Shown here piece after piece: positions 1-64,000 of a stretch of 64,000 nt of DNA; positions within the stretch are counted from its first letter, which is position 1, and every line of letters starts with the position of its first letter. Origin of the DNA: Rubeoparvulum massiliense (GTDB lineage Bacteria > Bacillota > Bacilli > Rubeoparvulales > Rubeoparvulaceae); assembly GCF_001049895.1 (NCBI RefSeq), contig NZ_CVPE01000004.1, positions 310,001-374,000 of the forward strand. The letters run 5' to 3'. The translations under genes were made by a program, and so were the position numbers. The notes below the pieces were generated by a model. The model did not search any database. It saw only the letters and a list, made by a program, of their open reading frames with translations, and was not told the DNA's origin.

Positions 1-112
1 ATGGTAAAAGATAGAGTAGGGCAACGCGTAGTCCCACTGTTCTCTTCCACCAATTCAGTTGAGAACGTTGCTTCAGCTCAAGCTGAGGTTGAAATTGAGC
101 ATGATGATTCAT
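1..112 (-). CDS. ABC sugar/glycerol-3-phosphate importer permease, 5' part only (UgpA/MalF type)
   Basis: The minus strand opens a frame at 112 that runs off the window at position 1. The 37 visible residues begin [13 protein letters not shown] and end in the basic stretch WWKRTVGLRVALLYLLP, which looks like the cytoplasmic N-terminus and the start of the first membrane helix of a MalF/UgpA-type permease. Its ATG overlaps the TGA of the preceding ATPase gene as ATGA, so the two are translationally coupled in one operon. Assignment rests on the N-terminal style and on the neighbour, because the EAA loop and other helices are outside the window. Confidence 0.7.
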   Translation of the reverse strand, partial: MNHHAQFQPQLELKQRSQLNWWKRTVGLRVALLYLLP

Positions 113-1248
113 GCCATCACCTCATCTGCAAGTAAGGTCCGTTCACCATTAGCTGGCGCCTTTAGTAGCTTGCCCGTCTCGCCATGAAAGAGACAGAGTG
201 CCTGATAATCCAAACGGATCGGGAGCTGATCCCCAACTTGAACACGCCATTGCCCACTCCACTTTGCATGCCAAGCCTGCCCTTGTACCTGGAATGTCGC
301 AATGGTCTCATGACCTAAAACCTCAACATTGATAATCTCTACAGTGCTCTGATTGACTCCAATGCCCTGGCCTGACCCCTCAGCCGGTTGAATCAATTCA
401 GGTCGGACACCAACGATGATCTTCTCGCCATCTCGAAGGGGAAGAGATGAGGATGCAGGGACAGGAATCGAAGAAAGCCCTTCGAGCTGAATGGAGCCCT
501 GCTGAGACCAGTAGGCTTCAGCTAGATTCATCGGTGGTGAACCAATAAAAGTGGCAACAAATGGGTTGGCTGGCTGATTGTAAATCTCCAGTGGTGTGCC
601 TATCTGTTGTACTATGCCATGATCCAATATCATCATGCGATCGCCCATGGTCATAGCCTCGATCTGATCGTGGGTCACATAGATCATGGTGATCCCTAAA
701 CGCCGTTGAATCTGACGAATTTCTGAGCGCATATAGGCACGTAGCTTCGCATCCAAATTGGATAATGGCTCATCCATTAAGCAGATAGGGGACTCATTCA
801 CAATGGCACGAGCAAGCGCCACCCGCTGCCGTTGCCCACCTGAAAGCTCACGAGGCTTTCGCTTTAAATAAGGCATAAGGCCAAGCATCTCTGCCACATC
901 AAAGCAGCGCTTCTTCCGCTCTACCTTCGGCACCTTCCGAACCTTTAACCCAAAAACAATATTCTCCTCCACTGTAAGATGAGGATAGAGTGCATAGTTT
1001 TGAAAAACCATGGAGATCTCTCGTTTACTGGGGTGTAGCTGGGTTGCCAAAGTATTCCCGATATATAATTCACCAGATGTAATCTCCTCTAACCCTGCAA
1101 TCATTCGAAGCATGGTGCTCTTCCCACAGCCCGAAGGACCAACTAGAACAAAAAACTCGCCTGGCTCAATGGTGACATTCACATTTTGAATGACGGTTGT
1201 TTTTTGATCATATGACTTGGAAATATCCCTTAGTTCTACTTGTTTCAC
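109..1248 (-). CDS. ugpC: ABC transporter ATP-binding protein, UgpC/MalK/MsmX family
   Basis: ATPase that powers a sugar or sn-glycerol-3-phosphate importer at the inner face of the membrane. Walker [10 protein letters not shown] lies near residues 37-45, the ABC signature LSGGQRQR near 135-142, Walker B ICLMDEP near 155-161, and the last ~130 residues form the regulatory OB/TOBE region typical of MalK-type subunits. A longer frame reaches 1302, but a strong AGGGGG lies 9 nt before the GTG at 1248, giving 379 residues beginning [10 protein letters not shown], the usual family start. It is followed by a permease through an ATGA overlap, and glpD lies about 900 bp upstream, which makes glycerol-3-phosphate or a related glycerol compound a plausible substrate; the substrate is inferred. 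Confidence 0.85.
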
Positions 1249-1362
1249 GCTAGATATCCCCCTCACCATTACTTTCTCTGCTCCAGTTGGAACATCTCTC
1301 ATCTTACGATAACTTATTCAATTCCATGTCAATTTATTGTAAAAATATTTATAATTTTGCTT

Positions 1363-2088
1363 TCATTCCCGTTCCTTTCCACTATAGGAGAGGATGGGCA
1401 TCTCACATTCTACATGCTTGACCCCTGCAACCATCTTTAATTGTGCAGTAACATTGGCCCAATCGAAACGGGCACTATAACGCCCTCGAATACCCACACC
1501 AAGCCGCCCTTCTTCAAGTAGATCATGATCGGAAACCGTCAAGTGCTGAACATCCATCCCATGCTCCCTGACAATCTTTAAGATTTGATGGATGAGACCC
1601 GGTCGATCATCCATCACTATCCAGAGCTCACTAAGCTTCTTCGGAACTAAGAAGCGCCCTTCAATCTCCCCGAGAATACTTACACTAAACAAGACCAAGA
1701 GCGTTGTGACAATGGCAGGTGTATAATAGCCAGCCCCTACACATAAGCCGATGGCAGCTACTACCCAAAGCATAGCTGCTGTGGTTAGGCCAGTAACGAT
1801 GTGATTGGCTTGTCGGAGAATGGCACCTGCCCCTAAGAATCCAATCCCACTGATTACACCATGAGCCAGTCGTGTTGGATCAAAGCGAGCATTGGGATGG
1901 TTCTCCACATCAAGAAAGCCATAGGTGGATAGCATCATCACCAAGGCAGAACCTACTGAAACCAGTAAATTGGTTTTCAAACCAGCTTGCTTATTCCGAA
2001 GATCACGCTCCCAGCCGATCAAACCGCCTAAGATGGCTGCGAGAATTAAGCGACCTAGCATGGTGATGGTATCGATGTTTTCGATCAT
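1363..2088 (-). CDS. MgtC/SapB family membrane protein
   Basis: Inner-membrane protein of the MgtC/SapB family. The N-terminal ~130 residues hold about five hydrophobic helices with the family hallmarks GGLIGWERDLRNKQAGLKTN and GVISGIGFLGAGAI; the C-terminal ~80 residues are a soluble ACT-like domain (DRPGLIHQILKIVREHGMDV). In this family the protein is linked to growth at low magnesium and to modulation of F-ATPase or transport; the exact role here is unknown. The ATG at 2088 is preferred over the one at 2106 because AAAGGAG lies 8 nt before it. It sits between glpD and the ugpC-like gene on the same strand, with only about 40 bp to glpD, so it may be cotranscribed with glpD. Confidence 0.88.
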   Translation of the reverse strand: MIENIDTITMLGRLILAAILGGLIGWERDLRNKQAGLKTNLLVSVGSALVMMLSTYGFLDVENHPNARFDPTRLAHGVISGIGFLGAGAILRQANHIVTGLTTAAMLWVVAAIGLCVGAGYYTPAIVTTLLVLFSVSILGEIEGRFLVPKKLSELWIVMDDRPGLIHQILKIVREHGMDVQHLTVSDHDLLEEGRLGVGIRGRYSARFDWANVTAQLKMVAGVKHVECEMPILSYSGKERE

Positions 2089-2127
2089 GACCGTAGCTCC
2101 TTTCATGTCAATGTTGCACTACACAAT

Positions 2128-3813
2128 CTATGAAGTCGGGACAGCTGATACCACTGCTTCCAACTCTGTCATCAGTTCATCGCGATAGTTTTGTTGGACC
2201 TCCTTCGACCAATGAAGGTATGCTGCCATATAATCGATAATCTGTTCCTTCCACTGCTGGACCATCTCAATATTGAAGAGAAGAGCGCCACTTCTCCGAA
2301 TCAAAAAATCACTGGGCTTCACCACCATCTCATACTCCATTCCATACTGAAGTGGAACAAGGATATTTAAGGGGATTGAAATTTCTCCGTCCAAGGAAGA
2401 TGCCTGCTGTTCTGCAGTGAAGTGGCGATAAATCTGAAATAGACGATCGATATTCGAACCGTACTGATTGATCCAATACTCTGCTTCCTCTTTCGTTAAG
2501 CCAAGATCCATACCTTCCCTACACTTTTGCAAAATGAATTGTGAATATCCATGGGAGCCTCCCACTTCACCTCCTGAGATGGGTAATTCCTTCGTACGAC
2601 ATGGACCTATCTCACCGAAACCTATCTGTTGTAATTGAGCAACTACTTGGTTCACAACATTCTCTGCCATTTTCCGATATCCCGTTAATTTTCCTCCTGC
2701 AATGGAGATGAGACCACTTGGTGAAATGAAGATCTCATCCTTCCGCGAGATTTCCGAAGGATCACGACCTTCCTCATGAATCAATGGCCGTAACCCAGCC
2801 CAGCCCGATTCCATATCCTTTGGCTTGATTTTCAGCTCTGGAAAGATATAATCCACCGCACGTAGCAGATAGTTGAGGTCAGCCTCTGACATTTGGGGTC
2901 GAGCATAATCGCCATCATAGTTGGTGTCCGTAGTACCTACATAGGTTTTCCCATCACGGGGAATGGCAAAAACCATTCGTCCATCGGGTGTATCAAAATA
3001 GACTGCATGAGATAAGGGAAACTTTCCTTGATCGAAAACAAGATGTACACCCTTCGTTACATGTAAGGTCTTCCCTTGCTTCGAGCCATCCATCTCCCGT
3101 AGGTAATCCACCCAGGGTCCTGTGGCATTAACGATTTTTTTAGCATTAATTTCATACTGTTCACCTGTAAGCTGATCCTCCGCAACGACACCGACCACTC
3201 GGTTCTCTTCATAGCGTAGCTGAACCACCTTGGTATAATTAACCATCTCCGCTCCGTAGACTACTGCGCTCTTTAATACCTCAATGGTTAAGCGAGCATC
3301 ATCAGTACGATACTCCACATAGAGCCCGCTCCCTCTTAACCCTTCTTTCTTTAGACTAGGAACCAATTCGAGGGTCTCTTCTACATTGAGCATCCGCCTT
3401 CGTTCAACGCCTTTCACTCCCGCTAATCGATCATAGAGCCATAACCCTAATGATGTGCTGAGTGGACCAAATGTACCACCTTCATAAAAGGGAAGAAGCA
3501 TCCACTCTGGCTGTGTCACATGAGGGCCATTTTCATATACAATGGTCCGTTCCCGTCCTACCTCAGCTACCATCTTTACTTTTCCTTGCTTAAGATAACG
3601 AAGACCACCATGAACGAGCTTCGTGGAACGACTAGATGTTCCACTAGCAAAATCCTGCATCTCTAAAAGAGCTGTCTTCAATCCTCGTGTTTGAGCATCC
3701 AAGGCAATACCTGCTCCTGTAATTCCTCCGCCAATGATTAATAGATCATATGCTTCCTTCTCCATAGCTTGAAGCATATGTACGCGTTGCCTTGCTGACA
3801 TTCCGCTAGACAT
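2128..3813 (-). CDS. glpD: Aerobic glycerol-3-phosphate dehydrogenase
   Basis: FAD-dependent, membrane-associated dehydrogenase that oxidises sn-glycerol-3-phosphate to dihydroxyacetone phosphate and feeds electrons to the quinone pool. The N-terminal Rossmann motif DLLIIGGGITGAGIALDA binds FAD; SSRSTKLVHGGLRYLKQG, ATGPWVD and GGKLTGYRKMAE are family signatures. The chosen ATG (561 residues, close to the ~555 of B. subtilis GlpD) follows GAGGAGG by 6 nt; the frame could extend to 3852 but that ATG has no good ribosome site. A hairpin with T-run lies 112-157 bp upstream in the leader, suggesting antitermination control as known for B. subtilis glpD (GlpP). Confidence 0.95.
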   Translation of the reverse strand: MSSGMSARQRVHMLQAMEKEAYDLLIIGGGITGAGIALDAQTRGLKTALLEMQDFASGTSSRSTKLVHGGLRYLKQGKVKMVAEVGRERTIVYENGPHVTQPEWMLLPFYEGGTFGPLSTSLGLWLYDRLAGVKGVERRRMLNVEETLELVPSLKKEGLRGSGLYVEYRTDDARLTIEVLKSAVVYGAEMVNYTKVVQLRYEENRVVGVVAEDQLTGEQYEINAKKIVNATGPWVDYLREMDGSKQGKTLHVTKGVHLVFDQGKFPLSHAVYFDTPDGRMVFAIPRDGKTYVGTTDTNYDGDYARPQMSEADLNYLLRAVDYIFPELKIKPKDMESGWAGLRPLIHEEGRDPSEISRKDEIFISPSGLISIAGGKLTGYRKMAENVVNQVVAQLQQIGFGEIGPCRTKELPISGGEVGGSHGYSQFILQKCREGMDLGLTKEEAEYWINQYGSNIDRLFQIYRHFTAEQQASSLDGEISIPLNILVPLQYGMEYEMVVKPSDFLIRRSGALLFNIEMVQQWKEQIIDYMAAYLHWSKEVQQNYRDELMTELEAVVSAVPTS

Positions 3814-3914
3814 TGTAAGCCTCCTCTTCTGATATTCTCCTCTTTTTTCCATTCAATATTTCTAGCATCCCTTTTTAGTGCCTTCTCTCTATAAGCAATT
3901 CATTTATATGAAGG

Positions 3915-3970
3915 AAAAATAAAAGAGAACGCCAACACCCTACCAGGAATGGTGTAGGGCAACGTCTCTC
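3915..3970 (-). terminator. glpD leader: Leader terminator upstream of glpD (possible GlpP-type antitermination site)
   Basis: On the minus strand an imperfect hairpin built from GAGA..CG..CCCTACACC pairing with GGTAGGG..CG..TCTC is followed directly by TTTTATTTTT, the layout of an intrinsic terminator, but placed between the presumed promoter and glpD. In B. subtilis the glpD leader holds a terminator that GlpP bypasses when glycerol-3-phosphate is present; that role is inferred here. Confidence 0.5.
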
Positions 3971-4153
3971 TCCATTTATAGACATTATTTTACTTTTCGA
4001 TTATAGTGTACCATCTTTTGATATTTTATGCTATATAGGTTACTTACTTTCCATTCCCATTTACTTTCTTTCTCCGCTATGCTACTATCCTACGTATCGT
4101 AGTTGATCGGATGCATATGCACTAGCATATGTATGACGTAAGGAGTGTTATCT

Positions 4154-5506
4154 ATGCAGCAGACCTACTCCCTCCAAGAAAAAATCTCTCAATTCTGGAT
4201 CATCCTCTTTCCCATCTTCATCTCGCAAATCGGCCTTTTCTCCATGAATATCGTAGATACGATGATGTCAGGGCATGTAGGTCCGGGCGAACTGGCTGGA
4301 GTTGCTATTGGCTCTAGTCTATGGCTACCCATCTTCGCTGGTTTGAATGGGATCTTCATCGCCATGACGCCCATTGTTGCACAACAATTAGGCGCAGGCG
4401 AGCAAAAAAAGATCGCCTTCTATGTTCGACAAGGTCTTTATGTGGCTGTCGTAATCGCCCTTTTCGTCTATTTCATTGGGTTCTTTCTCCTAGACATCAT
4501 CTTAAATGGGATGAGCATTGAAGAGCATGTCCGCTACGTGGCGAAGCATTACTTGATTGGTTTAACTACAGGAATCATCCCACTATTTATGTTTCAGATC
4601 CTACGGTCAACCATCGATGCGTTGGGACATACTCGCGTTACCATGTTTATTACTTTGATTGCACTCCCTGTCAATGTTCTACTGAACTATCTTCTCATCT
4701 TTGGTAAGCTAGGTTTCCCGCGCCTAGGCGGGATCGGTGCAGGATATGCTACAGCACTTACCTATCTCTTTATCGTTCTCGTCACAGGATTCTTGCTTCG
4801 AAGACTTCCAGCACTTAATGAATATCAAATTTTACAGGGACGCTTTCCTGTGGACTTAGCAGTTTGGAAGGAGCTATTAAAGGTAGGTATGCCCATCGGC
4901 CTTGCTCTTTTCTTTGAGACTAGCATCTTTGCTGCTGTTACCCTCTTGATGAGTTCATACGATACCATTACCATTGCATCTCACCAAGGAGCCATGACGT
5001 TTGAGTCCTTCCTCTACATGGTACCCTTAAGTATCTCCATGGCACTTACCATCGTCGTGGGCTATGAAGCTGGCGCAAAGCGTTACCAAGATGCCAAAGT
5101 ATATATTCAGATTGGTATTACACTTGCTGTATTGTTTGGCTTATTACTTGCTGTATTCATCTATCTCTTCCGTGCTAATGTGGCGGGGTTCTTTACAAAG
5201 GATCATGACACGCTTCTTCTTACCCAACATTTCTTGATATATGCCATCTTTTTTCAGCTTTCCGATGCTGTTGCAGCACCATTACAAGGTGCATTACGAG
5301 GCTTCAAGGATGTGAATTGGATCTTTATCATGGCGATGATTTCCTATTGGATTATCGGCCTACCTCTCGGCTTTATATTGTCCAACTATACCTCACTTGG
5401 TCCATTCGGTTATTGGGTGGGATTGATAACAGGCCTTGCTGCTGGTGCAGTAACCTTGAGTGGTCGGATGTTCTATCTCCTGCGTCAATTACAGCATCAT
5501 GCATAA
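4154..5506 (+). CDS. MATE family multidrug/Na+-coupled efflux transporter
   Basis: Twelve-helix integral membrane antiporter of the MATE (NorM/DinF) superfamily that exports organic cations in exchange for Na+ or H+. The protein shows the typical two-fold repeat, with MNIVDTMMSGHVGPGELAGV in the first helix pair and a related segment in the second half, and 450 residues is the usual length. The ATG at 4154 is chosen because TAAGGAG (4139-4145) sits 8 nt upstream; an in-frame GTG at 4145 overlaps that site. It is a single-gene unit, divergent from glpD. The substrate cannot be told from sequence. Confidence 0.9.
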   Translation: MQQTYSLQEKISQFWIILFPIFISQIGLFSMNIVDTMMSGHVGPGELAGVAIGSSLWLPIFAGLNGIFIAMTPIVAQQLGAGEQKKIAFYVRQGLYVAVVIALFVYFIGFFLLDIILNGMSIEEHVRYVAKHYLIGLTTGIIPLFMFQILRSTIDALGHTRVTMFITLIALPVNVLLNYLLIFGKLGFPRLGGIGAGYATALTYLFIVLVTGFLLRRLPALNEYQILQGRFPVDLAVWKELLKVGMPIGLALFFETSIFAAVTLLMSSYDTITIASHQGAMTFESFLYMVPLSISMALTIVVGYEAGAKRYQDAKVYIQIGITLAVLFGLLLAVFIYLFRANVAGFFTKDHDTLLLTQHFLIYAIFFQLSDAVAAPLQGALRGFKDVNWIFIMAMISYWIIGLPLGFILSNYTSLGPFGYWVGLITGLAAGAVTLSGRMFYLLRQLQHHA

Positions 5507-5657
5507 AGGGAGAAACAAACATAAAAAGTACCGATCAACGGGATCGGCACTTGTCGAGAGGAAAGCTATGGAGGTTACGAAATTAAACTACTTGTCCATG
5601 GCAAAAATAGTAAAATCTACATGTTATCTTGGGAGGGTAACTTCCATTACCTGATTA

Positions 5658-5687
5658 TTGAGAATCGTCTTGTAATATTGCTATAAT
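5658..5687 (+). promoter_or_regulatory. Sigma-A-like promoter of the AgcS symporter gene
   Basis: TTGAGA (5658-5663) and TATAAT (5682-5687) are separated by 18 bp and leave a leader of about 80 nt before the gene at 5776. The rest of the 269-bp gap after the MATE gene holds a small CCGATC/GATCGG hairpin near 5530 but no recognisable riboswitch. Confidence 0.55.
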
Positions 5688-5775
5688 CTTTCTAATATAG
5701 AACTTATTAGATGCAGTAGTGAACAATTCATTCTCCTAAGCGATTCATATTCCAAAAAAAACAAGGGGGGTCATA

Positions 5776-7182
5776 ATGAAGATATTAGAAAGCATTGTTT
5801 CTGTAAGCAACGACATTTTATGGACTTATGTATTGATTATTCTACTGATTGGATTAGGCATGTACTTTACAATCAGAAGCAATTTTGTTCAATTCCGCAT
5901 GATTGGAGAGATGTTTCGTCTCTTAGGGCAAGGTACGAAGGGCAGCAAAGAGAAGAAAGGGATCACCTCCTTCCAAGCATTTAGTATCGGAACAGCAGCG
6001 CGAGTAGGTACTGGCAATCTAGCTGGGGTAGCTCTCGCTATTGCCACAGGGGGGCCTGGCGCTGTCTTCTGGATGTGGATCATCGCATTAATCGGCGCTG
6101 CTTCCAGCTTCGTGGAGAGTACTCTTGCCCAGATTTATAAGGTGAAGGACGAAAAAGGATACCGTGGTGGCCCCGCCTATTACATGGAGAAGGGTCTTAA
6201 CCGCAGATGGATGGGTATCCTCTTTGCTGTGTTAATCACCTTATGTTTTGGCTTTGTCTTTAATTCTGTTCAAGCCAATACCATCAGCCTTGCTTTTAAT
6301 AATGCTTATGGGATCGACCGCGATTGGATGGGTCTTATTCTTGCTCTTCTTACTGCTATTGTAATCTTCGGTGGGGTGAAACGGATCGCCCGGGTAACAG
6401 AATGGATGGTACCCATTATGGCAGGGGGCTATGTTCTCATTGCACTATTTATCATGCTAATCAACATTACTCAGGTGCCAGGTATCTTCATGACCATCTT
6501 CAGCAGCGCCTTTGGTATTAATCAAGCCATTGGTGGAGGGATTGGAGCTGCACTGATGATGGGGATTAAGCGTGGTCTTTTCTCTAATGAAGCAGGCATG
6601 GGTAGTGGCGCGAATGCAGCTGCAACTGCTGAGGTAAGTCATCCTGTAAAGCAGGGATTGGTTCAAGCTCTAAGTGTCTTTACCGATACACTGATTGTCT
6701 GCAGCGCCACAGCATTTATTATTCTATTAGCTGGCAATTATGGAAACCCTGATTTAACCGGTATTGAGCTTACCCAAGCAGCTTTGAGTACTCACATGGG
6801 TTCATGGGCGACCAGCTTTGTGGCTATTATCGTCTTCCTATTTGCATTTAGCTCTGTGATTGGAAATTACTACTATGGAGAAACCAATATTGCATTTATT
6901 AGAACAAGTAAGGTATGGCTGTTCATTTATCGTTTCCTCGTGGTAGGTATGGTTTTTTATGGCTCAGGAGCTAAGATTGAAATTGTTTGGGACATGGCTG
7001 ACCTGTTTATGGGATTAATGGCCTTACTCAACCTCATCGCCATCGGGTTACTTGGTCGAATCGCATTTCTTGCCTTACAAGATTATCGCCGCCAAAAGAA
7101 AGCAGGCATGGAACCTGTTTTCCATGCCTCTAGCATTGAAGGCTTAACCACTGTTGAATGTTGGGGAGACGAAGGGAAGTAG
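5776..7182 (+). CDS. Alanine/glycine:cation symporter (AgcS/AlsT family)
   Basis: Sodium- or proton-coupled amino-acid importer of the AGCS family, integral membrane with about ten helices. Family signatures are GTAARVGTGNLAGVALAI near residue 75 and the conserved stretch GIKRGLFSNEAGMGSGANAA near 265. The 468-residue length is normal. AAGGGGGG lies just upstream of the ATG. The gene is monocistronic and its 3' end overlaps the convergent DUF2785 gene by 39 bp. Substrate is most likely alanine or glycine by family; glutamine transport also occurs in this family. Confidence 0.92.
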   Translation: MKILESIVSVSNDILWTYVLIILLIGLGMYFTIRSNFVQFRMIGEMFRLLGQGTKGSKEKKGITSFQAFSIGTAARVGTGNLAGVALAIATGGPGAVFWMWIIALIGAASSFVESTLAQIYKVKDEKGYRGGPAYYMEKGLNRRWMGILFAVLITLCFGFVFNSVQANTISLAFNNAYGIDRDWMGLILALLTAIVIFGGVKRIARVTEWMVPIMAGGYVLIALFIMLINITQVPGIFMTIFSSAFGINQAIGGGIGAALMMGIKRGLFSNEAGMGSGANAAATAEVSHPVKQGLVQALSVFTDTLIVCSATAFIILLAGNYGNPDLTGIELTQAALSTHMGSWATSFVAIIVFLFAFSSVIGNYYYGETNIAFIRTSKVWLFIYRFLVVGMVFYGSGAKIEIVWDMADLFMGLMALLNLIAIGLLGRIAFLALQDYRRQKKAGMEPVFHASSIEGLTTVECWGDEGK

Positions 7183-7992
7183 TCGTTCCAGCTCTCCAGT
7201 AAGATATGACCATTTCTTTTCTCTGTAAATCCTAAAATACAAACTGCGTAAAAATAGCTTCATATTGAGCATCTGATGATACTTATCAGGGACTGGTAAT
7301 TCGTCCTTTAATCGGATGCTCTTTTTTATCTTCTCTTCTAATACTTCAATGAGTTCCTTCTCTTCCCACCCTCGCTCTAGCATGGCAATGAATGGGGAAA
7401 CCATCCGTTCATCCTCTTCATCTTGATAAACGATTTCATGGACTAATATCTTATCTAGTAAGATACTGGCGATGGATGTGAATTCATTGTTTGCTAATTT
7501 TGGATTTCTTACTAACACCTCCATTGCATCAGCTACATGAGCCATACTATGCGCCCAGCCTTTTCCCTTCACATAGCCTCGATAATCCTGCTCATCTTCG
7601 ACATAATTTAGTAGCCTCGTTGTCAATTGCTGAAACTGTTCCCTAAGAATAAATGAAGATTGAGTATCCTCCATCAATAACAAGGCCACAAGAAGCGCAG
7701 TAAAAGCACGGGTAAAGACTGTATCATTATCCTTACTTCCAATCCCTGCTAAAAGATAATCATCCTGCATGCATCGTACCAAGAGTTCTCCTAGCTGTTC
7801 ATTGGACAAATAGTTTTGAAGAATAAGCTGTGCATATGTCCTGTAGATCAATTGATCACGCAATTCTCCATCTGGGTGTCCAATGTATGAAAGCATGGAG
7901 AGACAGAGTGGGAAGCCATCTTCAATCCTTAAATCAGCATAATCATTGTCCTGCAATTGTCTTAATCGTCGCTTCAATTCCTCCGCGTTCAT
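7144..7992 (-). CDS. DUF2785 domain-containing protein
   Basis: Soluble, mostly helical protein of about 282 residues resembling the DUF2785 family (opening MNAEELKRRLRQLQDNDYADL; core GWAHSMAHVADAMEVLVRNP). The conserved histidines in GWAHSMAHVAD suggest a catalytic or metal site, but no function is established. AAAGGAG overlaps a first ATG at 8004, so the ATG at 7992, 13 nt downstream of that site, is preferred; this start is uncertain. The gene is convergent with and overlaps the AgcS symporter gene. Confidence 0.8.
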   Translation of the reverse strand: MNAEELKRRLRQLQDNDYADLRIEDGFPLCLSMLSYIGHPDGELRDQLIYRTYAQLILQNYLSNEQLGELLVRCMQDDYLLAGIGSKDNDTVFTRAFTALLVALLLMEDTQSSFILREQFQQLTTRLLNYVEDEQDYRGYVKGKGWAHSMAHVADAMEVLVRNPKLANNEFTSIASILLDKILVHEIVYQDEEDERMVSPFIAMLERGWEEKELIEVLEEKIKKSIRLKDELPVPDKYHQMLNMKLFLRSLYFRIYREKKWSYLTGELERLLPFVSPTFNSG

Positions 7993-8088
7993 GGCAATTA
8001 TCATACTCCTTTATAATGAAATTGTAAGTGTTTCTATTCTACATCAAACTCTCCTATTCCTAGGTCATCAACAAACAGACCCACCCCC

Positions 8089-8117
8089 TTGACATTTTCA
8101 TGAAAACCAATTATTAT
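8089..8117 (+). promoter_or_regulatory. Sigma-A promoter of the marR-type gene
   Basis: TTGACA (8089-8094), a 17-bp spacer and TATTAT (8112-8117) form a near-consensus promoter. The palindromic operator at 8119-8136 starts one base after the -10 box and would cover the transcription start, a textbook arrangement for autorepression. Confidence 0.75.
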
Positions 8118-8118
8118 T

Positions 8119-8136
8119 TATCTTGAATTCAAGATA
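8119..8136. promoter_or_regulatory. Perfect 18-bp palindromic operator (MhqR/MarR type)
   Basis: TATCTTGAATTCAAGATA is its own reverse complement. It lies directly after the -10 box of the marR-type gene. A nearly identical site occurs before the doxX-type gene (8635-8652). Both resemble the TATCTCGAATTCGAGATA-type operator known for B. subtilis MhqR. Confidence 0.8.
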
Positions 8137-8157
8137 TTATTGAAGGGTTGATAATCC

Positions 8158-8610
8158 ATGGAGCCATCTCAATTACAGCTAGAAGATGACCTATCCCTTA
8201 AGCTATTAATCGTATTATCTCGCGCCAATCGAGCTGTTGCTGATCGGTTGGAGGAGGATATCCAACACTATGGTCTCAATCCAACGGAGTTCGCTGTCCT
8301 TGAGCTACTCTTTCATAAAGGACCCCAAGCCATTCAACAGATTGGGAAGAAAATCTTGCTATCCAGCGGTAGTATTACCTATGTGGTGGATAAGTTAGAA
8401 CAGAAGGAACTGCTGAAGCGTCAACCTTGTCCTAAGGACCGACGCGTCATCTATGCTGTGATCACTTCACAAGGTGAAGAGCTAATGCAGGAAATCTTTC
8501 CACACCATCGCAAGGCGATTGAGTCCATTTTTTCTTGTCTTACCATGGATGAAAAGCAATTATTAATCAATCATTTAAAAAAGCTAGGTCTGCATGCTCA
8601 GAACCTCTAA
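8158..8610 (+). CDS. mhqR: MarR family transcriptional regulator (MhqR-like)
   Basis: 150-residue winged-helix dimeric repressor. The recognition region ILLSSGSITYVVDKLEQKELLKRQPCPKDRRVIYAVIT is the typical MarR helix plus wing with the DRR signature. The neighbourhood (DoxX and pirin genes under a matching palindromic operator) and the operator sequence itself point to the MhqR branch, which in Bacillus controls quinone- and electrophile-detoxifying genes. A perfect copy of the operator over its own promoter implies autorepression. The gene symbol is an inference from operator and context, not from a family comparison. Confidence 0.8.
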   Translation: MEPSQLQLEDDLSLKLLIVLSRANRAVADRLEEDIQHYGLNPTEFAVLELLFHKGPQAIQQIGKKILLSSGSITYVVDKLEQKELLKRQPCPKDRRVIYAVITSQGEELMQEIFPHHRKAIESIFSCLTMDEKQLLINHLKKLGLHAQNL

Positions 8611-8634
8611 TGGTTTTATCTCTTTTTTCTCTAA

Positions 8635-8652
8635 TATCTTGAATTCGAGATA
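8635..8652. promoter_or_regulatory. Second MhqR-type operator upstream of the DoxX-pirin operon
   Basis: TATCTTGAATTCGAGATA differs from a perfect palindrome at one base pair and from the marR operator at one base. A TTGAAT inside it is 19 bp from GATAAT, so it may overlap the -35 box of the doxX-type promoter. Confidence 0.75.
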
Positions 8653-8687
8653 TATGAAAATAAGATAATTTAGAGGAGTGGTTTCTT

Positions 8688-9089
8688 GTGTTAAGTACAG
8701 GTCTATTAATCATCCGTTTAGTCATTGGTCTTTCCTTCGTTGCCCATGGTGCACAAAAACTCTTTGGTTGGTTCGGTGGTTACGGACCAAAAGGAACAGG
8801 TCAATTCTTTGAATCCATCGGGATTAAGCCAGGCGTAGCCATGGCTGTATTGGCTGGTCTTGGTGAATTCCTTGGCGGTGCCTTCTTTGCCCTAGGATTG
8901 CTTACACCGATCGGTGGGATTCTAATCGCAGGAACGATGTTGGTAGCAATCCTTAAGGTCCATGGAGCCAATGGCTTCTGGGCATCCAACAATGGCTATG
9001 AACTCAATTTAGTTCTCCTTGCTGTTGCTGTTGGGGTTGCCCTATCAGGACCTGGTCAATATGCACTCGATGCCATTCTCTTCCCATAA
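8688..9089 (+). CDS. DoxX family membrane protein (MhqP-like)
   Basis: 133-residue, four-helix membrane protein of the DoxX family ([51 protein letters not shown]). DoxX proteins are implicated in thiol/quinone and redox stress; B. subtilis MhqP is a member and lies in the MhqR regulon. The GTG start follows GAGGAG by 9 nt. It is followed after 14 bp by the pirin gene, and both should be controlled by the operator at 8635. Confidence 0.9.
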
Positions 9090-9103
9090 GGAGATGATCA
9101 AAA

Positions 9104-9808
9104 TTGATTGAAATCTACCCGGCAGATTCTCGGTTCACATCACAGCATGATTGGTTACACAGTAATTTTAGTTTCTCTTTCGCTGAATATTATGATCCGA
9201 ATAACTTAAAATTCGGTCCATTACGCGTACTTAATGATGATATCATTCAGCCTGCTCGCGGATTCGGTATGCATCCCCATCAGGAGATGGAGATCGTCAG
9301 TATCGTCCTTAGCGGCTATCTACAGCATGAGGATAGTCATGGACATCGTGCTACTACCACTTTCGGAGAGATCCAAAGGATGTCTGCAGGAACTGGAATC
9401 TTCCACTCTGAGATGAATCCATCTAACGATGAGGAGGTTAATCTACTCCAGCTCTGGTTCCTTCCAGATACACGTGGACTCACACCTTCTTATGAAAAAA
9501 CGAGCTACGAGATCGCAAAGATGAAGAATAATCTACTACCTGTTGTGACGAAGAAGCCAACATCGGCTGAGGTAGCCCATATTCATCAGGATTTAACCAT
9601 TTACCTTTCTCAACTGGAAGCAGGTCAAGAGCTCACCTTCAAGCAGGCAGAAGGGCGGCGTATCTTTCTCTTTGTCCTCGATGGAGAGCTGGTTATCCAT
9701 GGTGGTCTTCCATTAAAGCAGCGTGATAGCGCAAGAATAACAGAGATAGCCCAATTATCCCTCATCGCCAGTACGGAGGCTCGCTTCATGCTCATCGATC
9801 TTCCATAG
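9104..9808 (+). CDS. Pirin family protein (bicupin; possible quercetinase)
   Basis: 234-residue pirin-type bicupin, with the N-terminal cupin keeping the metal ligands His-His-His-Glu in GFGMHPHQEMEIVSIVLSG and TGIFHSEMN. Bacterial pirins bind Fe and some oxidise flavonols such as quercetin. The TTG start at 9104 is supported by AAGGAG 10 nt upstream and no better start nearby. It is the second gene of the DoxX operon, so a role in handling aromatic or quinone electrophiles is a fair inference; the enzymatic substrate is unknown. Confidence 0.9.
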   Translation: MIEIYPADSRFTSQHDWLHSNFSFSFAEYYDPNNLKFGPLRVLNDDIIQPARGFGMHPHQEMEIVSIVLSGYLQHEDSHGHRATTTFGEIQRMSAGTGIFHSEMNPSNDEEVNLLQLWFLPDTRGLTPSYEKTSYEIAKMKNNLLPVVTKKPTSAEVAHIHQDLTIYLSQLEAGQELTFKQAEGRRIFLFVLDGELVIHGGLPLKQRDSARITEIAQLSLIASTEARFMLIDLP

Positions 9809-9865
9809 ACATTGCATCCCCTTGTCCCACATATATTCATAGAGATGGGATATTAAGGAGGATGA

Positions 9866-10396
9866 ATGATGATGGGACCTGCCACATTAGCTTTCCTTGC
9901 CTTTAGTTTAACAGTGATACTAATCTTTCTTGGATTCCGTTACCGGACAACCAGCTTTCATCACGAGCTCGCTAGTATACCTTCTGTTGTAGGAATGCAG
10001 GGGGGTTTTAGTACAGGATTAGTGATTGCATTGCTCTTACAGCTCCCCTTTCTCACTGCCCTATGGCTGGCTATGATCCTCTCCATCGGTTTGACGATCA
10101 TTGCTGCCCTTCCTTTTGGATCAAGAGCACTGCTTGAGGGGAGCATGTCCGGGATGATGGGAGGCATGATGGGTGCAATGACAGGTGCCATGATTCCTCA
10201 ACATCAATACCAGCTCACACTCCATCTTTTTCTCATCCTCCACCTTGGAATTCATTTCATCATCCTGCATATTCTTGCTCGGGTGATTCATGAGAATATG
10301 AAGGCGTCCTCCGTACTCATCCGACTTTTTCGACATCCTAGCTATGTCATGACTACTATGCTGGCCACCATGATGCTATATACGATCTTTTTTTAA
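9866..10396 (+). CDS. Small Met/Gly-rich integral membrane protein
   Basis: I do not recognise a named family with certainty. The 176 residues hold about five hydrophobic helices and a central run rich in Met and Gly (SMSGMMGGMMGAMTGAM), followed by a His-rich helix (LHLFLILHLGIHFIILHIL). Met/His-rich membrane segments can bind copper or another soft metal, but that is speculation. AAGGAGG (9855-9861) precedes three consecutive ATG codons at 9866, 9869 and 9872, so the exact start is open. It lies 57 bp after the pirin gene and may be read through from that operon. Confidence 0.75.
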   Translation: MMMGPATLAFLAFSLTVILIFLGFRYRTTSFHHELASIPSVVGMQGGFSTGLVIALLLQLPFLTALWLAMILSIGLTIIAALPFGSRALLEGSMSGMMGGMMGAMTGAMIPQHQYQLTLHLFLILHLGIHFIILHILARVIHENMKASSVLIRLFRHPSYVMTTMLATMMLYTIFF

Positions 10397-10403
10397 GAAT
10401 GCA

Positions 10404-10459
10404 GAAGCCATCCTACTGCCCTCGTCTTTGTCGTAAAGCTAGAGAAGTAGGATGGCTTC
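10404..10459. terminator. Long inverted repeat, possible bidirectional terminator
   Basis: A perfect 14-bp stem, GAAGCCATCCTACT and its complement, encloses 28 nt between convergent genes. There is no clear T-run. The 15-mer AGAAGCCATCCTACT occurs again near 25813 before the CRISPR array. Confidence 0.5.
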
Positions 10460-10503
10460 ATCACATTTATACAATTGATATTCGGTACTCTGCTAATTCT
10501 ATG

Positions 10504-10746
10504 TTAACGCTTGTTTAATAGGGACTTTTTCCGCTGATACTCCTCTTCATCAATCTCGCCACGAGCAAAACGCTCATTGAGAACTTCAAGAGAATTTTCA
10601 GTTCCCGTCCGTGCTCGCAATGCTTGATTATTAAAAAGCTTATACACAATAAAGATGAGCAGTGCAGCAATAAGCAGCATGAAAATCATGCCATACCAGC
10701 CTCCTCCAAAAAGACCCAATCCATAATCACAGCCATATCTCATCAT
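10504..10746 (-). CDS. SHOCT domain-containing small membrane protein
   Basis: 80-residue protein: one membrane helix (MIFMLLIAALLIFIVYKLF) followed by a C-terminal SHOCT motif (LEVLNERFARGEIDEEEYQR), a short oligomerisation-type motif common at C-termini of bacterial small proteins. The ATG at 10746 is chosen because GGGAGG stands 7 nt before it. Function unknown; it is a single gene on the minus strand. Confidence 0.85.
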   Translation of the reverse strand: MMRYGCDYGLGLFGGGWYGMIFMLLIAALLIFIVYKLFNNQALRARTGTENSLEVLNERFARGEIDEEEYQRKKSLLNKR

Positions 10747-10841
10747 TGGAAGTCCTCCCTTCATCTCTGTTCATCTTCCATGATAAGGGATGGTTATGTA
10801 GAACTTATGAGGATCATCTGAATACAATCTTGAGAAAATCT

Positions 10842-11150
10842 TTAGAACTTTTCATTACGGAACTGCTCCGCTAACCGTCTTAACCAAAGGTCTGGTTTTA
10901 CCTCTTCCTCCGCATCAGCCGATCTGATATCCACAATTCGAATCTCCACTGGATTCTGGGGATTATTATCAATAAAAATCAGTTGACCCGCATCCTTGAG
11001 ATCCACTTGATATCCCATATCCAGCAGAAAATTTTGGAGATCCACGATTGTTGGTAGCTTATCATCATGGGTAAACAGAACTCCCTTAAGATTCCGCTCC
11101 TCCCCTTTGGTTTTTAAATAATCCAGTCGAAAGAGAAAGTTCCATTCCAT
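10842..11150 (-). CDS. Hypothetical protein, 102 residues
   Basis: Not recognised. The protein is soluble, acidic and has no membrane segment or cysteine motif; it begins MEWNFLFRLDYLKTKGEERN. GGAGGGG stands close before the ATG, the codon pattern resembles neighbouring genes, and no overlapping frame competes, so it is probably a real gene. It stands alone on the minus strand, divergent from the hemY pair. Confidence 0.65.
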   Translation of the reverse strand: MEWNFLFRLDYLKTKGEERNLKGVLFTHDDKLPTIVDLQNFLLDMGYQVDLKDAGQLIFIDNNPQNPVEIRIVDIRSADAEEEVKPDLWLRRLAEQFRNEKF

Positions 11151-11361
11151 TGTACACCCCTCCTTCCATTAAGAATGTAAGAATATCTTTTAGGTTCTCA
11201 CACGCATCACGCTTTTAATCTAATGATCAAGAAGATTGGTTACCCATGGAGTTCGATACCCCACTTGAAGTCAGATTGCCTTAATTCTTTTCTTGTGATA
11301 ATATTCACAATATGACTGGCAAATGGCTGATAATTAGGTCATGAGGTAAGGGGGAGCAACG

Positions 11362-12822
11362 ATGAAACATGTAGCCGTGATCGGTGGTGGAATAACCGGC
11401 TTGACAGCTACCTATATCCTAGAGCAAGTGAAGAAAGAGCATCCCAATGTACTAGCCTACCAGCTATTTGAAAAAAGCCCGCGCTTAGGCGGAATGCTAA
11501 TGACAGAGCATGATGATGACTTCACCATTGAAGGTGGCACCGATAGCTATGTCACCTTCAAACCTGAGGTGAACTGGTTAATCAAGCACTTAGGTTTAGA
11601 AGCACGTCGATTAAGCCCTGATATGAACCATGGTGGTTCTTATGTTCTCTATGATAACCAGGTTTACCGCTTACCAGATGGCGTCGCCATGCTACTCCCC
11701 TTTAAATTTACTGACTTTGCTCGCACTCCCCTCCTTTCTTGGAGTGGAAAACTACGAGCTTTAGGGGATCTCTTCATTCCAGCGAAAGCAAAGGGTGGTG
11801 ATGAGTCCTTGGCTAGCTTTATCAACCGCCGTCTTGGCAATGAAATGCTGGAGAAGGTGGTGGGTCCACTGGTAGGTGGCATTCATTCCATTGATCCTGA
11901 GGTAATGAGCCTACAGGCAACCTTTCCACGTTTTCTCCAAATGGAGCAAGAGCATCGTAGTCTAATTCTAGCTATGCTTCAGATGAAGCGCGCTGCAAAA
12001 AAACGCAATAACTCGCAAAGTGGTAGCAAAGGCAATGCAACAGGTCGGCGTAGTCCAGTTCTTAGCTTCATCAATGGAATGGGTGAACTAAGCAATGCCA
12101 TTGAGGAGAAACTTTCTCCTTCTAGTATTCACGTGAATACAGGTGTTACCTCCATTCGCCAGCAAGCTGCAGGACACTTTACCTTACAGCTTGAGAATGG
12201 AGAGTTGAGGGAGTTTGACGCTGTGATTATGGCAGTGGGTGCTAATCACTTTGCTTCCATGGTGGAAGAATGGGATCAGCAGCTCAGCCAATTACTACAG
12301 ACCATCCCTTTTACTTCATCCGCCTCTGTGTCTTTAGGATATCGAACGCAGGATCTTCCCAATCTCCCATATGGCTTAGGCATTACCATCCCAGCCAGTG
12401 AGAAACGACATACGACGGCCATTAATTTCAGCTCCTTAAAGTGGGATCATCGTGTACCCAGTGAGAAATATACCTTAATTCGAGCATTAGCAGGAGGTTA
12501 TAGTAGTCCTGAGTTAGCCTTCCAAGATGATGCAACCATCCTACAAATCATCCAGGCAGAATTACAAGAGATGCTGGATATCCAGGCTGCTCCAGTGATC
12601 CATCGGATCTATCGTTGGTTCCATAGTCGTCCCCAGTATACCCTCGGTCATGTGGAACGTGTAAAGCAGATCGAAAATCAAGTCATGCAGTATCCTGGTC
12701 TTTATTTGGCAGGTAGCTCCTATTATGGAGCAGGTGTCAGTGACTGTGTTGCTTCTGGTATACATGTTACAGAGAAGCTGTTAAATCAGCTTGGCATTTC
12801 AACAGAACCGATCATGAGGTAA
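11362..12822 (+). CDS. hemY: Coproporphyrinogen III / protoporphyrinogen IX oxidase, first copy
   Basis: FAD-dependent oxidase that makes coproporphyrin III (or protoporphyrin IX) in heme biosynthesis, HemY/CgoX family. The N-terminal dinucleotide fold is VAVIGGGITGLTATYIL; GGMLMTEHDDDFTIEGGTDS and the C-terminal YLAGSSYYGAGVSDCVASG are family blocks that bind FAD. 486 residues is slightly longer than the usual ~470, the extra residues being a basic linker near 210-235. GGGGGAGC precedes the ATG. A close paralog follows 143 bp downstream, an unusual tandem pair. No other heme genes are visible in the window. Confidence 0.9.
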   Translation: MKHVAVIGGGITGLTATYILEQVKKEHPNVLAYQLFEKSPRLGGMLMTEHDDDFTIEGGTDSYVTFKPEVNWLIKHLGLEARRLSPDMNHGGSYVLYDNQVYRLPDGVAMLLPFKFTDFARTPLLSWSGKLRALGDLFIPAKAKGGDESLASFINRRLGNEMLEKVVGPLVGGIHSIDPEVMSLQATFPRFLQMEQEHRSLILAMLQMKRAAKKRNNSQSGSKGNATGRRSPVLSFINGMGELSNAIEEKLSPSSIHVNTGVTSIRQQAAGHFTLQLENGELREFDAVIMAVGANHFASMVEEWDQQLSQLLQTIPFTSSASVSLGYRTQDLPNLPYGLGITIPASEKRHTTAINFSSLKWDHRVPSEKYTLIRALAGGYSSPELAFQDDATILQIIQAELQEMLDIQAAPVIHRIYRWFHSRPQYTLGHVERVKQIENQVMQYPGLYLAGSSYYGAGVSDCVASGIHVTEKLLNQLGISTEPIMR

Positions 12823-12917
12823 TAATACATTGTCGCACCCATTCATTTTTTTGCTGAATTGGGTGCTTTGTTGATGTTTAATTGCTCATTCCCTGGAAGG
12901 ATTGATATACTAAAGCC

Positions 12918-12948
12918 AAGGATTGGAACAACAAAGGATTGGAACAAC
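12918..12948. repeat. Two-copy 16-bp direct repeat before second hemY copy
   Basis: The unit AAGGATTGGAACAAC appears at 12918-12932 and 12934-12948, a short tandem duplication in the leader of the second copy. No regulatory role is evident. Confidence 0.7.
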
Positions 12949-12965
12949 GATGGGAGAGATAAAAG

Positions 12966-14408
12966 GTGAAACACGTAGCCATTATTGGCGGAGGCATTAC
13001 AGGATTAACCGTTGCATACCTACTTGAACAGCAGAAGCAGGAGCATCCTGATGAACTGGACTATCAGCTGATTGAAAAGGAGGAGCGCTTGGGCGGAAAG
13101 GTGATTACCGAGAATGTGGATGGCTTCATCATCGAAGGAGGGCCCGATAGCTTCATCAGCCGTAAGCCTGAGGTGATGAAAATCAGTGAACAGCTTGGTA
13201 TTAGTGCAAATGTGATGGGAACCAATACCACCCATCGTGGCTCCTATGTGCTTTCGGATAATCAAATTCACCAACTACCTGATGGTGTGGCATTGTTGAT
13301 GCCTTTTAAAATCATGGATTTTGCTAGAAACCCGATCATCTCATGGCGAGGAAAGTTCCGCGCCCTAGGAGATCTCTTTATCCCTGCAAGGCCTAATCAA
13401 CAGGATGAAAGTCTCGCCAGCTTTATCAATCGTCGTCTTGGTAATGAAATGCTAGAAAAATTGATTGGTCCCCTCGTTGGCGGTATCCACTCCAATAACC
13501 CAAATAGTATGAGTTTACAAGCTACCTTCCCCCGCTTCCTAGAGATGGAAAGAGAGCATCGCAGTATCATCCTTGCCATTCTCCACATGAAACGGGCGAT
13601 GAAGAAACGTATGAAGCAAGTGAACCCAGCTTCAACAAATAGAAAACCACCCTTTCTCACCTTCCAGCATGGAATGACAGAACTGACCTCTGCATTGGAA
13701 AAGGCCTTATCCCCTGACAGCATCCATACAGGGACTGCTGTAGCAAGGATTGAAAAAGGTGAACAGACACCCTATCGGATATTCCTCCAAAATGGTGAGG
13801 AAATCAATGCCGATGCTGTGGTCGTGACAGCGGGTGCCAATATCGCTACCAAACTACTGAATGGGATCGATGAAGAACTGGCTCAACTGCTTGGAAAAAT
13901 CCCGTTTACCTCCTCAGCAGCCATCTCTTTAGGCTATCGTAAAGCTGATTTACCCCAACTCCCCCTTGGGTATGGTATTACCATTCCAGTGCGGGAGCAA
14001 CGCAATATCTCAGCCATCACCTTCAGTTCATTGAAATGGGATCATCGCGTTCCCAATGATGATTATATGCTTTTACGTATTTTCATCGGAGGCTATGCCA
14101 ATCCTGAGCTGGTACAACGAGATAACGAGCATATCCTCGACATCATCAAGATGGAGTTGAACGATATTCTTGGAATCACTGCAGATCCCGTTGTACAACG
14201 GATCTATCGCTGGGTTCAAGGGCGTCCTCAGTATGAATTGGGGCATCTAGACTGCGTCCATCAGATAGAAGCACGATTACAGGACCATCCTGGTCTCTAT
14301 GTAGCAGGGAGTTCCTTTTATGGAGCTGGCTTAAGTGATTGTATCGCTTCTGCTGTACGTGGAACTAATACCATCTTGAAGGAGTTAGGCATCGAATCTA
14401 ATAATTAA
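12966..14408 (+). CDS. hemY: Coproporphyrinogen III / protoporphyrinogen IX oxidase, second copy
   Basis: 480-residue paralog of the preceding gene, colinear over its whole length (VAIIGGGITGLTVAYLLEQQ; GGKVITENVDGFIIEGGPDS; VAGSSFYGAGLSDCIASAV). This copy keeps the canonical GGPDSF block and GGK near the FAD site, whereas the first copy has GGTDSY and GGM, so this one is nearer the family consensus and could be the main enzyme. It starts with GTG after GGGAGAG. A 16-bp direct repeat (AAGGATTGGAACAAC units at 12918 and 12934) lies just upstream. Confidence 0.9.
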   Translation: MKHVAIIGGGITGLTVAYLLEQQKQEHPDELDYQLIEKEERLGGKVITENVDGFIIEGGPDSFISRKPEVMKISEQLGISANVMGTNTTHRGSYVLSDNQIHQLPDGVALLMPFKIMDFARNPIISWRGKFRALGDLFIPARPNQQDESLASFINRRLGNEMLEKLIGPLVGGIHSNNPNSMSLQATFPRFLEMEREHRSIILAILHMKRAMKKRMKQVNPASTNRKPPFLTFQHGMTELTSALEKALSPDSIHTGTAVARIEKGEQTPYRIFLQNGEEINADAVVVTAGANIATKLLNGIDEELAQLLGKIPFTSSAAISLGYRKADLPQLPLGYGITIPVREQRNISAITFSSLKWDHRVPNDDYMLLRIFIGGYANPELVQRDNEHILDIIKMELNDILGITADPVVQRIYRWVQGRPQYELGHLDCVHQIEARLQDHPGLYVAGSSFYGAGLSDCIASAVRGTNTILKELGIESNN

Positions 14409-14436
14409 TTCTTGTGATTTTCCTCCCAGTATATTA

Positions 14437-14474
14437 ACATATAGTAGTATGATTATCTATTTTTTACTATATGT
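14437..14474. promoter_or_regulatory. Inverted repeat in promoter region of LOG-family gene
   Basis: ACATATAGTA (14437-14446) and TACTATATGT (14465-14474) are perfect 10-bp arms 18 bp apart, just before the ribosome site at about 14484. It could be an operator; no regulator is encoded next to it. Confidence 0.4.
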
Positions 14475-14495
14475 AGTAGTTATGGAGGAATTTAG

Positions 14496-15083
14496 ATGAA
14501 GTATGTTTGCGTATTTGCTGGATCTAACCCAGGCACAAATCCAAAATATGAAGCCATCGCCATTCAGTTAGGCGAAGAACTGATGAAGCGTAATATGGGT
14601 CTCGTATATGGTGGTTCTAGATTGGGCTTAATGGGGCGGATCGCCAACACAATGCTGGAAGAGAACGGCCAGGTAATCGGTGTAATGCCCAAGGGGCTCT
14701 TCCGTGAAGAGGTAATCCATCGTGGACTCACACAGCTCTATGAGGTTGCAGATATGCATGCCAGAAAAGCAAAGATGGGTGAACTCTCTGATGCATTCAT
14801 CGCCTTACCTGGAGGCTATGGAACACTAGAAGAAGTATTTGAGGCAGTAAGTTGGGGCCAGTTAGGGATTCACCATAAACCTGTGGGCCTGCTTAATATC
14901 GACTGCTACTACCAGCCTCTCATCGATATGGTTAATAATGCGGTGAAGGGTGGCTTCATCCCACAAAGACAAGCTTCCATGCTTATCGTTGAAAAGGATC
15001 CTGTCCTACTCCTCGAACGAATGAAAAGCTACCAGGCTCCTACCAATCTTCATAAGTGGAGTGAGCTACCTGAAGCGAAGTGA
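14496..15083 (+). CDS. LOG family protein (cytokinin-riboside-phosphate phosphoribohydrolase type)
   Basis: 195-residue Rossmann-fold enzyme of the LOG family (TIGR00730 type). The motif PGGYGTLEEVFEA (PGGxGTxxE) and GLVYGGSRLGLMG form the nucleotide and active site; family members hydrolyse nucleoside 5'-monophosphates to free base and ribose-5-phosphate. Many were formerly annotated as lysine decarboxylases, which is incorrect. A good ribosome site (TGGAGG) precedes the ATG. It stands alone and is followed by the orphan tnpB-type 3' end. Confidence 0.9.
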   Translation: MKYVCVFAGSNPGTNPKYEAIAIQLGEELMKRNMGLVYGGSRLGLMGRIANTMLEENGQVIGVMPKGLFREEVIHRGLTQLYEVADMHARKAKMGELSDAFIALPGGYGTLEEVFEAVSWGQLGIHHKPVGLLNIDCYYQPLIDMVNNAVKGGFIPQRQASMLIVEKDPVLLLERMKSYQAPTNLHKWSELPEAK

Positions 15084-15129
15084 TTGATCGAAGAGTTCCT
15101 ATTGAGCTAGCAAGTTACACCATGGACTG

Positions 15130-15280
15130 AGATGCCACTTGGGAATGGATTCAACAGCAAAAGAGGAATGCGCCAGTCAAAGCCGGTTTCTCCTTAGAAT
15201 GAGAAGCAGCGTTAGCGAACTACTCATCACTTACCTAACACTAGAAGTGGGAGACTTCTTGGTTAGTTTAGTTAAAGCTG
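15130..15280 (+). mobile_element. Probable orphan 3' remnant of an IS605-type tnpB with its omega-RNA scaffold
   Basis: Only the tail of the element seems present. A reading frame ending at about 15201 encodes a C-terminal tail like those of TnpB proteins (QQQKRNAPVKAGFSLE then stop). It is followed by GCAGCGTTAGCGAAC, which folds with flanking GAG..CTC arms, and by the double hairpin 15235-15266 (CTAAC..AGAAGT / ACTTCT..GGTTAG). This block resembles the conserved 3' untranslated scaffold, the omega or re-RNA, and right end of Firmicutes IS200/IS605 elements. No TnpB nuclease domain or TnpA lies upstream. Identification is from memory of such ends and needs a database search. Confidence 0.5.
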
Positions 15281-15287
15281 ATTCTAG

Positions 15288-15773
15288 TCAATCTAATATC
15301 CCCAGGGTAGCAAGTGTTGTCTTCATCTCTTCCAGCATCATCGGAAATTGATCTTGTAACAGATCGCTTAAGCCCCAATGAAAGCGGATTTCATATGGCT
15401 CAATACCTAGGAGATAACCGGTGATCTTCTGCTGCTCTACCTGCTCCATCACCTGCAATAAATGAAACAGGTGAAGATCATGGGCAGAATGGTGAAGTGA
15501 TAAGGAAGAGAGCTGATGGAAGGGTAGAAGTGTAATCTCCCCTGGTTTCTTCCCTAACTGGGCAGCGTCTACAATAATAAAGAGAGCGACTTGGAGCACT
15601 TGTTCCACACAATAATCCAAGTCGCTCTCTCCGATGACAAGCTTGGTCACCTGATCACCCCGTCGGATCTCCTCACTATACTGTTCCTGCAAGGCCTCCA
15701 CCATGTAGATCCCAATTCCATCATCCATCATCAGACGATTGCCAATACCGAGAACGAGACATCTCTTCATCAT
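15288..15773 (-). CDS. hyaD: NiFe hydrogenase maturation endopeptidase (HyaD/HybD family)
   Basis: 161-residue protease that removes the C-terminal peptide of the large subunit after nickel insertion. Conserved features are the N-terminal GIGNRLMMDDGIG (Ni-ligand acid), VDAAQ and HSAHD. Its ATG overlaps the TGA of the large-subunit gene (ATGA), so it is coupled to its substrate. The large subunit ends with a cleavable extension after DPCMSCATH, which fits. The gene is the last of the four-gene hydrogenase operon. Confidence 0.88.
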   Translation of the reverse strand: MMKRCLVLGIGNRLMMDDGIGIYMVEALQEQYSEEIRRGDQVTKLVIGESDLDYCVEQVLQVALFIIVDAAQLGKKPGEITLLPFHQLSSLSLHHSAHDLHLFHLLQVMEQVEQQKITGYLLGIEPYEIRFHWGLSDLLQDQFPMMLEEMKTTLATLGILD

Positions 15774-17179
15774 GTACCCTGCACCTTTTGGTAGAGAGGT
15801 GGTTTATGCGGTTGATATACATGGGTGGCACAGGACATACAGGGATCGAAAGAACGAATGATCCGCCCTAACTCAATGGGATGATCAGGATCTTGAATGG
15901 GAGTACCGATGAGTGCCTGCTCTGCAGTACCTCGATTTTCTACTGTTCGCGCTGAAAAGTCCCATGCAGAAGGGGTAATAATCTGATAAAAGGAGAGCTT
16001 CTGATCCTCAATTTTCAACCAATGCCCTAGTGAACCTCGCGTTGTCTCTACTAAGCCTGCTCCCTCTCCTTGCTGGGGAAGCTTCCATACCTTCTGCCCC
16101 GTCACATCTAGAGCGAGGTGCTCTAGTAAAATCGTGAGTACCTCCGTGATCTTCTTTGCCTCCAAGACACGGGCAATACTGCGATCCATGGCAGAGATAC
16201 CATGGCGATATTCACCAGCTAACCAGAGACGCGCTAAGGGTCCTACTTCAAAGGGCAGTCCCTCATAACGAGGTGCCTTCACCCAGCTATAGGCAGCGGA
16301 TTGATTGCGGTCTGGCTCGGGTATGGTTTCAAAGGGAGTATACGATTCCTGTCCAGCATACCAGGAGTAAGCGATGGACTCGCTGATCCCCAGAGGATCA
16401 AAGGGTGCGAACTCACCATCCTTATACACCCCTGCGTCGACGTACAATGTTCCTAGTTCCTCGTAGTTGGCAAATGCCCCCATGCAGAGAAAATTGCCTA
16501 GTCCCCTCCCGAAGGTAAAGTACTCATCGTAGTATTCTGCGATGGTATAGGCATCAGGAATCATCACCTCTTCAATGAACGCTTGGATCTCTGCTAATAT
16601 GGATTTCATTTGAATCATTTTATCCACGGTAGCGGGTCTCGTGCCCCCACCTACAAAAATGCCATGGTTATGGGGAGCCTTCCCTCCTAAAACAGCTAGC
16701 ATGGTATGCGCATTGCGGCTAATGGGAAGGGAATCTAGATAATGTTGAACTAAACGATCGTTTAATCTTTTTGGCAGACGATAATCCTGCTGCTCATTCT
16801 GATAAAGGGGATACGCTTCTGGCATCTTCACAAAGTCCGGAAGAGAATACTGATAGAAATGGCGGATATGATTCTGCAAGAATTCACAGCCATGGATAAT
16901 ATCACGAAGATACCGCCCCTGTTCTGTGGGACGGATCTGTAGTGCAGCTTCGAGGGCAGTGGATGAAGCTACAGAATGGGCAGAAGAGCAGATCCCACAA
17001 ATTCGTTGCGTCAAATAGATGGCATCAAAAGGATTCCGCCCCACCATCATCTGTTCAAATCCCCGAAACAACATGCCTTTGGTTCTTGCTTCCACCACGC
17101 GATGATTCTCGATCCACACCTCCAGCTCCATAAAGCCACTTAGCCTCGTTACTGGGTTAATCACTACCCGCTTCACCAT
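15770..17179 (-). CDS. NiFe hydrogenase large subunit
   Basis: 469-residue catalytic subunit holding the NiFe(CN)2CO centre. The L1 motif RICGICSSAH (residues ~60-69) and the L2 motif FDPCMSCATH near the C-terminus supply the four cysteine ligands. About 16 residues follow the L2 histidine and would be removed by the downstream protease. GGAGGGAG before the ATG lies inside the end of the small-subunit gene, giving a 23-bp overlap. Partner genes are the small subunit and the cytochrome b5-domain protein. Hyp accessory genes are not in the window. The exact hydrogenase group cannot be fixed by eye. Confidence 0.95.
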   Translation of the reverse strand: MVKRVVINPVTRLSGFMELEVWIENHRVVEARTKGMLFRGFEQMMVGRNPFDAIYLTQRICGICSSAHSVASSTALEAALQIRPTEQGRYLRDIIHGCEFLQNHIRHFYQYSLPDFVKMPEAYPLYQNEQQDYRLPKRLNDRLVQHYLDSLPISRNAHTMLAVLGGKAPHNHGIFVGGGTRPATVDKMIQMKSILAEIQAFIEEVMIPDAYTIAEYYDEYFTFGRGLGNFLCMGAFANYEELGTLYVDAGVYKDGEFAPFDPLGISESIAYSWYAGQESYTPFETIPEPDRNQSAAYSWVKAPRYEGLPFEVGPLARLWLAGEYRHGISAMDRSIARVLEAKKITEVLTILLEHLALDVTGQKVWKLPQQGEGAGLVETTRGSLGHWLKIEDQKLSFYQIITPSAWDFSARTVENRGTAEQALIGTPIQDPDHPIELGRIIRSFDPCMSCATHVYQPHKPPLYQKVQGT

Positions 17180-18083
17180 GTACTCCCTCCTTCACCATCT
17201 CAAAACTCACAAAGGGTGCCATCTGGTCAGGAAAGCCAAATTGGGTACAACCAATGCAGGTGCTAGCGCCGATGGGCCAATTGACATAGCCATTCCACTT
17301 CCGCGTGGGACAGTCAATTCTGGTTACCGGACCACGACAGCCTAATTGATAGAGACAATAGGGCTCATCTAAGGTCTTCGCAAAGATGCCTCGATTAAAG
17401 TAATCTAAACGGGGACAACGATCATGAATGAGATTCCCATAGAAAAGTAAAGGGCGTCCTCGCTCATCTAAGGCTGGCTCTCCATCCATAAGGAGATGAG
17501 CCAATGTTCCTAAAAACCAATCCGGATGGCAGGGACAGCTGGGCAATTGAATCACCTTACGTTGAAGAACACTTCCTAAACCTACACACTGAGCCAAATT
17601 AGGCTTGGCAGCAGACGGTCCTCCGTGGGTTGCGCAAGCCCCCACTGCTATCACATGACGCGCCTTCTCTCCTAGGATTCTTGCAGCATCGAGCCCCGTT
17701 ATCTCCCTGCCTTGCCAACGTCCAATCACATGGTAGCGCCCCTCATCACGCAGTGAAACAGCTCCCTCAACTGCTAGGATATACTCCTCTTCCTGAACTG
17801 CCCTAAGCTTCTCAATGGCTGCCTCCCCTTCTGCTACCATCAGACTGTTACTATAAATCAAATTGACCATGGAGTTGATCAGATATTCGAAGTTAGGATT
17901 GGTTCCATTGAGGAGCGAGATGATATTGCCCGAGCAGCCATTTAACTCGAGCCAAACTAGATTAGGCTTGTTGATGGTGCCAGCTTGTAGCCTTTGCTGA
18001 GCAGCCTCCACCAGTCGACGGGCCACCGCTTCATTACTTAGATCTTCCGGAGGCAAGATCATCGATTCGTTTTCCTTATTCAT
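17157..18083 (-). CDS. NiFe hydrogenase small subunit, no Tat signal
   Basis: 308-residue Fe-S subunit that relays electrons from the NiFe site. Visible cluster ligands: LELNGCSGN near residue 50, VGACATHGG, LPSCPCHP for the proximal cluster; HDRC, YCLYQLGC for the distal; DCPTRKWN and STCIGC for the medial. The proximal CxxC is CSGN, so the second cysteine is Asn. The N-terminus (MNKENESMILPPED) lacks RRxFxK, so the enzyme is likely cytoplasmic. The ATG at 18083 follows GGGGAGG by 8 nt and overlaps the previous TGA; a frame extending to 18461 is an artefact that reads antiparallel codons of the upstream gene. Confidence 0.93.
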   Translation of the reverse strand: MNKENESMILPPEDLSNEAVARRLVEAAQQRLQAGTINKPNLVWLELNGCSGNIISLLNGTNPNFEYLINSMVNLIYSNSLMVAEGEAAIEKLRAVQEEEYILAVEGAVSLRDEGRYHVIGRWQGREITGLDAARILGEKARHVIAVGACATHGGPSAAKPNLAQCVGLGSVLQRKVIQLPSCPCHPDWFLGTLAHLLMDGEPALDERGRPLLFYGNLIHDRCPRLDYFNRGIFAKTLDEPYCLYQLGCRGPVTRIDCPTRKWNGYVNWPIGASTCIGCTQFGFPDQMAPFVSFEMVKEGVHGEAGSD

Positions 18084-18583
18084 GTGACCAACCTCCCCAC
18101 CTGTGGTAGCGTACGAAGGATCCACTGTTGGCCCGCATGACAGAAAGCAAACTCTGCAGTTAAATCCTTCCCTGCTGTTAAGCCAAAATGAGTGGCCAGG
18201 GACCAAGCTGCATGATTCGTTACATCGTAGACGATGCCATTGACTGCCACATAGGCAGGGCGACCATTCTGTCCATTGAACTGGGCGAGCTGTTCCCGTG
18301 TAATCGCTGGTAGGGCTTGTTGATCCGTAGGTGGAGATGGCGAAGGGCTTATGGGTGGTTGCATGGTCGGACGTTGCGCTTGAGGTAGTTGGGATGAGAG
18401 TAGTTGGGGTGGAACTTGTAGAAGCTGGAATAAAAACTGGAGCTGCACCATACGATTCCACAGCTGATTAAGGGCGAGCGCTCTACTCATGGGATCAGTG
18501 ATTGTATATAGCAGACGAATTAAATAATTCACCTCAGAAAAGATCGCCATGATTTGGCTGTTTATTAAGATCTGGTCAGGCAC
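18080..18583 (-). CDS. Cytochrome b5-like heme-binding protein of the hydrogenase operon
   Basis: About 167 residues. The N-terminal ~65 residues are helical, then comes a Pro/Ser/Gln-rich linker (QPPISPSPSPPTDQQ) and a C-terminal cytochrome b5-like domain (AITREQLAQFNGQNGRPAYV; VNGIVYDVTNHAAW; THFGLTAGKDLT; CHAGQQ), with His residues placed to ligate heme. It is the first gene of the hydrogenase operon and may carry electrons between the small subunit and a quinone or other acceptor; this is inference. The GTG at 18583 follows AGGAGG by 7 nt and is preferred to the GTG at 18604. Confidence 0.8.
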   Translation of the reverse strand: MPDQILINSQIMAIFSEVNYLIRLLYTITDPMSRALALNQLWNRMVQLQFLFQLLQVPPQLLSSQLPQAQRPTMQPPISPSPSPPTDQQALPAITREQLAQFNGQNGRPAYVAVNGIVYDVTNHAAWSLATHFGLTAGKDLTAEFAFCHAGQQWILRTLPQVGRLVT

Positions 18584-18670
18584 CTCCACTCCTCCTCGTA
18601 TCACTCTCTATAAATTATGCTTATGTCATGGTTATGGAAATGTGCACATGAGACATCACCGTATTCACTA

Positions 18671-18694
18671 TTGACATGAATATTTTCATATCAA
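18671..18694. promoter_or_regulatory. 24-bp imperfect palindrome upstream of hydrogenase operon
   Basis: TTGACATGAATATTTTCATATCAA pairs at 10 of 12 positions per half (quoted site is read as two 12-nt halves TTGACATGAATA and TTTTCATATCAA). It lies about 90 bp upstream of the first hydrogenase-operon gene. TTGA..TCAA ends are reminiscent of Crp/Fnr-type sites, and a Crp/Fnr gene is nearby at 19435, but linkage is unproven. Confidence 0.4.
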
Positions 18695-18728
18695 GCGCGA
18701 ACATTCAACAACGCTTAAATATACCGAG

Positions 18729-18774
18729 ATCAAAGAAAGCTGTCATATCTTACGATATGACAGCTTTCTTTGAT
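18729..18774. terminator. Bidirectional terminator hairpin after osmC gene
   Basis: Two perfect 21-bp arms (beginning ATCAAAGAAAGC) enclose a 4-nt loop TTAC. It separates the OsmC gene from the downstream hydrogenase operon on the minus strand. Confidence 0.7.
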
Positions 18775-18843
18775 GATATGGCACCCTCTACTAGTACCTA
18801 CCTATACCCAAATACCCTAACTTAAAACTATGCCCTCTGAACC

Positions 18844-19335
18844 TTATTCAACAATCAAATTGATGTCTGTGTTTAGACTCAGAACTACCGGTGACTTAGT
18901 AATTGCTACGCGAGCCACTTCTTCGATTTGCTCCTTGGAAGCGGAGGTCACTGCTTTTAATCGAATCACAGGATTTAAGATACCACCTTCTCCTTCCTCT
19001 AAGCCAAGGAAGACAGCAGCATTTAAATCTGCTTCAATTTGAACATCTACATTCTCTAGCTTAATTCCTTTTTGGCTAGCCATTACTTCGAAGGTAATGG
19101 CGAAGCAACTAGCAGCAGCTCCGATTAGCACCTCTACTGGATTAGCAGCAATATTGGTTCCACCTAATGTATCTGGTTCATCCATGAAAAAGGGTGCAAA
19201 ATCACGAATTTTAACCTCGTTTTGTACACCATTTTTCCATTGAACATTGGCTGCCCATTTCCGCATTTTTAGCTCAGGGTTAGCGGCAATGGCTTTGGCA
19301 GTGTTCTCCATGACGTCTAAATGAATATTGTTCAT
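18844..19335 (-). CDS. OsmC family protein
   Basis: 163-residue OsmC/Ohr-fold protein (NPVEVLIGAAASCFAITFEV). OsmC/Ohr enzymes reduce organic hydroperoxides with two cysteines; the first is present in AASC, but the second position, normally CP followed by V/I, reads KSPVV, so the resolving cysteine is Ser. It may therefore be one of the non-peroxidase OsmC-like (YhfA/SACOL-type) proteins. GGAGGGAAATTGA precedes the ATG. Next to a Crp/Fnr gene on the same strand. Confidence 0.87.
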   Translation of the reverse strand: MNNIHLDVMENTAKAIAANPELKMRKWAANVQWKNGVQNEVKIRDFAPFFMDEPDTLGGTNIAANPVEVLIGAAASCFAITFEVMASQKGIKLENVDVQIEADLNAAVFLGLEEGEGGILNPVIRLKAVTSASKEQIEEVARVAITKSPVVLSLNTDINLIVE

Positions 19336-19434
19336 TCAATTTCCCTCCATCTCTAAGTTGCTATCTATAGTGTAACAATGGGAGGGCGTTCTGTATGTAA
19401 GGCTCCTTACATATTGAGCCTATCTCGTCTTAAC

Positions 19435-20094
19435 TTAGTCTGCTTGATGGTTAAGTCCTATCCAAAGACGTTGATTATCAATGCGGAGTTGTCCACTTTG
19501 GATCAATTTATTTATCAGAAAGGTGACGGTCTCTCTTGTGGAAGCAATCATGCCTGCCATATCCTTATGAGTTAAGTAGGAAGGAAGAGGTGCCCATTCC
19601 CCATTAGCCTGCGTGCGATCAGCGAGCTTCTGTAGAAGGTTGATAAGACGTTCTTCTACCTTTTCATAGGCTACCTGTTCTAGGATTACCCTGGTTTCAT
19701 TGAGTTGATTCGCAAAATATTGCAGTAATGCCAAAGTCAATTGAGGCGTTTTGAGTACCTGTTCAATGATCTCAGCCTTTGCAATTTTCACCACTACAGT
19801 CTCTGTTAATGCAGTAGCAAACAGATTACCAAATGTCTGGGCAAAGAGACCAGCAATATCGATGAAATCACCTGGGCGGGCAATCCCTAGCACACATTCC
19901 TTCCCATCTGTGTGGAGGTGGTAAATACGTGCGTTCCCTTCCACGATGAGGTAGATCTCTTTACTGAGCTTATCAGGATATTCAATCTGCTCTCCCTTAC
20001 GAAATTCATACCTTGCTCGTGTCATCCATTCCTGTACACAATGCTCATCGAACAAGGTAAGAATATGGGAGGGTATGATCTGATTTATCTCCAT
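19435..20094 (-). CDS. Crp/Fnr family transcriptional regulator
   Basis: 219-residue regulator: N-terminal cyclic-nucleotide-type beta barrel (residues ~15-125, with GNARIYHLHTDGKECVLGIARPGDFIDIAGLF) and a C-terminal winged helix (YLTHKDMAGMIASTRETVTFLINKL). The recognition helix has RETV, as in CRP, so a TGTGA-like site is expected. There is no cluster of N-terminal cysteines, so it is unlikely to be an oxygen-sensing FNR. Its target may include the nearby hydrogenase operon or OsmC gene; this is guessed from position only. Confidence 0.9.
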   Translation of the reverse strand: MEINQIIPSHILTLFDEHCVQEWMTRARYEFRKGEQIEYPDKLSKEIYLIVEGNARIYHLHTDGKECVLGIARPGDFIDIAGLFAQTFGNLFATALTETVVVKIAKAEIIEQVLKTPQLTLALLQYFANQLNETRVILEQVAYEKVEERLINLLQKLADRTQANGEWAPLPSYLTHKDMAGMIASTRETVTFLINKLIQSGQLRIDNQRLWIGLNHQAD

Positions 20095-20191
20095 GATGGT
20101 ACCACCCTGTCGATTATTCTTAAGGATCTATACTCATCTTAGCATTGATTTCTTCGCGAAGGCGTTGAACTTCTGTGAACTTCCACTAGCA

Positions 20192-20770
20192 TTATAGAAG
20201 CCCGAGGTGTTCAAGCAAAATTTTCGTGCCAATAAGGATGAGCACAATACCTCCAACGATCTCCGCTTTACCACAAAGTAGCTTGCCAAATGTTCTACCA
20301 ATGTATACCCCCAGCACACAAAGAATCCCGGTTACCAGTCCGATTATGATGGCCGCTTCTAGGATGGCCACCTTTAAAAATGCAAAGCTAACGCCGACCA
20401 CCAATGCGTCGATACTCGTAGCGATGGCAAGCAAAAGTAAGGTTTTGCTACTCAATGCATCGGTTGGTTGCACAGTTTCTTTACAGGCACAGGGATTTTC
20501 ATGAACGGAGTCCCAGATCATCTTCGCCCCGATAAAGCTTAAGAGGATAAAAGCAATCCAATGGTCGTAGCGCATGATCAATTGTTGGAATTCCTTCCCC
20601 ACAGCCCAACCGATTAATGGCATCAGCCCCTGGAAAACACCAAAATAAGCTCCAATTAAGAGTGCATCCTTTAATCTCACCTTTTTCAGTACAGCTCCAT
20701 TGGAAATAGAGACTGTAAAGGCATCCATGGCTAAGCCAAGTGCTATCATGAAAATAGAAAACAGACTCAC
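20192..20770 (-). CDS. mntP: Manganese efflux pump MntP
   Basis: Six-helix exporter of the MntP (DUF204) family that lowers cytoplasmic Mn2+. Two related halves carry the conserved acidic motifs ALGLAMDAFTVSISNG and AIATSIDALVVGVSFA. Length (~192 residues) is usual. The GTG at 20770 has AGGAG 9 nt before it; the ATG at 20779 directly abuts that site. Upstream lies a terminator hairpin and an aptamer-like region, consistent with control by the Mn2+-sensing yybP-ykoY riboswitch that commonly precedes mntP. Confidence 0.93.
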   Translation of the reverse strand: MSLFSIFMIALGLAMDAFTVSISNGAVLKKVRLKDALLIGAYFGVFQGLMPLIGWAVGKEFQQLIMRYDHWIAFILLSFIGAKMIWDSVHENPCACKETVQPTDALSSKTLLLLAIATSIDALVVGVSFAFLKVAILEAAIIIGLVTGILCVLGVYIGRTFGKLLCGKAEIVGGIVLILIGTKILLEHLGLL

Positions 20771-20790
20771 AACCAGCATCTCCTATCACC

Positions 20791-20846
20791 CATAATAAAA
20801 TGAGACTCCGTGTATAACATCCTCCGTGTTATACATGAGTCTCATT
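20791..20846 (-). terminator. Leader terminator of mntP
   Basis: On the minus strand AATGAGACTC..TGTATAACA pairs with its complement around a short loop and is followed by TTTTATTA, immediately before mntP. It is the expected expression platform of the riboswitch at 20847-20933. Confidence 0.7.
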
Positions 20847-20933
20847 ATTTAAGGCAAGCCAGACCAATGGTCAGTTTGTTGACGTTGCCACACAATCTAA
20901 TTGTGCCAATTACTCCCTCAATGCTTTTAAATT
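20847..20933 (-). ncRNA. Probable yybP-ykoY (Mn2+) riboswitch aptamer
   Basis: On the minus strand the region reads GGGAGTA (20911-20917), a CACAAT/ATTGTG hairpin, then CGTCAACA and GACC..GGTC, closed by an ATTTAA/TTAAAT helix. GGGAGTA and CGTCAA are the conserved elements of the yybP-ykoY family; the 3' GCAAGACC element is altered (GGCTTGCC). Position before a terminator and mntP supports the call. Confidence 0.55.
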
Positions 20934-21093
20934 GGTATTCAGTCGTGATATGGTTAGTATGAGAACTTACCAAACGAAATATTCTTCGCATTCCCATATT
21001 CATATTCTATACAAGAACTTTCTTATTATTGTAATAGGCTAATAGTCGGATGGTCAAACGACAAAACCGTGACATTTAAGGAGCGTGTTACCA

Positions 21094-21603
21094 TTGATTC
21101 ACATTATCCCTGCACAAGCGAAGCATGTGAAAGCGATTGAACAAGTATGTGCAGATAGCTACCGTACTACTTACAAGCAAACACATTCTTCTGCATACAT
21201 CGAGAGGATGATCCGGGACTATTATAATGCGGACCTCATCCATTCTGAATTAACGCCCAACCCCGCAGAGGGGTGGGATGGATGGTATGTGGCTGTAGAA
21301 CAAGATCAGGTTGTTGGCGCAGCAGCAGGTGGGATGATCTCCCATATAGAAGGAGAGGTCTATGTACTATATCTTGACCCTCTACGTAAGCGTGAGGGAA
21401 TTGGGTCCAAGCTTCTTACTACGCTCACCCAGATCCAGAAGGAACAAGGAGCTCAGAAGCAATGGGTCTCTGTCTTTCACAATAATCAGATGGCCATCCC
21501 ATTTTATCAAGCCCAAGGATTCGTTTCACAGTATGAAGAACGATCCTATAATGATAATACTGCAGAAACCTATATTACACTCCGCTGTATGAGAAGAATC
21601 TAG
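21094..21603 (+). CDS. GNAT family N-acetyltransferase
   Basis: 169-residue acetyl-CoA-dependent acyltransferase. The core VYVLYLDPLRKREGIGSKLL carries the RxxGxG/A acetyl-CoA motif; KQWVSVFHNNQMAIPFYQAQGF is the typical motif B end. The TTG at 21094 is 10 nt after AAGGAG; the GTG at 21085 is too close to that site. Substrate unknown. Monocistronic. Confidence 0.87.
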   Translation: MIHIIPAQAKHVKAIEQVCADSYRTTYKQTHSSAYIERMIRDYYNADLIHSELTPNPAEGWDGWYVAVEQDQVVGAAAGGMISHIEGEVYVLYLDPLRKREGIGSKLLTTLTQIQKEQGAQKQWVSVFHNNQMAIPFYQAQGFVSQYEERSYNDNTAETYITLRCMRRI

Positions 21604-21679
21604 GAGAAGATCCTAGCTCGCCATCATTAGGGGAATACTCCATTCTCGTCAATGATACATTCTCATTAAGTGATTACAC

Positions 21680-22138
21680 TTAAAAAAGGAGATCAGCTAG
21701 CTCCTCCTCAGAAATCACCTTAAAGCCTTCCTTGCGAAGGAGTGCTGTGGTTACACCCTCTCCAGGGATCCGCTGATGAGAAAAGGATCCATCATAGATC
21801 ATTGAACTACCACAGGACGGACTCCGCTCTTTTAATACCACGTACTCGGCATCAATTTCTTTCGCTAATGCTAATACCTTCTCTGCTCCTTGTATATATT
21901 CCTTGGTTACATCCTGACCAGTACGCGTCAGCACCTTCGCTCGCCCATTTAGCACATCTTCCCCGGTCCCACCGATAATTTCTGCTGGTTCCCGTGGTGT
22001 GGAGAGACCTCCCCATTCTTCGGGGCAGACTATCCTAGCTTGATTCTCCTCGACCAATGCGCGGACCTTCTCCACTAAATTATGTTTTCCATCATAACGA
22101 CATTCTTCTCCTGCCAAACAAGCACTAACTAAGATCAT
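21680..22138 (-). CDS. DUF523 domain-containing protein
   Basis: 152-residue cytoplasmic protein of the DUF523 family. Conserved features: VSACLAGEECRYDGKHN at the N-terminus, VCPEEWGGLSTPREPAEI, and KERSPSCGSSMIYDGSF. The conserved cysteines (C7, C13, VCPE, SCGS) hint at a metal or Fe-S site, but the function is not established. Separate from neighbours. Confidence 0.88.
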   Translation of the reverse strand: MILVSACLAGEECRYDGKHNLVEKVRALVEENQARIVCPEEWGGLSTPREPAEIIGGTGEDVLNGRAKVLTRTGQDVTKEYIQGAEKVLALAKEIDAEYVVLKERSPSCGSSMIYDGSFSHQRIPGEGVTTALLRKEGFKVISEEELADLLF

Positions 22139-22167
22139 AGGTATTCATCCTCTCACAGTAATACTGG

Positions 22168-22284
22168 CTAATCCTTATACTCCCCATCGCCATACCATTT
22201 CGGATTATACGATAATCCTAAGGCATTACCAATGGCCAGACCAAACTGGATAAAGCCGGTCTCTCGTGTTTCCAAGAGAATCAT
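22168..22284 (-). CDS. Possible small protein, 38 residues (46 with upstream start)
   Basis: The minus strand has an uninterrupted small frame ending IGNALGLSYNPKWYGDGEYKD. Composition and codon choice look coding rather than random, but there is no good ribosome site before the ATG at 22284 or the in-frame ATG at 22308. It may be a real small gene or the remnant of a larger one. It lies 29 bp upstream of the DUF523 gene on the same strand. Confidence 0.35.
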   Translation of the reverse strand: MILLETRETGFIQFGLAIGNALGLSYNPKWYGDGEYKD

Positions 22285-22349
22285 GCTACGATAGTGAAGT
22301 ATCAGCATTGTAATTGAACAAAGGACTTTTCCGGTGGAGTTGAATTGGA

Positions 22350-23279
22350 TTGAATAGAAAAGATAAGAAACAAGCCTATCTTGCTGCCCTCATGAATGCC
22401 TTGATTATCGGATTCTCGTTTCTCTTTGTCAAATTAGCCCTAACCGTCTCTAATCCGCTAGATACATTAGCTCATCGCTTCACAGCTTCCTTCATCGCTG
22501 CTACTATTCCTGTCCTCTTCGGTTGGATCAAAATCAAGATATCCATGAAAGATCTGCGGAGGATCTTGCCCTTGGCCTTGCTCTATCCTGCGCTCTTCTT
22601 TGCTTTGCAGGCTTATGGTCTGCTCTATACCACATCTTCAGAGGCAGGGATTATTCAAGCCATGGCACCTATCTTTACCATGATCCTCGCCACTTATTTC
22701 TTACAGGAGAAATCCACCTATTGGCAAAAATTATCCGTCCTTTTATCTGTGGGTGGGGTTATCTTGATCATCATTATGAAGGGGGCCTCATTTCAATCTG
22801 TAAGCTTACTAGGACCCATCTTGATTCTCTTATCTGCCCTCGCCATCTCAGGCTATAATGTGCTTGCTCGTCCGTTAACCAAACAGTTCCACGTCATGGA
22901 ACTCACCTATGTAATGATTACCATCGGCTTTCTGGTCTTTAATGGCATCTCCATCGTACAGCATGTGATGAATGGCAGTATACAGCTCTATTTTCAGCCA
23001 TTAACGAGTCCAATCTTTTTGATCTCCATCCTCTATCTCGGGATCCTCTCATCCCTTGTTACCGCATTGTTAGCAACCTATGCCCTTTCGAAAATTGAGG
23101 CTACGAAGATGAGTGTCTTTGGGAACTTAGCCACCTTGCTCTCCATGGTGGCTGGGGTGATCTTCTTAGATGAAACCCTAAGTTATTATCATCTCATCGG
23201 CGCAGTCATGATTATTCTCGGTGTACTTGGTACCAATCTCTTAGATCAAAAAGCGTATAAGAAAGTAGTAAAGCTCTAG
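22350..23279 (+). CDS. EamA/DMT family transporter
   Basis: 309-residue drug/metabolite transporter with ten predicted helices in two EamA repeats (first ~ residues 10-145, second ~ 155-295; GLLYTTSSEAGIIQAMAPIF and KMSVFGNLATLLSMVAGVIF are the repeat ends). Exports or imports amino acids or other metabolites; substrate unknown. TTG start with GGAG 11 nt upstream. Its stop overlaps the stop of the convergent LysR gene by a few bases. Confidence 0.9.
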   Translation: MNRKDKKQAYLAALMNALIIGFSFLFVKLALTVSNPLDTLAHRFTASFIAATIPVLFGWIKIKISMKDLRRILPLALLYPALFFALQAYGLLYTTSSEAGIIQAMAPIFTMILATYFLQEKSTYWQKLSVLLSVGGVILIIIMKGASFQSVSLLGPILILLSALAISGYNVLARPLTKQFHVMELTYVMITIGFLVFNGISIVQHVMNGSIQLYFQPLTSPIFLISILYLGILSSLVTALLATYALSKIEATKMSVFGNLATLLSMVAGVIFLDETLSYYHLIGAVMIILGVLGTNLLDQKAYKKVVKL

Positions 23280-24142
23280 CCACGGGAAGTCTTCACTACC
23301 TCTAAAAATTTTTCCAAGGCTGCTGTTATTTTGGTCTCTTTTCTTTTGATAAAATAGGTGGTCACATGGCGATATTCTTCGGGGATGGAGGTGTAATGCA
23401 AGTCATCCAAATTCATCGGTTCGAGCACCGACTTCGGTAATAATGAGAAACCCAGACCCGCATTTAAACAACCCATCATCGCTTCCAAGGAGCCGAACTC
23501 CATGACTTTGTGCGGTATCATTTTTTCATGATCTAGCCAATCCTCCAGCCTCTTGCGATAAGAGCAGCCTTGCTTAAACACAAGGATGTTCCAACGATAG
23601 AATGAAGGATCCTTCTCATCGGGAAAAAGCGTCCGTTTGCCGACAAGAGCTAACTCTTCCGCAAAGATAGCCTCCTGCCGTAGCTCATCGTGAGCAATGG
23701 GGCCTGCTACAAAAGCTCCATCAATTTCATAGTTTAAAACCATCTGCACCAACTCATCGGTAGGTCCTGTTTTAAGTGCAAAATCCACTTCAGGATACTG
23801 CTCATGGAAATGATATAAAGGGATGGGAAGACGAATAGCAGCAGTTGTTTCCATGGAACCGATGGAGAGTGGTCCCTTAGGTGTAGTAGCGTAGATAAGC
23901 TGCTGCTCTGCTTCCATAAGCGCATGCAAGATTTGGTCCACATATTGTAGCAGCGTATTCCCCGCTGGTGTTAAAAGCATGCCGTGGCGCTGACGATAAA
24001 ACAAAGGTGTCTGAAAATGGGCTTCGAGCCGTTGAATTTTTAGAGTAACACTGGACTGGGCAAAATTGAGGATGGTTGCCGCCTTAGAGATACTCCCATA
24101 TTGAGCAACCATCTTGAAGGCTTTTAAATCTTCCATATCCAT
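23276..24142 (-). CDS. LysR family transcriptional regulator
   Basis: 288 residues: N-terminal winged helix (AAQYGSISKAATILNFAQSSVTLKIQRLE with FKMV before it) and a C-terminal periplasmic-binding-like effector domain. It is divergent from the MFS transporter-tautomerase pair, the usual position for the regulator of that unit, so it probably controls them from the 24143-24305 gap. Effector unknown. Confidence 0.92.
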   Translation of the reverse strand: MDMEDLKAFKMVAQYGSISKAATILNFAQSSVTLKIQRLEAHFQTPLFYRQRHGMLLTPAGNTLLQYVDQILHALMEAEQQLIYATTPKGPLSIGSMETTAAIRLPIPLYHFHEQYPEVDFALKTGPTDELVQMVLNYEIDGAFVAGPIAHDELRQEAIFAEELALVGKRTLFPDEKDPSFYRWNILVFKQGCSYRKRLEDWLDHEKMIPHKVMEFGSLEAMMGCLNAGLGFSLLPKSVLEPMNLDDLHYTSIPEEYRHVTTYFIKRKETKITAALEKFLEVVKTSRG

Positions 24143-24228
24143 CTTGTTTCCCCTCCATGCGCTTTCTTCCTCAATCGATTCCCGCTTTAGCTATCAATAG
24201 CACGAATACCAAATATTGAGTAATCTCA

Positions 24229-24257
24229 TTGTACACAATATCTTATCATGTTATAGA
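24229..24257 (+). promoter_or_regulatory. Promoter of MFS-tautomerase unit
   Basis: TTGTAC (24229-24234), 17 bp, TATAGA (24252-24257). The first in-frame ATG of the MFS frame (24258) directly abuts the -10 box and would lie upstream of the transcript start, so translation must begin downstream. Confidence 0.55.
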
Positions 24258-24305
24258 ATGAAAATAAGCAATATTTTCAATTTTGTTCGTTTAGGGGGTG
24301 CGCTC

Positions 24306-25544
24306 ATTCAAAAGCCTTCAACTTGGCAAGTGGTTTTAGGTGGAGTCATAGTACTAGCCATTGTCATGGGGATCAGCCGTTTCGCTTATACCCCATTACT
24401 TCCCTTGATGCAAGAGAGCAGTGGACTAACCGATGCCATGGCCGGCTTCCTCGCATCTAGCAACTATCTTGGTTACTTGCTAGGTGCTCTTGCTGCAGGA
24501 TGGATCGCACCGGCTCACCGTTTACCCACCCTACGACTCTATCTCGTGCTAAATATATTAAGCACTTTCGTCATGGGTTGTGTAGAAGAATACTGGATCT
24601 GGTTCGCTATACGCTTTCTTGCAGGACTCACCAGTGGATTGGTCTTTGTCTTGGCCTCAAGCATGGTCCTCGATCATCTTGTGGACATAGGTCGTACTAC
24701 TTGGTCTGGGCTCTTTTACGGTGGTACTGGTTTGGGGATCTTGATCACAGGGCTACTCGTTCCAGTTCTTCAAGTACGTTTTTTCTGGTCAGGAACTTGG
24801 ATTGGCTTCGGAATCATCTCATTCATAACAAGCAGCCTTGTTTTTTACTGGCTTCGAGTCGTACCAGATGCAAACAACAAATCAACCTCACCAATCCCAC
24901 CATTGCAAGCTAACGCCCATAAATCTAAACGGTGGCTACTTCCATGGCTCCTGCTTGCTTACGGATTGGAAGGGTTCGGCTATATCATCAGCGGTACCTT
25001 CCTCGTCGCCTTGATCCAAACCATTCCCACCCTCTCCTTTAATCCAGCCTTTAGCTGGGCATTGGTGGGACTAGCTGCCATTCCTTCTTGTTATCTTTGG
25101 GCTTTGGTGGCAAAACATTGGGGCAACCTTAAAGCCTTAGTCGCTGCTTATTTACTACAGATCATCGGTGTACTTCTTCCCATCCTAGCGGTCAATGCCA
25201 CGGGTATTCTCCTCGGGAGTGCGCTCTTTGGTGCCACCTTCATGGGGATAACCACGCTAAGTATGGCAGAGGCTCGAAGCATTGCTCCAGGTAAAAGCAA
25301 TCAGATCATCGGTTATTTCACTGCTTTTTATGGCGTCGGTCAACTACTAGGGCCTGCTATTGCAGGTCTCTTCATCACTCAATCTGGTTCCTATACATCC
25401 TCCCTTATCCTCGCTGCATGTGGGCTTGGATTGGGGCTAGTTCTCTTACTCATCGCTCAATGGCGCCAGAGACAGCTGCATCATCTCGAATTAACTCACC
25501 AAATCAATCTAAGGAAGGATGATCCTGAAGATGCCGTATATTAA
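24306..25544 (+). CDS. YbfB/YjiJ family MFS transporter
   Basis: Twelve-helix major facilitator of the YbfB/YjiJ type (WQVVLGGVIVLAIVMGISRF; TPLLPLMQESSGLTD). Substrate unknown. The start is a problem: the frame is open from 24216, but the promoter lies at 24229-24257, and the only strong ribosome site (TAGGGGG, 24292-24298) is placed before an in-frame ATT at 24306. The ATT start gives 412 residues and an N-terminus like that of family members; a rare ATT start is therefore proposed. It overlaps the tautomerase gene by 14 bp and is probably regulated by the divergent LysR protein. Confidence 0.85.
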   Translation: MQKPSTWQVVLGGVIVLAIVMGISRFAYTPLLPLMQESSGLTDAMAGFLASSNYLGYLLGALAAGWIAPAHRLPTLRLYLVLNILSTFVMGCVEEYWIWFAIRFLAGLTSGLVFVLASSMVLDHLVDIGRTTWSGLFYGGTGLGILITGLLVPVLQVRFFWSGTWIGFGIISFITSSLVFYWLRVVPDANNKSTSPIPPLQANAHKSKRWLLPWLLLAYGLEGFGYIISGTFLVALIQTIPTLSFNPAFSWALVGLAAIPSCYLWALVAKHWGNLKALVAAYLLQIIGVLLPILAVNATGILLGSALFGATFMGITTLSMAEARSIAPGKSNQIIGYFTAFYGVGQLLGPAIAGLFITQSGSYTSSLILAACGLGLGLVLLLIAQWRQRQLHHLELTHQINLRKDDPEDAVY

Positions 25545-25743
25545 TATTAAAATCACAAAAGAGCAAGGCAAAGTAGTGACAACAGAACAGAAACAAGCCT
25601 TAATCAAAGGAGCCACGGAGCTTCTGCAAAACGTCTTAGGAAAGAACCCCAAAACCACCGTTGTGGTCATCGATGAAGTGGAAACGGATAACTGGGGAAT
25701 CGGCGGTGAGACCATTACCGAACGGCGGAAACGGGGAGAATAG
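25531..25743 (+). CDS. 4-oxalocrotonate tautomerase family protein
   Basis: 70-residue tautomerase beginning MPYINIKITKEQ; the N-terminal Pro exposed after Met removal is the catalytic base in this family. Start at 25531 chosen because it puts Pro at position 2 and follows AAGGA; the frame upstream overlaps the MFS gene. Association with an MFS exporter and a LysR regulator suggests a small catabolic or detoxification unit for aromatic or dicarboxylic compounds, but the substrate is unknown. Confidence 0.9.
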   Translation: MPYINIKITKEQGKVVTTEQKQALIKGATELLQNVLGKNPKTTVVVIDEVETDNWGIGGETITERRKRGE

Positions 25744-25812
25744 AGAACCTCTCAAATATGCGTATTAATTAATGGACAGATAAACAAACATTTTTTAAAC
25801 TAATGAGTAAAA

Positions 25813-25845
25813 GAAGCCATCCTACTTACATGGCTCCTATTTTAT
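25813..25845 (+). terminator. Terminator of the MFS-tautomerase unit
   Basis: AGCCAT (25815-25820) and ATGGCT (25830-25835) form a short stem followed by CCTATTTTATT. The rest of the gap up to the CRISPR array holds nothing recognisable. Confidence 0.5.
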
Positions 25846-25961
25846 TGAAGTTATTCTGTTATAGATAGTTTTACTTAGTCTCGCATTTCAAAAAAAGTAA
25901 AGTTACTTCTAAATCGTAGTGTTAAACAACAAGGGATATCCCCTTTGGAATCAATAGCACC

Positions 25962-28900
25962 ATTTCGATCCACGCACCTATGAAGGGTGCGACAAGGGGA
26001 TGTCCTCTGTGTAGATGACTTACTAGCAATTTCAATCCACGCACCCATGAAGGGTGCGACATCTACTAGAGATCGCATGTATTGGTTCCTTCTGATTTCA
26101 ATCCACGCACCCATGAAGGGTGCGACCTCAACTACCGCATACATAATTACCCCATCTGAGAATTTCAATCCACGCACCCATGAAGGGTGCGACGCTGGCC
26201 ACTGTGGATGGAACAAAATACATTGATAATTTCAATCCACGCACCCATGAAGGGTGCGACCTTTAATACATCTCTTGATACATTACTCGGATTGATTTCA
26301 ATCCACGCACCCATGAAGGGTGCGACGTAACCATACCAATTCCAGACACCACCGCACCGGGAATTTCAATCCACGCACCCATGAAGGGTGCGACGGTTTC
26401 TATGGCTAGGTTAGCCGCAACGCTTGTTTTATTTCAATCCACGCACCCATGAAGGGTGCGACATAGATCGCTTTACACCTTTTCTGTATCGAATGCATTT
26501 CAATCCACGCACCCATGAAGGGTGCGACTTTGGAATCTTGTCGAGGTCATATTCGGCGAAAGATTTCAATCCACGCACCCATGAAGGGTGCGACGATTTT
26601 ATTGCAGGAGTATTCACGGGTAATTGGATTTCAATCCACGCACCCATGAAGGGTGCGACGTGGAGCAGGGAGTCGATAGTGACTCGGTCTACGTAATTTC
26701 AATCCACGCACCCATGAAGGGTGCGACGTCGACAAAATCACGTTTGAGTCAACCATTGGCGATTTCAATCCACGCACCCATGAAGGGTGCGACGTCTACA
26801 ATGCCATTGTTGTTTGCAAATCTTTGATAATTTCAATCCACGCACCCATGAAGGGTGCGACGTCAATACCCATCGCAATGTCGTACTCGGCAAATGGATT
26901 TCAATCCACGCACCCATGAAGGGTGCGACTTCACCAGTAAGCATCCATTGGCGCTCAGATGATTATTTCAATCCACGCACCCATGAAGGGTGCGACTTAT
27001 CCTCTAGGCGAGGAGTACTGCGATCATCAAATTTCAATCCACGCACCCATGAAGGGTGCGACGTGGGATAATTACTAGGAGGTTCAATCATGGGAATTTC
27101 AATCCACGCACCCATGAAGGGTGCGACGGCTTTCCGATTAGCATTTGCCCCATACTTTACTATTTCAATCCACGCACCCATGAAGGGTGCGACACAAGCG
27201 CGACAATTAGGGTTATCTCCATATGCGATTTCAATCCACGCACCCATGAAGGGTGCGACGTGCAGTATTTGAAATGAAGAAAGCGTATAAAGATTTCAAT
27301 CCACGCACCCATGAAGGGTGCGACTTTTTCACTATCTATGATAGCAAAAGGAGAATACATTTCAATCCACGCACCTATGAAGGGTGCGACTTGAAAAACT
27401 AGAAGAAACACAAAGACTAGCAGTAATTTCAATCCACGCACCCATGAAGGGTGCGACACGGAATTCCACCTTTGAAAACTTCATCCCTGGAATTTCAATC
27501 CACGCACCCATGAAGGGTGCGACGGGCAGTACGATACACACCATCACCACAGGGGCAGATTTCAATCCACGCACCCATGAAGGGTGCGACCAGCCGTTGC
27601 CACAAGATACACCGCCAATGATCGATTTCAATCCACGCACCCATGAAGGGTGCGACCACGGGTCACCTTGCCAAGATTTTAGTATTGCAGGATTTCAATC
27701 CACGCACCCATGAAGGGTGCGACTTTGCTGTACTTGCTACTGTACGCGCCAAAAAATGCATTTCAATCCACGCACCCATGAAGGGTGCGACAGTAAAACA
27801 GATAATTAGCACACTGGGTGCAAAATTTCAATCCACGCACCCATGAAGGGTGCGACATAATTGAATATAGGTTGAATCATGGGGTAGCTATTTCAATCCA
27901 CGCACCCATGAAGGGTGCGACACCCAGGTGACTTGTCGATTATTATATTTGACCTATTTCAATCCACGCACCCATGAAGGGTGCGACATCATCAAATCTT
28001 GGTACACGTCCAACTTCCGAATTTCAATCCACGCACCCATGAAGGGTGCGACTAAAACGTGATGAAGGAATATTGCAAGTGATGGTATTTCAATCCACGC
28101 ACCCATGAAGGGTGCGACCATATTCTGCGCGATACATCATGTCATTTTCCTTGATTTCAATCCACGCACCCATGAAGGGTGCGACCTACATATTACATTT
28201 TGTAAAGGGGATAACATAATTTCAATCCACGCACCCATGAAGGGTGCGACTCAACTGATTGCATAGGTATAATATTGCTTAGTTATTTCAATCCACGCAC
28301 CCATGAAGGGTGCGACTAAAAGTTATCGATTCCATAAACCTGCCTTTTTTATTTCAATCCACGCACCCATGAAGGGTGCGACTAAAAGTTATCGATTCCA
28401 TAAACCTGCCTTTTTTATTTCAATCCACGCACCCATGAAGGGTGCGACAAAGAATTTTACTTATATAGTTTTGACTGGTTTAAATTTCAATCCACGCACC
28501 CATGAAGGGTGCGACACCGTATTATTAATTGGATTAGGTATATCTCTCTGATTTCAATCCACGCACCCATGAAGGGTGCGACTTATACAAAAGTACCTTT
28601 AGGAGATTGTTTAGCAATTTCAATCCACGCACCCATGAAGGGTGCGACGTAAAAGTTATCGATTCCATAAACCTGCCTTTTTTATTTCAATCCACGCACC
28701 CATGAAGGGTGCGACAATCCAGCGGAACCTATCGTTCAAGTATGTGGTAATTTCAATCCACGCACCCATGAAGGGTGCGACAAAAGGGGAATGAGGTGCG
28801 CATTAGAGCACGCGGAATTTCAATCCACGCACCCATGAAGGGTGCGACAAAAGGGGAATGAGGTGCGCATTAGAGCACGCGGAATTTCAATCCACGCACC

Positions 28901-31900
28901 CATGAAGGGTGCGACAAGTTTATCATAATAAGTGTCTTTGATTTTTGTTATTTCAATCCACGCACCCATGAAGGGTGCGACGAGGCAGTAAATGCAGTTT
29001 GGTTACGTGCATATGATTTCAATCCACGCACCCATGAAGGGTGCGACTAGAAATCTTTATGGTATTCATTAGATATTGATAATTTCAATCCACGCACCCA
29101 TGAAGGGTGCGACGGCAATATTGATAAACCTTCTTCGTTTCTTCTAGATTTCAATCCACGCACCCATGAAGGGTGCGACAACATGAGTATGCGAGTTAAT
29201 AAGGAACTATTGATTTCAATCCACGCACCCATGAAGGGTGCGACGGCGATGGAACTGTATAAAGTCACTTCTTTTTCTATTTCAATCCACGCACCCATGA
29301 AGGGTGCGACGTACAACTGGAGGGGTAATCTAAATGAGTTTGATATTTCAATCCACGCACCCATGAAGGGTGCGACGGCGATGGAACTGTATAAAGTCAC
29401 TTCTTTTTCTATTTCAATCCACGCACCCATGAAGGGTGCGACTGGAAGAGGGTAATCAAACTAATCTAGCTGATGTTATTTCAATCCACGCACCCATGAA
29501 GGGTGCGACGATTATTCCATTAAAGTCACGCTATCGCAGATTTAATTTCAATCCACGCACCCATGAAGGGTGCGACGCTTGCAGAAGTTTAGTTGGCTCA
29601 TCAAGAGTGGAATTTCAATCCACGCACCCATGAAGGGTGCGACCGCATAATTTTGTTTAACTCCTTGTTTAATTCACATTTCAATCCACGCACCCATGAA
29701 GGGTGCGACTTGATCGCTATCTTTCAGCAATTCGTTTGTAATAGGATTTCAATCCACGCACCCATGAAGGGTGCGACTTGCATTGGTTAGCTGTATCACT
29801 TCGTATTTCTTATTTCAATCCACGCACCCATGAAGGGTGCGACAAGTTTTAGGACAACCCCAAGGAGGTAAGCCAATATTTCAATCCACGCACCCATGAA
29901 GGGTGCGACTGTTCCCAGGTAAAACCTAACTGCTCGCCTAGATATTTCAATCCACGCACCCATGAAGGGTGCGACGGATGCAATAAACGCTCCTGAGTTT
30001 TCTTTGAGAATTTCAATCCACGCACCCATGAAGGGTGCGACGTGTTCCTTTTGTTCAAGGTAAGCTTGGGGAAGTTATTTCAATCCACGCACCCATGAAG
30101 GGTGCGACAGGTTATGCCAAGTAACCTATCCATTTTTGGATGATTTCAATCCACGCACCCATGAAGGGTGCGACGTTAAGTCAGTTGCTATGACGCAAGC
30201 TGATGAAGATTTCAATCCACGCACCCATGAAGGGTGCGACGAGAGAAGGAGATCGGTTTGTGTCCATTCCGGAGATTTCAATCCACGCACCCATGAAGGG
30301 TGCGACATCGTCGATTAGGTTTTAAATTTACTCGATTAATTATTTCAATCCACGCACCCATGAAGGGTGCGACACCAGCGACAATAAGCGATACAAAAAA
30401 AATGCTAAATTTCAATCCACGCACCCATGAAGGGTGCGACTATCACAACTGTAGTGCTCTTCATCAAAAAGACTATTTCAATCCACGCACCCATGAAGGG
30501 TGCGACGGTGATAAATCATGAAAACCATGCACATTGCCTGTATTTCAATCCACGCACCCATGAAGGGTGCGACTGTATGACGGTGCTACAAGATACCGAT
30601 GGCATTATTTCAATCCACGCACCCATGAAGGGTGCGACACTACCTTAGGAGTTTTACTGTTGTCGCATTGAGTATTTCAATCCACGCACCCATGAAGGGT
30701 GCGACGTCTTTTCGATAATATCAGGTCCACCTGTGACTGATTTCAATCCACGCACCCATGAAGGGTGCGACGCAAAATGGTATTACAGGTATGACATAAT
30801 CGACCCATTTCAATCCACGCACCCATGAAGGGTGCGACCGGTCCATATTTTTACTCACCTTCTTCTAGTATATTTCAATCCACGCACCCATGAAGGGTGC
30901 GACAATCCAGCTGGCGGAATTAAAAGCATTAGTGTTTTTATTTCAATCCACGCACCCATGAAGGGTGCGACACATCCACCACATGGGGCAAATGGAGCTC
31001 TACTTATTTCAATCCACGCACCCATGAAGGGTGCGACGATAGGAGGTAAATCATATGTCACCTTACGAAAATTTCAATCCACGCACCCATGAAGGGTGCG
31101 ACGAGGTGCTTCGGCAATATACAACATTCCATCATATTTCAATCCACGCACCCATGAAGGGTGCGACTGGATAAACTTGATAACTCATCATGGGAAGGAG
31201 GATTTCAATCCACGCACCCATGAAGGGTGCGACTGGTTATCGAATGGAGATTCGTATTTCATATACTATTTCAATCCACGCACCCATGAAGGGTGCGACA
31301 TTTCTTCCAATCCTACTCATACTGGTTTTAGATATTTCAATCCACGCACCCATGAAGGGTGCGACAATATTGACGTTAAAGAACTAACAGATAAGTTTGA
31401 TTTCAATCCACGCACCCATGAAGGGTGCGACGTACCACTGTCTCCCCTATGACGATCTAAAAAAATTTCAATCCACGCACCCATGAAGGGTGCGACGAGA
31501 GCAGATTGCACCAAAAAAAAAGGAAACAAAAATTTCAATCCACGCACCCATGAAGGGTGCGACAAAAGTACAAAGAAACAAGTGCAGTGTTTGAGATATT
31601 TCAATCCACGCACCCATGAAGGGTGCGACGCAATAAGTGATAGCATTATAGATTTTGCATACAATTTCAATCCACGCACCCATGAAGGGTGCGACATAGA
31701 ATACATTAACAAAAAATAAAATATAGAGAGATTTCAATCCACGCACCCATGAAGGGTGCGACTATACTCGGCAAAATCTGCCAGACTCCAATCCGGCATT
31801 TCAATCCACGCACCCATGAAGGGTGCGACCCCAACATAACGTAAGCAGTGTATATGGCAGCATATTTCAATCCACGCACCCATGAAGGGTGCGACGACTT

Positions 31901-32161
31901 CAAGCGTGAGATGCAATTCGCCATGCCAAAATTTCAATCCACGCACCCATGAAGGGTGCGACGTGCTTGAGGATATAGAGCAACGTGTCTGTATAATTTC
32001 AATCCACGCACCCATGAAGGGTGCGACAATACAGTGGTAGATGTTCAGGACTTAGGAGAGTTATTTCAATCCACGCACCCATGAAGGGTGCGACGTCTCA
32101 AGGAGAGTCTATGGAGATTCCACCCACTGATTTCAATCCACGCACCCATGAAGGGTGCGAC
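25962..32161 (-). CRISPR. Type I-C CRISPR array, 94 repeats and 93 spacers
   Basis: I counted 94 copies of a 32-nt repeat whose transcribed (minus) strand begins GTCGCACCCTTCATGGGTGC and ends GTGGATTGAAAT, a classic I-C repeat with a CGCACCC/GGGTGCG stem. Spacers are about 33-36 nt. Orientation is set by the cas genes and leader on the right, so new spacers enter near 32161 and the oldest lie near 25962. The distal terminal repeat (25962-25993) carries two changes, as expected for a trailer end; the repeat at 27359-27390 shares one of them. Three spacers are repeated: 28317/28383/28649, 28782/28849 and 29245/29377. Open frames inside the array are spurious. Confidence 0.99.
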
Positions 32162-32328
32162 AGCGATTTTAGGCAAAAATCATCTGAAAGCTTTATTTTT
32201 TTAACCCAAAAACATCATTTCCTTTATAAGAATAAAGATCCAATAACATTATTTTACATTTTTGGTGATATCATGTGCTAATTTTGGTGCGAATGTGTCA
32301 TGCTTTTTATGCGCACTATACATTCGCA
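32162..32328 (-). promoter_or_regulatory. CRISPR leader
   Basis: A 167-bp A/T-rich segment between cas2 and the first leader-proximal repeat, where the array promoter and integration signals are expected. It holds an inverted repeat GTGCGAATGT (32287-32296) / ACATTCGCAC (32320-32329) that overlaps the cas2 stop and could end the cas transcript. Confidence 0.8.
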
Positions 32329-32619
32329 CTAAAGAATTAAGGGACCTTCTAAATCGATCGATTCTTTCACACCAAGATGTTCTACTTTAGTCTTATAATT
32401 ATTACCCAACTGATAAAACCTAAGGCTATCCTGCTCTTCATCAATAATATTTGCCAGTTCAATTTTTAGTGTCGCAAATTGAGTTGCATCTACTATACAT
32501 TCAAATACAGAGTTTTGAACACGTTGTCCGTAGTTTTGACATACTTTTGCTACCCTACGTAATCTTTTCTGCCCTGCACCACTTACAGTACTTACATCAT
32601 ACGTAATTAATACCAGCAC
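32329..32619 (-). CDS. cas2: CRISPR-associated endonuclease Cas2
   Basis: 96-residue ferredoxin-like protein, dimer in the Cas1-Cas2 integrase that adds spacers. The N-terminal MLVLITYDVST holds the conserved Asp after the first strand, and GQRVQNSVFECIVD is the family block. It follows cas1 by 8 bp and is the last gene of the cas operon, ending against the leader. Confidence 0.97.
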   Translation of the reverse strand: MLVLITYDVSTVSGAGQKRLRRVAKVCQNYGQRVQNSVFECIVDATQFATLKIELANIIDEEQDSLRFYQLGNNYKTKVEHLGVKESIDLEGPLIL

Positions 32620-32628
32620 ATGTTACAC

Positions 32629-33660
32629 CTACTTCCACATTAATGGTGGATACTCATCAAGATCATTACGTAAATAACGAGCTAGTAATAATGCTTGTGC
32701 ATGTGGTACTAATCCCCAAGAAACTTTTTCACCTAGATATGGATGTGTTATCTTTTCTTGCTTTTTGTTTTGCCACGCCGTTAAAAACTTCTTTCGGGCT
32801 TCATCTGTCATGATGACTGCTCCACTTTCTTTCTTTAAAAAATCTTCTCGATTAACCACTCTTTTATTAATTAATGATAAGACAAACCTATCTGCAAAAA
32901 CGCCTCGCAATTCCTCCATCACATCTAGAGCTAACGATACTCTTCCCGGTCTATCCCGATGCAAAAATCCAACATATGCATCAAGTCCGACGCCTTCTAA
33001 TGCAGATGTCATATCATTTGCTAGTAATGTGTATGCAAATGAGAGCATTGCATTTGCATTATCTAGTGGAGGTCTTCGTGAACGATTGTCAAAATAAAAA
33101 TCTTCTTTCTGTTGGAGTATCATTTGATTAAACAGTTTATTGTAGCTTAATGCCGCTTGACCTTCCCATCCTCTTAAACTTTCTAAGTCCTCACATTTTC
33201 TAACCTCATGAATAATCGATGATAAATGGTGGGAGACTTCTTTGAATTGAGTGACATCTACTCGTAATGGATAGTCTCTTGTCATTCTTTCAATCATCCA
33301 TTTATGATTGTAAATCTTTCCTATAATAAAGTTACGAGCAATTCTTGCTGACATCGTCTCATCTTCTGATATGAGATATTGTTTCTTTCTTAGGACAACA
33401 TTTCCCTTACTTTTCCCAATCACTCTCGCAAGGAATCTCCCATTCATTGTTAAAAATACTAATGAGATATTTCTATCAGCACAATACCCCATCAAGGCTG
33501 GACTTGCACCAGTGTATCCAAAACATACGATAGATTCTAAATTATGAAGAGGTAGTCTCCCCAATTTCTCTTGATCCTTAAGAAGAACAATATTATCTCC
33601 GTCTAAGGATAAATATACGTCTGGTTGTGTTATAAATAAGGTGTTCAATAATTTTTTCAT
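32629..33660 (-). CDS. cas1: CRISPR-associated endonuclease/integrase Cas1 (type I-C)
   Basis: 343-residue integrase of the adaptation complex. The beta-rich N-terminal domain (LNTLFITQPDVYLSLDGDNI) is followed by the helical catalytic domain with the conserved Glu in GWEGQAALSYNKLF, His in VGFLHRDRPGRVSLALD and Asp shortly after. Length and order (cas4-cas1-cas2) match type I-C. It overlaps cas4 by 4 bp (ATGA). Confidence 0.97.
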   Translation of the reverse strand: MKKLLNTLFITQPDVYLSLDGDNIVLLKDQEKLGRLPLHNLESIVCFGYTGASPALMGYCADRNISLVFLTMNGRFLARVIGKSKGNVVLRKKQYLISEDETMSARIARNFIIGKIYNHKWMIERMTRDYPLRVDVTQFKEVSHHLSSIIHEVRKCEDLESLRGWEGQAALSYNKLFNQMILQQKEDFYFDNRSRRPPLDNANAMLSFAYTLLANDMTSALEGVGLDAYVGFLHRDRPGRVSLALDVMEELRGVFADRFVLSLINKRVVNREDFLKKESGAVIMTDEARKKFLTAWQNKKQEKITHPYLGEKVSWGLVPHAQALLLARYLRNDLDEYPPLMWK

Positions 33661-34316
33661 TCATTGATCTTCCCTTCGATATAACTTTTTACAGAACGTT
33701 TATTCATTAATTGGGGTAGACAGATATGTTGCAGGGAGCAGTTCTTACAGAAAGAACCTGTCTTGACCTTAGGTGTATACTTACGCTTATAATAAGTATG
33801 CATTTCTGCAAACATCAATTTTACTTTATTTTTATTCTCTCTTGTGATAGGTACTGCAACTCGTCGTCGTATTTCATCATAAAACATGTAGCCCATTTCG
33901 ATATTGCATAATAACATTTCTTCTAGACACATCGCTTGTGCAGTCAATTGCAAAACATCCGCATCATGCGTCTTTGGTTTACCACGTTTATATTCGATTG
34001 GATAAGCAACATATGTTCCTTCAACACCATCGATTTCAATACCTTCTGAGTCTGTAATGAACTCAACTACATCACAAACCCCTGTTATCTTAAGCTCATT
34101 GGACTTTACAGGCATTGCTCGTACAATCAGTTTATTTCCACGTTTCTCCCTGATAAATGGCTCATCAGCTTTTCGATGAAGATATTGTCCTTCAATGGTT
34201 CTAACATTTTCTTCCCACTGCTGCTCAATGTGAATTAGAGCCCATTGTCGGCGACAAAATTGAAAATGCTGAATGCCAGATAACATGAGGTAATTATCTT
34301 CATCATTATCGGCCAT
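33657..34316 (-). CDS. cas4: CRISPR-associated exonuclease Cas4
   Basis: About 219 residues. RecB-like nuclease with Fe-S cluster cysteines: HFQFCRRQWALIHIE near the N-terminus and CKNCSLQHIC at the C-terminus; PIEYKRGKPK holds the nuclease Glu-Lys motif. In I-C systems Cas4 trims prespacers and selects the PAM. The start is uncertain: TTG codons at 34328 and 34319 or ATG at 34316 are possible, all inside the 3' end of cas7; the ATG gives the usual N-terminus (DEDNYLMLSGIQHF). Confidence 0.95.
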   Translation of the reverse strand: MADNDEDNYLMLSGIQHFQFCRRQWALIHIEQQWEENVRTIEGQYLHRKADEPFIREKRGNKLIVRAMPVKSNELKITGVCDVVEFITDSEGIEIDGVEGTYVAYPIEYKRGKPKTHDADVLQLTAQAMCLEEMLLCNIEMGYMFYDEIRRRVAVPITRENKNKVKLMFAEMHTYYKRKYTPKVKTGSFCKNCSLQHICLPQLMNKRSVKSYIEGKINE

Positions 34317-35169
34317 CAATGACTTCAACCTTTAACCCTTCTAATTCATTGACCGTGAATGCATAATCATTAATCGTCTTTGGATCTTCAACCTTTTTAT
34401 TTATTTCTAGTAAGCGATGTACTTTAGCAGAAGAGTATTGTCCTAACTTGGAATTATGCTCCCACCAACAAACCTTATGCACCTCCATACTACCATCTGG
34501 ACGTGCTGCTGATGTATCATTTTCAAACAATGTAACTAGGGCTTGTTTAATTTTTTCTGCATCTTTATTTGTAAATCCCGTTTTTTCAGCTAACTGAGTA
34601 TTAATACTTCCATAAAACACATAAACACCAAAATCCACACGATGCTTCATACCCATTGTATCTGAACCTTTTTCCTTTCCTGGCTCAGAATTAACGCTCT
34701 TTGTAATTTGCATACTTGTAATATCAATGGGATCAACACTGGTTGCAGTATGAATAGAGACTGGCCCCCTCACACCAACAGAAACACCTGTACCTTTTCC
34801 TGTACCTTTGAATGCAAAAACTTGTCCAAAACTCCGAACATCAATCCATTCCTTACAAGCAACCATTGCAAAATCATCATTTGAACTATCTTTTGATTTT
34901 AATATTTTATCCAATGCTTGATTTGCTTCAGCGCGTTCTCTTAAACTATTAAACTCATCAACTTTTCTATCATTTGCTTGTACAAAAACAGATTCACCCA
35001 TATCTTGTAAACGATTCCTAGTCTTTCTCTTTATTGCTACATCTGAAATTTCACCATGTCCATCATAATTCTGTCTTGGCCGATTACCATTTAAAGGATC
35101 TCCGTTTGGATTTGCTTTAGTTACTGATAGTACAACCGCAAAATCAATTTTGTGATCTAGAATAGACAT
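34306..35169 (-). CDS. cas7c: Cascade backbone protein Cas7 (Csd2, type I-C)
   Basis: 287-residue RAMP protein that polymerises along the crRNA spacer. The opening KIDFAVVLSVTKANPNGDPLNG is the typical Csd2/Csh2 start, and SGVRGPVSIHTATSVDPI-like core is present. The ATG at 35169 lies 8 nt after GGGAG; the ATG at 35175 is too close. It is located between cas8c and cas4 in the operon. Confidence 0.96.
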   Translation of the reverse strand: MSILDHKIDFAVVLSVTKANPNGDPLNGNRPRQNYDGHGEISDVAIKRKTRNRLQDMGESVFVQANDRKVDEFNSLRERAEANQALDKILKSKDSSNDDFAMVACKEWIDVRSFGQVFAFKGTGKGTGVSVGVRGPVSIHTATSVDPIDITSMQITKSVNSEPGKEKGSDTMGMKHRVDFGVYVFYGSINTQLAEKTGFTNKDAEKIKQALVTLFENDTSAARPDGSMEVHKVCWWEHNSKLGQYSSAKVHRLLEINKKVEDPKTINDYAFTVNELEGLKVEVIDGR

Positions 35170-35183
35170 GTCCATCTCTCCCT

Positions 35184-37073
35184 TTAATTAGATGCTTTGA
35201 CTGTCGCATCATTTTTTTCTTTTTTTTGATATAATTCATGACGTTGACTATAAAAACCAAGTAAGTATTTGCCTGATAGGGGTTTATTATTAAAATCATC
35301 AAACTGAATTCTAGAAGCCACATCATCAATTAGATTAGATAGGTATATGCCTTTTGTACCTAGTCGAGCTTGATAAGGTTGCAAGCTTTCTTGAATTGTT
35401 TTCCACGTTCCTGCTGGATGTCTAGAAAAAGAGTTCATATAACGAATCGCATTGGTAGCTCGCGTTTCCTCTGAACCTAACGCTCGTCTCTCTAATACAT
35501 CTGCAATCGCTAATAAACGACCGAATAAATAATCACGGTCATTATTCTCTGTATCTAATGCCACATCGTATCCCTCCTGTTTATTGATCAATGCACATGT
35601 AATGCTTAGTGTCTTTTCCCACTCCCATTTTTCCATCGATACAGGATTTGAAGCCCGATGAAAGGCACTTCTTACAATATCGATAGGAATTCTTTTTTCA
35701 TCGACAATACAAGGAAGCAATCGTTCCATGAGGCCTTTAATTACCTTATCACTTGCTTTCGGGCCATATGCAGCAATACCAATATCTTTTGTCGCTGGTG
35801 CACCATAGAATTGAACATATTCACCTTGATCATCTTTTCGATAACGATGTAGCCATACACATGTGGAGTGCCACTTTTTTAACCGATCCAAGTATAATTC
35901 CTTATTCATATTTCGATAATAAAGGACTGCTAATCGTCCAGTCGTAGCCGAATCAAGGATTAGAATATTAACGCTGGATTTTGTTGATAAATCATTTTTA
36001 TAGCCATCCAACGCCTTTGAAACCTCATTTGCGAATTCCTGATTGGTGTAGGATATTCTTTCTCGCTTTACCATTGGCGTTAGATCTAATGAAAATGTAT
36101 CTTCAGTAGGATCTGGAATACTAAGATCATCGTTACCCCATACAAGGAAGACTCGCTGATCAATAATTTTCCCTTGACGATTAATGAGCCACTTTAAAGC
36201 ATTATGTGCTTTCTGGGAAACATCATAACTAATACTCGCAACCTCATTTCCTGTACTAAAGCGTCCCCGGAAAGTAAACCCACTTGTATCATTAGCAGAA
36301 ATCAACTTCGCTTTATCTGCAGCATTTCTAATTTTGTTTGCATGTTTGTCTGTACTTGGTAACCTCTTTCCTGTTACATAACAAAGCTCATCGTCGCTCA
36401 GTAGATTCTGATAATATCGAATGAAGGATTCATACATCTCAGAGTCTTTCCATACCTTCGTCAAGATTTTATCTGGTGAATAAACATTAAACCGAATAAA
36501 AGCACTTTCTTGAGCGCCGCTAACTACCGAAAAAATCAGTGGCTTTTCCCCATATAGAGACTCATACTTCTTATCCCACGTTTCAATTAAATGATCTTGC
36601 TCATCTGAAAATAATATCCTCGCATCAACTAAATCTTGTATTAGTTGCTTTTTGCGTAAATATTTATAAATACTCTTTACTTTATTGTTACCATATGGTG
36701 ATTTTGCCCATTCCTCTAATTGTTTGATATAGTAGGCATAGGGTTCTTCCTTTTTTATTTTTCCACCATATGAAACAAAATCCCCAGCCACATAACTTAA
36801 TTTATCATGAAGAGGATATGGAGCTATCTTAGATCCAGCACGGTTAGCTGAATCTTCTGTGCATGGAATTAACGTACTTGCATCACTTTTATCAATGACA
36901 GTCGCTGAATGGAATTCACCATCTTCTGTTACTTCAACTTCAATATGAGCATTTTGAGTAGTATGAGATATGGGCAAGAGTGTAAATTCTTGACCATTAT
37001 ACTTTTTTTCAATTACACCGACTCGATCCAAATTAGATTCATACGTTTCATATAAATGTAGGAGCCAACTCAT
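35184..37073 (-). CDS. cas8c: Cascade large subunit Cas8c (Csd1)
   Basis: 629-residue large subunit of the type I-C effector, which reads the PAM and helps load Cas3; in I-C an internal start can also give a small Cas11-like C-terminal protein. [20 protein letters not shown] is the usual Csd1 N-terminus, and the C-terminal ~150 residues are helical. Its ATG overlaps the TGA of cas5 (ATGA). An internally started Cas11c is plausible here but I did not find a decisive start. Confidence 0.95.
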
Positions 37074-37789
37074 TTATTCACCTCCTGTTCTAATTGGAAT
37101 AACAGGTGCTCTGCTGAAACAACATTTGAATCATCAAAGTGCTTCGATTCCATCTCTTTAACAGTTCGGACTTGCGTACACTCATCGGGTCTAATAAATT
37201 GAATAATGCCATTTCTCATGACCGGATTCCATAAACGGACCTCCATTTGGTCTCTACCTGTCTCATCAGGATAGTTTATACCGTGAATCATTGTACCGAG
37301 ATGAATATCACCATAATTGTCATAGAACCCTTCCCCTTCACCAAAAACACATGGTTCTACATAAGCCTGACATTCTCTAGCTCCTAAGAAAACATCCCTC
37401 CTTCCACCAGCATTGAGGGAACGTTTTAAAATGCTGTAGTGTTTATTCTCATTTCGATCAAATTCCATATCTATTCGATTGAGGTTAAAGACAAAATGTG
37501 CTTTTACCTGATACTTTACATCTTTCAAATAAGTGTAATTCGCTAGCGTATTCCCTCCGCCATATTCGATGGGTCGTATACCTTTAGACTCCATCTTAAT
37601 TGAATTCATAACTCGAACTTCATCGATAATCATTAATAACGTTGGCTTCCAATAAATTGATTCCACAATTCCCTTCAATGCTTGATATGTAGGGACTTGG
37701 TATGAGAGCTTTTCTCCTCCCATTTTCGTCAAGGGATCGGTGAATAATGCATAATCACCATAGACCTCAAATTCAATTGCATTCCTCAT
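37070..37789 (-). CDS. cas5c: Cascade subunit and pre-crRNA endonuclease Cas5c (Cas5d)
   Basis: 239 residues. In type I-C, which lacks Cas6, Cas5c cleaves the repeat and keeps the 5' handle. Tyr46, Lys116 and His117 (SIYWKPT, ENKHYSI) fall at the same residue numbers as the catalytic triad reported for the B. halodurans enzyme, and the glycine-rich loop [12 protein letters not shown] follows. This makes it competent to process both array transcripts and the solitary repeat-like RNA encoded just upstream. First gene of the operon driven by the promoter at 37828-37856; GAAAGGGG precedes the ATG. Confidence 0.96.
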
Positions 37790-37827
37790 ATTTTCACCCC
37801 TTTCTTTTTAATTTTTCTTACAATTTA

Positions 37828-37856
37828 ATAGTATCTTTCTTCCAATAGCTTGTCAA
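37828..37856 (-). promoter_or_regulatory. Sigma-A promoter of the cas5-cas8c-cas7-cas4-cas1-cas2 operon
   Basis: On the minus strand TTGACA (37856-37851), a 17-bp spacer and TACTAT (37833-37828) form a near-consensus promoter, about 40 bp upstream of cas5. A partial protospacer for the solitary crRNA-like RNA begins 7 bp upstream of the -35 box. Confidence 0.8.
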
Positions 37857-37862
37857 TGATAA

Positions 37863-37884
37863 ATCATATATTATATGAATTATA
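37863..37884 (+). promoter_or_regulatory. Predicted Cascade target (partial protospacer) at cas operon promoter
   Basis: ATATATTATAT at 37866-37876 is identical to the first 11 nt of the spacer-like guide at 37942; 16 of the first 19 nt match. The three bases before it, ATC (37863-37865), occupy the PAM position; type I-C usually prefers TTC. Binding here would sit immediately upstream of the -35 box. Confidence 0.55.
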
Positions 37885-37901
37885 TTATTTGATTATTGTT
37901 A

Positions 37902-37910
37902 TGATATAAT
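37902..37910 (+). promoter_or_regulatory. Extended -10 promoter of the solitary crRNA-like RNA
   Basis: TGATATAAT gives a perfect -10 hexamer TATAAT (37905-37910) with the TG extension. Transcription starting 6-7 bp downstream would begin at 37916-37917, the first bases of the repeat-like element. No good -35 box is seen, which an extended -10 does not require. Confidence 0.6.
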
Positions 37911-37915
37911 TAATC

Positions 37916-37987
37916 GTCGCTTTTAAAGCGTGGATTGAAAAATATATTATATTATTTAAAAACCTATCTTTAAAAAGATAGGTTTTT
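37916..37987 (+). ncRNA. creR: Solitary crRNA-like RNA with degenerate repeat (CreR-type cas regulator candidate)
   Basis: On the plus strand, opposite to the cas genes, 37916-37941 reads GTCGCTTTTAAAGCG then TGGATTGAAAA. It keeps the first five bases, a shortened but still paired stem (CGCTTT/AAAGCG) and 10 of the 11 bases of the 3' handle of the array repeat. A spacer-like guide starts at 37942 (ATATATTATATTATTT) and a palindromic hairpin with T-run (37958-37987) ends the unit. The guide seed matches the cas operon promoter. Known Cas-regulating RNAs have just this layout; no second repeat or toxin frame is present. Transcription and function are inferred. Confidence 0.7.
37958..37987. terminator. 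Bidirectional terminator between creR candidate and cas3
   Basis: A perfect 30-nt palindrome (AAAAACCTATCTTT and its complement) ends in TTTTT on both strands and overlaps the cas3 stop codon. It can end both cas3 (minus) and the crRNA-like RNA (plus), and it separates cas3 from the cas5 operon. Confidence 0.8.
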
Positions 37988-40418
37988 AATACATAAGTGT
38001 TCCTAGTTGACTATCGTTATTGATATTGAGACCAAATTCCTCATTATAGGCTCCTTCTTTAAGCATGAAAATTTTTCCATCTAAATAGCTAACAAGTCCA
38101 CCGTTCTTCTCTAGTTGGTCTTTTTCATAAGCATAAAGATTAATGGTATACTGTTGAGCTTGCTTCAATAAAAGAGTCATATCTTCAATTGTCCGATTAC
38201 TATTTAATTCTGCAATAATATTTTTACCTTCCTTATAGGGTACAATTACTGATATGGTTATATTGTCGATCACACGGAAATTTTCTGCTGCTGTTTTGTA
38301 ACTGTTTATCAGAAATAATGGTATCGCTTCTCCTACCTTCTGCTTATTAGCATGGTAATAGCTGCTTTTTCCCTTTGGTGCAGTTAATAACTCTGTCATT
38401 TCTTTTTTTAATTTTGGGATAAAATAATTTAAATCAGATGAAAACTCCGTATAGTATTCCTGAAAATATCTCTCCATTGCTTGTTTTGATAATATTTGAC
38501 CCCCATGTTTTGTTTTATCACGTGCAATATCTAATAGTATTCTTCTTGACACCTGTTTCCCGATCTTAATCTCCTTTAAACGTTCTAAGTTCTCCTCTGC
38601 ATGATCAATAATATAGACATTTTGAATGCCCTTTTCTCCATGTCGATTACATCTGCCGGCTGCTTGTGCAATGGAATCCAATCCGGCCAAAGACCGAATA
38701 ACACAATCAAAACTTATATCTACCCCTGCTTCAATTAATTGGGTACTAATACAAATGATTTTGTTTCCTTCATTAAGCTGTTGTCTTACTTTAGATAAAG
38801 TTTCATTTCTGTGTGCTGCACACATTGATGTACTTAAATGAAATATCGGTATTTGTTCTTCTTGCTCCTTTAGTAGGTTATATAAATTTCTAACAACTGA
38901 CTTTGTATTTAAAATGATTAATACGCTTTGAACTTCTTCCATCTTTGATTTAACAAAATCAGCTAGCTTCTCAGTATTAAATGTTCCATTACTAGCTATG
39001 TCAATGATATTCACTCGCTTAAAAGCTTCAATAACCTGAGGAAGGTTATCAATCATCTCTGCATCAGTATTTATATCTAACTTATTTTCGACAAAGTCCA
39101 ATGCCGGCTGCGTTGCAGTACAGAGAACAATACTAGAATTACAATAGGCTTTTAAAAAATTTAATGCGTCATTAAATAGTGATACACAGGATACCGGAAC
39201 CTTTTGAACTTCATCAAATATAATCACTGACTCACTTAAATTATGAAGCCTTCTAATATTCCGACTTCCTTTTGCATAAAAAACATCTAAAAACTGCACC
39301 ATCGTTGTAAATATAATCGGTGAATCCCAGTTATCTTTCGCCAATTTTAATTTTTGTTGTACACTGATCAGCCCATCTTGACTCTCATCATTATCGTTGG
39401 AATCCTCAACTACGTTACAATGATGTTCCAAAATATTGGCTTTATCCTTTAAAATTTGGCGTACTTCTTCAGCATTTTGTTCAATAATTGTTGTATAAGG
39501 AACAACATAGATAATCCGTTGTTTGTGATAAAGTTTCGCATGCCTTAGGGCATATCTTAGGCTTGCTAATGTTTTACCACCACCCGTTGGAATCGATAAT
39601 GTATAGATGCCCGATGGTTTCTCAGCAGATTTTTCACATTGATCTGACATCTCTCTTCTCAACAGATTAATTGGTGTATTTGCATTTTTTTGTTTTTTGA
39701 AGGAGTTCATTTTATCCATGAGTCTTTCATAATAAATTTGAAATAACTCTTTATGATTAGTTAATGGCTCATTACTCTTATCTTCTTCAAATAGTCTTGT
39801 ATTTGTTCGATCCGCATCAATTAATGTACTAAAAATAAATTTTGATAAAAACATGAGTTTCTTTTGATTGCTTTCTTCTATTTTCTCAAGTAAAAAGCGT
39901 TCTAATTCATAAGCGGCCTTATCAACATAATCATGGAAGTCTGTTTCGTTTATAACTTTTTTAAAGAATTGTTTCTTTGACACCTCAAATTCAGGCAATC
40001 CCTTGTCGCGTACTCTATTTAAGTAATCTGATTGCAACTCAGGATTGAGGAAATCTTGGAGAAAAGAATGATGAGATATGATCGCATTACCAACAACCTC
40101 CGCTAGGATTCCTTTATAAGGATTATTGTTCCCCCCTGTATGAAAAAAGTCATACAACAGTTTACCTCCTGCAGTCGAGTGATCAACACTCCCCCTCTTA
40201 GGTGGTGAATCTGGATTCCTTACAGCTTCCATGATGTATTCTCTAAACTCTTCTGTATATTTTCCAAAATCATGTAGCATGCCTGCTAAACCAGTTAAAT
40301 GTTTAACGCCAATTTTTTCTCCAATGGACTCCGCCAGCTCTTTTACTTCTATTAAATGAGCTTCAACTGTCTGTATCTCATTGTCCCTTTCACGGATATG
40401 AGCAATAGAATTCATCAT
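37986..40418 (-). CDS. cas3: CRISPR-associated nuclease/helicase Cas3
   Basis: 810-residue effector nuclease recruited by Cascade. The N-terminal HD nuclease domain (to ~ residue 230) has AGMLHDFGKY and SVDHSTAGGK; the SF2 helicase follows with Walker A PTGGGKT (~270), DEVQ in place of the common DEVH, TATQP, and motif VI QAAGRCNRHGEKG. GAAAGG stands 7 nt before the ATG. It has its own transcript: a terminator and the solitary crRNA-like gene separate it from cas5, so cas3 and Cascade can be controlled differently. Confidence 0.97.
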   Translation of the reverse strand: MMNSIAHIRERDNEIQTVEAHLIEVKELAESIGEKIGVKHLTGLAGMLHDFGKYTEEFREYIMEAVRNPDSPPKRGSVDHSTAGGKLLYDFFHTGGNNNPYKGILAEVVGNAIISHHSFLQDFLNPELQSDYLNRVRDKGLPEFEVSKKQFFKKVINETDFHDYVDKAAYELERFLLEKIEESNQKKLMFLSKFIFSTLIDADRTNTRLFEEDKSNEPLTNHKELFQIYYERLMDKMNSFKKQKNANTPINLLRREMSDQCEKSAEKPSGIYTLSIPTGGGKTLASLRYALRHAKLYHKQRIIYVVPYTTIIEQNAEEVRQILKDKANILEHHCNVVEDSNDNDESQDGLISVQQKLKLAKDNWDSPIIFTTMVQFLDVFYAKGSRNIRRLHNLSESVIIFDEVQKVPVSCVSLFNDALNFLKAYCNSSIVLCTATQPALDFVENKLDINTDAEMIDNLPQVIEAFKRVNIIDIASNGTFNTEKLADFVKSKMEEVQSVLIILNTKSVVRNLYNLLKEQEEQIPIFHLSTSMCAAHRNETLSKVRQQLNEGNKIICISTQLIEAGVDISFDCVIRSLAGLDSIAQAAGRCNRHGEKGIQNVYIIDHAEENLERLKEIKIGKQVSRRILLDIARDKTKHGGQILSKQAMERYFQEYYTEFSSDLNYFIPKLKKEMTELLTAPKGKSSYYHANKQKVGEAIPLFLINSYKTAAENFRVIDNITISVIVPYKEGKNIIAELNSNRTIEDMTLLLKQAQQYTINLYAYEKDQLEKNGGLVSYLDGKIFMLKEGAYNEEFGLNINNDSQLGTLMY

Positions 40419-40550
40419 GACACTACCTTTCGTAAGATTAAAAAATCACATAGTATTGATAGCTAGTGCCTTCTACTAGGAGGCATAGAACTTATACCTC
40501 TTGATTCGACAAGAAAACACTTTTGACCTCCACAAGTTGATATCTATCAA

Positions 40551-40590
40551 TAGTAAGAGGATGTGTGATTACCCACACATCCTCTTACTA
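40551..40590. terminator. Terminator downstream of flotillin gene
   Basis: A perfect 17-bp stem (TAGTAAGAGGATGTGTG and complement) with loop ATTACC, between the 3' end of the flotillin gene and cas3. Confidence 0.75.
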
Positions 40591-40592
40591 AT

Positions 40593-42167
40593 TCAATCAT
40601 GCGTATTCCCTTCTACCTCATGATTCTTCCCTTCCATTTCTTGATGCTCATGGACAGACTTTAGATCCTGCATGGGAGTGACATCCTGAGTTGCAGCGGG
40701 TTCCTTCATTTTGCCTGCAAATCCTTCTAACAGCTCCTTCACATCAATGCCTGATGATGCCTTTAAGGTCTCTTGCAAGGTTGCCATGAGATCTGTGGCA
40801 TAGCTAGCGACGCGACCAGCGCCACCATTCTTACTGCTACCACCTGTATCCACAACCGTGATAGTATCGATATTACCCAAGGGACTGGCCACTTCCTTCG
40901 CATATTCAGGCAGCATCTTGAACATCATATCCATCACAGCGGCTTGACCATATAACTGGAAGGCTTCGGCAATCTTCCGCTTTGCCTCTGCTTCTGCGAG
41001 ACCCTGTAAACGAATAACATCCGCCTCTGCTTCCCCAATGGCCCGCTGTGCCTCCGCCTTCGCTAAACCTTCCAAGCGCACCTGTTCGGCACGTGCCTTC
41101 GCTTCCGCTTCAATCTTAAACTTCTCTGCCTCAGCAAATTTCATCTGCTTAGCCTTCTCCGCTTCTGCTGCTTGCTCTACTGAATAGCGCTCGGCGTCCG
41201 CTTTCTTCTTCATCTCCGCATCATACTGCTTCTCAACACGCTGAATCTCTTTCTCTTCCAGTTCAATCTGTTTCTCCCGCTCAATAATCTGAATCTTCAT
41301 CTCTTCTTCCTTCACCTTTTGCTTGGTGATGGCTTCTTGAAGATTGTATGCTTGGTCCGCCTGTGCCTTGGCAATATCCTGTTCACGACGGTAGTCAGCA
41401 ACCTTTAATTCCTTCTCCTTCTCCGATTCAGCGATCTGCGCATCCCTTGCGAATTCGGCTTCCTTCGCCTCTTTCTCTGCCTTGGCTTGCCCAATCCGCG
41501 CTTCCTTATCTGCCTCTGCACTGGCGATGGCAGCATCCCGTTTTACCGCTGCAATCTGTGGCTGACCGAGCGCATCCAGATAGCCATTCTTATCGGAAAT
41601 TTCTTTAATGGTAAACGAGACAATCCGTAATCCCATCTTACTCAAGTCAGTAGATGCCACCTCTTGAACCTTCTGAGCAAATTTCTCCCGATTACTGTAA
41701 ATCTCTTCGACGGTTAATGAGCTAAGAATCGCACGTAGATGCCCTTCCAAGACTTCCTTCGCTTCCATCTTTAAATCTTCTGAGGTCTTGCCCAGATACT
41801 GTTCAGCAGCTGTCGAGACTTCTTCAATGGTACTCCCTACTTTAATGATGGAAACACCATTCACAGTCACTGGTACCCCTTGCTTAGTATAGGTATCCCG
41901 TGTTCCAACCTCTAGCTTATGGTTGAGTAAGCTAAGTAGCTCTGCTCGTTGAACAACAGGGACCACAAAGGTACCTCCACCACGAATAATCTTCACCTTT
42001 TTACCATCTTCTGACCGCACGACGTTCTTACCATTCCCCAATAAACTACCTGTGACAATCAGTGCTTCATCAGGACTGACAGTACGATACTTTGCAATAA
42101 AAACAAGAATTAATAAGACCAATACACCAAGGGTTATAGCGCCAATAATCAAAATCGATGTATCCAT
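40593..42167 (-). CDS. floT: Flotillin-like protein FloT
   Basis: 524-residue scaffold protein of bacterial functional membrane microdomains. A single N-terminal membrane segment (ILIIGAITLGVLVLLILVFIA) is followed by the PHB/SPFH domain (~35-200) and a long Ala/Glu/Lys coiled coil with the repeated AEAEAKR/AEAEK motif (~210-420). AAGGAG precedes the ATG at 42167. It follows an NfeD-family gene in an operon like B. subtilis yuaF-floT, with a sigma-W-like promoter upstream, fitting a cell-envelope stress role. Confidence 0.94.
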   Translation of the reverse strand: MDTSILIIGAITLGVLVLLILVFIAKYRTVSPDEALIVTGSLLGNGKNVVRSEDGKKVKIIRGGGTFVVPVVQRAELLSLLNHKLEVGTRDTYTKQGVPVTVNGVSIIKVGSTIEEVSTAAEQYLGKTSEDLKMEAKEVLEGHLRAILSSLTVEEIYSNREKFAQKVQEVASTDLSKMGLRIVSFTIKEISDKNGYLDALGQPQIAAVKRDAAIASAEADKEARIGQAKAEKEAKEAEFARDAQIAESEKEKELKVADYRREQDIAKAQADQAYNLQEAITKQKVKEEEMKIQIIEREKQIELEEKEIQRVEKQYDAEMKKKADAERYSVEQAAEAEKAKQMKFAEAEKFKIEAEAKARAEQVRLEGLAKAEAQRAIGEAEADVIRLQGLAEAEAKRKIAEAFQLYGQAAVMDMMFKMLPEYAKEVASPLGNIDTITVVDTGGSSKNGGAGRVASYATDLMATLQETLKASSGIDVKELLEGFAGKMKEPAATQDVTPMQDLKSVHEHQEMEGKNHEVEGNTHD

Positions 42168-42247
42168 AAGCAACTCCTTCCACCATTTTTTTCATCTCCA
42201 TAGCGTTATGCATGCCTATCTTTCTAGCAATCCCTCATTTCATCTCC

Positions 42248-42817
42248 TCACGAAGAGTGGAAGTGGGAATCATTCTGCTTCTGCTCTTCAAAGGTGGGAA
42301 ACTCCTGCTGAACAGGCTCTACCAACAGAATGGCACCCTCCCTTCCGGTCACTCTAATTTTTGTCCCCTCTCTGATCGGAGTATCGCTCTTTGCTGGATG
42401 ATTGGTAAGTGAGCGATTCACATTCAAGATAACCTCACCCAGGCCCTTTTTTGGGATGGCGGTGGCAACCTGCCCTTCTGCACCTATGACATCTTCAATA
42501 CTATGAGCTGTACTCTCACCATCCATCAACGGCTTTACAATAAGGAAATAGATTAGTGAGACAACGATCAAGGAGATTAAGGTAGATAGTATGATAATCG
42601 TCAATGTAGATAATTGCGTCACTTTTTCGAAAATATAGCCGAAAAGTGCGAAGGATGTTAAACTACCTAAAATAACCGTAGGATGTAGTAATGTACCTGG
42701 AATGGACTCGAAAAAAACATCCAAAAAGTCGCCAAATAATGCATAAAGCAGCGTCAAAATGAGACCAGTTATCCAAACAATCAGATATATTCTCTCAAGA
42801 TCCAATGTCTCAGCCAT
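42248..42817 (-). CDS. yuaF: NfeD family membrane protein (YuaF-like)
   Basis: 189 residues: four hydrophobic helices in the first ~115 residues, then a C-terminal OB-fold NfeD domain (DVIGAEGQVATAIPKKGLGEV; TPIREGTKIRVTGREG). NfeD proteins act together with flotillins in the membrane. AGGAGG precedes the ATG. 80 bp separate it from floT. Confidence 0.9.
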   Translation of the reverse strand: MAETLDLERIYLIVWITGLILTLLYALFGDFLDVFFESIPGTLLHPTVILGSLTSFALFGYIFEKVTQLSTLTIIILSTLISLIVVSLIYFLIVKPLMDGESTAHSIEDVIGAEGQVATAIPKKGLGEVILNVNRSLTNHPAKSDTPIREGTKIRVTGREGAILLVEPVQQEFPTFEEQKQNDSHFHSS

Positions 42818-42839
42818 CACCTCACCTCCTAATCTTACT

Positions 42840-42866
42840 TACGTTTCAACGGTACCATAGGTTTCT
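42840..42866 (-). promoter_or_regulatory. Sigma-W-like promoter of the nfeD-floT operon
   Basis: On the minus strand AGAAAC (42866-42861), 17 bp and CGTA (42843-42840). The sigma-W consensus is TGAAAC-N16/17-CGTA, and the B. subtilis yuaF-floT operon belongs to the SigW regulon. No sigW gene is in the window. Confidence 0.55.
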
Positions 42867-43047
42867 TTTATTTCCAACCCCATTCCAGCCCTTATTCGAC
42901 ATACTTCATGGCGGATAGACGGAAGAGACATCGTCAAGAAGGGAATAGACCTGTCCAGATGGAATATTTATGTATTTAACTAAGCATTATGCTAGCATCC
43001 TAACTAGGAACTATGAACTCATGGGGGTTGAAAGGGGAGATGTCATA

Positions 43048-43875
43048 TTGAAGCAAGCCCTGTTAAAACAGTTTCCATTTCTTTATCGTTTGCGCATTGC
43101 TCAATTACGGTTTTATCGACATGTGAATAATATCCTTCATCAGCAGCGCTTTGCTCGGAATTATAATCAAGATAATTTGCCCTATCGATGTAAAGTACAT
43201 CAATCATTGTTACGACGTAAGTTGGGAGTTACAGATCCGATCCTCCAAGAGAACAAGATTACAAACCTACGTATTAGTATCGAAAAAATAGATGGGATTA
43301 TTATTAAGCCAGGAGAGGTTTTTTCATTTTGGTTCCTCGTTGGAAAAACAACTGCAAAGAGAGGTTATATCGAAGGTTTGCTCTTATCACAAGGGCATGT
43401 AACCACAGGGATAGGTGGAGGGATCTGTCAACTAGCTAATCTTTTATTCTGGATGGCCTTGCACACGCCACTGACCATTGTGGAACGACATCATCATAGT
43501 TTTGATCCTTTTCCCGATGATGGTCGCGTCTTACCATTTGGGAGTGGAGCCAGTCTCTTTTATAATTATGTAGATCTTCGCTTCCATAATCCGACAGATC
43601 AGCCCTTTCAAATTCGTGTCTGGTTGACTGATCAATTTTTAAAAGGGGCAATCTATACTGAGAAGGAATGGCCGCTTTCCTACCATATTGTTGAGAAGAA
43701 CCACCACTTCCTAAGAAAAGAGAATAAGAATTATCGAGAAAATGAGATCTGGCGCAGGTCAATCGATAAGCGAACTGGTCAATTAATAAAAGAAGAACTG
43801 CTCATTCATAATTTTTCTGAGGTAAAATACGATCCTTTTACATCGTTACAGGCTATGCAAAAGGGTCGGTTTTGA
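43048..43875 (+). CDS. VanW family protein
   Basis: 275-residue protein with a VanW domain (KITNLRISIEKIDGIIIKPG, GEVFSFWFLVGKTTAKRGY, GGGICQLANLLFWMAL). VanW occurs beside VanB-type glycopeptide resistance genes but also widely in Firmicutes, where its role is unknown; no vancomycin genes lie nearby. A TTG at 43048 with AAAGGGGAG 8 nt before is preferred over an ATG at 42970, which lacks a ribosome site. Confidence 0.88.
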   Translation: MKQALLKQFPFLYRLRIAQLRFYRHVNNILHQQRFARNYNQDNLPYRCKVHQSLLRRKLGVTDPILQENKITNLRISIEKIDGIIIKPGEVFSFWFLVGKTTAKRGYIEGLLLSQGHVTTGIGGGICQLANLLFWMALHTPLTIVERHHHSFDPFPDDGRVLPFGSGASLFYNYVDLRFHNPTDQPFQIRVWLTDQFLKGAIYTEKEWPLSYHIVEKNHHFLRKENKNYRENEIWRRSIDKRTGQLIKEELLIHNFSEVKYDPFTSLQAMQKGRF

Positions 43876-43880
43876 TATCT

Positions 43881-44201
43881 CTATTTTTTCTTCATTCCAT
43901 CCAGCAGATGCTGAAATGCCATGATGGGATGAGAATAAACCATCCGTGGTCCAGCAAATCGCATCACCTCTTGAATTTTTTCCCTCATCTCGGGCTTATA
44001 ACAATGAACGGGACACTTGCCACAGGTCCCTTTATCATTACCAAACCGACAGTAATCAAGACGTTTATGAGCATACCCTAATAACTCCTCACAATCAGCA
44101 CAGAGTCCATGGCTAGAATGGTGCTTCTTCTTGCAATAGATTTGGATCATCACTTCTACAGTTTTCTTCTGACTATCAATTCGTTTCCCTGTATTCACCA
44201 T
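43881..44201 (-). CDS. Nitrous oxide-stimulated promoter family protein (YgbA-like)
   Basis: 106-residue cysteine-rich protein matching the YgbA family: HGLCADCEELLGYAHKRLD, then CRFGNDKGTCGKCPVHCYKP and MRFAGPRMVYSHP. Five to seven cysteines probably bind a metal or Fe-S cluster. The E. coli family member is induced by nitrosative stress through NsrR; the biochemical function is not settled. The ATG at 44201 with GGGAGG 10 nt upstream is preferred to that at 44219. Confidence 0.85.
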   Translation of the reverse strand: MVNTGKRIDSQKKTVEVMIQIYCKKKHHSSHGLCADCEELLGYAHKRLDYCRFGNDKGTCGKCPVHCYKPEMREKIQEVMRFAGPRMVYSHPIMAFQHLLDGMKKK

Positions 44202-44464
44202 GATGACATGCCCTCCCATCTATTTCGTCAAAATTAAGCCTCAAACTTATATTCCCTAAGGTTAGTGTACTATTGTGTTCAGCGCTGATACATGGAGAGA
44301 TATGGAGAGATCTCGACAGATTTAGCCTTACGCGAAGCCTTCATCATGGACAGGTCTCTTATTCCTTTGCTAGACTATATTTTATAGGAGAATTTCACTA
44401 TAACGGGTGTTCGCTTCATCTGATAAAACATTCCGTTAACATAACAACTGGAGGCGTAACAACA

Positions 44465-45010
44465 ATGAAACTCTATGTACTTCATGCTAGTATGTATGGA
44501 CACACTGCTGCATTAGCAGATGCTATTGCGAAAGGTGCAGAGGAAGTGTCCGGAAGTGAAGTGATCTTGAAAGACGTTGAAGACTTGGAGAATGTTGATG
44601 AATTAATGAGTGCTGATGCCATCATCTGGGGTTCTTCTAGTTATTTTGGGGAACCAAATCCGAAAATGGCCACCTTCTTAGGTAAGCTCGGTAGACTATG
44701 GGCAACCGGAGTATTGCAAGGGAAAATTGGTGGTGTCTTTGGCTCTTCTTCTTCTACCCACGGCGGGATTGAAAATCTCCTCCGTGCCTTACAAACTCCC
44801 ATGATGCATCATGGCATGATCATCGTCTCCAATACAGGGGCACTCACCGAAGAACGGATAAAATATGGCTGTCCTTATGGTGCTTGTGCAACCATTCCAG
44901 TGGAAACTTCGAAAGAGGCTCCCATGAATCTACCCAGTGAGGCTGAATTAGAACTAGCCAAGGAATATGGTGCACTTGTAGCCAAAACTGCTTGGCGTTT
45001 TACAAAATAG
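44465..45010 (+). CDS. Flavodoxin/WrbA-like NAD(P)H:quinone oxidoreductase family protein
   Basis: 181-residue flavodoxin-fold protein. HASMYGHTAALADAIAKGAE binds FMN phosphate and GSSSYFGEPNPKMATFL is the WrbA/flavodoxin block. WrbA proteins reduce quinones in two-electron steps. The open frame extends to 44273, but GGAGG 10 nt before the ATG at 44465 fixes the start. The 245-bp upstream gap has no other gene; ATGGAGAGAT is repeated near 44292-44313. Confidence 0.85.
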   Translation: MKLYVLHASMYGHTAALADAIAKGAEEVSGSEVILKDVEDLENVDELMSADAIIWGSSSYFGEPNPKMATFLGKLGRLWATGVLQGKIGGVFGSSSSTHGGIENLLRALQTPMMHHGMIIVSNTGALTEERIKYGCPYGACATIPVETSKEAPMNLPSEAELELAKEYGALVAKTAWRFTK

Positions 45011-45052
45011 TGCTTTGATATTGTGAGCTGAATGCTCGTGGTATATATCAAA

Positions 45053-45101
45053 AAGAACGGATACCTATATCGGCAATGCGCCGATGTGGGTATCCGTTCT
45101 T
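45053..45101. terminator. Bidirectional terminator between wrbA-like gene and potD
   Basis: AAGAACGGATACC pairs with GGTATCCGTTCTT, with an inner ATCGGC/GCCGAT stem. It sits between convergent genes. Confidence 0.75.
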
Positions 45102-45150
45102 AAGTTAGAGAAGTTCTTCAAGTAGAATGCTTTATATAGCACGAGCTTCC

Positions 45151-46224
45151 TTACTTCCGATGCATTTTAAACTCTAGGAATAGCTCATTATAATGAGCAA
45201 CCATCCGTTTCCCCAGGTTCTCGTAGACCTCCAGCCTATCCGTTAGCTCTGGCGAGGGATAGAAACGTTCATCCCCAGATATCTCCTCTGGTAATAAAGC
45301 CAACGCCTCAAAGTTCGGTGTGGAGTAGCCTACATATTCTGTGTTTTGGGCTGATACCTTAGGATCGAGCATGAAATTGATAAACTGATGAGCTCCTTCA
45401 ATATTCTTCGCTGTCTTTGGAATGACAAAGTTATCAAACCATAGGTTAGAGCCTTCATGAGGAACTACATAATCGAGCTTGTCATTCTCGCTCATAATCT
45501 CTGAGGCATCCCCTGACCAGACGAGGCCCACTGCTGCCTCTTCATTGTAGAGCAGCATCTTAATCTCATCACCAACAATGGCTTTGATATTCGGTGTTAA
45601 TTGATCCAGCTTCGCCTTGGCGGCTTGCAGATGCTCTTCATTGGTATCATTAAGAGAGTAGCCAAGACTGTTCAGTCCGAGACCGATAACCTCCCGTGCA
45701 CTATCCACTAGGAGAATCTGATTCTCTAAGCCTTCATCCCATAAATCATTCCAGCTGGTAAAATCCAAATCTCCAACTAAGTCAGGATTATAGACGATGC
45801 CCAATGTTCCCCAGAAATAAGGGATGGAATATTCATTATTCGGGTCAAAGGGTAGATCCATAAATCGTGAATCAATATTTTTTAGATTCGGGATCTTCGA
45901 ATGGTCGATGGGCAAAAGTAGATTCTCTGCCTTCATCTTCTCAATGGCGTATTCCGAAGGCACAGCCACATCAAAGGTTGCTCCGCCTTGGGCGATCTTC
46001 GTCATCATCGCTTCATTGGAATCGAAGGTCTGATAGATTACCTTAATCCCTGTCTCCTCTTCAAACTGGGTGATCAGCTCAGGATCGATATAGTCACCCC
46101 AGTTATAAATGGTCAATGTATTACCGCTCGAGTAACCCTGCGTAGAATTGAGAAGGGAGGTAACATACATTAAGGAAAAAGAAACGACAAAGACTAATAA
46201 AAACATACGTACGAGTTGTTTCAT
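45151..46224 (-). CDS. potD: Spermidine/putrescine ABC transporter substrate-binding protein
   Basis: 357-residue extracytoplasmic polyamine receptor. N-terminal signal segment (FLLVFVVSFSLMYV) with no lipobox Cys is followed by TLTIYNWGDYIDPELITQFE, a PotD signature with ligand-contacting aromatic residues. GTLGIVYNPDLV and the acidic pocket residues continue the family pattern. Without a lipobox it is probably held by an uncleaved signal anchor. Overlaps potC by ATGA. Confidence 0.93.
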   Translation of the reverse strand: MKQLVRMFLLVFVVSFSLMYVTSLLNSTQGYSSGNTLTIYNWGDYIDPELITQFEEETGIKVIYQTFDSNEAMMTKIAQGGATFDVAVPSEYAIEKMKAENLLLPIDHSKIPNLKNIDSRFMDLPFDPNNEYSIPYFWGTLGIVYNPDLVGDLDFTSWNDLWDEGLENQILLVDSAREVIGLGLNSLGYSLNDTNEEHLQAAKAKLDQLTPNIKAIVGDEIKMLLYNEEAAVGLVWSGDASEIMSENDKLDYVVPHEGSNLWFDNFVIPKTAKNIEGAHQFINFMLDPKVSAQNTEYVGYSTPNFEALALLPEEISGDERFYPSPELTDRLEVYENLGKRMVAHYNELFLEFKMHRK

Positions 46225-47024
46225 TTTCCTACCCCCGTTCCATTGGCGCGTCGATTACGTTGATTAATAAAGTAGTAGCCAATCACAAGTAAAATCGTAA
46301 ATAGGAATATCAAGGTAGAAAGGGCATTAATCGATAAGGAGATGCCTTGCCGTGCCCGTGAATAGATCTCTACAGATAGGGTAGAGAAGCCATTCCCCGT
46401 AACAAAGAAGGTCACCGCAAAATCATCCAATGAATAGGTTAGCGCCATAAAGAAACCTGCAAAGATCCCTGGTGTGATATATGGTAAAACCACCTTCGTT
46501 AAGACATCCCAGCCACTGGCTCCTAGATCTCGTGCTGCATCAATTAAGGTGGGGCTCATCTCTTGTAGCTTAGGCAGAACCATGAGCACAACGATGGGTA
46601 CAGAGAAGGCAATATGCGATAGCAGCACTGAGGTAAAGCCGAGCTTAATCCCGATCATGGTAAATAGGATCAAGAAGGATGCACCAATAATTACGTCAGG
46701 GCTAACGATCAAAACATTATTAAATGTGAGTAAAGTATTTTTCATCTGACGGCTTTTTAGATAGCGGATGGCAATGGCACCCATTACGCCTAAAATAGTT
46801 GAAATTGCTGCAGATAATAGCGCAATCACCAAGGTATTGAGGAAGATGATGAAGAGACGAGTATCTGCGAACACTTCCTTATACCATTCCAAGGTAAACC
46901 CTTCGAAGCCATGCATGGTTCCTCCACTGTTGAAGGAATAGTACATGAGATAGAAGATGGGAGAGTAAAGGATGATGAAAACGATGGCGAGATAGATTTT
47001 TGAAAGCTTCCCATTCCTTTTCAC
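46221..47024 (-). CDS. potC: Spermidine/putrescine ABC transporter permease PotC
   Basis: 267-residue permease with six helices and the EAA loop [20 protein letters not shown]. Starts with GTG after GAGGGGG, directly after the potB stop. Forms the membrane channel with PotB. Confidence 0.93.
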   Translation of the reverse strand: MKRNGKLSKIYLAIVFIILYSPIFYLMYYSFNSGGTMHGFEGFTLEWYKEVFADTRLFIIFLNTLVIALLSAAISTILGVMGAIAIRYLKSRQMKNTLLTFNNVLIVSPDVIIGASFLILFTMIGIKLGFTSVLLSHIAFSVPIVVLMVLPKLQEMSPTLIDAARDLGASGWDVLTKVVLPYITPGIFAGFFMALTYSLDDFAVTFFVTGNGFSTLSVEIYSRARQGISLSINALSTLIFLFTILLVIGYYFINQRNRRANGTGVGK

Positions 47025-47025
47025 A

Positions 47026-47826
47026 TTACATCCCCCTCTTCCGATTTCCTGTTACAATCATGAAGAGCGCCATGGCAATCACGAGGAAGACAGCGATGGT
47101 AGAACCCATGCCCCAGTCTTGTGTAACAAGAAAATGTTGTTCAATGGCTGTACCAAGAGTAATGACACGGTTCCCTGCAATCAAGCGTGTCAGCATAAAT
47201 AAAGATAAGGCTGGAATAAAGACCGCCTGCGTACCTGATTTCACCCCATCAATGGTGATGGGAAAAATGACGCGACGGAATGTGATCCATGGCGATGCAC
47301 CAAGGTCACGGGCAGCATCCACTAGAGATGGATTGAGCTTCTCCAATGCGTTGAAGATGGGCAGAATCATAAATGGAATAAAGATATAAACTGAGACAAA
47401 GACAAAGCTAAAATCCGTAAAGAGAATCTGCTTCGTTCCAATACCGATGAACTCCAAGAAATTATTGGCTGCACCATAGGTACCGAAGATCCCAATGAAG
47501 GCATAGGCCTTTAACAGTAAGTTGATCCAAGTAGGTAGGATGATCAGCAAAAGCCAGAGCTGCTTATGCTTGGTCTTTGTTAAGAGATAGGCTGTCGGAT
47601 AGGCAATGAGTAAAGAGAATGCCGTAATTAGAAAAGCATACCAGAATGAACTCAAGGTCATCCGTAAATAAACAGGCGTAAAGAACTTCTGATAATTCTC
47701 TAAAGTGAATTGACCTTCCACATTAAAGAAGGAATAGTAGAGAATCAAGAGAAGGGGCGCAACGACAAAGAGAAGAATCCACATAACATACGGAATTAAG
47801 TAGAGGTTGCGCGCTTTATTCTCCAT
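47026..47826 (-). CDS. potB: Spermidine/putrescine ABC transporter permease PotB
   Basis: 266-residue permease partner of PotC with the EAA loop [21 protein letters not shown] longer frame to 47931 reads into the potA gene; the ATG at 47826, overlapping the last codons of potA and preceded by GAGGTGG, gives the usual N-terminus [18 protein letters not shown]. Confidence 0.92.
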
Positions 47827-48922
47827 TGTCCACCTCGTCGTACGCTTCGAGTCGTTTGTCAAACTCCTCTTCTGTTTCACCAAAACGCATAACATGGATC
47901 GCCTCTGGATCGAAGTAGAGACCGATCTCATCTCCTACCTTAACCTTTTTCGTTGAATGGACCAGCCATTCATTCCCTGCTTCATCGTAGCAGCAGATCT
48001 CATAATGCACACCACGGAACAATTGGGAATCCACATGAACTTGAAGCTTACCATGCTCCCGGGTGGTCACTTCCAGGTCTTCCGGACGAATCACCACCTC
48101 CACAGGCTCATTGGGGTTCAATCCCTGGTCCACACATTCAAACTGCTTGCCCACAAATTCCACACAAAAATCCTTGATCATTTTCCCATGAACAATATTG
48201 GACTCTCCAATAAAGTCTGCGACAAAGCGATTAATTGGTTCGTCATAAATGTCGATAGGTGTACCGCTTTGCTGAATTTTGCCTTCATTGATGACAAAGA
48301 TCTCATCAGACATGGCCAGTGCTTCTTCCTGATCATGGGTAACAAAGATAAATGTAATGCCGAGACGACGTTGCAGTTCTCGTAATTCATACTGCATCTC
48401 CGTCCGAAGCTTAAGGTCAAGGGCGGATAAGGGTTCATCAAGCAGAAGCACCTCAGGCTCATTCACGATGGCACGGGCAATGGCAACGCGCTGCCGTTGT
48501 CCACCTGACATCTCACGAATCTCCCGGTTTTCATAGCCTACAAGGTTGACAAAGCGTAATGCTTCTTTAACCTTCTCCTCTACCTCGGCATTTTTCATTT
48601 TTTTGATTCGTAGCCCAAATGCTACATTCTCAAATACATTGAGGTGTGGAAAGAGCGCATAATCCTGAAATACGGTATTGACTTGCCGTTCATTGGCAGG
48701 AATTTGATTGACGATTCGATCTTTAAAGAAGATATTCCCCTTGGTTGGCTCTATAAAACCAGCGATCAAACGAAGGATCGTTGTCTTCCCACATCCAGAG
48801 GGGCCGAGTAATGTATAGAACTTGCCTCGTTCAATTTCAAAGCTCACATTGTCAAGAACCACTGGATCATCGTCATACTGTTTCGTTACATTTTCAAAGC
48901 GAATAATTACATTATCCCCCAT
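47816..48922 (-). CDS. potA: Spermidine/putrescine ABC transporter ATPase PotA
   Basis: 368 residues with Walker [10 protein letters not shown], signature MSGGQRQR, Walker B LLLDEP and a C-terminal TOBE domain. First transporter gene after the XRE regulator; the frame overlaps potB by 11 bp. Confidence 0.94.
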
Positions 48923-48952
48923 ATTGGTCCCCCTTTTTGGTTACGTCATTTC

Positions 48953-49495
48953 CTATAAATAAGATTCGGTAGCAACGAGAAGTAATTCGGAGACACCATC
49001 TGCATCATTAATAATCTGATGATCATCTGATGCATGATAATAGATCGCTTCGCCAGCCTTCGCATAGTAAACCCGCTCTCCTAGCTTCACCATGACCCGT
49101 CCGCTTAGGACAAAGGCAAAGGTTTCGGCTAAGGATGGCTCAAACTGTTTAAACTCTCCACCTGGTTGAAGTGTTAGACGAATAGGCTCCATCTCATTCT
49201 CATTGGACTCTGGGACAAGCCATTGAATCTGGTAGCCCCGTTCTTCATCGATATAGTCCGTTTGATCATCCTCACCATAGACTACCTTCTGCTCACCCTT
49301 TTCCTCATCGAAAAATTCTTGTGGTGTGCAGCCCAGTACTTCAAGAATGTTAAAGAACGTGTCAATGGAAGGTGAGCTTAAGTCCCGTTCCAACTGGGAG
49401 ATATAGCCCTTACTCAGATCAGTCCGTTCCCCCAACTCTTCCTGCGTCAGCCCTTTTTTCAAACGTAATCGTTTGATTTTCTTTCCAATATGCAT
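48953..49495 (-). CDS. XRE-cupin family regulator of the pot operon
   Basis: 180 residues: N-terminal HTH_XRE (KIKRLRLKKGLTQEELGERT, SKGYISQLERDLSSPSIDT) and C-terminal cupin (QPGGEFKQFEPSLAETFAFVLSG; GEAIYYHASDDHQI). Such PuuR-type regulators bind polyamines or related ligands. It heads the operon and ends 30 bp before potA, so it probably regulates polyamine uptake and itself, through the nested inverted repeats at 49524-49573. Confidence 0.9.
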   Translation of the reverse strand: MHIGKKIKRLRLKKGLTQEELGERTDLSKGYISQLERDLSSPSIDTFFNILEVLGCTPQEFFDEEKGEQKVVYGEDDQTDYIDEERGYQIQWLVPESNENEMEPIRLTLQPGGEFKQFEPSLAETFAFVLSGRVMVKLGERVYYAKAGEAIYYHASDDHQIINDADGVSELLLVATESYL

Positions 49496-49523
49496 GCTTT
49501 AACCCTCAATCCTGTTTATAGTG

Positions 49524-49573
49524 AGTAAACTTCCGATGAATAAAGTTTGGTTTTACAAAACTTTAAGTTTACT
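49524..49573. promoter_or_regulatory. Nested inverted repeats upstream of XRE-pot operon
   Basis: Outer arms AGTAAACTT (49524-49532) and AAGTTTACT (49565-49573) enclose inner arms AAAGTTT (49542-49548) and AAACTTT (49558-49564). Both sets share the core AAGTTT, fitting two operators for a dimeric or tetrameric regulator. Confidence 0.6.
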
Positions 49574-49790
49574 AATAGACGATTACTATTATACTGATCC
49601 CGCTAGAAAGTGCAATATATTTTTTTGAAATATTTTCTTGAAAATAATAGTCGTGATTTCAGAGAATGTGTAGCATGCTTTTGGAGGAAAAAGGTATTTT
49701 TTATTGAATGAGGAATTATTAGGCGTTAAGGTAATATTCTATGAATGAAGTGCATCGAGGGAGCATCGATTATTGTGAGGAGGAATTATA

Positions 49791-50252
49791 ATGACCCGTA
49801 CGAAAACAATGCTTCAATATTTTTTGGCACATCGGAATGTAACACAAGAATTGATAAAGAAGATCGCTGAAGATAACTATGACTATAAACCCACTCCTAC
49901 ATCTATGTCTGCTCAGGAACTATCCAGCCATATCGTCACATCATTCTTTAATCTGGCAGCTACTGCAAAGCGAGGGGACACCTCCGCTTTTGCAGAAAAT
50001 CGAGAGGATAGCCCCAATATCCTCACCTTAGCCGAGCAGTACACTGAAAATACCAAGGACCTTCTCGCCACGTTCTCCGATGAGGAGTTCGATCGAGTAG
50101 TGGATCTGACCAATCTCTTCGGAATGAAGCTATCTGGTCGACAATTATTGCAGCTAGCCATGGATCATGAGATCCATCATAAAGGGGCGCTCTTCGTCTA
50201 TGTACGCGCCTTGGGCCATACTGAACTGCCCATGTTTATCCAACGCGTGTGA
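49791..50252 (+). CDS. DinB family protein
   Basis: 153-residue four-helix-bundle DinB/YfiT-type protein. Three His that can bind one metal are visible: SSHIVTSF near residue 47, and DHEIHHKG near the C-terminus. Family members include thiol-dependent transferases and damage-inducible proteins; role unknown here. AGGAGGAAT precedes the ATG. Followed by a bidirectional terminator. Confidence 0.87.
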   Translation: MTRTKTMLQYFLAHRNVTQELIKKIAEDNYDYKPTPTSMSAQELSSHIVTSFFNLAATAKRGDTSAFAENREDSPNILTLAEQYTENTKDLLATFSDEEFDRVVDLTNLFGMKLSGRQLLQLAMDHEIHHKGALFVYVRALGHTELPMFIQRV

Positions 50253-50287
50253 GGTTCGTGTATCACTATGAAATGAAGTGCTAAAAA

Positions 50288-50330
50288 AATGAATAGGGTC
50301 TGAACAATGATTGTTCAGACCCTATTCATT
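50288..50330. terminator. Bidirectional terminator between dinB-type and ABC ATPase genes
   Basis: A perfect 21-bp stem (AATGAATAGGGTCTGAACAA followed by T, and its complement) around a single G, with A- and T-rich flanks on the two sides. Confidence 0.8.
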
Positions 50331-51395
50331 TAAGATATGAAGTGCTTCTTGCTTTAGCCTAATCCTCACTGGATCTCCTAGTTCCCATTTTCTCGTGGTA
50401 TGGCGGTTTAATACAGTTACAGTTAATAGCTCCTGCTCCACTCGGACAAGATATTGGATCACATTCGTTAATTGTTGACGTTCACGAATTACTCCATCTA
50501 AATAAAACTCTTTCTGATTACTCTGGTCTATTAGCTCTTCCTCGAACGAAAATAGGTCAATCTCTTCTGAGCGTAGTAGTATTTGAATCTGATCCCCCTC
50601 GGAAGCAGCTGAAGGATGTGGAAATATATGTCCTAATAATTGAAAGCATTGCTTCTCCACTGTAGCTGTAAAAATATTTTTATGCCCCATGAATTGTGCA
50701 ACATACTCTGTCTTTGGCTCATTATAAGTACATTCAGGTGTAGCGATTTGTTCAATCTGCCCCTCTTTCATAATGACAATCCGATCCGCCATGGTCATGG
50801 CCTCATTTTGATCATGGGTAACATAGATGCTCGTAATATTCTCTGCCTTTACGAGCTTCTTGATTTCTGCACGCATCTCTATTCGGAGATTCTCATCAAG
50901 ATTGCTTAATGGTTCATCAAATAATAGAATCGATGGCTCTACGATCATCGCCCTCCCAATGGCGACACGCTGTTGTTGTCCACCACTCAATTCATTGATT
51001 TTTCGATGCTCATAGCCCTTCAGTTGGATCAAGCTCATGATCTTTTCCAACCTGTCCTTCATCACTTCTGGCTTCAACTTTTTAATTTTTAAGCCGTATT
51101 GAATATTTTCAACCACAGTCATATGCGGAAATAATGCATAGTTTTGGAAGATCATTGCTGTTTTACGACTTTGTGGTGGAAGGCATTGGATAGGTTGACC
51201 TTCAAGCAAGATCTTCCCCTGTTCAATGGGAATTAAACCTGCAATTGCTTTTAAGAGTGAGGTTTTCCCACAGCCTGAAGGACCGAGAATAGCAAGTAAC
51301 TCCCCTTCCATGATCTCCAAGTTGATCCCATTAAGTGTTGCTTTATCCCCATAGCACTGATAAATATTTTCAAGTTTTAATTTGACTTTATTCAT
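50322..51395 (-). CDS. ABC importer ATPase, FbpC/PhnT type
   Basis: 357 residues with Walker [10 protein letters not shown], signature LSGGQQQR, Walker [12 protein letters not shown] and a TOBE-type C-terminus. Its ATG overlaps the permease stop. The three genes (binding protein, 2-domain permease, ATPase) form an importer of the Fe3+/thiamine/2-aminoethylphosphonate class; the substrate is not decided by sequence. Confidence 0.88.
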   Translation of the reverse strand: MNKVKLKLENIYQCYGDKATLNGINLEIMEGELLAILGPSGCGKTSLLKAIAGLIPIEQGKILLEGQPIQCLPPQSRKTAMIFQNYALFPHMTVVENIQYGLKIKKLKPEVMKDRLEKIMSLIQLKGYEHRKINELSGGQQQRVAIGRAMIVEPSILLFDEPLSNLDENLRIEMRAEIKKLVKAENITSIYVTHDQNEAMTMADRIVIMKEGQIEQIATPECTYNEPKTEYVAQFMGHKNIFTATVEKQCFQLLGHIFPHPSAASEGDQIQILLRSEEIDLFSFEEELIDQSNQKEFYLDGVIRERQQLTNVIQYLVRVEQELLTVTVLNRHTTRKWELGDPVRIRLKQEALHILNE

Positions 51396-53041
51396 GATTC
51401 AAACCTCATCCATCGCTGATTAATGAACTTCAAAACACCTAAGATTAATGCAGTCGTCAAGGATAATAGGAGTGCCATCGCTGCAGCTACACCAGTTGCA
51501 CTGCTAGTGATCGTTTGGAAGATTTGCTGCACTGCTACTTTATTAGAAGGAAGCAGCAAAAATATGATTGCACCCAGTGTCGTCATCGTTGATGAAAAGT
51601 TTTTTAAAAATGCAATCCAGAAAGCTGGGTACATGAGTGGTAGGACAATTTGTGTAAAAATTTTATTTTCACTCTGGCCTAAATTACGAGCTGCATCCTC
51701 AATATCTGGATTCAAATGCTGGATTAATGCATAGCCAGCTCGTAAGCCCACGTTCATATAGCGGAATATACTGATTAGATAAATGATCACCCCTGTTCCC
51801 AATAAGATAATCGATGGGAAACTGTGGAGCCAGAATCGTCCGACCCCAAAGAGTGGATACTTAAAGGTCACAAGATAGCCAATGCCCAATAGAATACCTG
51901 GTACAGCTGCTGGTAGTGTAGCCAGTAAATCCACGACATGCTGATGACGATATGATTTCCGTTTAATCATGTAGCTGAGCAGAACTCCTAAGATTGAAGA
52001 AACGAAAGCAACCACAAATGCTAGCTGAATACTATTAATAAAGGGAGAATAATCCTGAGCAAAAATTGTTTTGATATGCTCCAATGTAAAGGTATAGTTA
52101 TAGCCCCATTGCTTCGTTACTGCTCCGATGATAATGAAGAGATACTTTATCACGACAAAAAGAGCATAAAGGATGGTAATGATGATAAATAAGTATCGAA
52201 GTGGGCGGTTAAAGTGTGGATAAATAATATTGGTATTCGCTGTACTAACAGAATAATAATGATTTTTTCCAATCACATTGCGTTGTAAGAAGAATAATAG
52301 AATACAAGGAATCAGTAATAAGATCCCAGAGATGGCTGCTGTCTTCATGTTATATACGCCTGTAATCTGAACATAGAGATCCGATGCGAGGGTGTGGAAG
52401 GGACCACCGATGATTAATGGTGTTCCGAAATCTGCCATGGATGCTAAGAAGACGAGAACACCGGCAGTAGATATCTCTGGATACATCATCTTCAAAGTAA
52501 CCCCTTTGAAAATTTGTAACTCAGAAGCACCTAAGTTACGGGCAGCTTCCTCCAAATTAGGGTCTATTTTTACAATGGCACTGGAGATAATCAGATAGGC
52601 AAGAGCGCTTAAGCTAAGTGTCTGCATAATGACGATCCCTTGCCATCCATAAGGACTAACGCTTAAGCCTAGCAAGCCATGGGTGACTAATCCCCTCTTT
52701 CCAAACAGCATAATAAATGCGATGCTTCCTACAAAAGGAGGATTGATGAGAGGTAATAGTACCGCATAGCGTAAAAGTCGCTTCCCTTTAAAATGAAACC
52801 GATTGATTGTAATCGCTGCAATGAGACCGATCAATACAGAAAGTACGGTCACCACTCCAGCAACCCACAGGCTATTTTGCAAGTATGGTAGAGAACGTTG
52901 CAAGGATTGACGAAGTGAATGGAAAGATTCTACTGGAAACACGCCATACAGAATGACACTGATGACTGGAACCAAGACAAAATAGAGTAATAGACCAAAT
53001 AGTGTATAATAGAGCAGTTTTAAGGAATCCAATCTCTTCAT
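51392..53041 (-). CDS. ABC importer permease with two fused transmembrane domains
   Basis: 549-residue protein with about twelve helices in two homologous halves, each with an EAA loop: EEAARNLGASELQIFKGVTL in the first and EDAARNLGQSENKIFTQIVL in the second. This fused layout is typical of FbpB/ThiP/PhnU-type permeases. Separated from the binding-protein gene by a hairpin that may lower its expression relative to the receptor. Confidence 0.9.
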   Translation of the reverse strand: MKRLDSLKLLYYTLFGLLLYFVLVPVISVILYGVFPVESFHSLRQSLQRSLPYLQNSLWVAGVVTVLSVLIGLIAAITINRFHFKGKRLLRYAVLLPLINPPFVGSIAFIMLFGKRGLVTHGLLGLSVSPYGWQGIVIMQTLSLSALAYLIISSAIVKIDPNLEEAARNLGASELQIFKGVTLKMMYPEISTAGVLVFLASMADFGTPLIIGGPFHTLASDLYVQITGVYNMKTAAISGILLLIPCILLFFLQRNVIGKNHYYSVSTANTNIIYPHFNRPLRYLFIIITILYALFVVIKYLFIIIGAVTKQWGYNYTFTLEHIKTIFAQDYSPFINSIQLAFVVAFVSSILGVLLSYMIKRKSYRHQHVVDLLATLPAAVPGILLGIGYLVTFKYPLFGVGRFWLHSFPSIILLGTGVIIYLISIFRYMNVGLRAGYALIQHLNPDIEDAARNLGQSENKIFTQIVLPLMYPAFWIAFLKNFSSTMTTLGAIIFLLLPSNKVAVQQIFQTITSSATGVAAAMALLLSLTTALILGVLKFINQRWMRFES

Positions 53042-53067
53042 TTCATCACCATAATTTTTAAGTATAT

Positions 53068-53107
53068 GTAAAAATCCGAAGTATACGTAATGCCTTCGGA
53101 TTTTTAC
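53068..53107 (-). terminator. Intra-operon hairpin between binding protein and permease
   Basis: GTAAAAATCCGAAG pairs with CTTCGGATTTTTAC across 12 nt. Such hairpins often end part of the transcripts and stabilise the receptor mRNA. Confidence 0.65.
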
Positions 53108-53114
53108 AGTTCGC

Positions 53115-54221
53115 TTATTTATTCACATGTTTCGTCCACTCTGCTAGAATAGCATCTCTTTTCAAGGCGTTGGCTTGAAAATCAGTGGGGAATAAAGAGA
53201 TTTGCTTAATATCTACAATCCCTTCAGGAATACTCACATCGGTTCTTGCTACAGCTGCATTACGTGTGTTTGCGATGGTTTCCATACCCTTTGGTGAAAG
53301 AATCCAATCAATAAATACCTTTGCCGCCTCTTCATGCTGAGTGCCCTTTACGATAGCTACTGGTTGAGGCCACCAGCCGGTTCCATCCGTAGGATAGACC
53401 AATTGAATATGAGGATTATTCATTTCTAGCTCACGATCCCCATTGCTTGCATTAATACCTACAATCGCTTCCCCACTGACAACAAGATTGGCAGGATCAC
53501 TACCACGAGCTGTAAAGAAAGGTACTTGACCTATTAATTGATCAAGATAGGCCCAGCCAGTTTCTTCGCCTTTTACTTGTAATATAGCACTTACCACATT
53601 ATATGCTGTACCAGAAGAAGCAGGATCTGGCATAGAGACTTCTCCTTGCAGCCCTTCTTGCAGTAAATCCTCCCATGTTTCAGGCATTTTTAAGCCTTTT
53701 TCTTGGATTAAATCCTTATTGACCACCCAATTGACAAGGGTTAGTGATGTGCCATACCAAAAATGATTGGGATCCTTCATACTGGGATCTAAATCCTGAC
53801 CATTTGCTGATTCATAAGGAATGAGTAGGTCTTTTTCTGCTGCATTGATAAATGTATCCGCACCACCTGTAAACCAAAGATCAGCGATGACTACACCTGA
53901 ATCAGCTTCATTCTCCAGTCGTTGCAAAATTTCGCCATTTTTCATTGTAAGATGCTCTACTTTGATTCCTGTATCCGCTTCAAAAGCATCAAGGATGGGA
54001 CGAACAGAATCTGTCACCCCATATAGATTCATCGTTGTACCTTTCATATCAGGTGTGTAATTGGCAGAGGACCAGCCATCACCCTCGTAAACATCCGATG
54101 TTGGATTCACTTCTGAAGTTGGATTACTGTTCGGAACATTGGCTTGATCATCTGTAGATTGACAGCCAACGAGCGTAAAGATCATCATTGCTGCGACGAG
54201 TACTGCGAGTATTTTTTTCAC
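53115..54221 (-). CDS. ABC importer substrate-binding lipoprotein, Fe3+/phosphonate type
   Basis: 368 residues. Signal peptide with lipobox LVGC at about residue 20, a low-complexity linker rich in Asn/Pro/Ser/Thr (~25-45) and a class II binding fold (NLYGVTDSVRPILDAFEADTG, LWFTGGADTFINAAEK). It resembles FbpA/PhnS receptors, but the Tyr pair that binds iron in FbpA is not evident, so iron is not certain. GTG start with AGGAGG before it. Has its own promoter at 54320-54347. Confidence 0.87.
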   Translation of the reverse strand: MKKILAVLVAAMMIFTLVGCQSTDDQANVPNSNPTSEVNPTSDVYEGDGWSSANYTPDMKGTTMNLYGVTDSVRPILDAFEADTGIKVEHLTMKNGEILQRLENEADSGVVIADLWFTGGADTFINAAEKDLLIPYESANGQDLDPSMKDPNHFWYGTSLTLVNWVVNKDLIQEKGLKMPETWEDLLQEGLQGEVSMPDPASSGTAYNVVSAILQVKGEETGWAYLDQLIGQVPFFTARGSDPANLVVSGEAIVGINASNGDRELEMNNPHIQLVYPTDGTGWWPQPVAIVKGTQHEEAAKVFIDWILSPKGMETIANTRNAAVARTDVSIPEGIVDIKQISLFPTDFQANALKRDAILAEWTKHVNK

Positions 54222-54252
54222 GATGCTTCCTCCTGATAGAATGATTATAAAA

Positions 54253-54300
54253 CCTTAAACAAGGGCCCCATATGGAGTGAAGCCCCATCGAAGCCCTTTA
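54253..54300 (-). promoter_or_regulatory. Leader hairpin of the ABC importer operon
   Basis: Between promoter and gene, AAGGGC and GCCCTT arms enclose a G/C-rich segment with an inner ATGG/CCAT helix. It may be an attenuator or a stability element; I do not recognise a riboswitch class. Confidence 0.4.
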
Positions 54301-54319
54301 ATAAATAATTCTTATTTTA

Positions 54320-54347
54320 AGTATAAAAGAGATTAATAATATGTCAA
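54320..54347 (-). promoter_or_regulatory. Sigma-A promoter of the ABC importer operon
   Basis: On the minus strand TTGACA (54347-54342), 16 bp, TATACT (54325-54320), just after the fluoride channel genes. Confidence 0.7.
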
Positions 54348-54357
54348 TTAAAATTGT

Positions 54358-54723
54358 TTACCTTGGTAGCATGAATCCCAGTGCTGCTGAAATACTACCA
54401 AGAATGATAGAGGTCACCACATAGATGAATGCTACCTTTTTCTCATTGGCCTGAAGTAAGGAGATCGTCTCATAACCAAAAGTTGAAAAGGTGGTATACG
54501 CTCCACAAAAACCAAGACCCCAAAAGAACCAAATCCCTTCATTGATCTGACCAGTGAGATATTGATTAGCCAACCAGCCAAGGATAAATGATCCTGTGAT
54601 ATTGATGAACCATGTACCTAGAGGAAAGGAAGTACCTTTTTTTATCCGCTGATTGATCAGATTGCCAAGGAAAAATCGAGCGCCTGCGCCAAGAGAACCA
54701 CCGAGACCAATAAACCAGATCAT
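54358..54723 (-). CDS. crcB: Fluoride efflux channel FluC/CrcB, second subunit
   Basis: 121-residue four-helix protein (GGSLGAGARFFLG; WFINITGSFILGW; YTTFSTFGYE). Fluc channels are dual-topology dimers that expel F-. GGGGGGAG stands 7 nt before the ATG. It overlaps the previous crcB by 4 bp; adjacent pairs usually form heterodimers. Confidence 0.93.
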   Translation of the reverse strand: MIWFIGLGGSLGAGARFFLGNLINQRIKKGTSFPLGTWFINITGSFILGWLANQYLTGQINEGIWFFWGLGFCGAYTTFSTFGYETISLLQANEKKVAFIYVVTSIILGSISAALGFMLPR

Positions 54724-55106
54724 ACTGCATCTCCCCCCTGATGATAAGAGCATGCCCAATGATGACCTGCATAAGTCAAAAGCAGTCCTAGTGTGGTCGT
54801 TAACAAGACATAAAGAAGGGGAAGAAGAAGATGCCCCGCCTGAAATAAATGAATGGTCTCCATGGAAAAGGTTGAAAAGGTGGTGAAGGAACCGAGAAAG
54901 CCTGTACCAAGCAATAACGTAAGCTGAGATGGTATTTTTCTACTACGACTTGCTGTGGTAAGCAGCCAGCTCAGTAGGAAGCAGCCTATTATATTCACCA
55001 CGAAGGTCCCCCAAGGGAATCCTTGCTCCGTATAGAATGCTATACCGACACCATATCGACTGATTGCACCGAAGAAGCCACCGATCATCACATATAATCC
55101 ATTCAA
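54720..55106 (-). CDS. crcB: Fluoride efflux channel FluC/CrcB, first subunit
   Basis: 128-residue partner of the next gene (GGFFGAISRYGVG; VVNIIGCFLLSW; SFTTFSTFSME). TTG start at 55106 after AAAGGTG. A fluoride riboswitch was looked for upstream but not found. Confidence 0.92.
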   Translation of the reverse strand: MNGLYVMIGGFFGAISRYGVGIAFYTEQGFPWGTFVVNIIGCFLLSWLLTTASRSRKIPSQLTLLLGTGFLGSFTTFSTFSMETIHLFQAGHLLLPLLYVLLTTTLGLLLTYAGHHWACSYHQGGDAV

Positions 55107-55227
55107 CAGAATCACCTTTCTTGCTGCTATGCCATTTAGCCCCTATGATCGTATATACAGTGAGTCTGCTCTATCGATGTGAGAATGTCAATGCTCTCCT
55201 CGATCGTGAAATTGTTGATCTACTAGC

Positions 55228-55539
55228 TTATGGTACAGCACTAGGGAGTTTTGCCTGCTTAAGCAGCTGAATAAATGAAAGCAAATTCTGTTGTTGAGGT
55301 ACTTCAGCATTCACTGCTTTCATGCTTTTCACCACCTTCTGCTAAGCTTATAGGGAATATCCCACAAATTTAAGAGCGATAATCTTCTGCAATGTCATAA
55401 AATCCTCGGGCTTATAATAACGATGTCCTGATGGTGTACGGGTAGCCTTTAATAGACCCACTTCATCATAATAATGAAGTGTCCGTAGGGTGACTCCGGT
55501 TATCCTAGCAAAATCACCAATTGGAAACTGCTTTTCCAT
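55228..55539 (-). pseudogene. Decayed MerR family regulator
   Basis: The first 63 residues are a good MerR winged helix (IGDFARITGVTLRTLHYYDE, SGHRYYKPEDFMTLQKIIAL) ending in FVGYSL, where a TAA (55348) and then a TAG interrupt the frame. The same frame continues open with an ATG at 55323 and 31 codons (beginning MKAVNAEVPQQQNLLSFIQL) to a stop at 55228, which look like residue of the missing coiled-coil/effector region. Two stops and a shortened middle make this a likely pseudogene; a short DNA-binding peptide could still be made. Good ribosome site before 55539. Confidence 0.7.
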
Positions 55540-55561
55540 TTTATCTCTCCCTTCCAACCCC

Positions 55562-55592
55562 ATCATATCGCCTCACGTAACGTAAGATGCAA
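55562..55592 (-). promoter_or_regulatory. MerR-type promoter with 19-bp spacer
   Basis: On the minus strand TTGCAT (55592-55587), a 19-bp spacer holding the dyad CTTACGT..ACGTGAG, and TATGAT (55567-55562). The long spacer with central dyad is diagnostic of MerR-regulated promoters and is intact although the gene is broken. Confidence 0.75.
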
Positions 55593-55692
55593 GCAGAAAA
55601 TGTAGTATATCTTCTTTCTACGATATTATTTTTATGAAATAGATTTACAAGCTTTTATATTTTGTATAATTAATGAAAGGAGTGTTGAAGCG

Positions 55693-56214
55693 ATGAAACA
55701 AGTAAAACTGTATAACGTGATTTTCCCAATCTGGGTTATCATGTTCTTTCCACCGATTATCCTGATCACGATGATCGGGAACTTCATCATCGACTCTTTG
55801 GTCGTCATCATCTGCTTCTATGCCTTTAAGCTAGCCAATGAGCAAAGAAAGCTAGGTAGTTTTTATATGCACAGCATCTGGAAGGTGTGGATATTTGGAT
55901 TCATAGCTGACATTATTGGTGCTGTGTTCCTATTTACAATCGGGTTACTAGATGATTTCCAATTCATGAATTTACCCAATGATTTGATCAATGGAATCTT
56001 TTATGATCCCTTTAGCAATCCCCTCGCAGTACTCGTTATCCTTATATCCATTCTTATATCAGGGGCATTCATCTTCCTCTTTAATTACAAGCTTATTTTT
56101 CGTGAGCAGATAGAAGATCAAAAGCTGCGATTAAAGGTTGCGCTTACCATTGCTATCGTCACCATGCCTTGGACCTTCTTAGTGCCAACAAAATGGTTCT
56201 ATCAAGGCTTCTAA
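55693..56214 (+). CDS. Membrane protein of unknown function
   Basis: 173 residues with four hydrophobic helices and charged loops; opening KLYNVIFPIWVIMFFPPIIL. No family recognised. AAAGGAG and a TATAAT-like box precede it. It stands alone, divergent from the merR remnant. Confidence 0.75.
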   Translation: MKQVKLYNVIFPIWVIMFFPPIILITMIGNFIIDSLVVIICFYAFKLANEQRKLGSFYMHSIWKVWIFGFIADIIGAVFLFTIGLLDDFQFMNLPNDLINGIFYDPFSNPLAVLVILISILISGAFIFLFNYKLIFREQIEDQKLRLKVALTIAIVTMPWTFLVPTKWFYQGF

Positions 56215-56352
56215 GGCGAGAAAATGCCGCTTATTATTAAGTTGAATATGGCTATTTATTGCTCTAATTTCAAATAAAAATACTAATTGTGATTATCTTT
56301 TGTATTTTTCACCCTTAAATTGTATAATCTATTGGTAAAGGAGTGATTAGAT

Positions 56353-57483
56353 GTGACGATTCAAGGTTTAATGCCTTTACCAGTAGCTGTTGAACCAAAA
56401 ACTGCGCTTAGAATATTGCAGTTACTAGCAGAAGTGAGTAATAAAATTGGTCGTCTCGATGAAAAATTTAGCCACTCCGTTGTAAGTACTCAGCTAGTGA
56501 ACCTTCTCTCCTTAAGTGAATCTGTCCAGTCCACGCGGATTGAGGGAACACAGATCACATTTACAGATATGATGGAGCATAAAGACGAGCGTCATCCTAA
56601 ATGGGAAATTACAGAAGTTAAAAACTATCAGCAAGCTTTACTTGATGGATATGAACGTATTCGAAATGGGTATCTCATTTCTTCACGACTCGTATTGGAT
56701 TTACATGCGATATTGATGCATGGTGCACGTGGATCAAGCCAAGCAAGTGGTCAATTTCGAAAAATCCAAAACTTCATAGGCCCAACAAAGCGTATTGAAG
56801 ATGCTTCCTATATTCCAATCTCTGCAGATAAAATCAATGAGTTTATGCAGAATTGGGAAACCTTCATCAATGGACATCCATATGACCAACTGCTCCCGAC
56901 AGAGCACTTATCCAATGAATGCTTTATTATCAATGAAAATAGCCACCCGCTATTGAAGGCAGCTATCATACATGCACAATTTGAATCAATTCATCCATTT
57001 TTAGATGGAAATGGACGATTAGGGCGAATTTTGATTGTACTTTATTTTGTACAATCAAAACTCATCACATACCCCATATTCTTTGTAAGCGAAGAACTTG
57101 AGCACGAACGCCTTCGCTATTATGACTTATTAAATGGTGTACGTGGAGAGAATCCTGATTGGGGTAGTTGGATACAATTCTTCATCAACGCTTGTAATCG
57201 TATGGCAGTTAAAATTAATCATAAGCTAGATGCGGCAAATAAACTTGCCATGGATGGATTGAAACAATGTCAGACTGATTCAGAAAAACGCACCTGGCTG
57301 TACACCTTTAGTGATCCCCATACCGCTGTGAAGAATGTAGCAAAGCATTTGAACATTGCACCGAGCACAGCAAGATCTGCACTGAATGCTTTAGTAGATA
57401 AAGAATTATTATATACCGACAAGCAAACAAAACGTAACAAAAAGTATACAAATTATGAACTGCTTAGGATTTTAAGGGGTTGA
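56353..57483 (+). CDS. Fic family protein (AMPylase), class II
   Basis: 376 residues: N-terminal Fic_N region with the inhibitory motif STRIEG at residues 60-65 ((S/T)xxxE(G/N), so class II with built-in autoinhibition), Fic core with HPFLDGNGRLGR at 214-225, and a C-terminal winged helix (HLNIAPSTARSALNALVDKE). Fic enzymes transfer AMP or another phosphate group to target hydroxyls. GTG start 9 nt after AAAGGAG. No antitoxin gene lies next to it. Confidence 0.92.
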   Translation: MTIQGLMPLPVAVEPKTALRILQLLAEVSNKIGRLDEKFSHSVVSTQLVNLLSLSESVQSTRIEGTQITFTDMMEHKDERHPKWEITEVKNYQQALLDGYERIRNGYLISSRLVLDLHAILMHGARGSSQASGQFRKIQNFIGPTKRIEDASYIPISADKINEFMQNWETFINGHPYDQLLPTEHLSNECFIINENSHPLLKAAIIHAQFESIHPFLDGNGRLGRILIVLYFVQSKLITYPIFFVSEELEHERLRYYDLLNGVRGENPDWGSWIQFFINACNRMAVKINHKLDAANKLAMDGLKQCQTDSEKRTWLYTFSDPHTAVKNVAKHLNIAPSTARSALNALVDKELLYTDKQTKRNKKYTNYELLRILRG

Positions 57484-57491
57484 TTGTCAGC

Positions 57492-57515
57492 TCTTTTTTG
57501 TCCTTCCACAAAAAA
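57492..57515. terminator. Short terminator between convergent fic and threonine dehydratase genes
   Basis: CTTTTTTGT and ACAAAAAAG form a 9-bp stem with a 6-nt loop, suitable in both directions. Confidence 0.55.
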
Positions 57516-57518
57516 GGT

Positions 57519-58487
57519 TCAATCATCTGTATTCAGCACTCGCATGATCAGAGATTCATCCACATTGCCACCTGTAATGATACAGAGGACATTCTTCCCT
57601 GTAATTTCTGGAATTTGGTGCTCCAATAATGCTGCAATGGTAACGGCACTCGATCCTTCAATGATATAGCGATGATGAATCGCCATCCACTTCATTCCAC
57701 GAGCAATGCTCTTTTCACGAACCAGTTTATTGTCATCCACTCTGGAAAAGGCGAGTTGCAAAGGTCCTTCATGAATGCCACCATAAATCCCATCTGCAAT
57801 GGAATCTTGATATGTAACATCCACCATTCTTCCTGCCATGAAGGACTCATACCAAGCAGGAGAGGCTTCACTCTGTACGCCAATCACCTGCACTTTTGGC
57901 TGTATCGCTTTCGCAGCCGTAGCAATTCCGTTGATCAGCCCGCCTCCACCTACTGGGACCAAGATCAGATCAAAATCTGGTTTCTCCAGCATAGCCTCTA
58001 AGCCAATCGTACCTTGACCGGCCATTGTGACCACATCATCAAAGGCAGGAATAAAGGTCCGCCCCGTTTCCTTCACCAATTGATACGCATACTCTTCTGC
58101 TTCGTCATAGGATGTACCAAGCTGGACGATCTCTCCACCATATCGTTGAATTCCGCTAATTTTTGCTTGGGCTGTGTTCTCGGGAACGACAACAAGAGCA
58201 GAGGTGTCATATAAAGAGGCTGCGTAAGCCACCGCCTGGGCATGGTTCCCAGAGGATGCTGTGATCACTCCTCTTTTTTTCTCCTCAATGCTTAATGACG
58301 AAATTTTACTCAAGGCCCCTCTTGCTTTAAAGGAACCTGTCTTTTGCAAATTCTCTAATTTAAAATACACCTTGCAATTCAGTAGATTCGATAAGGGTTC
58401 TGAAAAGATGATAGGCGTTTCTACAATATGATGCTTGATGCGATTCTTTGCTTGAATAATGTCTGCTAGAGATAATTCCATATGCAT
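57519..58487 (-). CDS. Threonine/serine dehydratase, PLP-dependent (TdcB/IlvA type)
   Basis: 322-residue fold-type II PLP enzyme that deaminates threonine to 2-oxobutanoate. PLP lysine in KTGSFKARGA (~ residue 55), SSGNHAQAVAYAA and the phosphate cup GGGGLINGIA are present. There is no C-terminal ACT-like regulatory domain, so it is of the catabolic, short type; serine racemase-like activity is possible. Monocistronic. Confidence 0.9.
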   Translation of the reverse strand: MHMELSLADIIQAKNRIKHHIVETPIIFSEPLSNLLNCKVYFKLENLQKTGSFKARGALSKISSLSIEEKKRGVITASSGNHAQAVAYAASLYDTSALVVVPENTAQAKISGIQRYGGEIVQLGTSYDEAEEYAYQLVKETGRTFIPAFDDVVTMAGQGTIGLEAMLEKPDFDLILVPVGGGGLINGIATAAKAIQPKVQVIGVQSEASPAWYESFMAGRMVDVTYQDSIADGIYGGIHEGPLQLAFSRVDDNKLVREKSIARGMKWMAIHHRYIIEGSSAVTIAALLEHQIPEITGKNVLCIITGGNVDESLIMRVLNTDD

Positions 58488-58560
58488 TAGACCCCGTTTC
58501 TCTTATCCAAATTTCTGTATCATTTTTCATAATGATACCATATTGGTGCAAGATTGGAAG

Positions 58561-59337
58561 TTAAATTCTACAGAGTGTAAACCCGCCTCCCCTAACCTCA
58601 GCATTGAATAGACTCTTTCCATCTTTATAGGTATAAATATCTCCACTGGATGTCAGCGGAAAATCACTCTTCAAATGACCTGCCACTTTTTTATATTGAA
58701 GTGTAAAACCATCGTTTTCTGGAATTGCTATTTTTACATTCGCTCCCGTTGATACAGATTTGATTCTTTGAAACATCTTTGTTGAGCGAACATCAATATT
58801 CCTTCCGATTGAATTGATGTTTAATTCTGAAATTTCTCCTTCGAGCTTGATTGCAGATGATGTAGATTGGAGTGTTAACTTCTGAATATCCAGATGATTC
58901 CCAGTGATCTTACTGCCAATTACCTGAAGATCCAGTTCTACCATTCTCCCTGAAAGCTTAGCATTGCCTGAGGTTAATTTACATTTGCAGCTATCTACAT
59001 TAAGATCCCCAACCATGATACTTCCACCTGTGGAGGTTATTGAAATAGCATGAAATTGTTTATTAGGAAGATAGAGTTCTAATGCAGTTTTTTCTAAATT
59101 GACCCCAAGGTTTAAGATCTTCTTCCTGCCATCAGTAATCACTAATCTCCCATGATTTACTTTATAGCGGAAGAGTTTATGTTCTGGGAGGTTATCATCG
59201 CCGTGCTGAACAACTTCGATCTTCTCATTTTCACTTTGATACAGACGAATATCGCCTGTCATCCAATCGATTACAACATCTGAGATCTCATCTGAAATAA
59301 CCTGCTTCCTCTGAAGAATGGTTTGATTATTGAACAT
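58561..59337 (-). CDS. DUF4097-type beta-strand repeat protein
   Basis: 258 residues without signal peptide, built of repeated short beta strands (GGSIMVGDLNVDSCKCKLTSG, GNAKLSGRMVELDLQVIGSK), like the DUF4097 toast-rack fold often found with ABC exporters and two-component systems. Last gene of the TetR-ABC operon. Role unknown. Confidence 0.75.
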   Translation of the reverse strand: MFNNQTILQRKQVISDEISDVVIDWMTGDIRLYQSENEKIEVVQHGDDNLPEHKLFRYKVNHGRLVITDGRKKILNLGVNLEKTALELYLPNKQFHAISITSTGGSIMVGDLNVDSCKCKLTSGNAKLSGRMVELDLQVIGSKITGNHLDIQKLTLQSTSSAIKLEGEISELNINSIGRNIDVRSTKMFQRIKSVSTGANVKIAIPENDGFTLQYKKVAGHLKSDFPLTSSGDIYTYKDGKSLFNAEVRGGGFTLCRI

Positions 59338-59412
59338 ATGAACCTTCCTCTCAATCTATTCTCTTTATAGTTGTGCAGAAATTGATGACCAGGTTTTTGA
59401 TCTGGACTTCGC

Positions 59413-60111
59413 TCATTCCACTTCCATTTGGTCTACCTTTCTCATCAGCTCAATGGTGATAGCAATACTTATAAGAACCATGATCCCCAATAGGTTCATG
59501 CTTATGAGCGTATTGTCCGTGCTTTTTACAATAAGATTGCCAACAGTGGCACATAAAATAAGCGCTGTCACAATAGTGGTTGGAATGGAATTCTTAATAA
59601 ATCCAATTCTCATGGCAATGATTCCAATACCATTTACGATCAACGTTGATATGATGATTGAGCTCAATGTGGAAAACAGTAATTCTTGAGAGAGTGAATC
59701 CTGAACAATGGGTGAAATCACTTCTGTCATGCTAAAGATCACGAAAGGAGGAATATTACTGATTAGTATGGCAACTATCGTAAATACCGTTACTACTGCA
59801 ATCTTAGCCAATAATATTCTTATCCGCTTAGCTGGGTAAGTAAATTGAAGGATCAGCTTTTCTCCTCGATATTCATCAATGATAAACCGCGAATACATAA
59901 TCGCTGATAGAATTGAGAAAAAAATCATGCTGATAACTCTTGTGAACATAAAAATATTGGAGTAATTTTGAAAATCAGGTTCATTTTCTACTTTTGCAAC
60001 AAAGGAAATAAAATAAATAAACACTGTAAGAAGAATACTAGCCATGATACTAGCCAATAGATACGGTCTCATTTTTATTTTTCTAAGTTCTAGTTTCATT
60101 AGCTTATACAT
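59413..60111 (-). CDS. ABC-2 type transporter permease
   Basis: 232 residues with six hydrophobic helices. Pairs with the ATPase encoded immediately upstream; GGAGG 8 nt before the ATG at 60111 lies inside the end of that gene. Substrate unknown; these pairs often export peptides or lipids, including antimicrobial peptides. Confidence 0.87.
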   Translation of the reverse strand: MYKLMKLELRKIKMRPYLLASIMASILLTVFIYFISFVAKVENEPDFQNYSNIFMFTRVISMIFFSILSAIMYSRFIIDEYRGEKLILQFTYPAKRIRILLAKIAVVTVFTIVAILISNIPPFVIFSMTEVISPIVQDSLSQELLFSTLSSIIISTLIVNGIGIIAMRIGFIKNSIPTTIVTALILCATVGNLIVKSTDNTLISMNLLGIMVLISIAITIELMRKVDQMEVE

Positions 60112-60838
60112 CTTTGTACCCTCCACCCATCAATTCAAAGAAATACCCCTCAAGATCACTTTGAAGCTCTTTGTTTATCTGAACCATTGAAATCTCTTGC
60201 TTGATAATACCATTGGCGATGATGCCGACCGTATCTGCAATATGCTCAATCTCACTAAGAATATGGCTTGATATGATCATGGTCACCCCCCGATTGTGTG
60301 CTAGATCAAGAAAAAGTTTCCTCATTTCTAGGATTCCGATGGGATCAAGTCCATTGATAGGTTCATCCAATAGTAATAATTTTGGCTTGTGTATAATTGC
60401 TCGAGCAATACCTAAGCGCTGTCGCATTCCTATTGAGAACTTAGAAACAGGCTGTGAGCGGGTGTGTGCTAGTCCTACCTTTTCTAGTACTTCTGAAATA
60501 TTCACGTCTTGCATGTTCATATATTCAAGGTGTAAGCTCAAATTTTCTTCTGCTGATAGATGTTCATAGAAAATAGGAGCTTCGATGATGCTACCAATAT
60601 TTCTTAGCAGCTCATCCCGGTGGATTGCCATATCCTTACCAAACACCGTCACCTTACCTGCTGTTGGTGTTAGAAGACCCATCAACATTTTTAATACAGT
60701 TGTCTTCCCAGCACCATTGAGTCCCAAAAATCCATAGATGGTCCCTTGCTTCACAGATAAATTACAGCCTTTAATCACTTCCATTCCAGAGAATACTTTT
60801 ACGAGATTTTCTGCTCGAACCGCGATTTCATTAGGCAT
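60104..60838 (-). CDS. ABC transporter ATP-binding protein (exporter, CcmA/BcrA type)
   Basis: 244 residues with Walker A GLNGAGKTT, signature FSIGMRQRLGIA, Walker B LLLDEPINGLDP. BcrA/NatA-like ATPase. The ATG at 60838 follows GGAGG by 11 nt and overlaps the end of the TetR gene. A self-resistance or drug exporter role is possible. Confidence 0.9.
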   Translation of the reverse strand: MPNEIAVRAENLVKVFSGMEVIKGCNLSVKQGTIYGFLGLNGAGKTTVLKMLMGLLTPTAGKVTVFGKDMAIHRDELLRNIGSIIEAPIFYEHLSAEENLSLHLEYMNMQDVNISEVLEKVGLAHTRSQPVSKFSIGMRQRLGIARAIIHKPKLLLLDEPINGLDPIGILEMRKLFLDLAHNRGVTMIISSHILSEIEHIADTVGIIANGIIKQEISMVQINKELQSDLEGYFFELMGGGYKDV

Positions 60839-61490
60839 CTTGTCCATATCCTCCGATCTCAGCATACTGTTTTGAGATTTTTTCAATGAGCTGATCACTA
60901 ACAATATCCGCTCCTAATGCTTTCATCATTTGCTGTAAAAATTGCAAACGACGGACCGTTTCCTCATAATCTCGTTCAAATAGCAGAGGATTACTCCAGA
61001 TGTTCACAAGTAATATGAAAACCTCTGCACATTCAGAAGGAAATTCTGTAGTAATCGAACCATCCTCTCTCCCTTCCCGCATTAGATCAGCAATGACCAA
61101 TGCATCCTTATTGACTCCTTCGCGCATTCCTGTCACAACAAATTGTGGATTCTTTATCTGTTGGCTTAGAAGACTATCCATGGCATGGGCATCTTCATCT
61201 GCAATCATCTGCTCTAATATTTTGGTCAGTTTATCTCTTGCATTCGCAGCCTGGGTATTCTGAATAAGATAATCTAGCATGTGAGCAGCATAGCTGAACT
61301 GTCGATCCATCACAGCATACAATATCTCTTCTTTTGATTTGAAATGGTGATAGATCGCCCCCTTCGACATCCCCAGTTCGTCAATAATCTCTTGAATACT
61401 TGTCTTTTCATAGCCCTTCTCTTTAAATAGCTTTGCTGAAACATTCAATATTTGTTCTAGTGTCTGTTCTGGATACTTATTTCTAGCCAT
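60831..61490 (-). CDS. TetR/AcrR family transcriptional regulator
   Basis: 219 residues with N-terminal TetR helix-turn-helix (AKLFKEKGYEKTSIQEIIDE, GMSKGAIYHHFKSKEEI) and a large ligand domain. AAGGAGG 6 nt before the ATG at 61490. Overlaps the ATPase gene, so regulator and exporter are one operon. Probable operator at 61507-61525. Confidence 0.92.
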   Translation of the reverse strand: MARNKYPEQTLEQILNVSAKLFKEKGYEKTSIQEIIDELGMSKGAIYHHFKSKEEILYAVMDRQFSYAAHMLDYLIQNTQAANARDKLTKILEQMIADEDAHAMDSLLSQQIKNPQFVVTGMREGVNKDALVIADLMREGREDGSITTEFPSECAEVFILLVNIWSNPLLFERDYEETVRRLQFLQQMMKALGADIVSDQLIEKISKQYAEIGGYGQDA

Positions 61491-61506
61491 ATTCATCCTC
61501 CTTATA

Positions 61507-61525
61507 GAAACCAACCGTCGGTATC
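61507..61525. promoter_or_regulatory. Probable TetR operator
   Basis: GAAACCAACCGTCGGTATC is an imperfect palindrome (GAtACCgA versus GAAACCAA half-sites) 17 bp upstream of the regulator start. Typical spacing for autorepression. Confidence 0.5.
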
Positions 61526-61625
61526 TATGATACATTATTACATGCAATATTTATTCATGTCAATAATAGGATGTTCTAATCCACCTAACGAGGTAGAAGC
61601 ATTCGTAATGCCATTACGATCAAAA

Positions 61626-61661
61626 GCCGAGGTAGAGTGAAATATCCTTCTCTACCTCGGC
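61626..61661. terminator. Hairpin between small membrane protein and TetR gene
   Basis: GCCGAGGTAGAG pairs with CTCTACCTCGGC across 12 nt. It ends the minus-strand gene at 61717. Confidence 0.65.
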
Positions 61662-61716
61662 CGTAATCCCATCAGAACCGATGCTACTTAATTCTTCATT
61701 CCAATATTAGCTTATA

Positions 61717-62019
61717 CTAGGTGAATTTGAAAATACCTCCACAAATAACGATAATGAGTATCACCACAGATAAGCCTAACGAGAGAACGACGGTTGTAAT
61801 ACTTCTGAGCATCGTCCACCAATTAGTGATACCCGCGAAACCAATCACCCCAAGTAAACATGTAATTAATGAAAGTATAAGCACAATGTGAAGCGGATGT
61901 ATATGTAGTAAATTCATCATGATATCAATAATTTCACGCGTTGAAATTGCGAGAAAAAATAAACCGAGACAAACAAAAGCAAAGATAAATGACCAAAGAT
62001 TGATGTGCCTTTTCATCAT
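61717..62019 (-). CDS. Small membrane protein, unknown
   Basis: 100 residues with three hydrophobic helices (FIFAFVCLGLFFLAIS; VLILSLITCLLGVIGFAGI; TVVLSLGLSVVILIIVICGG). No family recognised. GGAAGGAG before two adjacent ATG codons at 62019 and 62016. Stands alone. Confidence 0.7.
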   Translation of the reverse strand: MMKRHINLWSFIFAFVCLGLFFLAISTREIIDIMMNLLHIHPLHIVLILSLITCLLGVIGFAGITNWWTMLRSITTVVLSLGLSVVILIIVICGGIFKFT

Positions 62020-62188
62020 AAATCTCCTTCCATTATTGGGCTACTGTATCTACGGTTATACTTAATCCTAGCAAAAAAGTATTAATATTACAATTTATCT
62101 TCGCGAATGAGATAAACAATATTGCTTGCCTATCATCATTATGTTACTATTTTAGTATATTTTTACATATTAGGAGGAGATGTTTTGC

Positions 62189-62944
62189 ATGAAACGCTTT
62201 TTCATGGGGATCATCGTGGGCATTATATTAACCAGTTCCTTTGCTGTATTCGCCGCCAATGGTAAAATGATTGAGGCCATCTATTCAATCAAGGATATTA
62301 AGATCAATGGTGTTTCCAAGATGCCAAAGGGTGAGAAACTTCAACCTTTCGTATACCAAGGAAGTACATTCGTGCCATTGCGTTTTGTTAGTGAGAACTT
62401 AGGCTATCTTGTTGAGTGGGACGGAGCTACCAATTCCATCTTAATCGATGAAAAGTCTCGAAAAATCCAGAAGGTGGTTTATCCAGGTGATGGAATTAAA
62501 AACTCCTATTTAGAGGGTGCAGAAGAAAAAACAGGTTGGCTGCAACCATTAACTTGGTATGAAGAAACGATCAATGGAACACTTTTTGATCTTTATGGAC
62601 AGGAATATGATCGATATATCTATATTACATCTACAATACTAAGTGAAAGATCAACCAAGGTACAGTTCAAATTAGATGGTGAGTATGATCAGTTTGCTAC
62701 CACTATCGGTTATGCTGAACGAAAGATGGAAAATTTCGAAGACTATATACATGATAAATTTATGGTGCAATTTTATGTTGATGGGGTCTTAACTAAAACA
62801 ATCGTTGTAAAAAAGGATGAACCCTACCACAGTATACAAATACCTTTGGCAAACGCCGACACATTTGAAATTGTTTTGGAACGAGATGTGACTAATAATG
62901 GATTTGGATTCTTTAATCCTGAGTTTATCAAGTTCAAGAAATAA
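62189..62944 (+). CDS. Secreted stalk-domain (copper amine oxidase N-terminal-like) protein
   Basis: 251 residues: signal peptide (FFMGIIVGIILTSSFAVFAA), then a stalk domain (ASTFVPLRFVSENLGYLVEW-type block and ILIDEKSRKI) and a C-terminal beta domain resembling NPCBM-type carbohydrate modules. Stalk domains anchor or present proteins at the cell surface. The ATG at 62189 is chosen because TAGGAGGAG abuts the ATG at 62180. A terminator follows. Confidence 0.85.
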   Translation: MKRFFMGIIVGIILTSSFAVFAANGKMIEAIYSIKDIKINGVSKMPKGEKLQPFVYQGSTFVPLRFVSENLGYLVEWDGATNSILIDEKSRKIQKVVYPGDGIKNSYLEGAEEKTGWLQPLTWYEETINGTLFDLYGQEYDRYIYITSTILSERSTKVQFKLDGEYDQFATTIGYAERKMENFEDYIHDKFMVQFYVDGVLTKTIVVKKDEPYHSIQIPLANADTFEIVLERDVTNNGFGFFNPEFIKFKK

Positions 62945-62960
62945 TTTAAGAACACTAAAA

Positions 62961-63014
62961 TAAGCAGACCTCCACTAGTCTTTCCTTGAAGGATTAGTGG
63001 GGGCTGCTTATTTT
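62961..63014 (+). terminator. Terminator after stalk-domain gene
   Basis: AAGCAG..CCACTA pairs with TAGTGG..CTGCTT and is followed by ATTTTGT. Confidence 0.7.
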
Positions 63015-63077
63015 GTATTCAAGTTGCTGGATAATAGCTCCTCTCCATCACTGCCTATCATGGTGAAGAGCTTATCA

Positions 63078-64000
63078 TTATCGTTTTCGTTTTCCAATCA
63101 ACACTGAGAAGTCAACAGTTACACTCTCGATATTTTGATTCAATGCTCTGCAAATTTTATCCTCAGTGGCTCCCCAGGATAAAGGAGTCATTTTGATAAT
63201 ATGCTTGAGCTGCTCCTTATTCATCGTAACATCATAGCGCACGTTTTCAGTTTCGACAAGGTGAAAGCTTTGACGAAAGTGCTCCATCACCTTACTGTTC
63301 GAATAGGTCTCTTTATCTGTATCTCGATAAAATATTTTCCTTAGCTCTTGAAGATAAGCGCTGTCTGGGACTACCTTAATTAAAATCCCCTCATCACTTA
63401 AAATTCGCTCAAACTCTCGGTAATTGGAAGGAGAAAGAATATTTAAGATAACATCAAACTGTTGATCCATCAATGGAATCTTCGCCAAATCAGCTACACA
63501 CCACAACATCTTTTTATAACTCCTTGCAGCAATTTGAATTCCTTCTTTAGCAATATCGATTCCTACTCCATGATAATTTGCATGAGACTCTTTTTGAAGA
63601 CGATTCATAATCTGGGATAGGTGAAAACCTTCCCCACAGCCAGCGTCTAATAATTTGATATCATTGGCGTTGACAATCATCAGATTTCTTTCAATCAAGA
63701 CTACAATTGCTTCGATTAATGGGGAAAAAAAGCCATTCTCACATATGATATTTCTAGACTCAAATAATTCTTTATTATACTGTGACTTTTTCGAGTTTAA
63801 TAACAGATTCACATATCCCTTTTTTGAGATATTGAAACAGTGCTTATTGACACAAGTGATACTTTTGAGTCCATCCTGCTGTAACCGTTCACTGCAGACA
63901 GGACATTTCAATTGCGCAATGTTATCTTTAAATCTATCTTTTCCAGATGAAAGCTGTTCCTCACCAGCCTTGTCAGGATAATTGTAAGTATTTTTAGGCA
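63078..64000 (-). CDS. 23S rRNA (guanine745-N1)-methyltransferase-type protein, RlmA/RrmA family (5' end may be cut)
   Basis: SAM-dependent methyltransferase with an N-terminal zinc ribbon (CPVCSERL..CVNKHC) and Rossmann motif LLDAGCGEGFHLSQI; RlmA methylates G745/G748 of 23S rRNA. A TTG at 63911 could start it at 277 residues, but it has no ribosome site and the frame stays open to the window edge (ending ...DRFKDNIAQ before it), as in Bacillus homologs with an N-terminal extension. The true start may lie beyond 64000. Confidence 0.85.
   Translation of the reverse strand, partial: PKNTYNYPDKAGEEQLSSGKDRFKDNIAQLKCPVCSERLQQDGLKSITCVNKHCFNISKKGYVNLLLNSKKSQYNKELFESRNIICENGFFSPLIEAIVVLIERNLMIVNANDIKLLDAGCGEGFHLSQIMNRLQKESHANYHGVGIDIAKEGIQIAARSYKKMLWCVADLAKIPLMDQQFDVILNILSPSNYREFERILSDEGILIKVVPDSAYLQELRKIFYRDTDKETYSNSKVMEHFRQSFHLVETENVRYDVTMNKEQLKHIIKMTPLSWGATEDKICRALNQNIESVTVDFSVLIGKRKR

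Follow-up and report, generated by a model that had tools for sequence, protein, structure and literature searches.

The question raised by this locus is how a [NiFe] hydrogenase is arranged when its small subunit carries asparagine in place of one of the usual cysteines of the proximal iron–sulfur cluster, where in the cell such an enzyme would act and to what it would pass its electrons. The locus lies in a 64,000-nucleotide stretch of DNA from Rubeoparvulum massiliense, the window, from whose first letter the positions below are counted. We consider it probable that the product is a cytoplasmic, H2-uptake [NiFe] hydrogenase which belongs to a clade of its own, closest to group 1a of HydDB, and has a dedicated soluble cytochrome b5 as its redox partner.

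The operon and its surroundings

The operon is on the minus strand and consists of four overlapping genes, in the order cytochrome b5, small subunit, large subunit and protease. The product of the first (18080..18583) is a protein with a cytochrome b5 domain (PF00173, E 7e-9), which bears out an earlier note, made from the same DNA, that the operon opens with such a gene and has no membrane cytochrome b. It is followed by the genes for the small subunit (17157..18083; 308 aa; PF01058 and PF14720, with a TIGR00391 score of 196 bits, above the cut-off of 179.5), the large subunit (15770..17179; 469 aa; PF00374, E 7e-106) and a HycI/HyaD-type protease for maturation of the large subunit (15288..15773; PF01750, TIGR00072). 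Attention had been drawn to the range 17157-18583, which holds the small subunit and cytochrome b5 genes; those for the large subunit and protease occupy 17179-15288. The most likely start of the cytochrome b5 gene, as read from the sequence, is a GTG at 18583 with AGGAGG in front of it; the frame is open to 18604, from which the residues of this protein are numbered here.

In the large subunit, L1 (RICGIC) and L2 (DPCMSC) are intact and the chain continues beyond the L2 histidine as a C-terminal extension, so there is no sign of a dead enzyme. Together with three sets of iron–sulfur ligands in the small subunit, the matches to RxCGxC and DPCxxC are those expected of a [NiFe] hydrogenase.

Promoter and terminator scans gave matches no better than chance. 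By eye, an imperfect palindrome, TTGACATGAA-TATT-TTCATATCAA, can be seen at 18671-18694, some 90 bp ahead of the gene for cytochrome b5; the repeat finder did not report it. A perfect 21-nucleotide inverted repeat with a 4-nucleotide loop (18729-18774), possibly a terminator or attenuator, lies between an OsmC-like gene and the cytochrome b5 gene, and a gene for a Crp/Fnr-like regulator is found at 19435-20094. On the other side of the operon are two adjacent paralogous genes resembling protoporphyrinogen/coproporphyrinogen oxidases (11362-14408) and, between these and the hydrogenase genes, a LOG-like gene (14496-15083). A CRISPR array with putative type I-C genes (Cas3, Cas5, Cas8c, Cas7, Cas4 and Cas1) spans 25875-40418. 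The oxidase-like, LOG-like and Cas genes were named from a look at their sequences.

The proximal asparagine

The small subunit reads ELNGC50-S-G-N53-IIS, in which the motif C50-S51-G52-N53 is encoded by TGC TCG GGC AAT (17936-17925, minus strand) and asparagine stands for the usual second cysteine of CxxC. In alignments both with PDB chains and of 63 sequences, N53 coincides with the fourth proximal cysteine, while C50, C150 and C183 coincide with the other three. The codons and the position of the exchange are therefore as the earlier note had described them. The medial (C258, P270, C276 and C279) and distal (H220, C223, C243 and C249) positions are canonical. Modelled by itself with AlphaFold, the small subunit gave a poor structure (pLDDT 68, with residues 51-63 and 232-308 below 50); the matches of this model in the PDB confirm the fold only, ligand distances being beyond its quality.

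The earlier note took asparagine here to be unusual unless an alignment should prove it standard for the subgroup, and the alignment did so. A scan of the genomes of 84,980 species yielded 147 relatives, of which 80 were analysed, and asparagine occupies the proximal position in all 79 with a readable motif. These relatives are mainly Bacilli and Clostridia; there are also a single Anaerolineaceae MAG and a single record named Calditrichales, which may be misbinned, misnamed or transferred. It should be noted that the scan patterns included CSGN, such that the result might have been an artefact of the search. This is ruled out on two grounds. Four loci recovered without that pattern read CAGN, which means that the result is not circular, and an unbiased protein search of 200 related genomes, in which the motif was not required, gave 11 orthologs (63–69% identity), all with CSGN, bringing the asparagine tally in that search to 12/12. 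Asn53 is thus the fixed, ordinary state of the whole family and not the oddity of a single protein.

It had also been suggested that the extra cysteine of the neighbouring LPSCPC might replace the missing ligand. In its strongest form, this would make the Cys-to-Asn exchange a recent mutation, or the mark of a decaying site, with Cys185 as the new fourth ligand. Cys185 is indeed only two residues from the ligand Cys183, but among the 80 members position 185 is cysteine in 46, valine in 32 and serine in two, such that 34 members have no cysteine there and Cys185 is not needed as a ligand. The alignment therefore rules out a stand-in role for Cys185 in the family, and the constancy of asparagine, including in loci found without the CSGN pattern, leaves a recent mutation scarcely credible.

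Asparagine at this position also occurs outside the family: HucS has CSGN, the bacillar group 2a-like HupS proteins have CSGN or CNGN, and a Sulfurimonas enzyme has CAGN. A group 1h sequence reads CDGD, in agreement with the statement of the earlier note that actinobacterial-type hydrogenases have aspartate here. Asparagine or aspartate at the same proximal position has been described for groups 1f and 2a (PMC5364354). As a separate observation, two Tat-type group 1 small subunits from other Bacilli (L022 and L024) read CSGP at the proximal position, whereas L017 and L018, which are closely related to them, have CSGC.

Relationship to known hydrogenases

In a tree of 63 small subunits, the family forms a single clade with 100/100 support, mostly from Bacillota, which falls among the group 1 branches; the fork that joins it to its nearest neighbours is weak (73/74). 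Group 2a sequences form a clade of their own, which rules out assignment to group 2a on the strength of CSGN, even though the family shares with that group both asparagine at the fourth proximal position and the absence of a Tat signal. The mycobacterial enzyme Huc (Mycobacterium smegmatis, group 2a) has the same proximal CSGN in HucS, and cyanobacterial HupS, like the family, has no signal peptide (PMC6616624). In contrast to Huc and HupSL, the family keeps the distal-cluster histidine, and whereas Huc has the partner protein HucM (PMC10017518), the partner here is a haem protein. Another group, 1h (Hhy/Hof), resembles the family in having three cysteines and a non-cysteine residue at the proximal cluster, but that residue is aspartate and the group sits far away in the tree, at the end of a long branch.

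The best PDB matches to both subunits are group 1a [NiFeSe] hydrogenases, a kinship for which the joining fork in the tree is weak, as given above. For the small subunit, the closest matches in both sequence and fold are group 1a enzymes, including Hys of Desulfovibrio vulgaris Hildenborough, and such enzymes also match the large subunit best in sequence. The family nevertheless departs from group 1a in lacking the Tat signal of an exported, periplasmic enzyme, in having a cytochrome b5 partner and in its invariant N53, where the solved [NiFeSe] members have four proximal cysteines (CTGC). It differs from [NiFeSe] Hys in two further respects: the L2 codon is TGT, specifying cysteine instead of selenocysteine, and the medial cluster has P270 (and hence three cysteines) in place of the fourth cysteine found in [NiFeSe] enzymes.

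A search of the openly accessible literature for a named subgroup with cytochrome b5 gave PMC9431212 as the sole match. That paper reports a single Tat-less enzyme, assigned to HydDB group 1a, for each of the Clostridium acetogens, and a cytochrome b5 gene beside it in C. carboxidivorans, C. drakei and C. scatologenes. These enzymes resemble our clade by description; that of C. magnum (L109 in our set) falls within it.

Cell location, maturation and the second hydrogenase

The earlier note found no Tat signal in the small subunit, and this extends to the family: none of 79 members has a Tat motif, while four Tat controls, including the second hydrogenase of this genome, all score. Nor was a C-terminal membrane helix found in the small subunit. 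The enzyme probably stays inside the cell.

The recurring neighbours of the operon are hypA–F (hypF at 46 loci, hypE at 46 and hypD at 45), which occur nearby at roughly half of the loci, for the most part immediately upstream. In the R. massiliense genome, the hyp genes adjoin the second hydrogenase, on another contig, and probably supply maturation for both enzymes. The second hydrogenase (L004, positions 8727-12851 of its stretch; G000 contig C5) is a classical Hup enzyme with a Tat signal (SRRDFM) and a CTGC proximal motif; a membrane cytochrome b, a protease and the hyp genes lie beside it.

The combination of a Tat-less hydrogenase and a soluble partner recalls HoxBC, and the same genome has a separate Hup enzyme; these features allow the idea of a hydrogen sensor, like the regulatory hydrogenases of groups 2b and 2c, signalling via the cytochrome b5 protein. 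Regulatory hydrogenases are not known to have the C-terminal extension of the large subunit or the protease. The family keeps both, no gene for a kinase was seen repeatedly at a constant position, and HoxB groups with group 2a in the tree (on long branches). We therefore regard a sensor as very improbable.

The probable cytochrome b5 partner

A cytochrome b5 gene was found by profile in 74 of the 80 loci and, by gene calling, is directly upstream (position −1) of the small subunit in 68. Three of the six loci without it end just upstream of the small subunit, giving 74 of 77 testable loci. The gene is absent from L067 and L109 (C. magnum), whose contigs have ample upstream DNA, and from L108, on a shorter contig; thus, the cytochrome b5 may be dispensable. 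No other recurring electron-transfer gene was found in the gene clusters of the analysed loci, and the b5 domain encoded by the operon is the sole cytochrome b5 domain in the genome.

The protein has a helical hairpin, a proline-rich linker and a C-terminal cytochrome b5 domain; in the predicted model, the helices cover residues 10-34 and 38-63, the linker is of low confidence and the domain has the b5 fold. The region of the haem ligands (18137..18190, minus strand) contains His139 (18190-18188) and the pair Cys155-His156 (His156 at 18139-18137). All three residues are invariant in 33 aligned orthologs, and the same was seen in an alignment of 69 sequences. The two axial histidines expected of a cytochrome b5, H139 and H156, are thus conserved, and haem binding is predicted from them. 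The closest solved structures to the domain are archaeal b5 proteins from Hadesarchaea (PDB 6nzx) and Methanococcoides burtonii (PDB 6vz6); they match the b5 domain only, the hairpin and linker being without counterpart in those chains. No hydrophobic stretch of membrane length is present in any of 69 of the b5 proteins.

A proposed electron route

Gene content, conservation, the positions of the ligands, and the lack of a Tat motif and of a membrane anchor are the basis of the route that we propose. The large subunit would cleave hydrogen at its [NiFe] site, and electrons would pass to a proximal cluster held by three cysteines and Asn53, from there to a medial cluster held by three cysteines, which is expected to be [3Fe-4S] because proline is in the fourth place, then to the distal His/3-Cys cluster and finally to the haem group carried by the b5 protein. 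The helical hairpin of the latter likely docks the protein, and the linker would let the haem domain move. The cytoplasmic location, the direction of uptake and the direct transfer to cytochrome b5 are what we infer from these features. There are two precedents for the nature of an asparagine-containing proximal cluster: all three clusters of Huc are [3Fe-4S] (PMC10017518), and the proximal cluster of Nostoc HupS is described as an asparagine-ligated [4Fe-4S] cluster (PMC6616624).

A different destination for the electrons can be envisaged, in which the enzyme is a membrane-associated respiratory uptake hydrogenase at the cytoplasmic face, and menaquinone or a membrane complex receives its electrons either from the b5 protein or, on the model of Huc, directly from the small subunit. 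Huc and cyanobacterial Hup, with the same proximal asparagine, either supply quinone or are believed to do so (PMC10017518, PMC6616624), and the host genome has a haem-copper oxidase, which makes a respiratory route possible, although many members are Clostridia. The gene clusters have no recurring membrane subunit, however, and the b5 proteins have no membrane helix; on balance, we judge such an arrangement unlikely, if well short of negligible.

To return to the soluble cytochrome b5 as acceptor, some members of the family are strict anaerobes and only parts of haem synthesis have been found in Clostridium acetogens (PMC9431212), such that the haem acceptor is uncertain in those organisms. 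A more far-reaching proposal, which we put forward tentatively and with more doubt than conviction, is that the clade makes up a separate physiological class, cytosolic, in which H2 reduces a soluble cytochrome b5 via proximal and medial clusters that are both [3Fe-4S], and that this holds for the aerobic Bacilli as well as the anaerobic Clostridia. If this were true, the two clusters would be of high potential and the enzyme would have a strong bias to uptake.

Implications for the family

The family appears to be a widespread and apparently uncharacterised group of [NiFe] hydrogenases, which probably reside in the cytosol and are paired with a soluble, dedicated cytochrome b5; the one paper found touches on it. 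According to the description cited in PMC7306483, enzymes of HydDB group 1a are periplasmic and respiratory, yet the clade has no Tat signal, a fixed asparagine and a dedicated b5 protein. Annotation pipelines would misplace both its location and its electron route. If the link to cytochrome b5 holds, the family would provide a route for H2 into a cytosolic haem carrier. It would also offer a natural test of the effect of asparagine on cluster type, in which Huc and Nostoc HupS reportedly differ.

Follow-up and report, generated by a model that had tools for sequence, protein, structure and literature searches.

A crRNA-like gene between cas3 and cas5 of Rubeoparvulum massiliense as a probable type I-C CreR directed at the promoter of the cas operon

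Results

The cas locus and its crRNA-like gene

The window, by which is meant the whole 64,000-nucleotide stretch of Rubeoparvulum massiliense DNA analysed, contains a type I-C cas locus in which a genuine crRNA-like gene occupies the gap between cas3 and cas5 (Table 1). The -10 box, shortened repeat, guide beginning at 37942 and hairpin running to about 37988 that a first-pass annotation had described were all confirmed in the sequence, as was, by promoter scan, the minus-strand consensus-match promoter that it had assigned to cas5-8-7-4-1-2. The degenerate repeat consists of a repeat portion, GTCGCTTTTAAAGCG (37916-37930, plus strand), followed by the handle TGGATTGAAAA (37931-37941, plus strand), which shares 10 of its 11 bases with the array handle. 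On the plus strand of the window GTGGATTGAAA occurs once, at 37930, and on the minus strand, the strand of the array, 93 times, while the shortened-repeat pattern has a single occurrence in the whole 2.84 Mb genome. The 74-nt RNA as a whole gave a fold z of -4.6. Being palindromic, the hairpin directly 3' of the guide could also terminate the cas3 transcript; a strict terminator scan returned no terminator at its coordinates, and an Rfam scan of the region yielded nothing at gathering score (best E 0.1).

Table 1. Coordinates of the cas genes, array and regulatory features in the window.
Feature	Position	Strand	Basis or remark
Main CRISPR array	26029..32161	-	92 exact repeats GTCGCACCCTTCATGGGTGCGTGGATTGAAAT; spacers 33-36 nt
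cas2	32329..32619	-	NCBIfam TIGR01573
cas1 (I-C)	32629..33660	-	NCBIfam TIGR03640
cas4	33657..34328	-	NCBIfam TIGR00372
cas7 (Csd2)	34306..35175	-	NCBIfam TIGR02589
cas8c	35184..37073	-	NCBIfam TIGR01863
cas5c	37070..37789	-	NCBIfam TIGR01876; leading gene of an operon that is presumably repressed
Predicted promoter of cas5-8-7-4-1-2, TTGACA-N17-TACTAT	37828..37856	-	Consensus match
Target protospacer ATATAATATATGATTT	37861..37876	- (cas5-coding strand)	Pairs with guide positions 1-5, 7-11, 13-16
PAM TTC	37877..37879	-	Sequence; TTC in relatives
Extended -10 box TGATATAAT of the guide RNA gene	37902..37910	+	Sequence
Degenerate solitary I-C repeat, GTCGC TTTTAAA GCG plus handle	37916..37941	+	5-bp stem CGCTT/AAGCG
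Guide, functional part, positions 1-16, ATATATTATATTATTT	37942..37957	+	Sequence; covariation in relatives
Terminator-like hairpin directly 3' of the guide	37957..37988 (end approximate)	+	RNA fold
cas3	37986..40418	-	NCBIfam TIGR01587 and TIGR01596; separate upstream gene, ends at the hairpin

The target and its PAM

Read against the minus strand, the guide matches the target at every position from 1 to 17 other than 6 and 12; the cas5 promoter's -35 box starts 4 bp past the paired region and 23 nt from the PAM. In the window the target site forms a perfect 7-1-7 dyad (TCATATA-T-TATATGA), and it was this palindromy that gave rise to the version in the first-pass annotation, in which the guide pairs with 37866-37884 on the plus strand beside ATC; that match is literally present, at 16 of the first 19 positions by count. 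With equal weight given to all positions, three sites in the window, the ATC site included, tie at 14/16, and without relatives the A/T-richness and the palindrome leave the window's own site ambiguous. A search with the PAM plus the guide carrying N at positions 6 and 12 returned one perfect match in the whole genome of origin, the only further site at up to two mismatches being the other strand of the palindrome. At up to three mismatches the window itself gave three matches (the target, its other strand and the guide), compared with 0.23 expected by shuffling. Given these counts and a TTC PAM, the doubts originally voiced over an unusual PAM and over chance matching in A/T-rich DNA largely fall away.

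Guide-target covariation in relatives

Alignment of this gap in relatives, as had been proposed beforehand, revealed guide-target covariation. The set comprised 40 cas5 upstream regions carrying 31 distinct guides, some of them related by descent; nine duplicate upstreams were dropped before counts were made, and one locus (L128) had no upstream sequence. Among the 31 distinct guides, positions 1-5, 7-11 and 13-16 were found to covary with the target, each core position giving P 0.0034 or less, and mostly 0/5000, against dealt targets; no covariation was detected at positions 6, 12 and 17-20, and position 19 exhibited slightly more mismatches than expected. Active avoidance of pairing was unsupported both at position 6 (27 of 31 mismatched, 23.4 expected, P 0.06) and at position 12 (25 of 31, 24.9 expected).

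When the best site was sought with any PAM and equal weight on positions 1-16, it adjoined TTC in 35 of the 40 loci; one of the five others is that of the window, where the tie was scored as ATC. Mismatches concentrated at positions 6 (34) and 12 (26), with nine or fewer at every other position. This pattern in the relatives favours 37876-37861 on the minus strand over the plus-strand site, and the canonical TTC at 37879-37877 over ATC; the pairing once described as 11 nucleotides and then partial becomes one of 5+5+4 base pairs, interrupted at 6 and 12, the positions at which Cascade leaves the guide free. Best TTC sites at 43 handle-bearing loci had 14/14 core matches in 26 cases and 13/14 in nine, whereas the maximum among 4300 shuffled gaps was 12, reached five times. 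Guides also fitted the gaps of other species at 13/14 or better in 83 of 1806 cross pairs, which we attribute to the sharing of guides among relatives. In Schinkia azotoformans the repeat portion is identical to that of the window.

Four loci stood outside the 40-locus set. Three of these, all handle-bearing (L029, L050 and L163), lacked a convincing target: genome-wide, the L029 guide had no target with two mismatches or fewer, and the L163 guide matched two places with two mismatches each, the first being, by position, its own element. L029 and L050 have the look of relics. The fourth, L153, pairs at 14/14 but adjoins TTT, and was counted as element-bearing in the gap-length and tree tallies; L062, a by-eye find with an altered handle, is absent from every positive count and figures as element-lacking in the same two tallies. 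The weaker loci were L037, L079, L130 (12/14) and L039 (11/14).

Distribution and promoter geometry

A de novo scan recovered the arrangement in 35 of 158 cas5 upstream regions as against 0 of 785 shuffles. The element goes with split operons, the cas3-cas5 gap being at least 188 nt in 39/39 element-bearing loci and less than 90 nt in 86 of the 101 others. Its spread is patchy: in a tree of Cas5 proteins from 154 of the 158 loci, 113 were scored as being without the element upstream of cas5. Elements before cas3 were observed in four genomes and were less clean, two being without a TTC target and two having one at 13/14.

As raw counts, a -10-like hexamer (at least 5/6, at most 45 nt upstream of the handle) was present in 34 of the 40 loci and, for minus-strand targets, the -35 box of the best-scoring promoter started 18-34 nt from the PAM in 25 of 33, the remaining eight having that promoter elsewhere relative to the target. 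Terminators were counted in 27 of the 40 loci; the count overlooks any hairpin with a stem that extends into the T tract, as in the window. Six relatives have the target on the ribosome-site side rather than upstream of the promoter, and in 5/5 of the plus-strand-target loci listed it lay against the Shine-Dalgarno stretch, downstream of the promoter with the best score.

Proposed role

The covariation strongly supports the central idea of the first-pass annotation, a I-C CreR guiding Cascade to the cas operon promoter. Taken with the anatomy, unique target, PAM, spread and split-operon link, each read directly from sequence, it makes it very probable that the element is a type I-C CreR, or CreR-like RNA, through which Cascade would repress its own cas5-8-7-4-1-2 operon. 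We infer that the RNA is transcribed, that it is loaded and that its effect is repressive, the first two points from the -10 box, the hairpins and the intact handle, which are their only signs in the sequence.

A short RNA would start at about 37916, keep the hairpin and the I-C handle, and stop at the terminator-like hairpin; Cas5c would process or bind it, and Cascade would presumably be loaded with it. Recognition of TTC on the cas5-coding strand would then open a 16-nt R-loop with 14 paired positions just upstream of the -35 box, and RNA polymerase would thereby be blocked at the promoter. From the general behaviour of Cascade, such pairing should be too short for Cas3 cleavage and, by analogy with known CreRs, repression may be relieved by abundant array crRNAs or a Cascade-disabling anti-CRISPR. 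The guide RNA gene would serve as a thermostat-like control of the CRISPR genes. The upstream cas3, set off by the hairpin, would escape repression, which fits the split-operon anatomy.

On balance we lean towards a lineage-wide I-C design, in which the CreR brake would act on the Cascade and adaptation genes with cas3 left outside, and loss of free Cascade through array load or an anti-CRISPR would raise Cascade but not Cas3. The R-loop of 14 bp (5, 5, 4), with positions from 17 onward unused, would be the evolution-recorded length for silencing without cutting; the target would be placed in either of two ways, upstream of the -35 box or against the ribosome site, and in certain genomes whose cas3 and cas5 operons are fused a similar element would have moved before cas3.

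Type I-C is among the commonest CRISPR subtypes, according to the part consulted of PMC7684278. If the CreR reading is true, RNA-guided autoregulation would allow Cascade itself to tune CRISPR levels and anti-CRISPR responses in many Bacilli; the matching of guide and switch is preserved in about forty related bacteria. The natural pairs would then show, in 31 distinct cases some of which share descent, which I-C R-loop positions matter in cells and how much pairing silences without cutting, information directly useful for I-C repression tools.

Alternative readings

The same geometry might suggest an activator, with Cascade-CreR bound just upstream of the -35 box helping RNA polymerase: with the PAM 18-34 nt from a -35-like box, both in the window and in the 25 minus-strand loci, the paired part mostly ends before the box, and a position upstream of it also suits activator binding. 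However, the Cascade complex should exceed the paired part in width and could reach the box, and activation is hardly possible at the listed plus-strand-target loci, where the target lies downstream of the promoter. Known CreRs, as described in the portions consulted of PMC13131331 and PMC12737573, repress, and an activating role is considered improbable.

Less probable again is the ATC version of the same RNA. Its 16/19 matches, 11 of them contiguous, count in its favour, and the palindrome could permit binding in both orientations, but it was dropped as the main target because the evidence from relatives points to TTC on the opposite strand, and only in the TTC register are the window's mismatches restricted to 6 and 12.

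The three readings that follow are the least probable. The palindrome TCATATATTATATGA might be the operator of a protein repressor, with the guide match a by-product of A/T-richness; the dyad is perfect in the window and conserved in Schinkia azotoformans, but this reading was rejected because the targets of other relatives (e.g. L003) are not such dyads, and it is contradicted by targets that change together with the guide. A Cascade-independent antisense RNA pairing with the cas5 mRNA leader would suit the plus-strand-target loci, where the guide is antisense to a stretch beside the ribosome site, but the window's target, lying upstream of the promoter, would be untranscribed from it, and both the freedom of positions 6 and 12 and the preservation of a crRNA handle suit Cascade rather than bare RNA pairing. 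A mere decoy for Cas proteins (Racr-like) or a decayed array remnant would account for the solitary repeat and the relic-like L029 and L050, but not for a location between cas genes and a conserved guide covarying with the promoter region.

Relation to known systems

The literature searched contained no report of a type I-C CreR, the primary CreR paper, reportedly of 2023, lying outside that search. In the part consulted of PMC13131331, CreR is reported for types I-B, I-E and V-A, and the corresponding part of PMC12948488 names no subtypes; the present I-C locus lies outside those reported, subtype being a matter of record and not a defining feature. By the partial descriptions in PMC13131331, PMC12737573 and PMC12948488, CreR is a crRNA-like RNA with partial complementarity to a cas promoter, leading to autorepression. 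The window correspondingly has a degenerate-repeat crRNA-like gene beside the cas genes and a guide partly complementary, beside a proper PAM, to a cas promoter recognised as a consensus match; that guide and target are kept matched in evolution, as seen with the 31 distinct guides, is expected of CreR without defining it. Measured against the same partial descriptions, the present element differs in its one shortened repeat and terminator-like hairpin, its 5+5+4 pairing, a placement that would control the Cascade-adaptation operon and not the separate cas3, and the six relatives targeting the ribosome-site side.

CreA of the CreTA system (Haloarcula, I-B), as far as described in the part consulted of PMC8501985, likewise has a solitary degenerate repeat, with a terminator end in H. 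hispanica; for H. hubeiense CreA (I-B) the PAM is TTC, and positions 1-5 and 7-11 must pair while 6 and 12 need not, as in the present element. By way of contrast, CreA silences a toxin RNA, whereas here it is the cas promoter region that is targeted, pairing extends to 13-16, and the genome's only perfect target stands before cas5 rather than at any recognised toxin-RNA promoter. Racrs, the phage solitary-repeat anti-CRISPR RNAs partly described in PMC10651486, also mimic the array repeat with a solitary one, but are encoded in viral genomes, whereas the present repeat lies between cas3 and cas5, probably not on a phage or other mobile element, and belongs to a cas locus that holds both the conserved guide and its target.

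The crRNA-like element and its target

The minus strand of the window carries a complete type I-C system (cas3, cas5c, cas8c, cas7, cas4, cas1, cas2 and a long array), in which cas3 and cas5c are separated by a gap of 196 nt. The shortened array repeat claimed by the first-pass annotation was indeed present in this gap: it retains the first five bases and 10 of the 11 handle bases (the handle being the 3' part of the repeat), forms a 5-bp hairpin, and its pattern occurs only once in the whole 2.84 Mb genome. A second hairpin, absent from the consensus terminator scan list, lies 3' of the guide and overlaps the cas3 end. Duplicated spacers were recorded in the main array (window 28285-28448 and 29213-29442), one pair being adjacent and the other having one spacer between, and the gene immediately upstream of cas3, in the same orientation, encodes the flotillin FloT (window 40593-42173).

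Features of the cas locus in the window
Feature	Position	Strand	Remark
Shortened repeat GTCGCTTTTAAAGCG+TGGATTGAAAA	37916-37941	plus	single copy in cas3-cas5 gap
cas3	37986-40418	minus	
Main CRISPR array	26029-32161	minus	92 exact repeats

The same annotation had placed the target on the plus strand with ATC as the PAM. That match (37866-37884) exists, but the register that fits is on the minus, cas5-coding strand (37876-37861), with TTC as the PAM and mismatches at guide positions 6 and 12 only; the target sequence is a 7-1-7 palindrome. When the PAM plus guide, with N at positions 6 and 12, was searched against the organism's own genome, this target was the one perfect match, and the sole other site with two or fewer mismatches was the palindrome's other strand. 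The near-consensus promoter TTGACA-N17-TACTAT was present as claimed, its -35 box lying 4 bp beyond the end of the paired region and starting 23 nt from the PAM.

Guide-target matching among relatives

An exact 25-base search of the genome collection matched one record, Schinkia azotoformans, in which the element occupies the same cas3-cas5 position and the target is kept although the rest of the gap has diverged. Loci of cas5 were then collected. A first set of relatives contributed 18 of its 151 genomes (E up to 0.001), the class 37 of 398 and one genus 6 of 26; two families, at a cut-off of 1e-60, added 71 of 245 and 31 of 200, and the phylum, at 1e-20, added 32 of 398. These samples overlapped one another and were mostly drawn from larger groups. 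Pooling yielded 158 unique cas5 upstreams, 43 of which contained the handle within one mismatch; locus L008 was added through a de novo scan, and L062, with an altered handle, was later spotted by eye, its guide matching the target at positions 1-17 except 6 and 12.

Matching was scored over a 14-nt core (guide positions 1-5, 7-11 and 13-16). The best TTC site within the first 450 nt of the 43 loci matched all 14 core positions in 26, 13 in nine, 12 in three, 11 in two and six in three; the maximum among 4300 shuffled gaps was 12, reached five times. Guides fitted the gaps of other species at 13 or more core positions in 83 of 1806 pairs, a result put down to guides shared among relatives; in element-free gaps the figure was 13 of 4859. 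The de novo scan, whose only requirements were a GAAA and, after it, a guide whose TTC target scored 13/14 or better, was positive in 35 of the 158 loci and in none of 785 shuffles.

Because the core score disregards positions 6 and 12 by design, site choice was repeated with positions 1-16 weighted equally and every PAM allowed. Of the 40 loci with at least 12/16 matches, 35 had TTC at the best site, and ATC, TAA, ATG, TTT and CTT occurred once each, the single ATC being the window itself in a three-way tie. Mismatches fell at position 6 in 34 loci, at 12 in 26 and at 16 in nine, with no more than three at any other position.

Covariation of guide and target

Alignment of the gap in relatives, which the first-pass annotation had proposed as a means of detecting guide-target covariation, revealed it at core positions. 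Forty loci, those whose TTC target had at least 11 core matches, were reduced to 31 distinct guides, and expected mismatches were obtained by dealing targets at random among guides. Observed and expected values were, for example, 0 and 20.7 at position 8, 0 and 18.8 at position 10, and 1 and 20.7 at position 15. The corresponding values were 27 and 23.4 at position 6, 25 and 24.9 at position 12, 22 and 23.0 at position 17, 16 and 18.9 at position 18, and 18 and 21.4 at position 20. Position 19 showed an excess of mismatches (28 and 23.5; P 0.02). All P values of this covariation analysis lean towards significance, since target choice is biased towards core matches and the loci share ancestry. 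Judged against the shuffle null, selection of targets alone cannot yield the matches. These per-position comparisons indicate that 14 bp are maintained in blocks of five, five and four, leaving positions 6, 12 and 17-20 free.

Pairing by type I Cascade follows a 6-nt rhythm, with which the kept and free positions agree. The same division was reported from mutation of the Haloarcula hubeiense CreA, guide RNA of a CreTA toxin-antitoxin pair, in which 1-5 and 7-11 were required, and 6 and 12 dispensable (PMC8501985).

Target placement and operon structure

In the 38 loci with a TTC target of at least 12 core matches, 33 targets lay on the cas5-coding strand, and in 25 of these, an uncontrolled count, the -35 box of the best-scoring promoter started 18-34 nt from the PAM; the best-scoring pair was elsewhere in the other eight (L002, L033, L037, L079, L133, L135, L136 and L137). 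In six loci (L035, L039, L040, L041, L110 and L161) the target lay on the opposite strand, at a distance of 15-19 bases from the start of cas5. In the five of these within the placement set, TTC was the complement of the GAA with which the Shine-Dalgarno stretch begins; the target lay downstream of the best-scoring promoter. Blocking of transcription suits both placements; activation could suit only the first, on the cas5-coding strand near the -35 box.

The element was associated with a split operon. All 39 element-bearing loci in which cas3 was found had a cas3-cas5 gap of 188-465 nt (element-bearing L037 and L110, with no cas3 match, are outside this count), and among 101 loci scored as lacking the element the gap was below 90 nt in 86 and at least 188 nt in four. 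Of these four, L062 proved to contain the element, L029 and L163 had a repeat-like piece with no convincing target, and no element was seen on reading the gap of L146.

On a FastTree phylogeny of 154 Cas5 proteins, in which 55 of 150 inner branches were open and some branches long, the element state required at least 26 changes, at least 13 of them forced by starred branches; the element is therefore often gained or lost. The handle-bearing element of L029, 156 nt upstream of cas5 with a hairpin and a -10 box, had a guide for which neither the gap nor, at two or fewer mismatches, the genome offered a target; this element has perhaps been retargeted or has decayed. Upstream of cas5 in L050, the repeat and guide were retained and the cas promoter and target absent, a relic suggesting that loss of promoter and element proceeds in stages.

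Proposed mechanism

At the level of sequence, the comparisons demonstrate the anatomy, the unique target, the PAM, the covariation with its 6-nt rhythm and the split-operon association. In the proposed mechanism, a crRNA-like RNA would be transcribed from the element and loaded into Cascade, which would thereby be guided to repress the cas operon; the target would be spared by Cas3, repression would be relieved by crRNAs or anti-CRISPRs, and cas3 would escape it. Cas-regulating RNAs (CreR) are named for types I-B, I-E and V-A in a review (PMC13131331), and are described without named subtypes in a passage of another article (PMC12948488). A literature search, whose scope stopped short of the primary 2023 CreR paper, found no report of a I-C CreR. 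The 5+5+4 pairing, the two placements and the position of cas3 outside the putative repression are features of the I-C element that deserve direct tests.

Elements in front of cas3

The stretch upstream of cas3 was read in 40 genomes, hand-picked among the 115 loci that lack a handle at cas5, and the cas3 start was located in 38. Ordinary array repeats were present there in 10 of the 38; four others (L200, L203, L205 and L206), all of one family and with no element at cas5, had a solitary degenerate repeat oriented away from cas3. TTC targets matching at 13/14 core positions were found upstream of cas3 in L203 (mismatches at 6, 12, 16 and 17) and L200 (mismatches at 11 and 12), the shuffle control giving 0 of 190; L205 and L206 had no such target upstream of cas3. 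The guides of L200 and L205 each also show a partial fit to a second, opposite-strand site.
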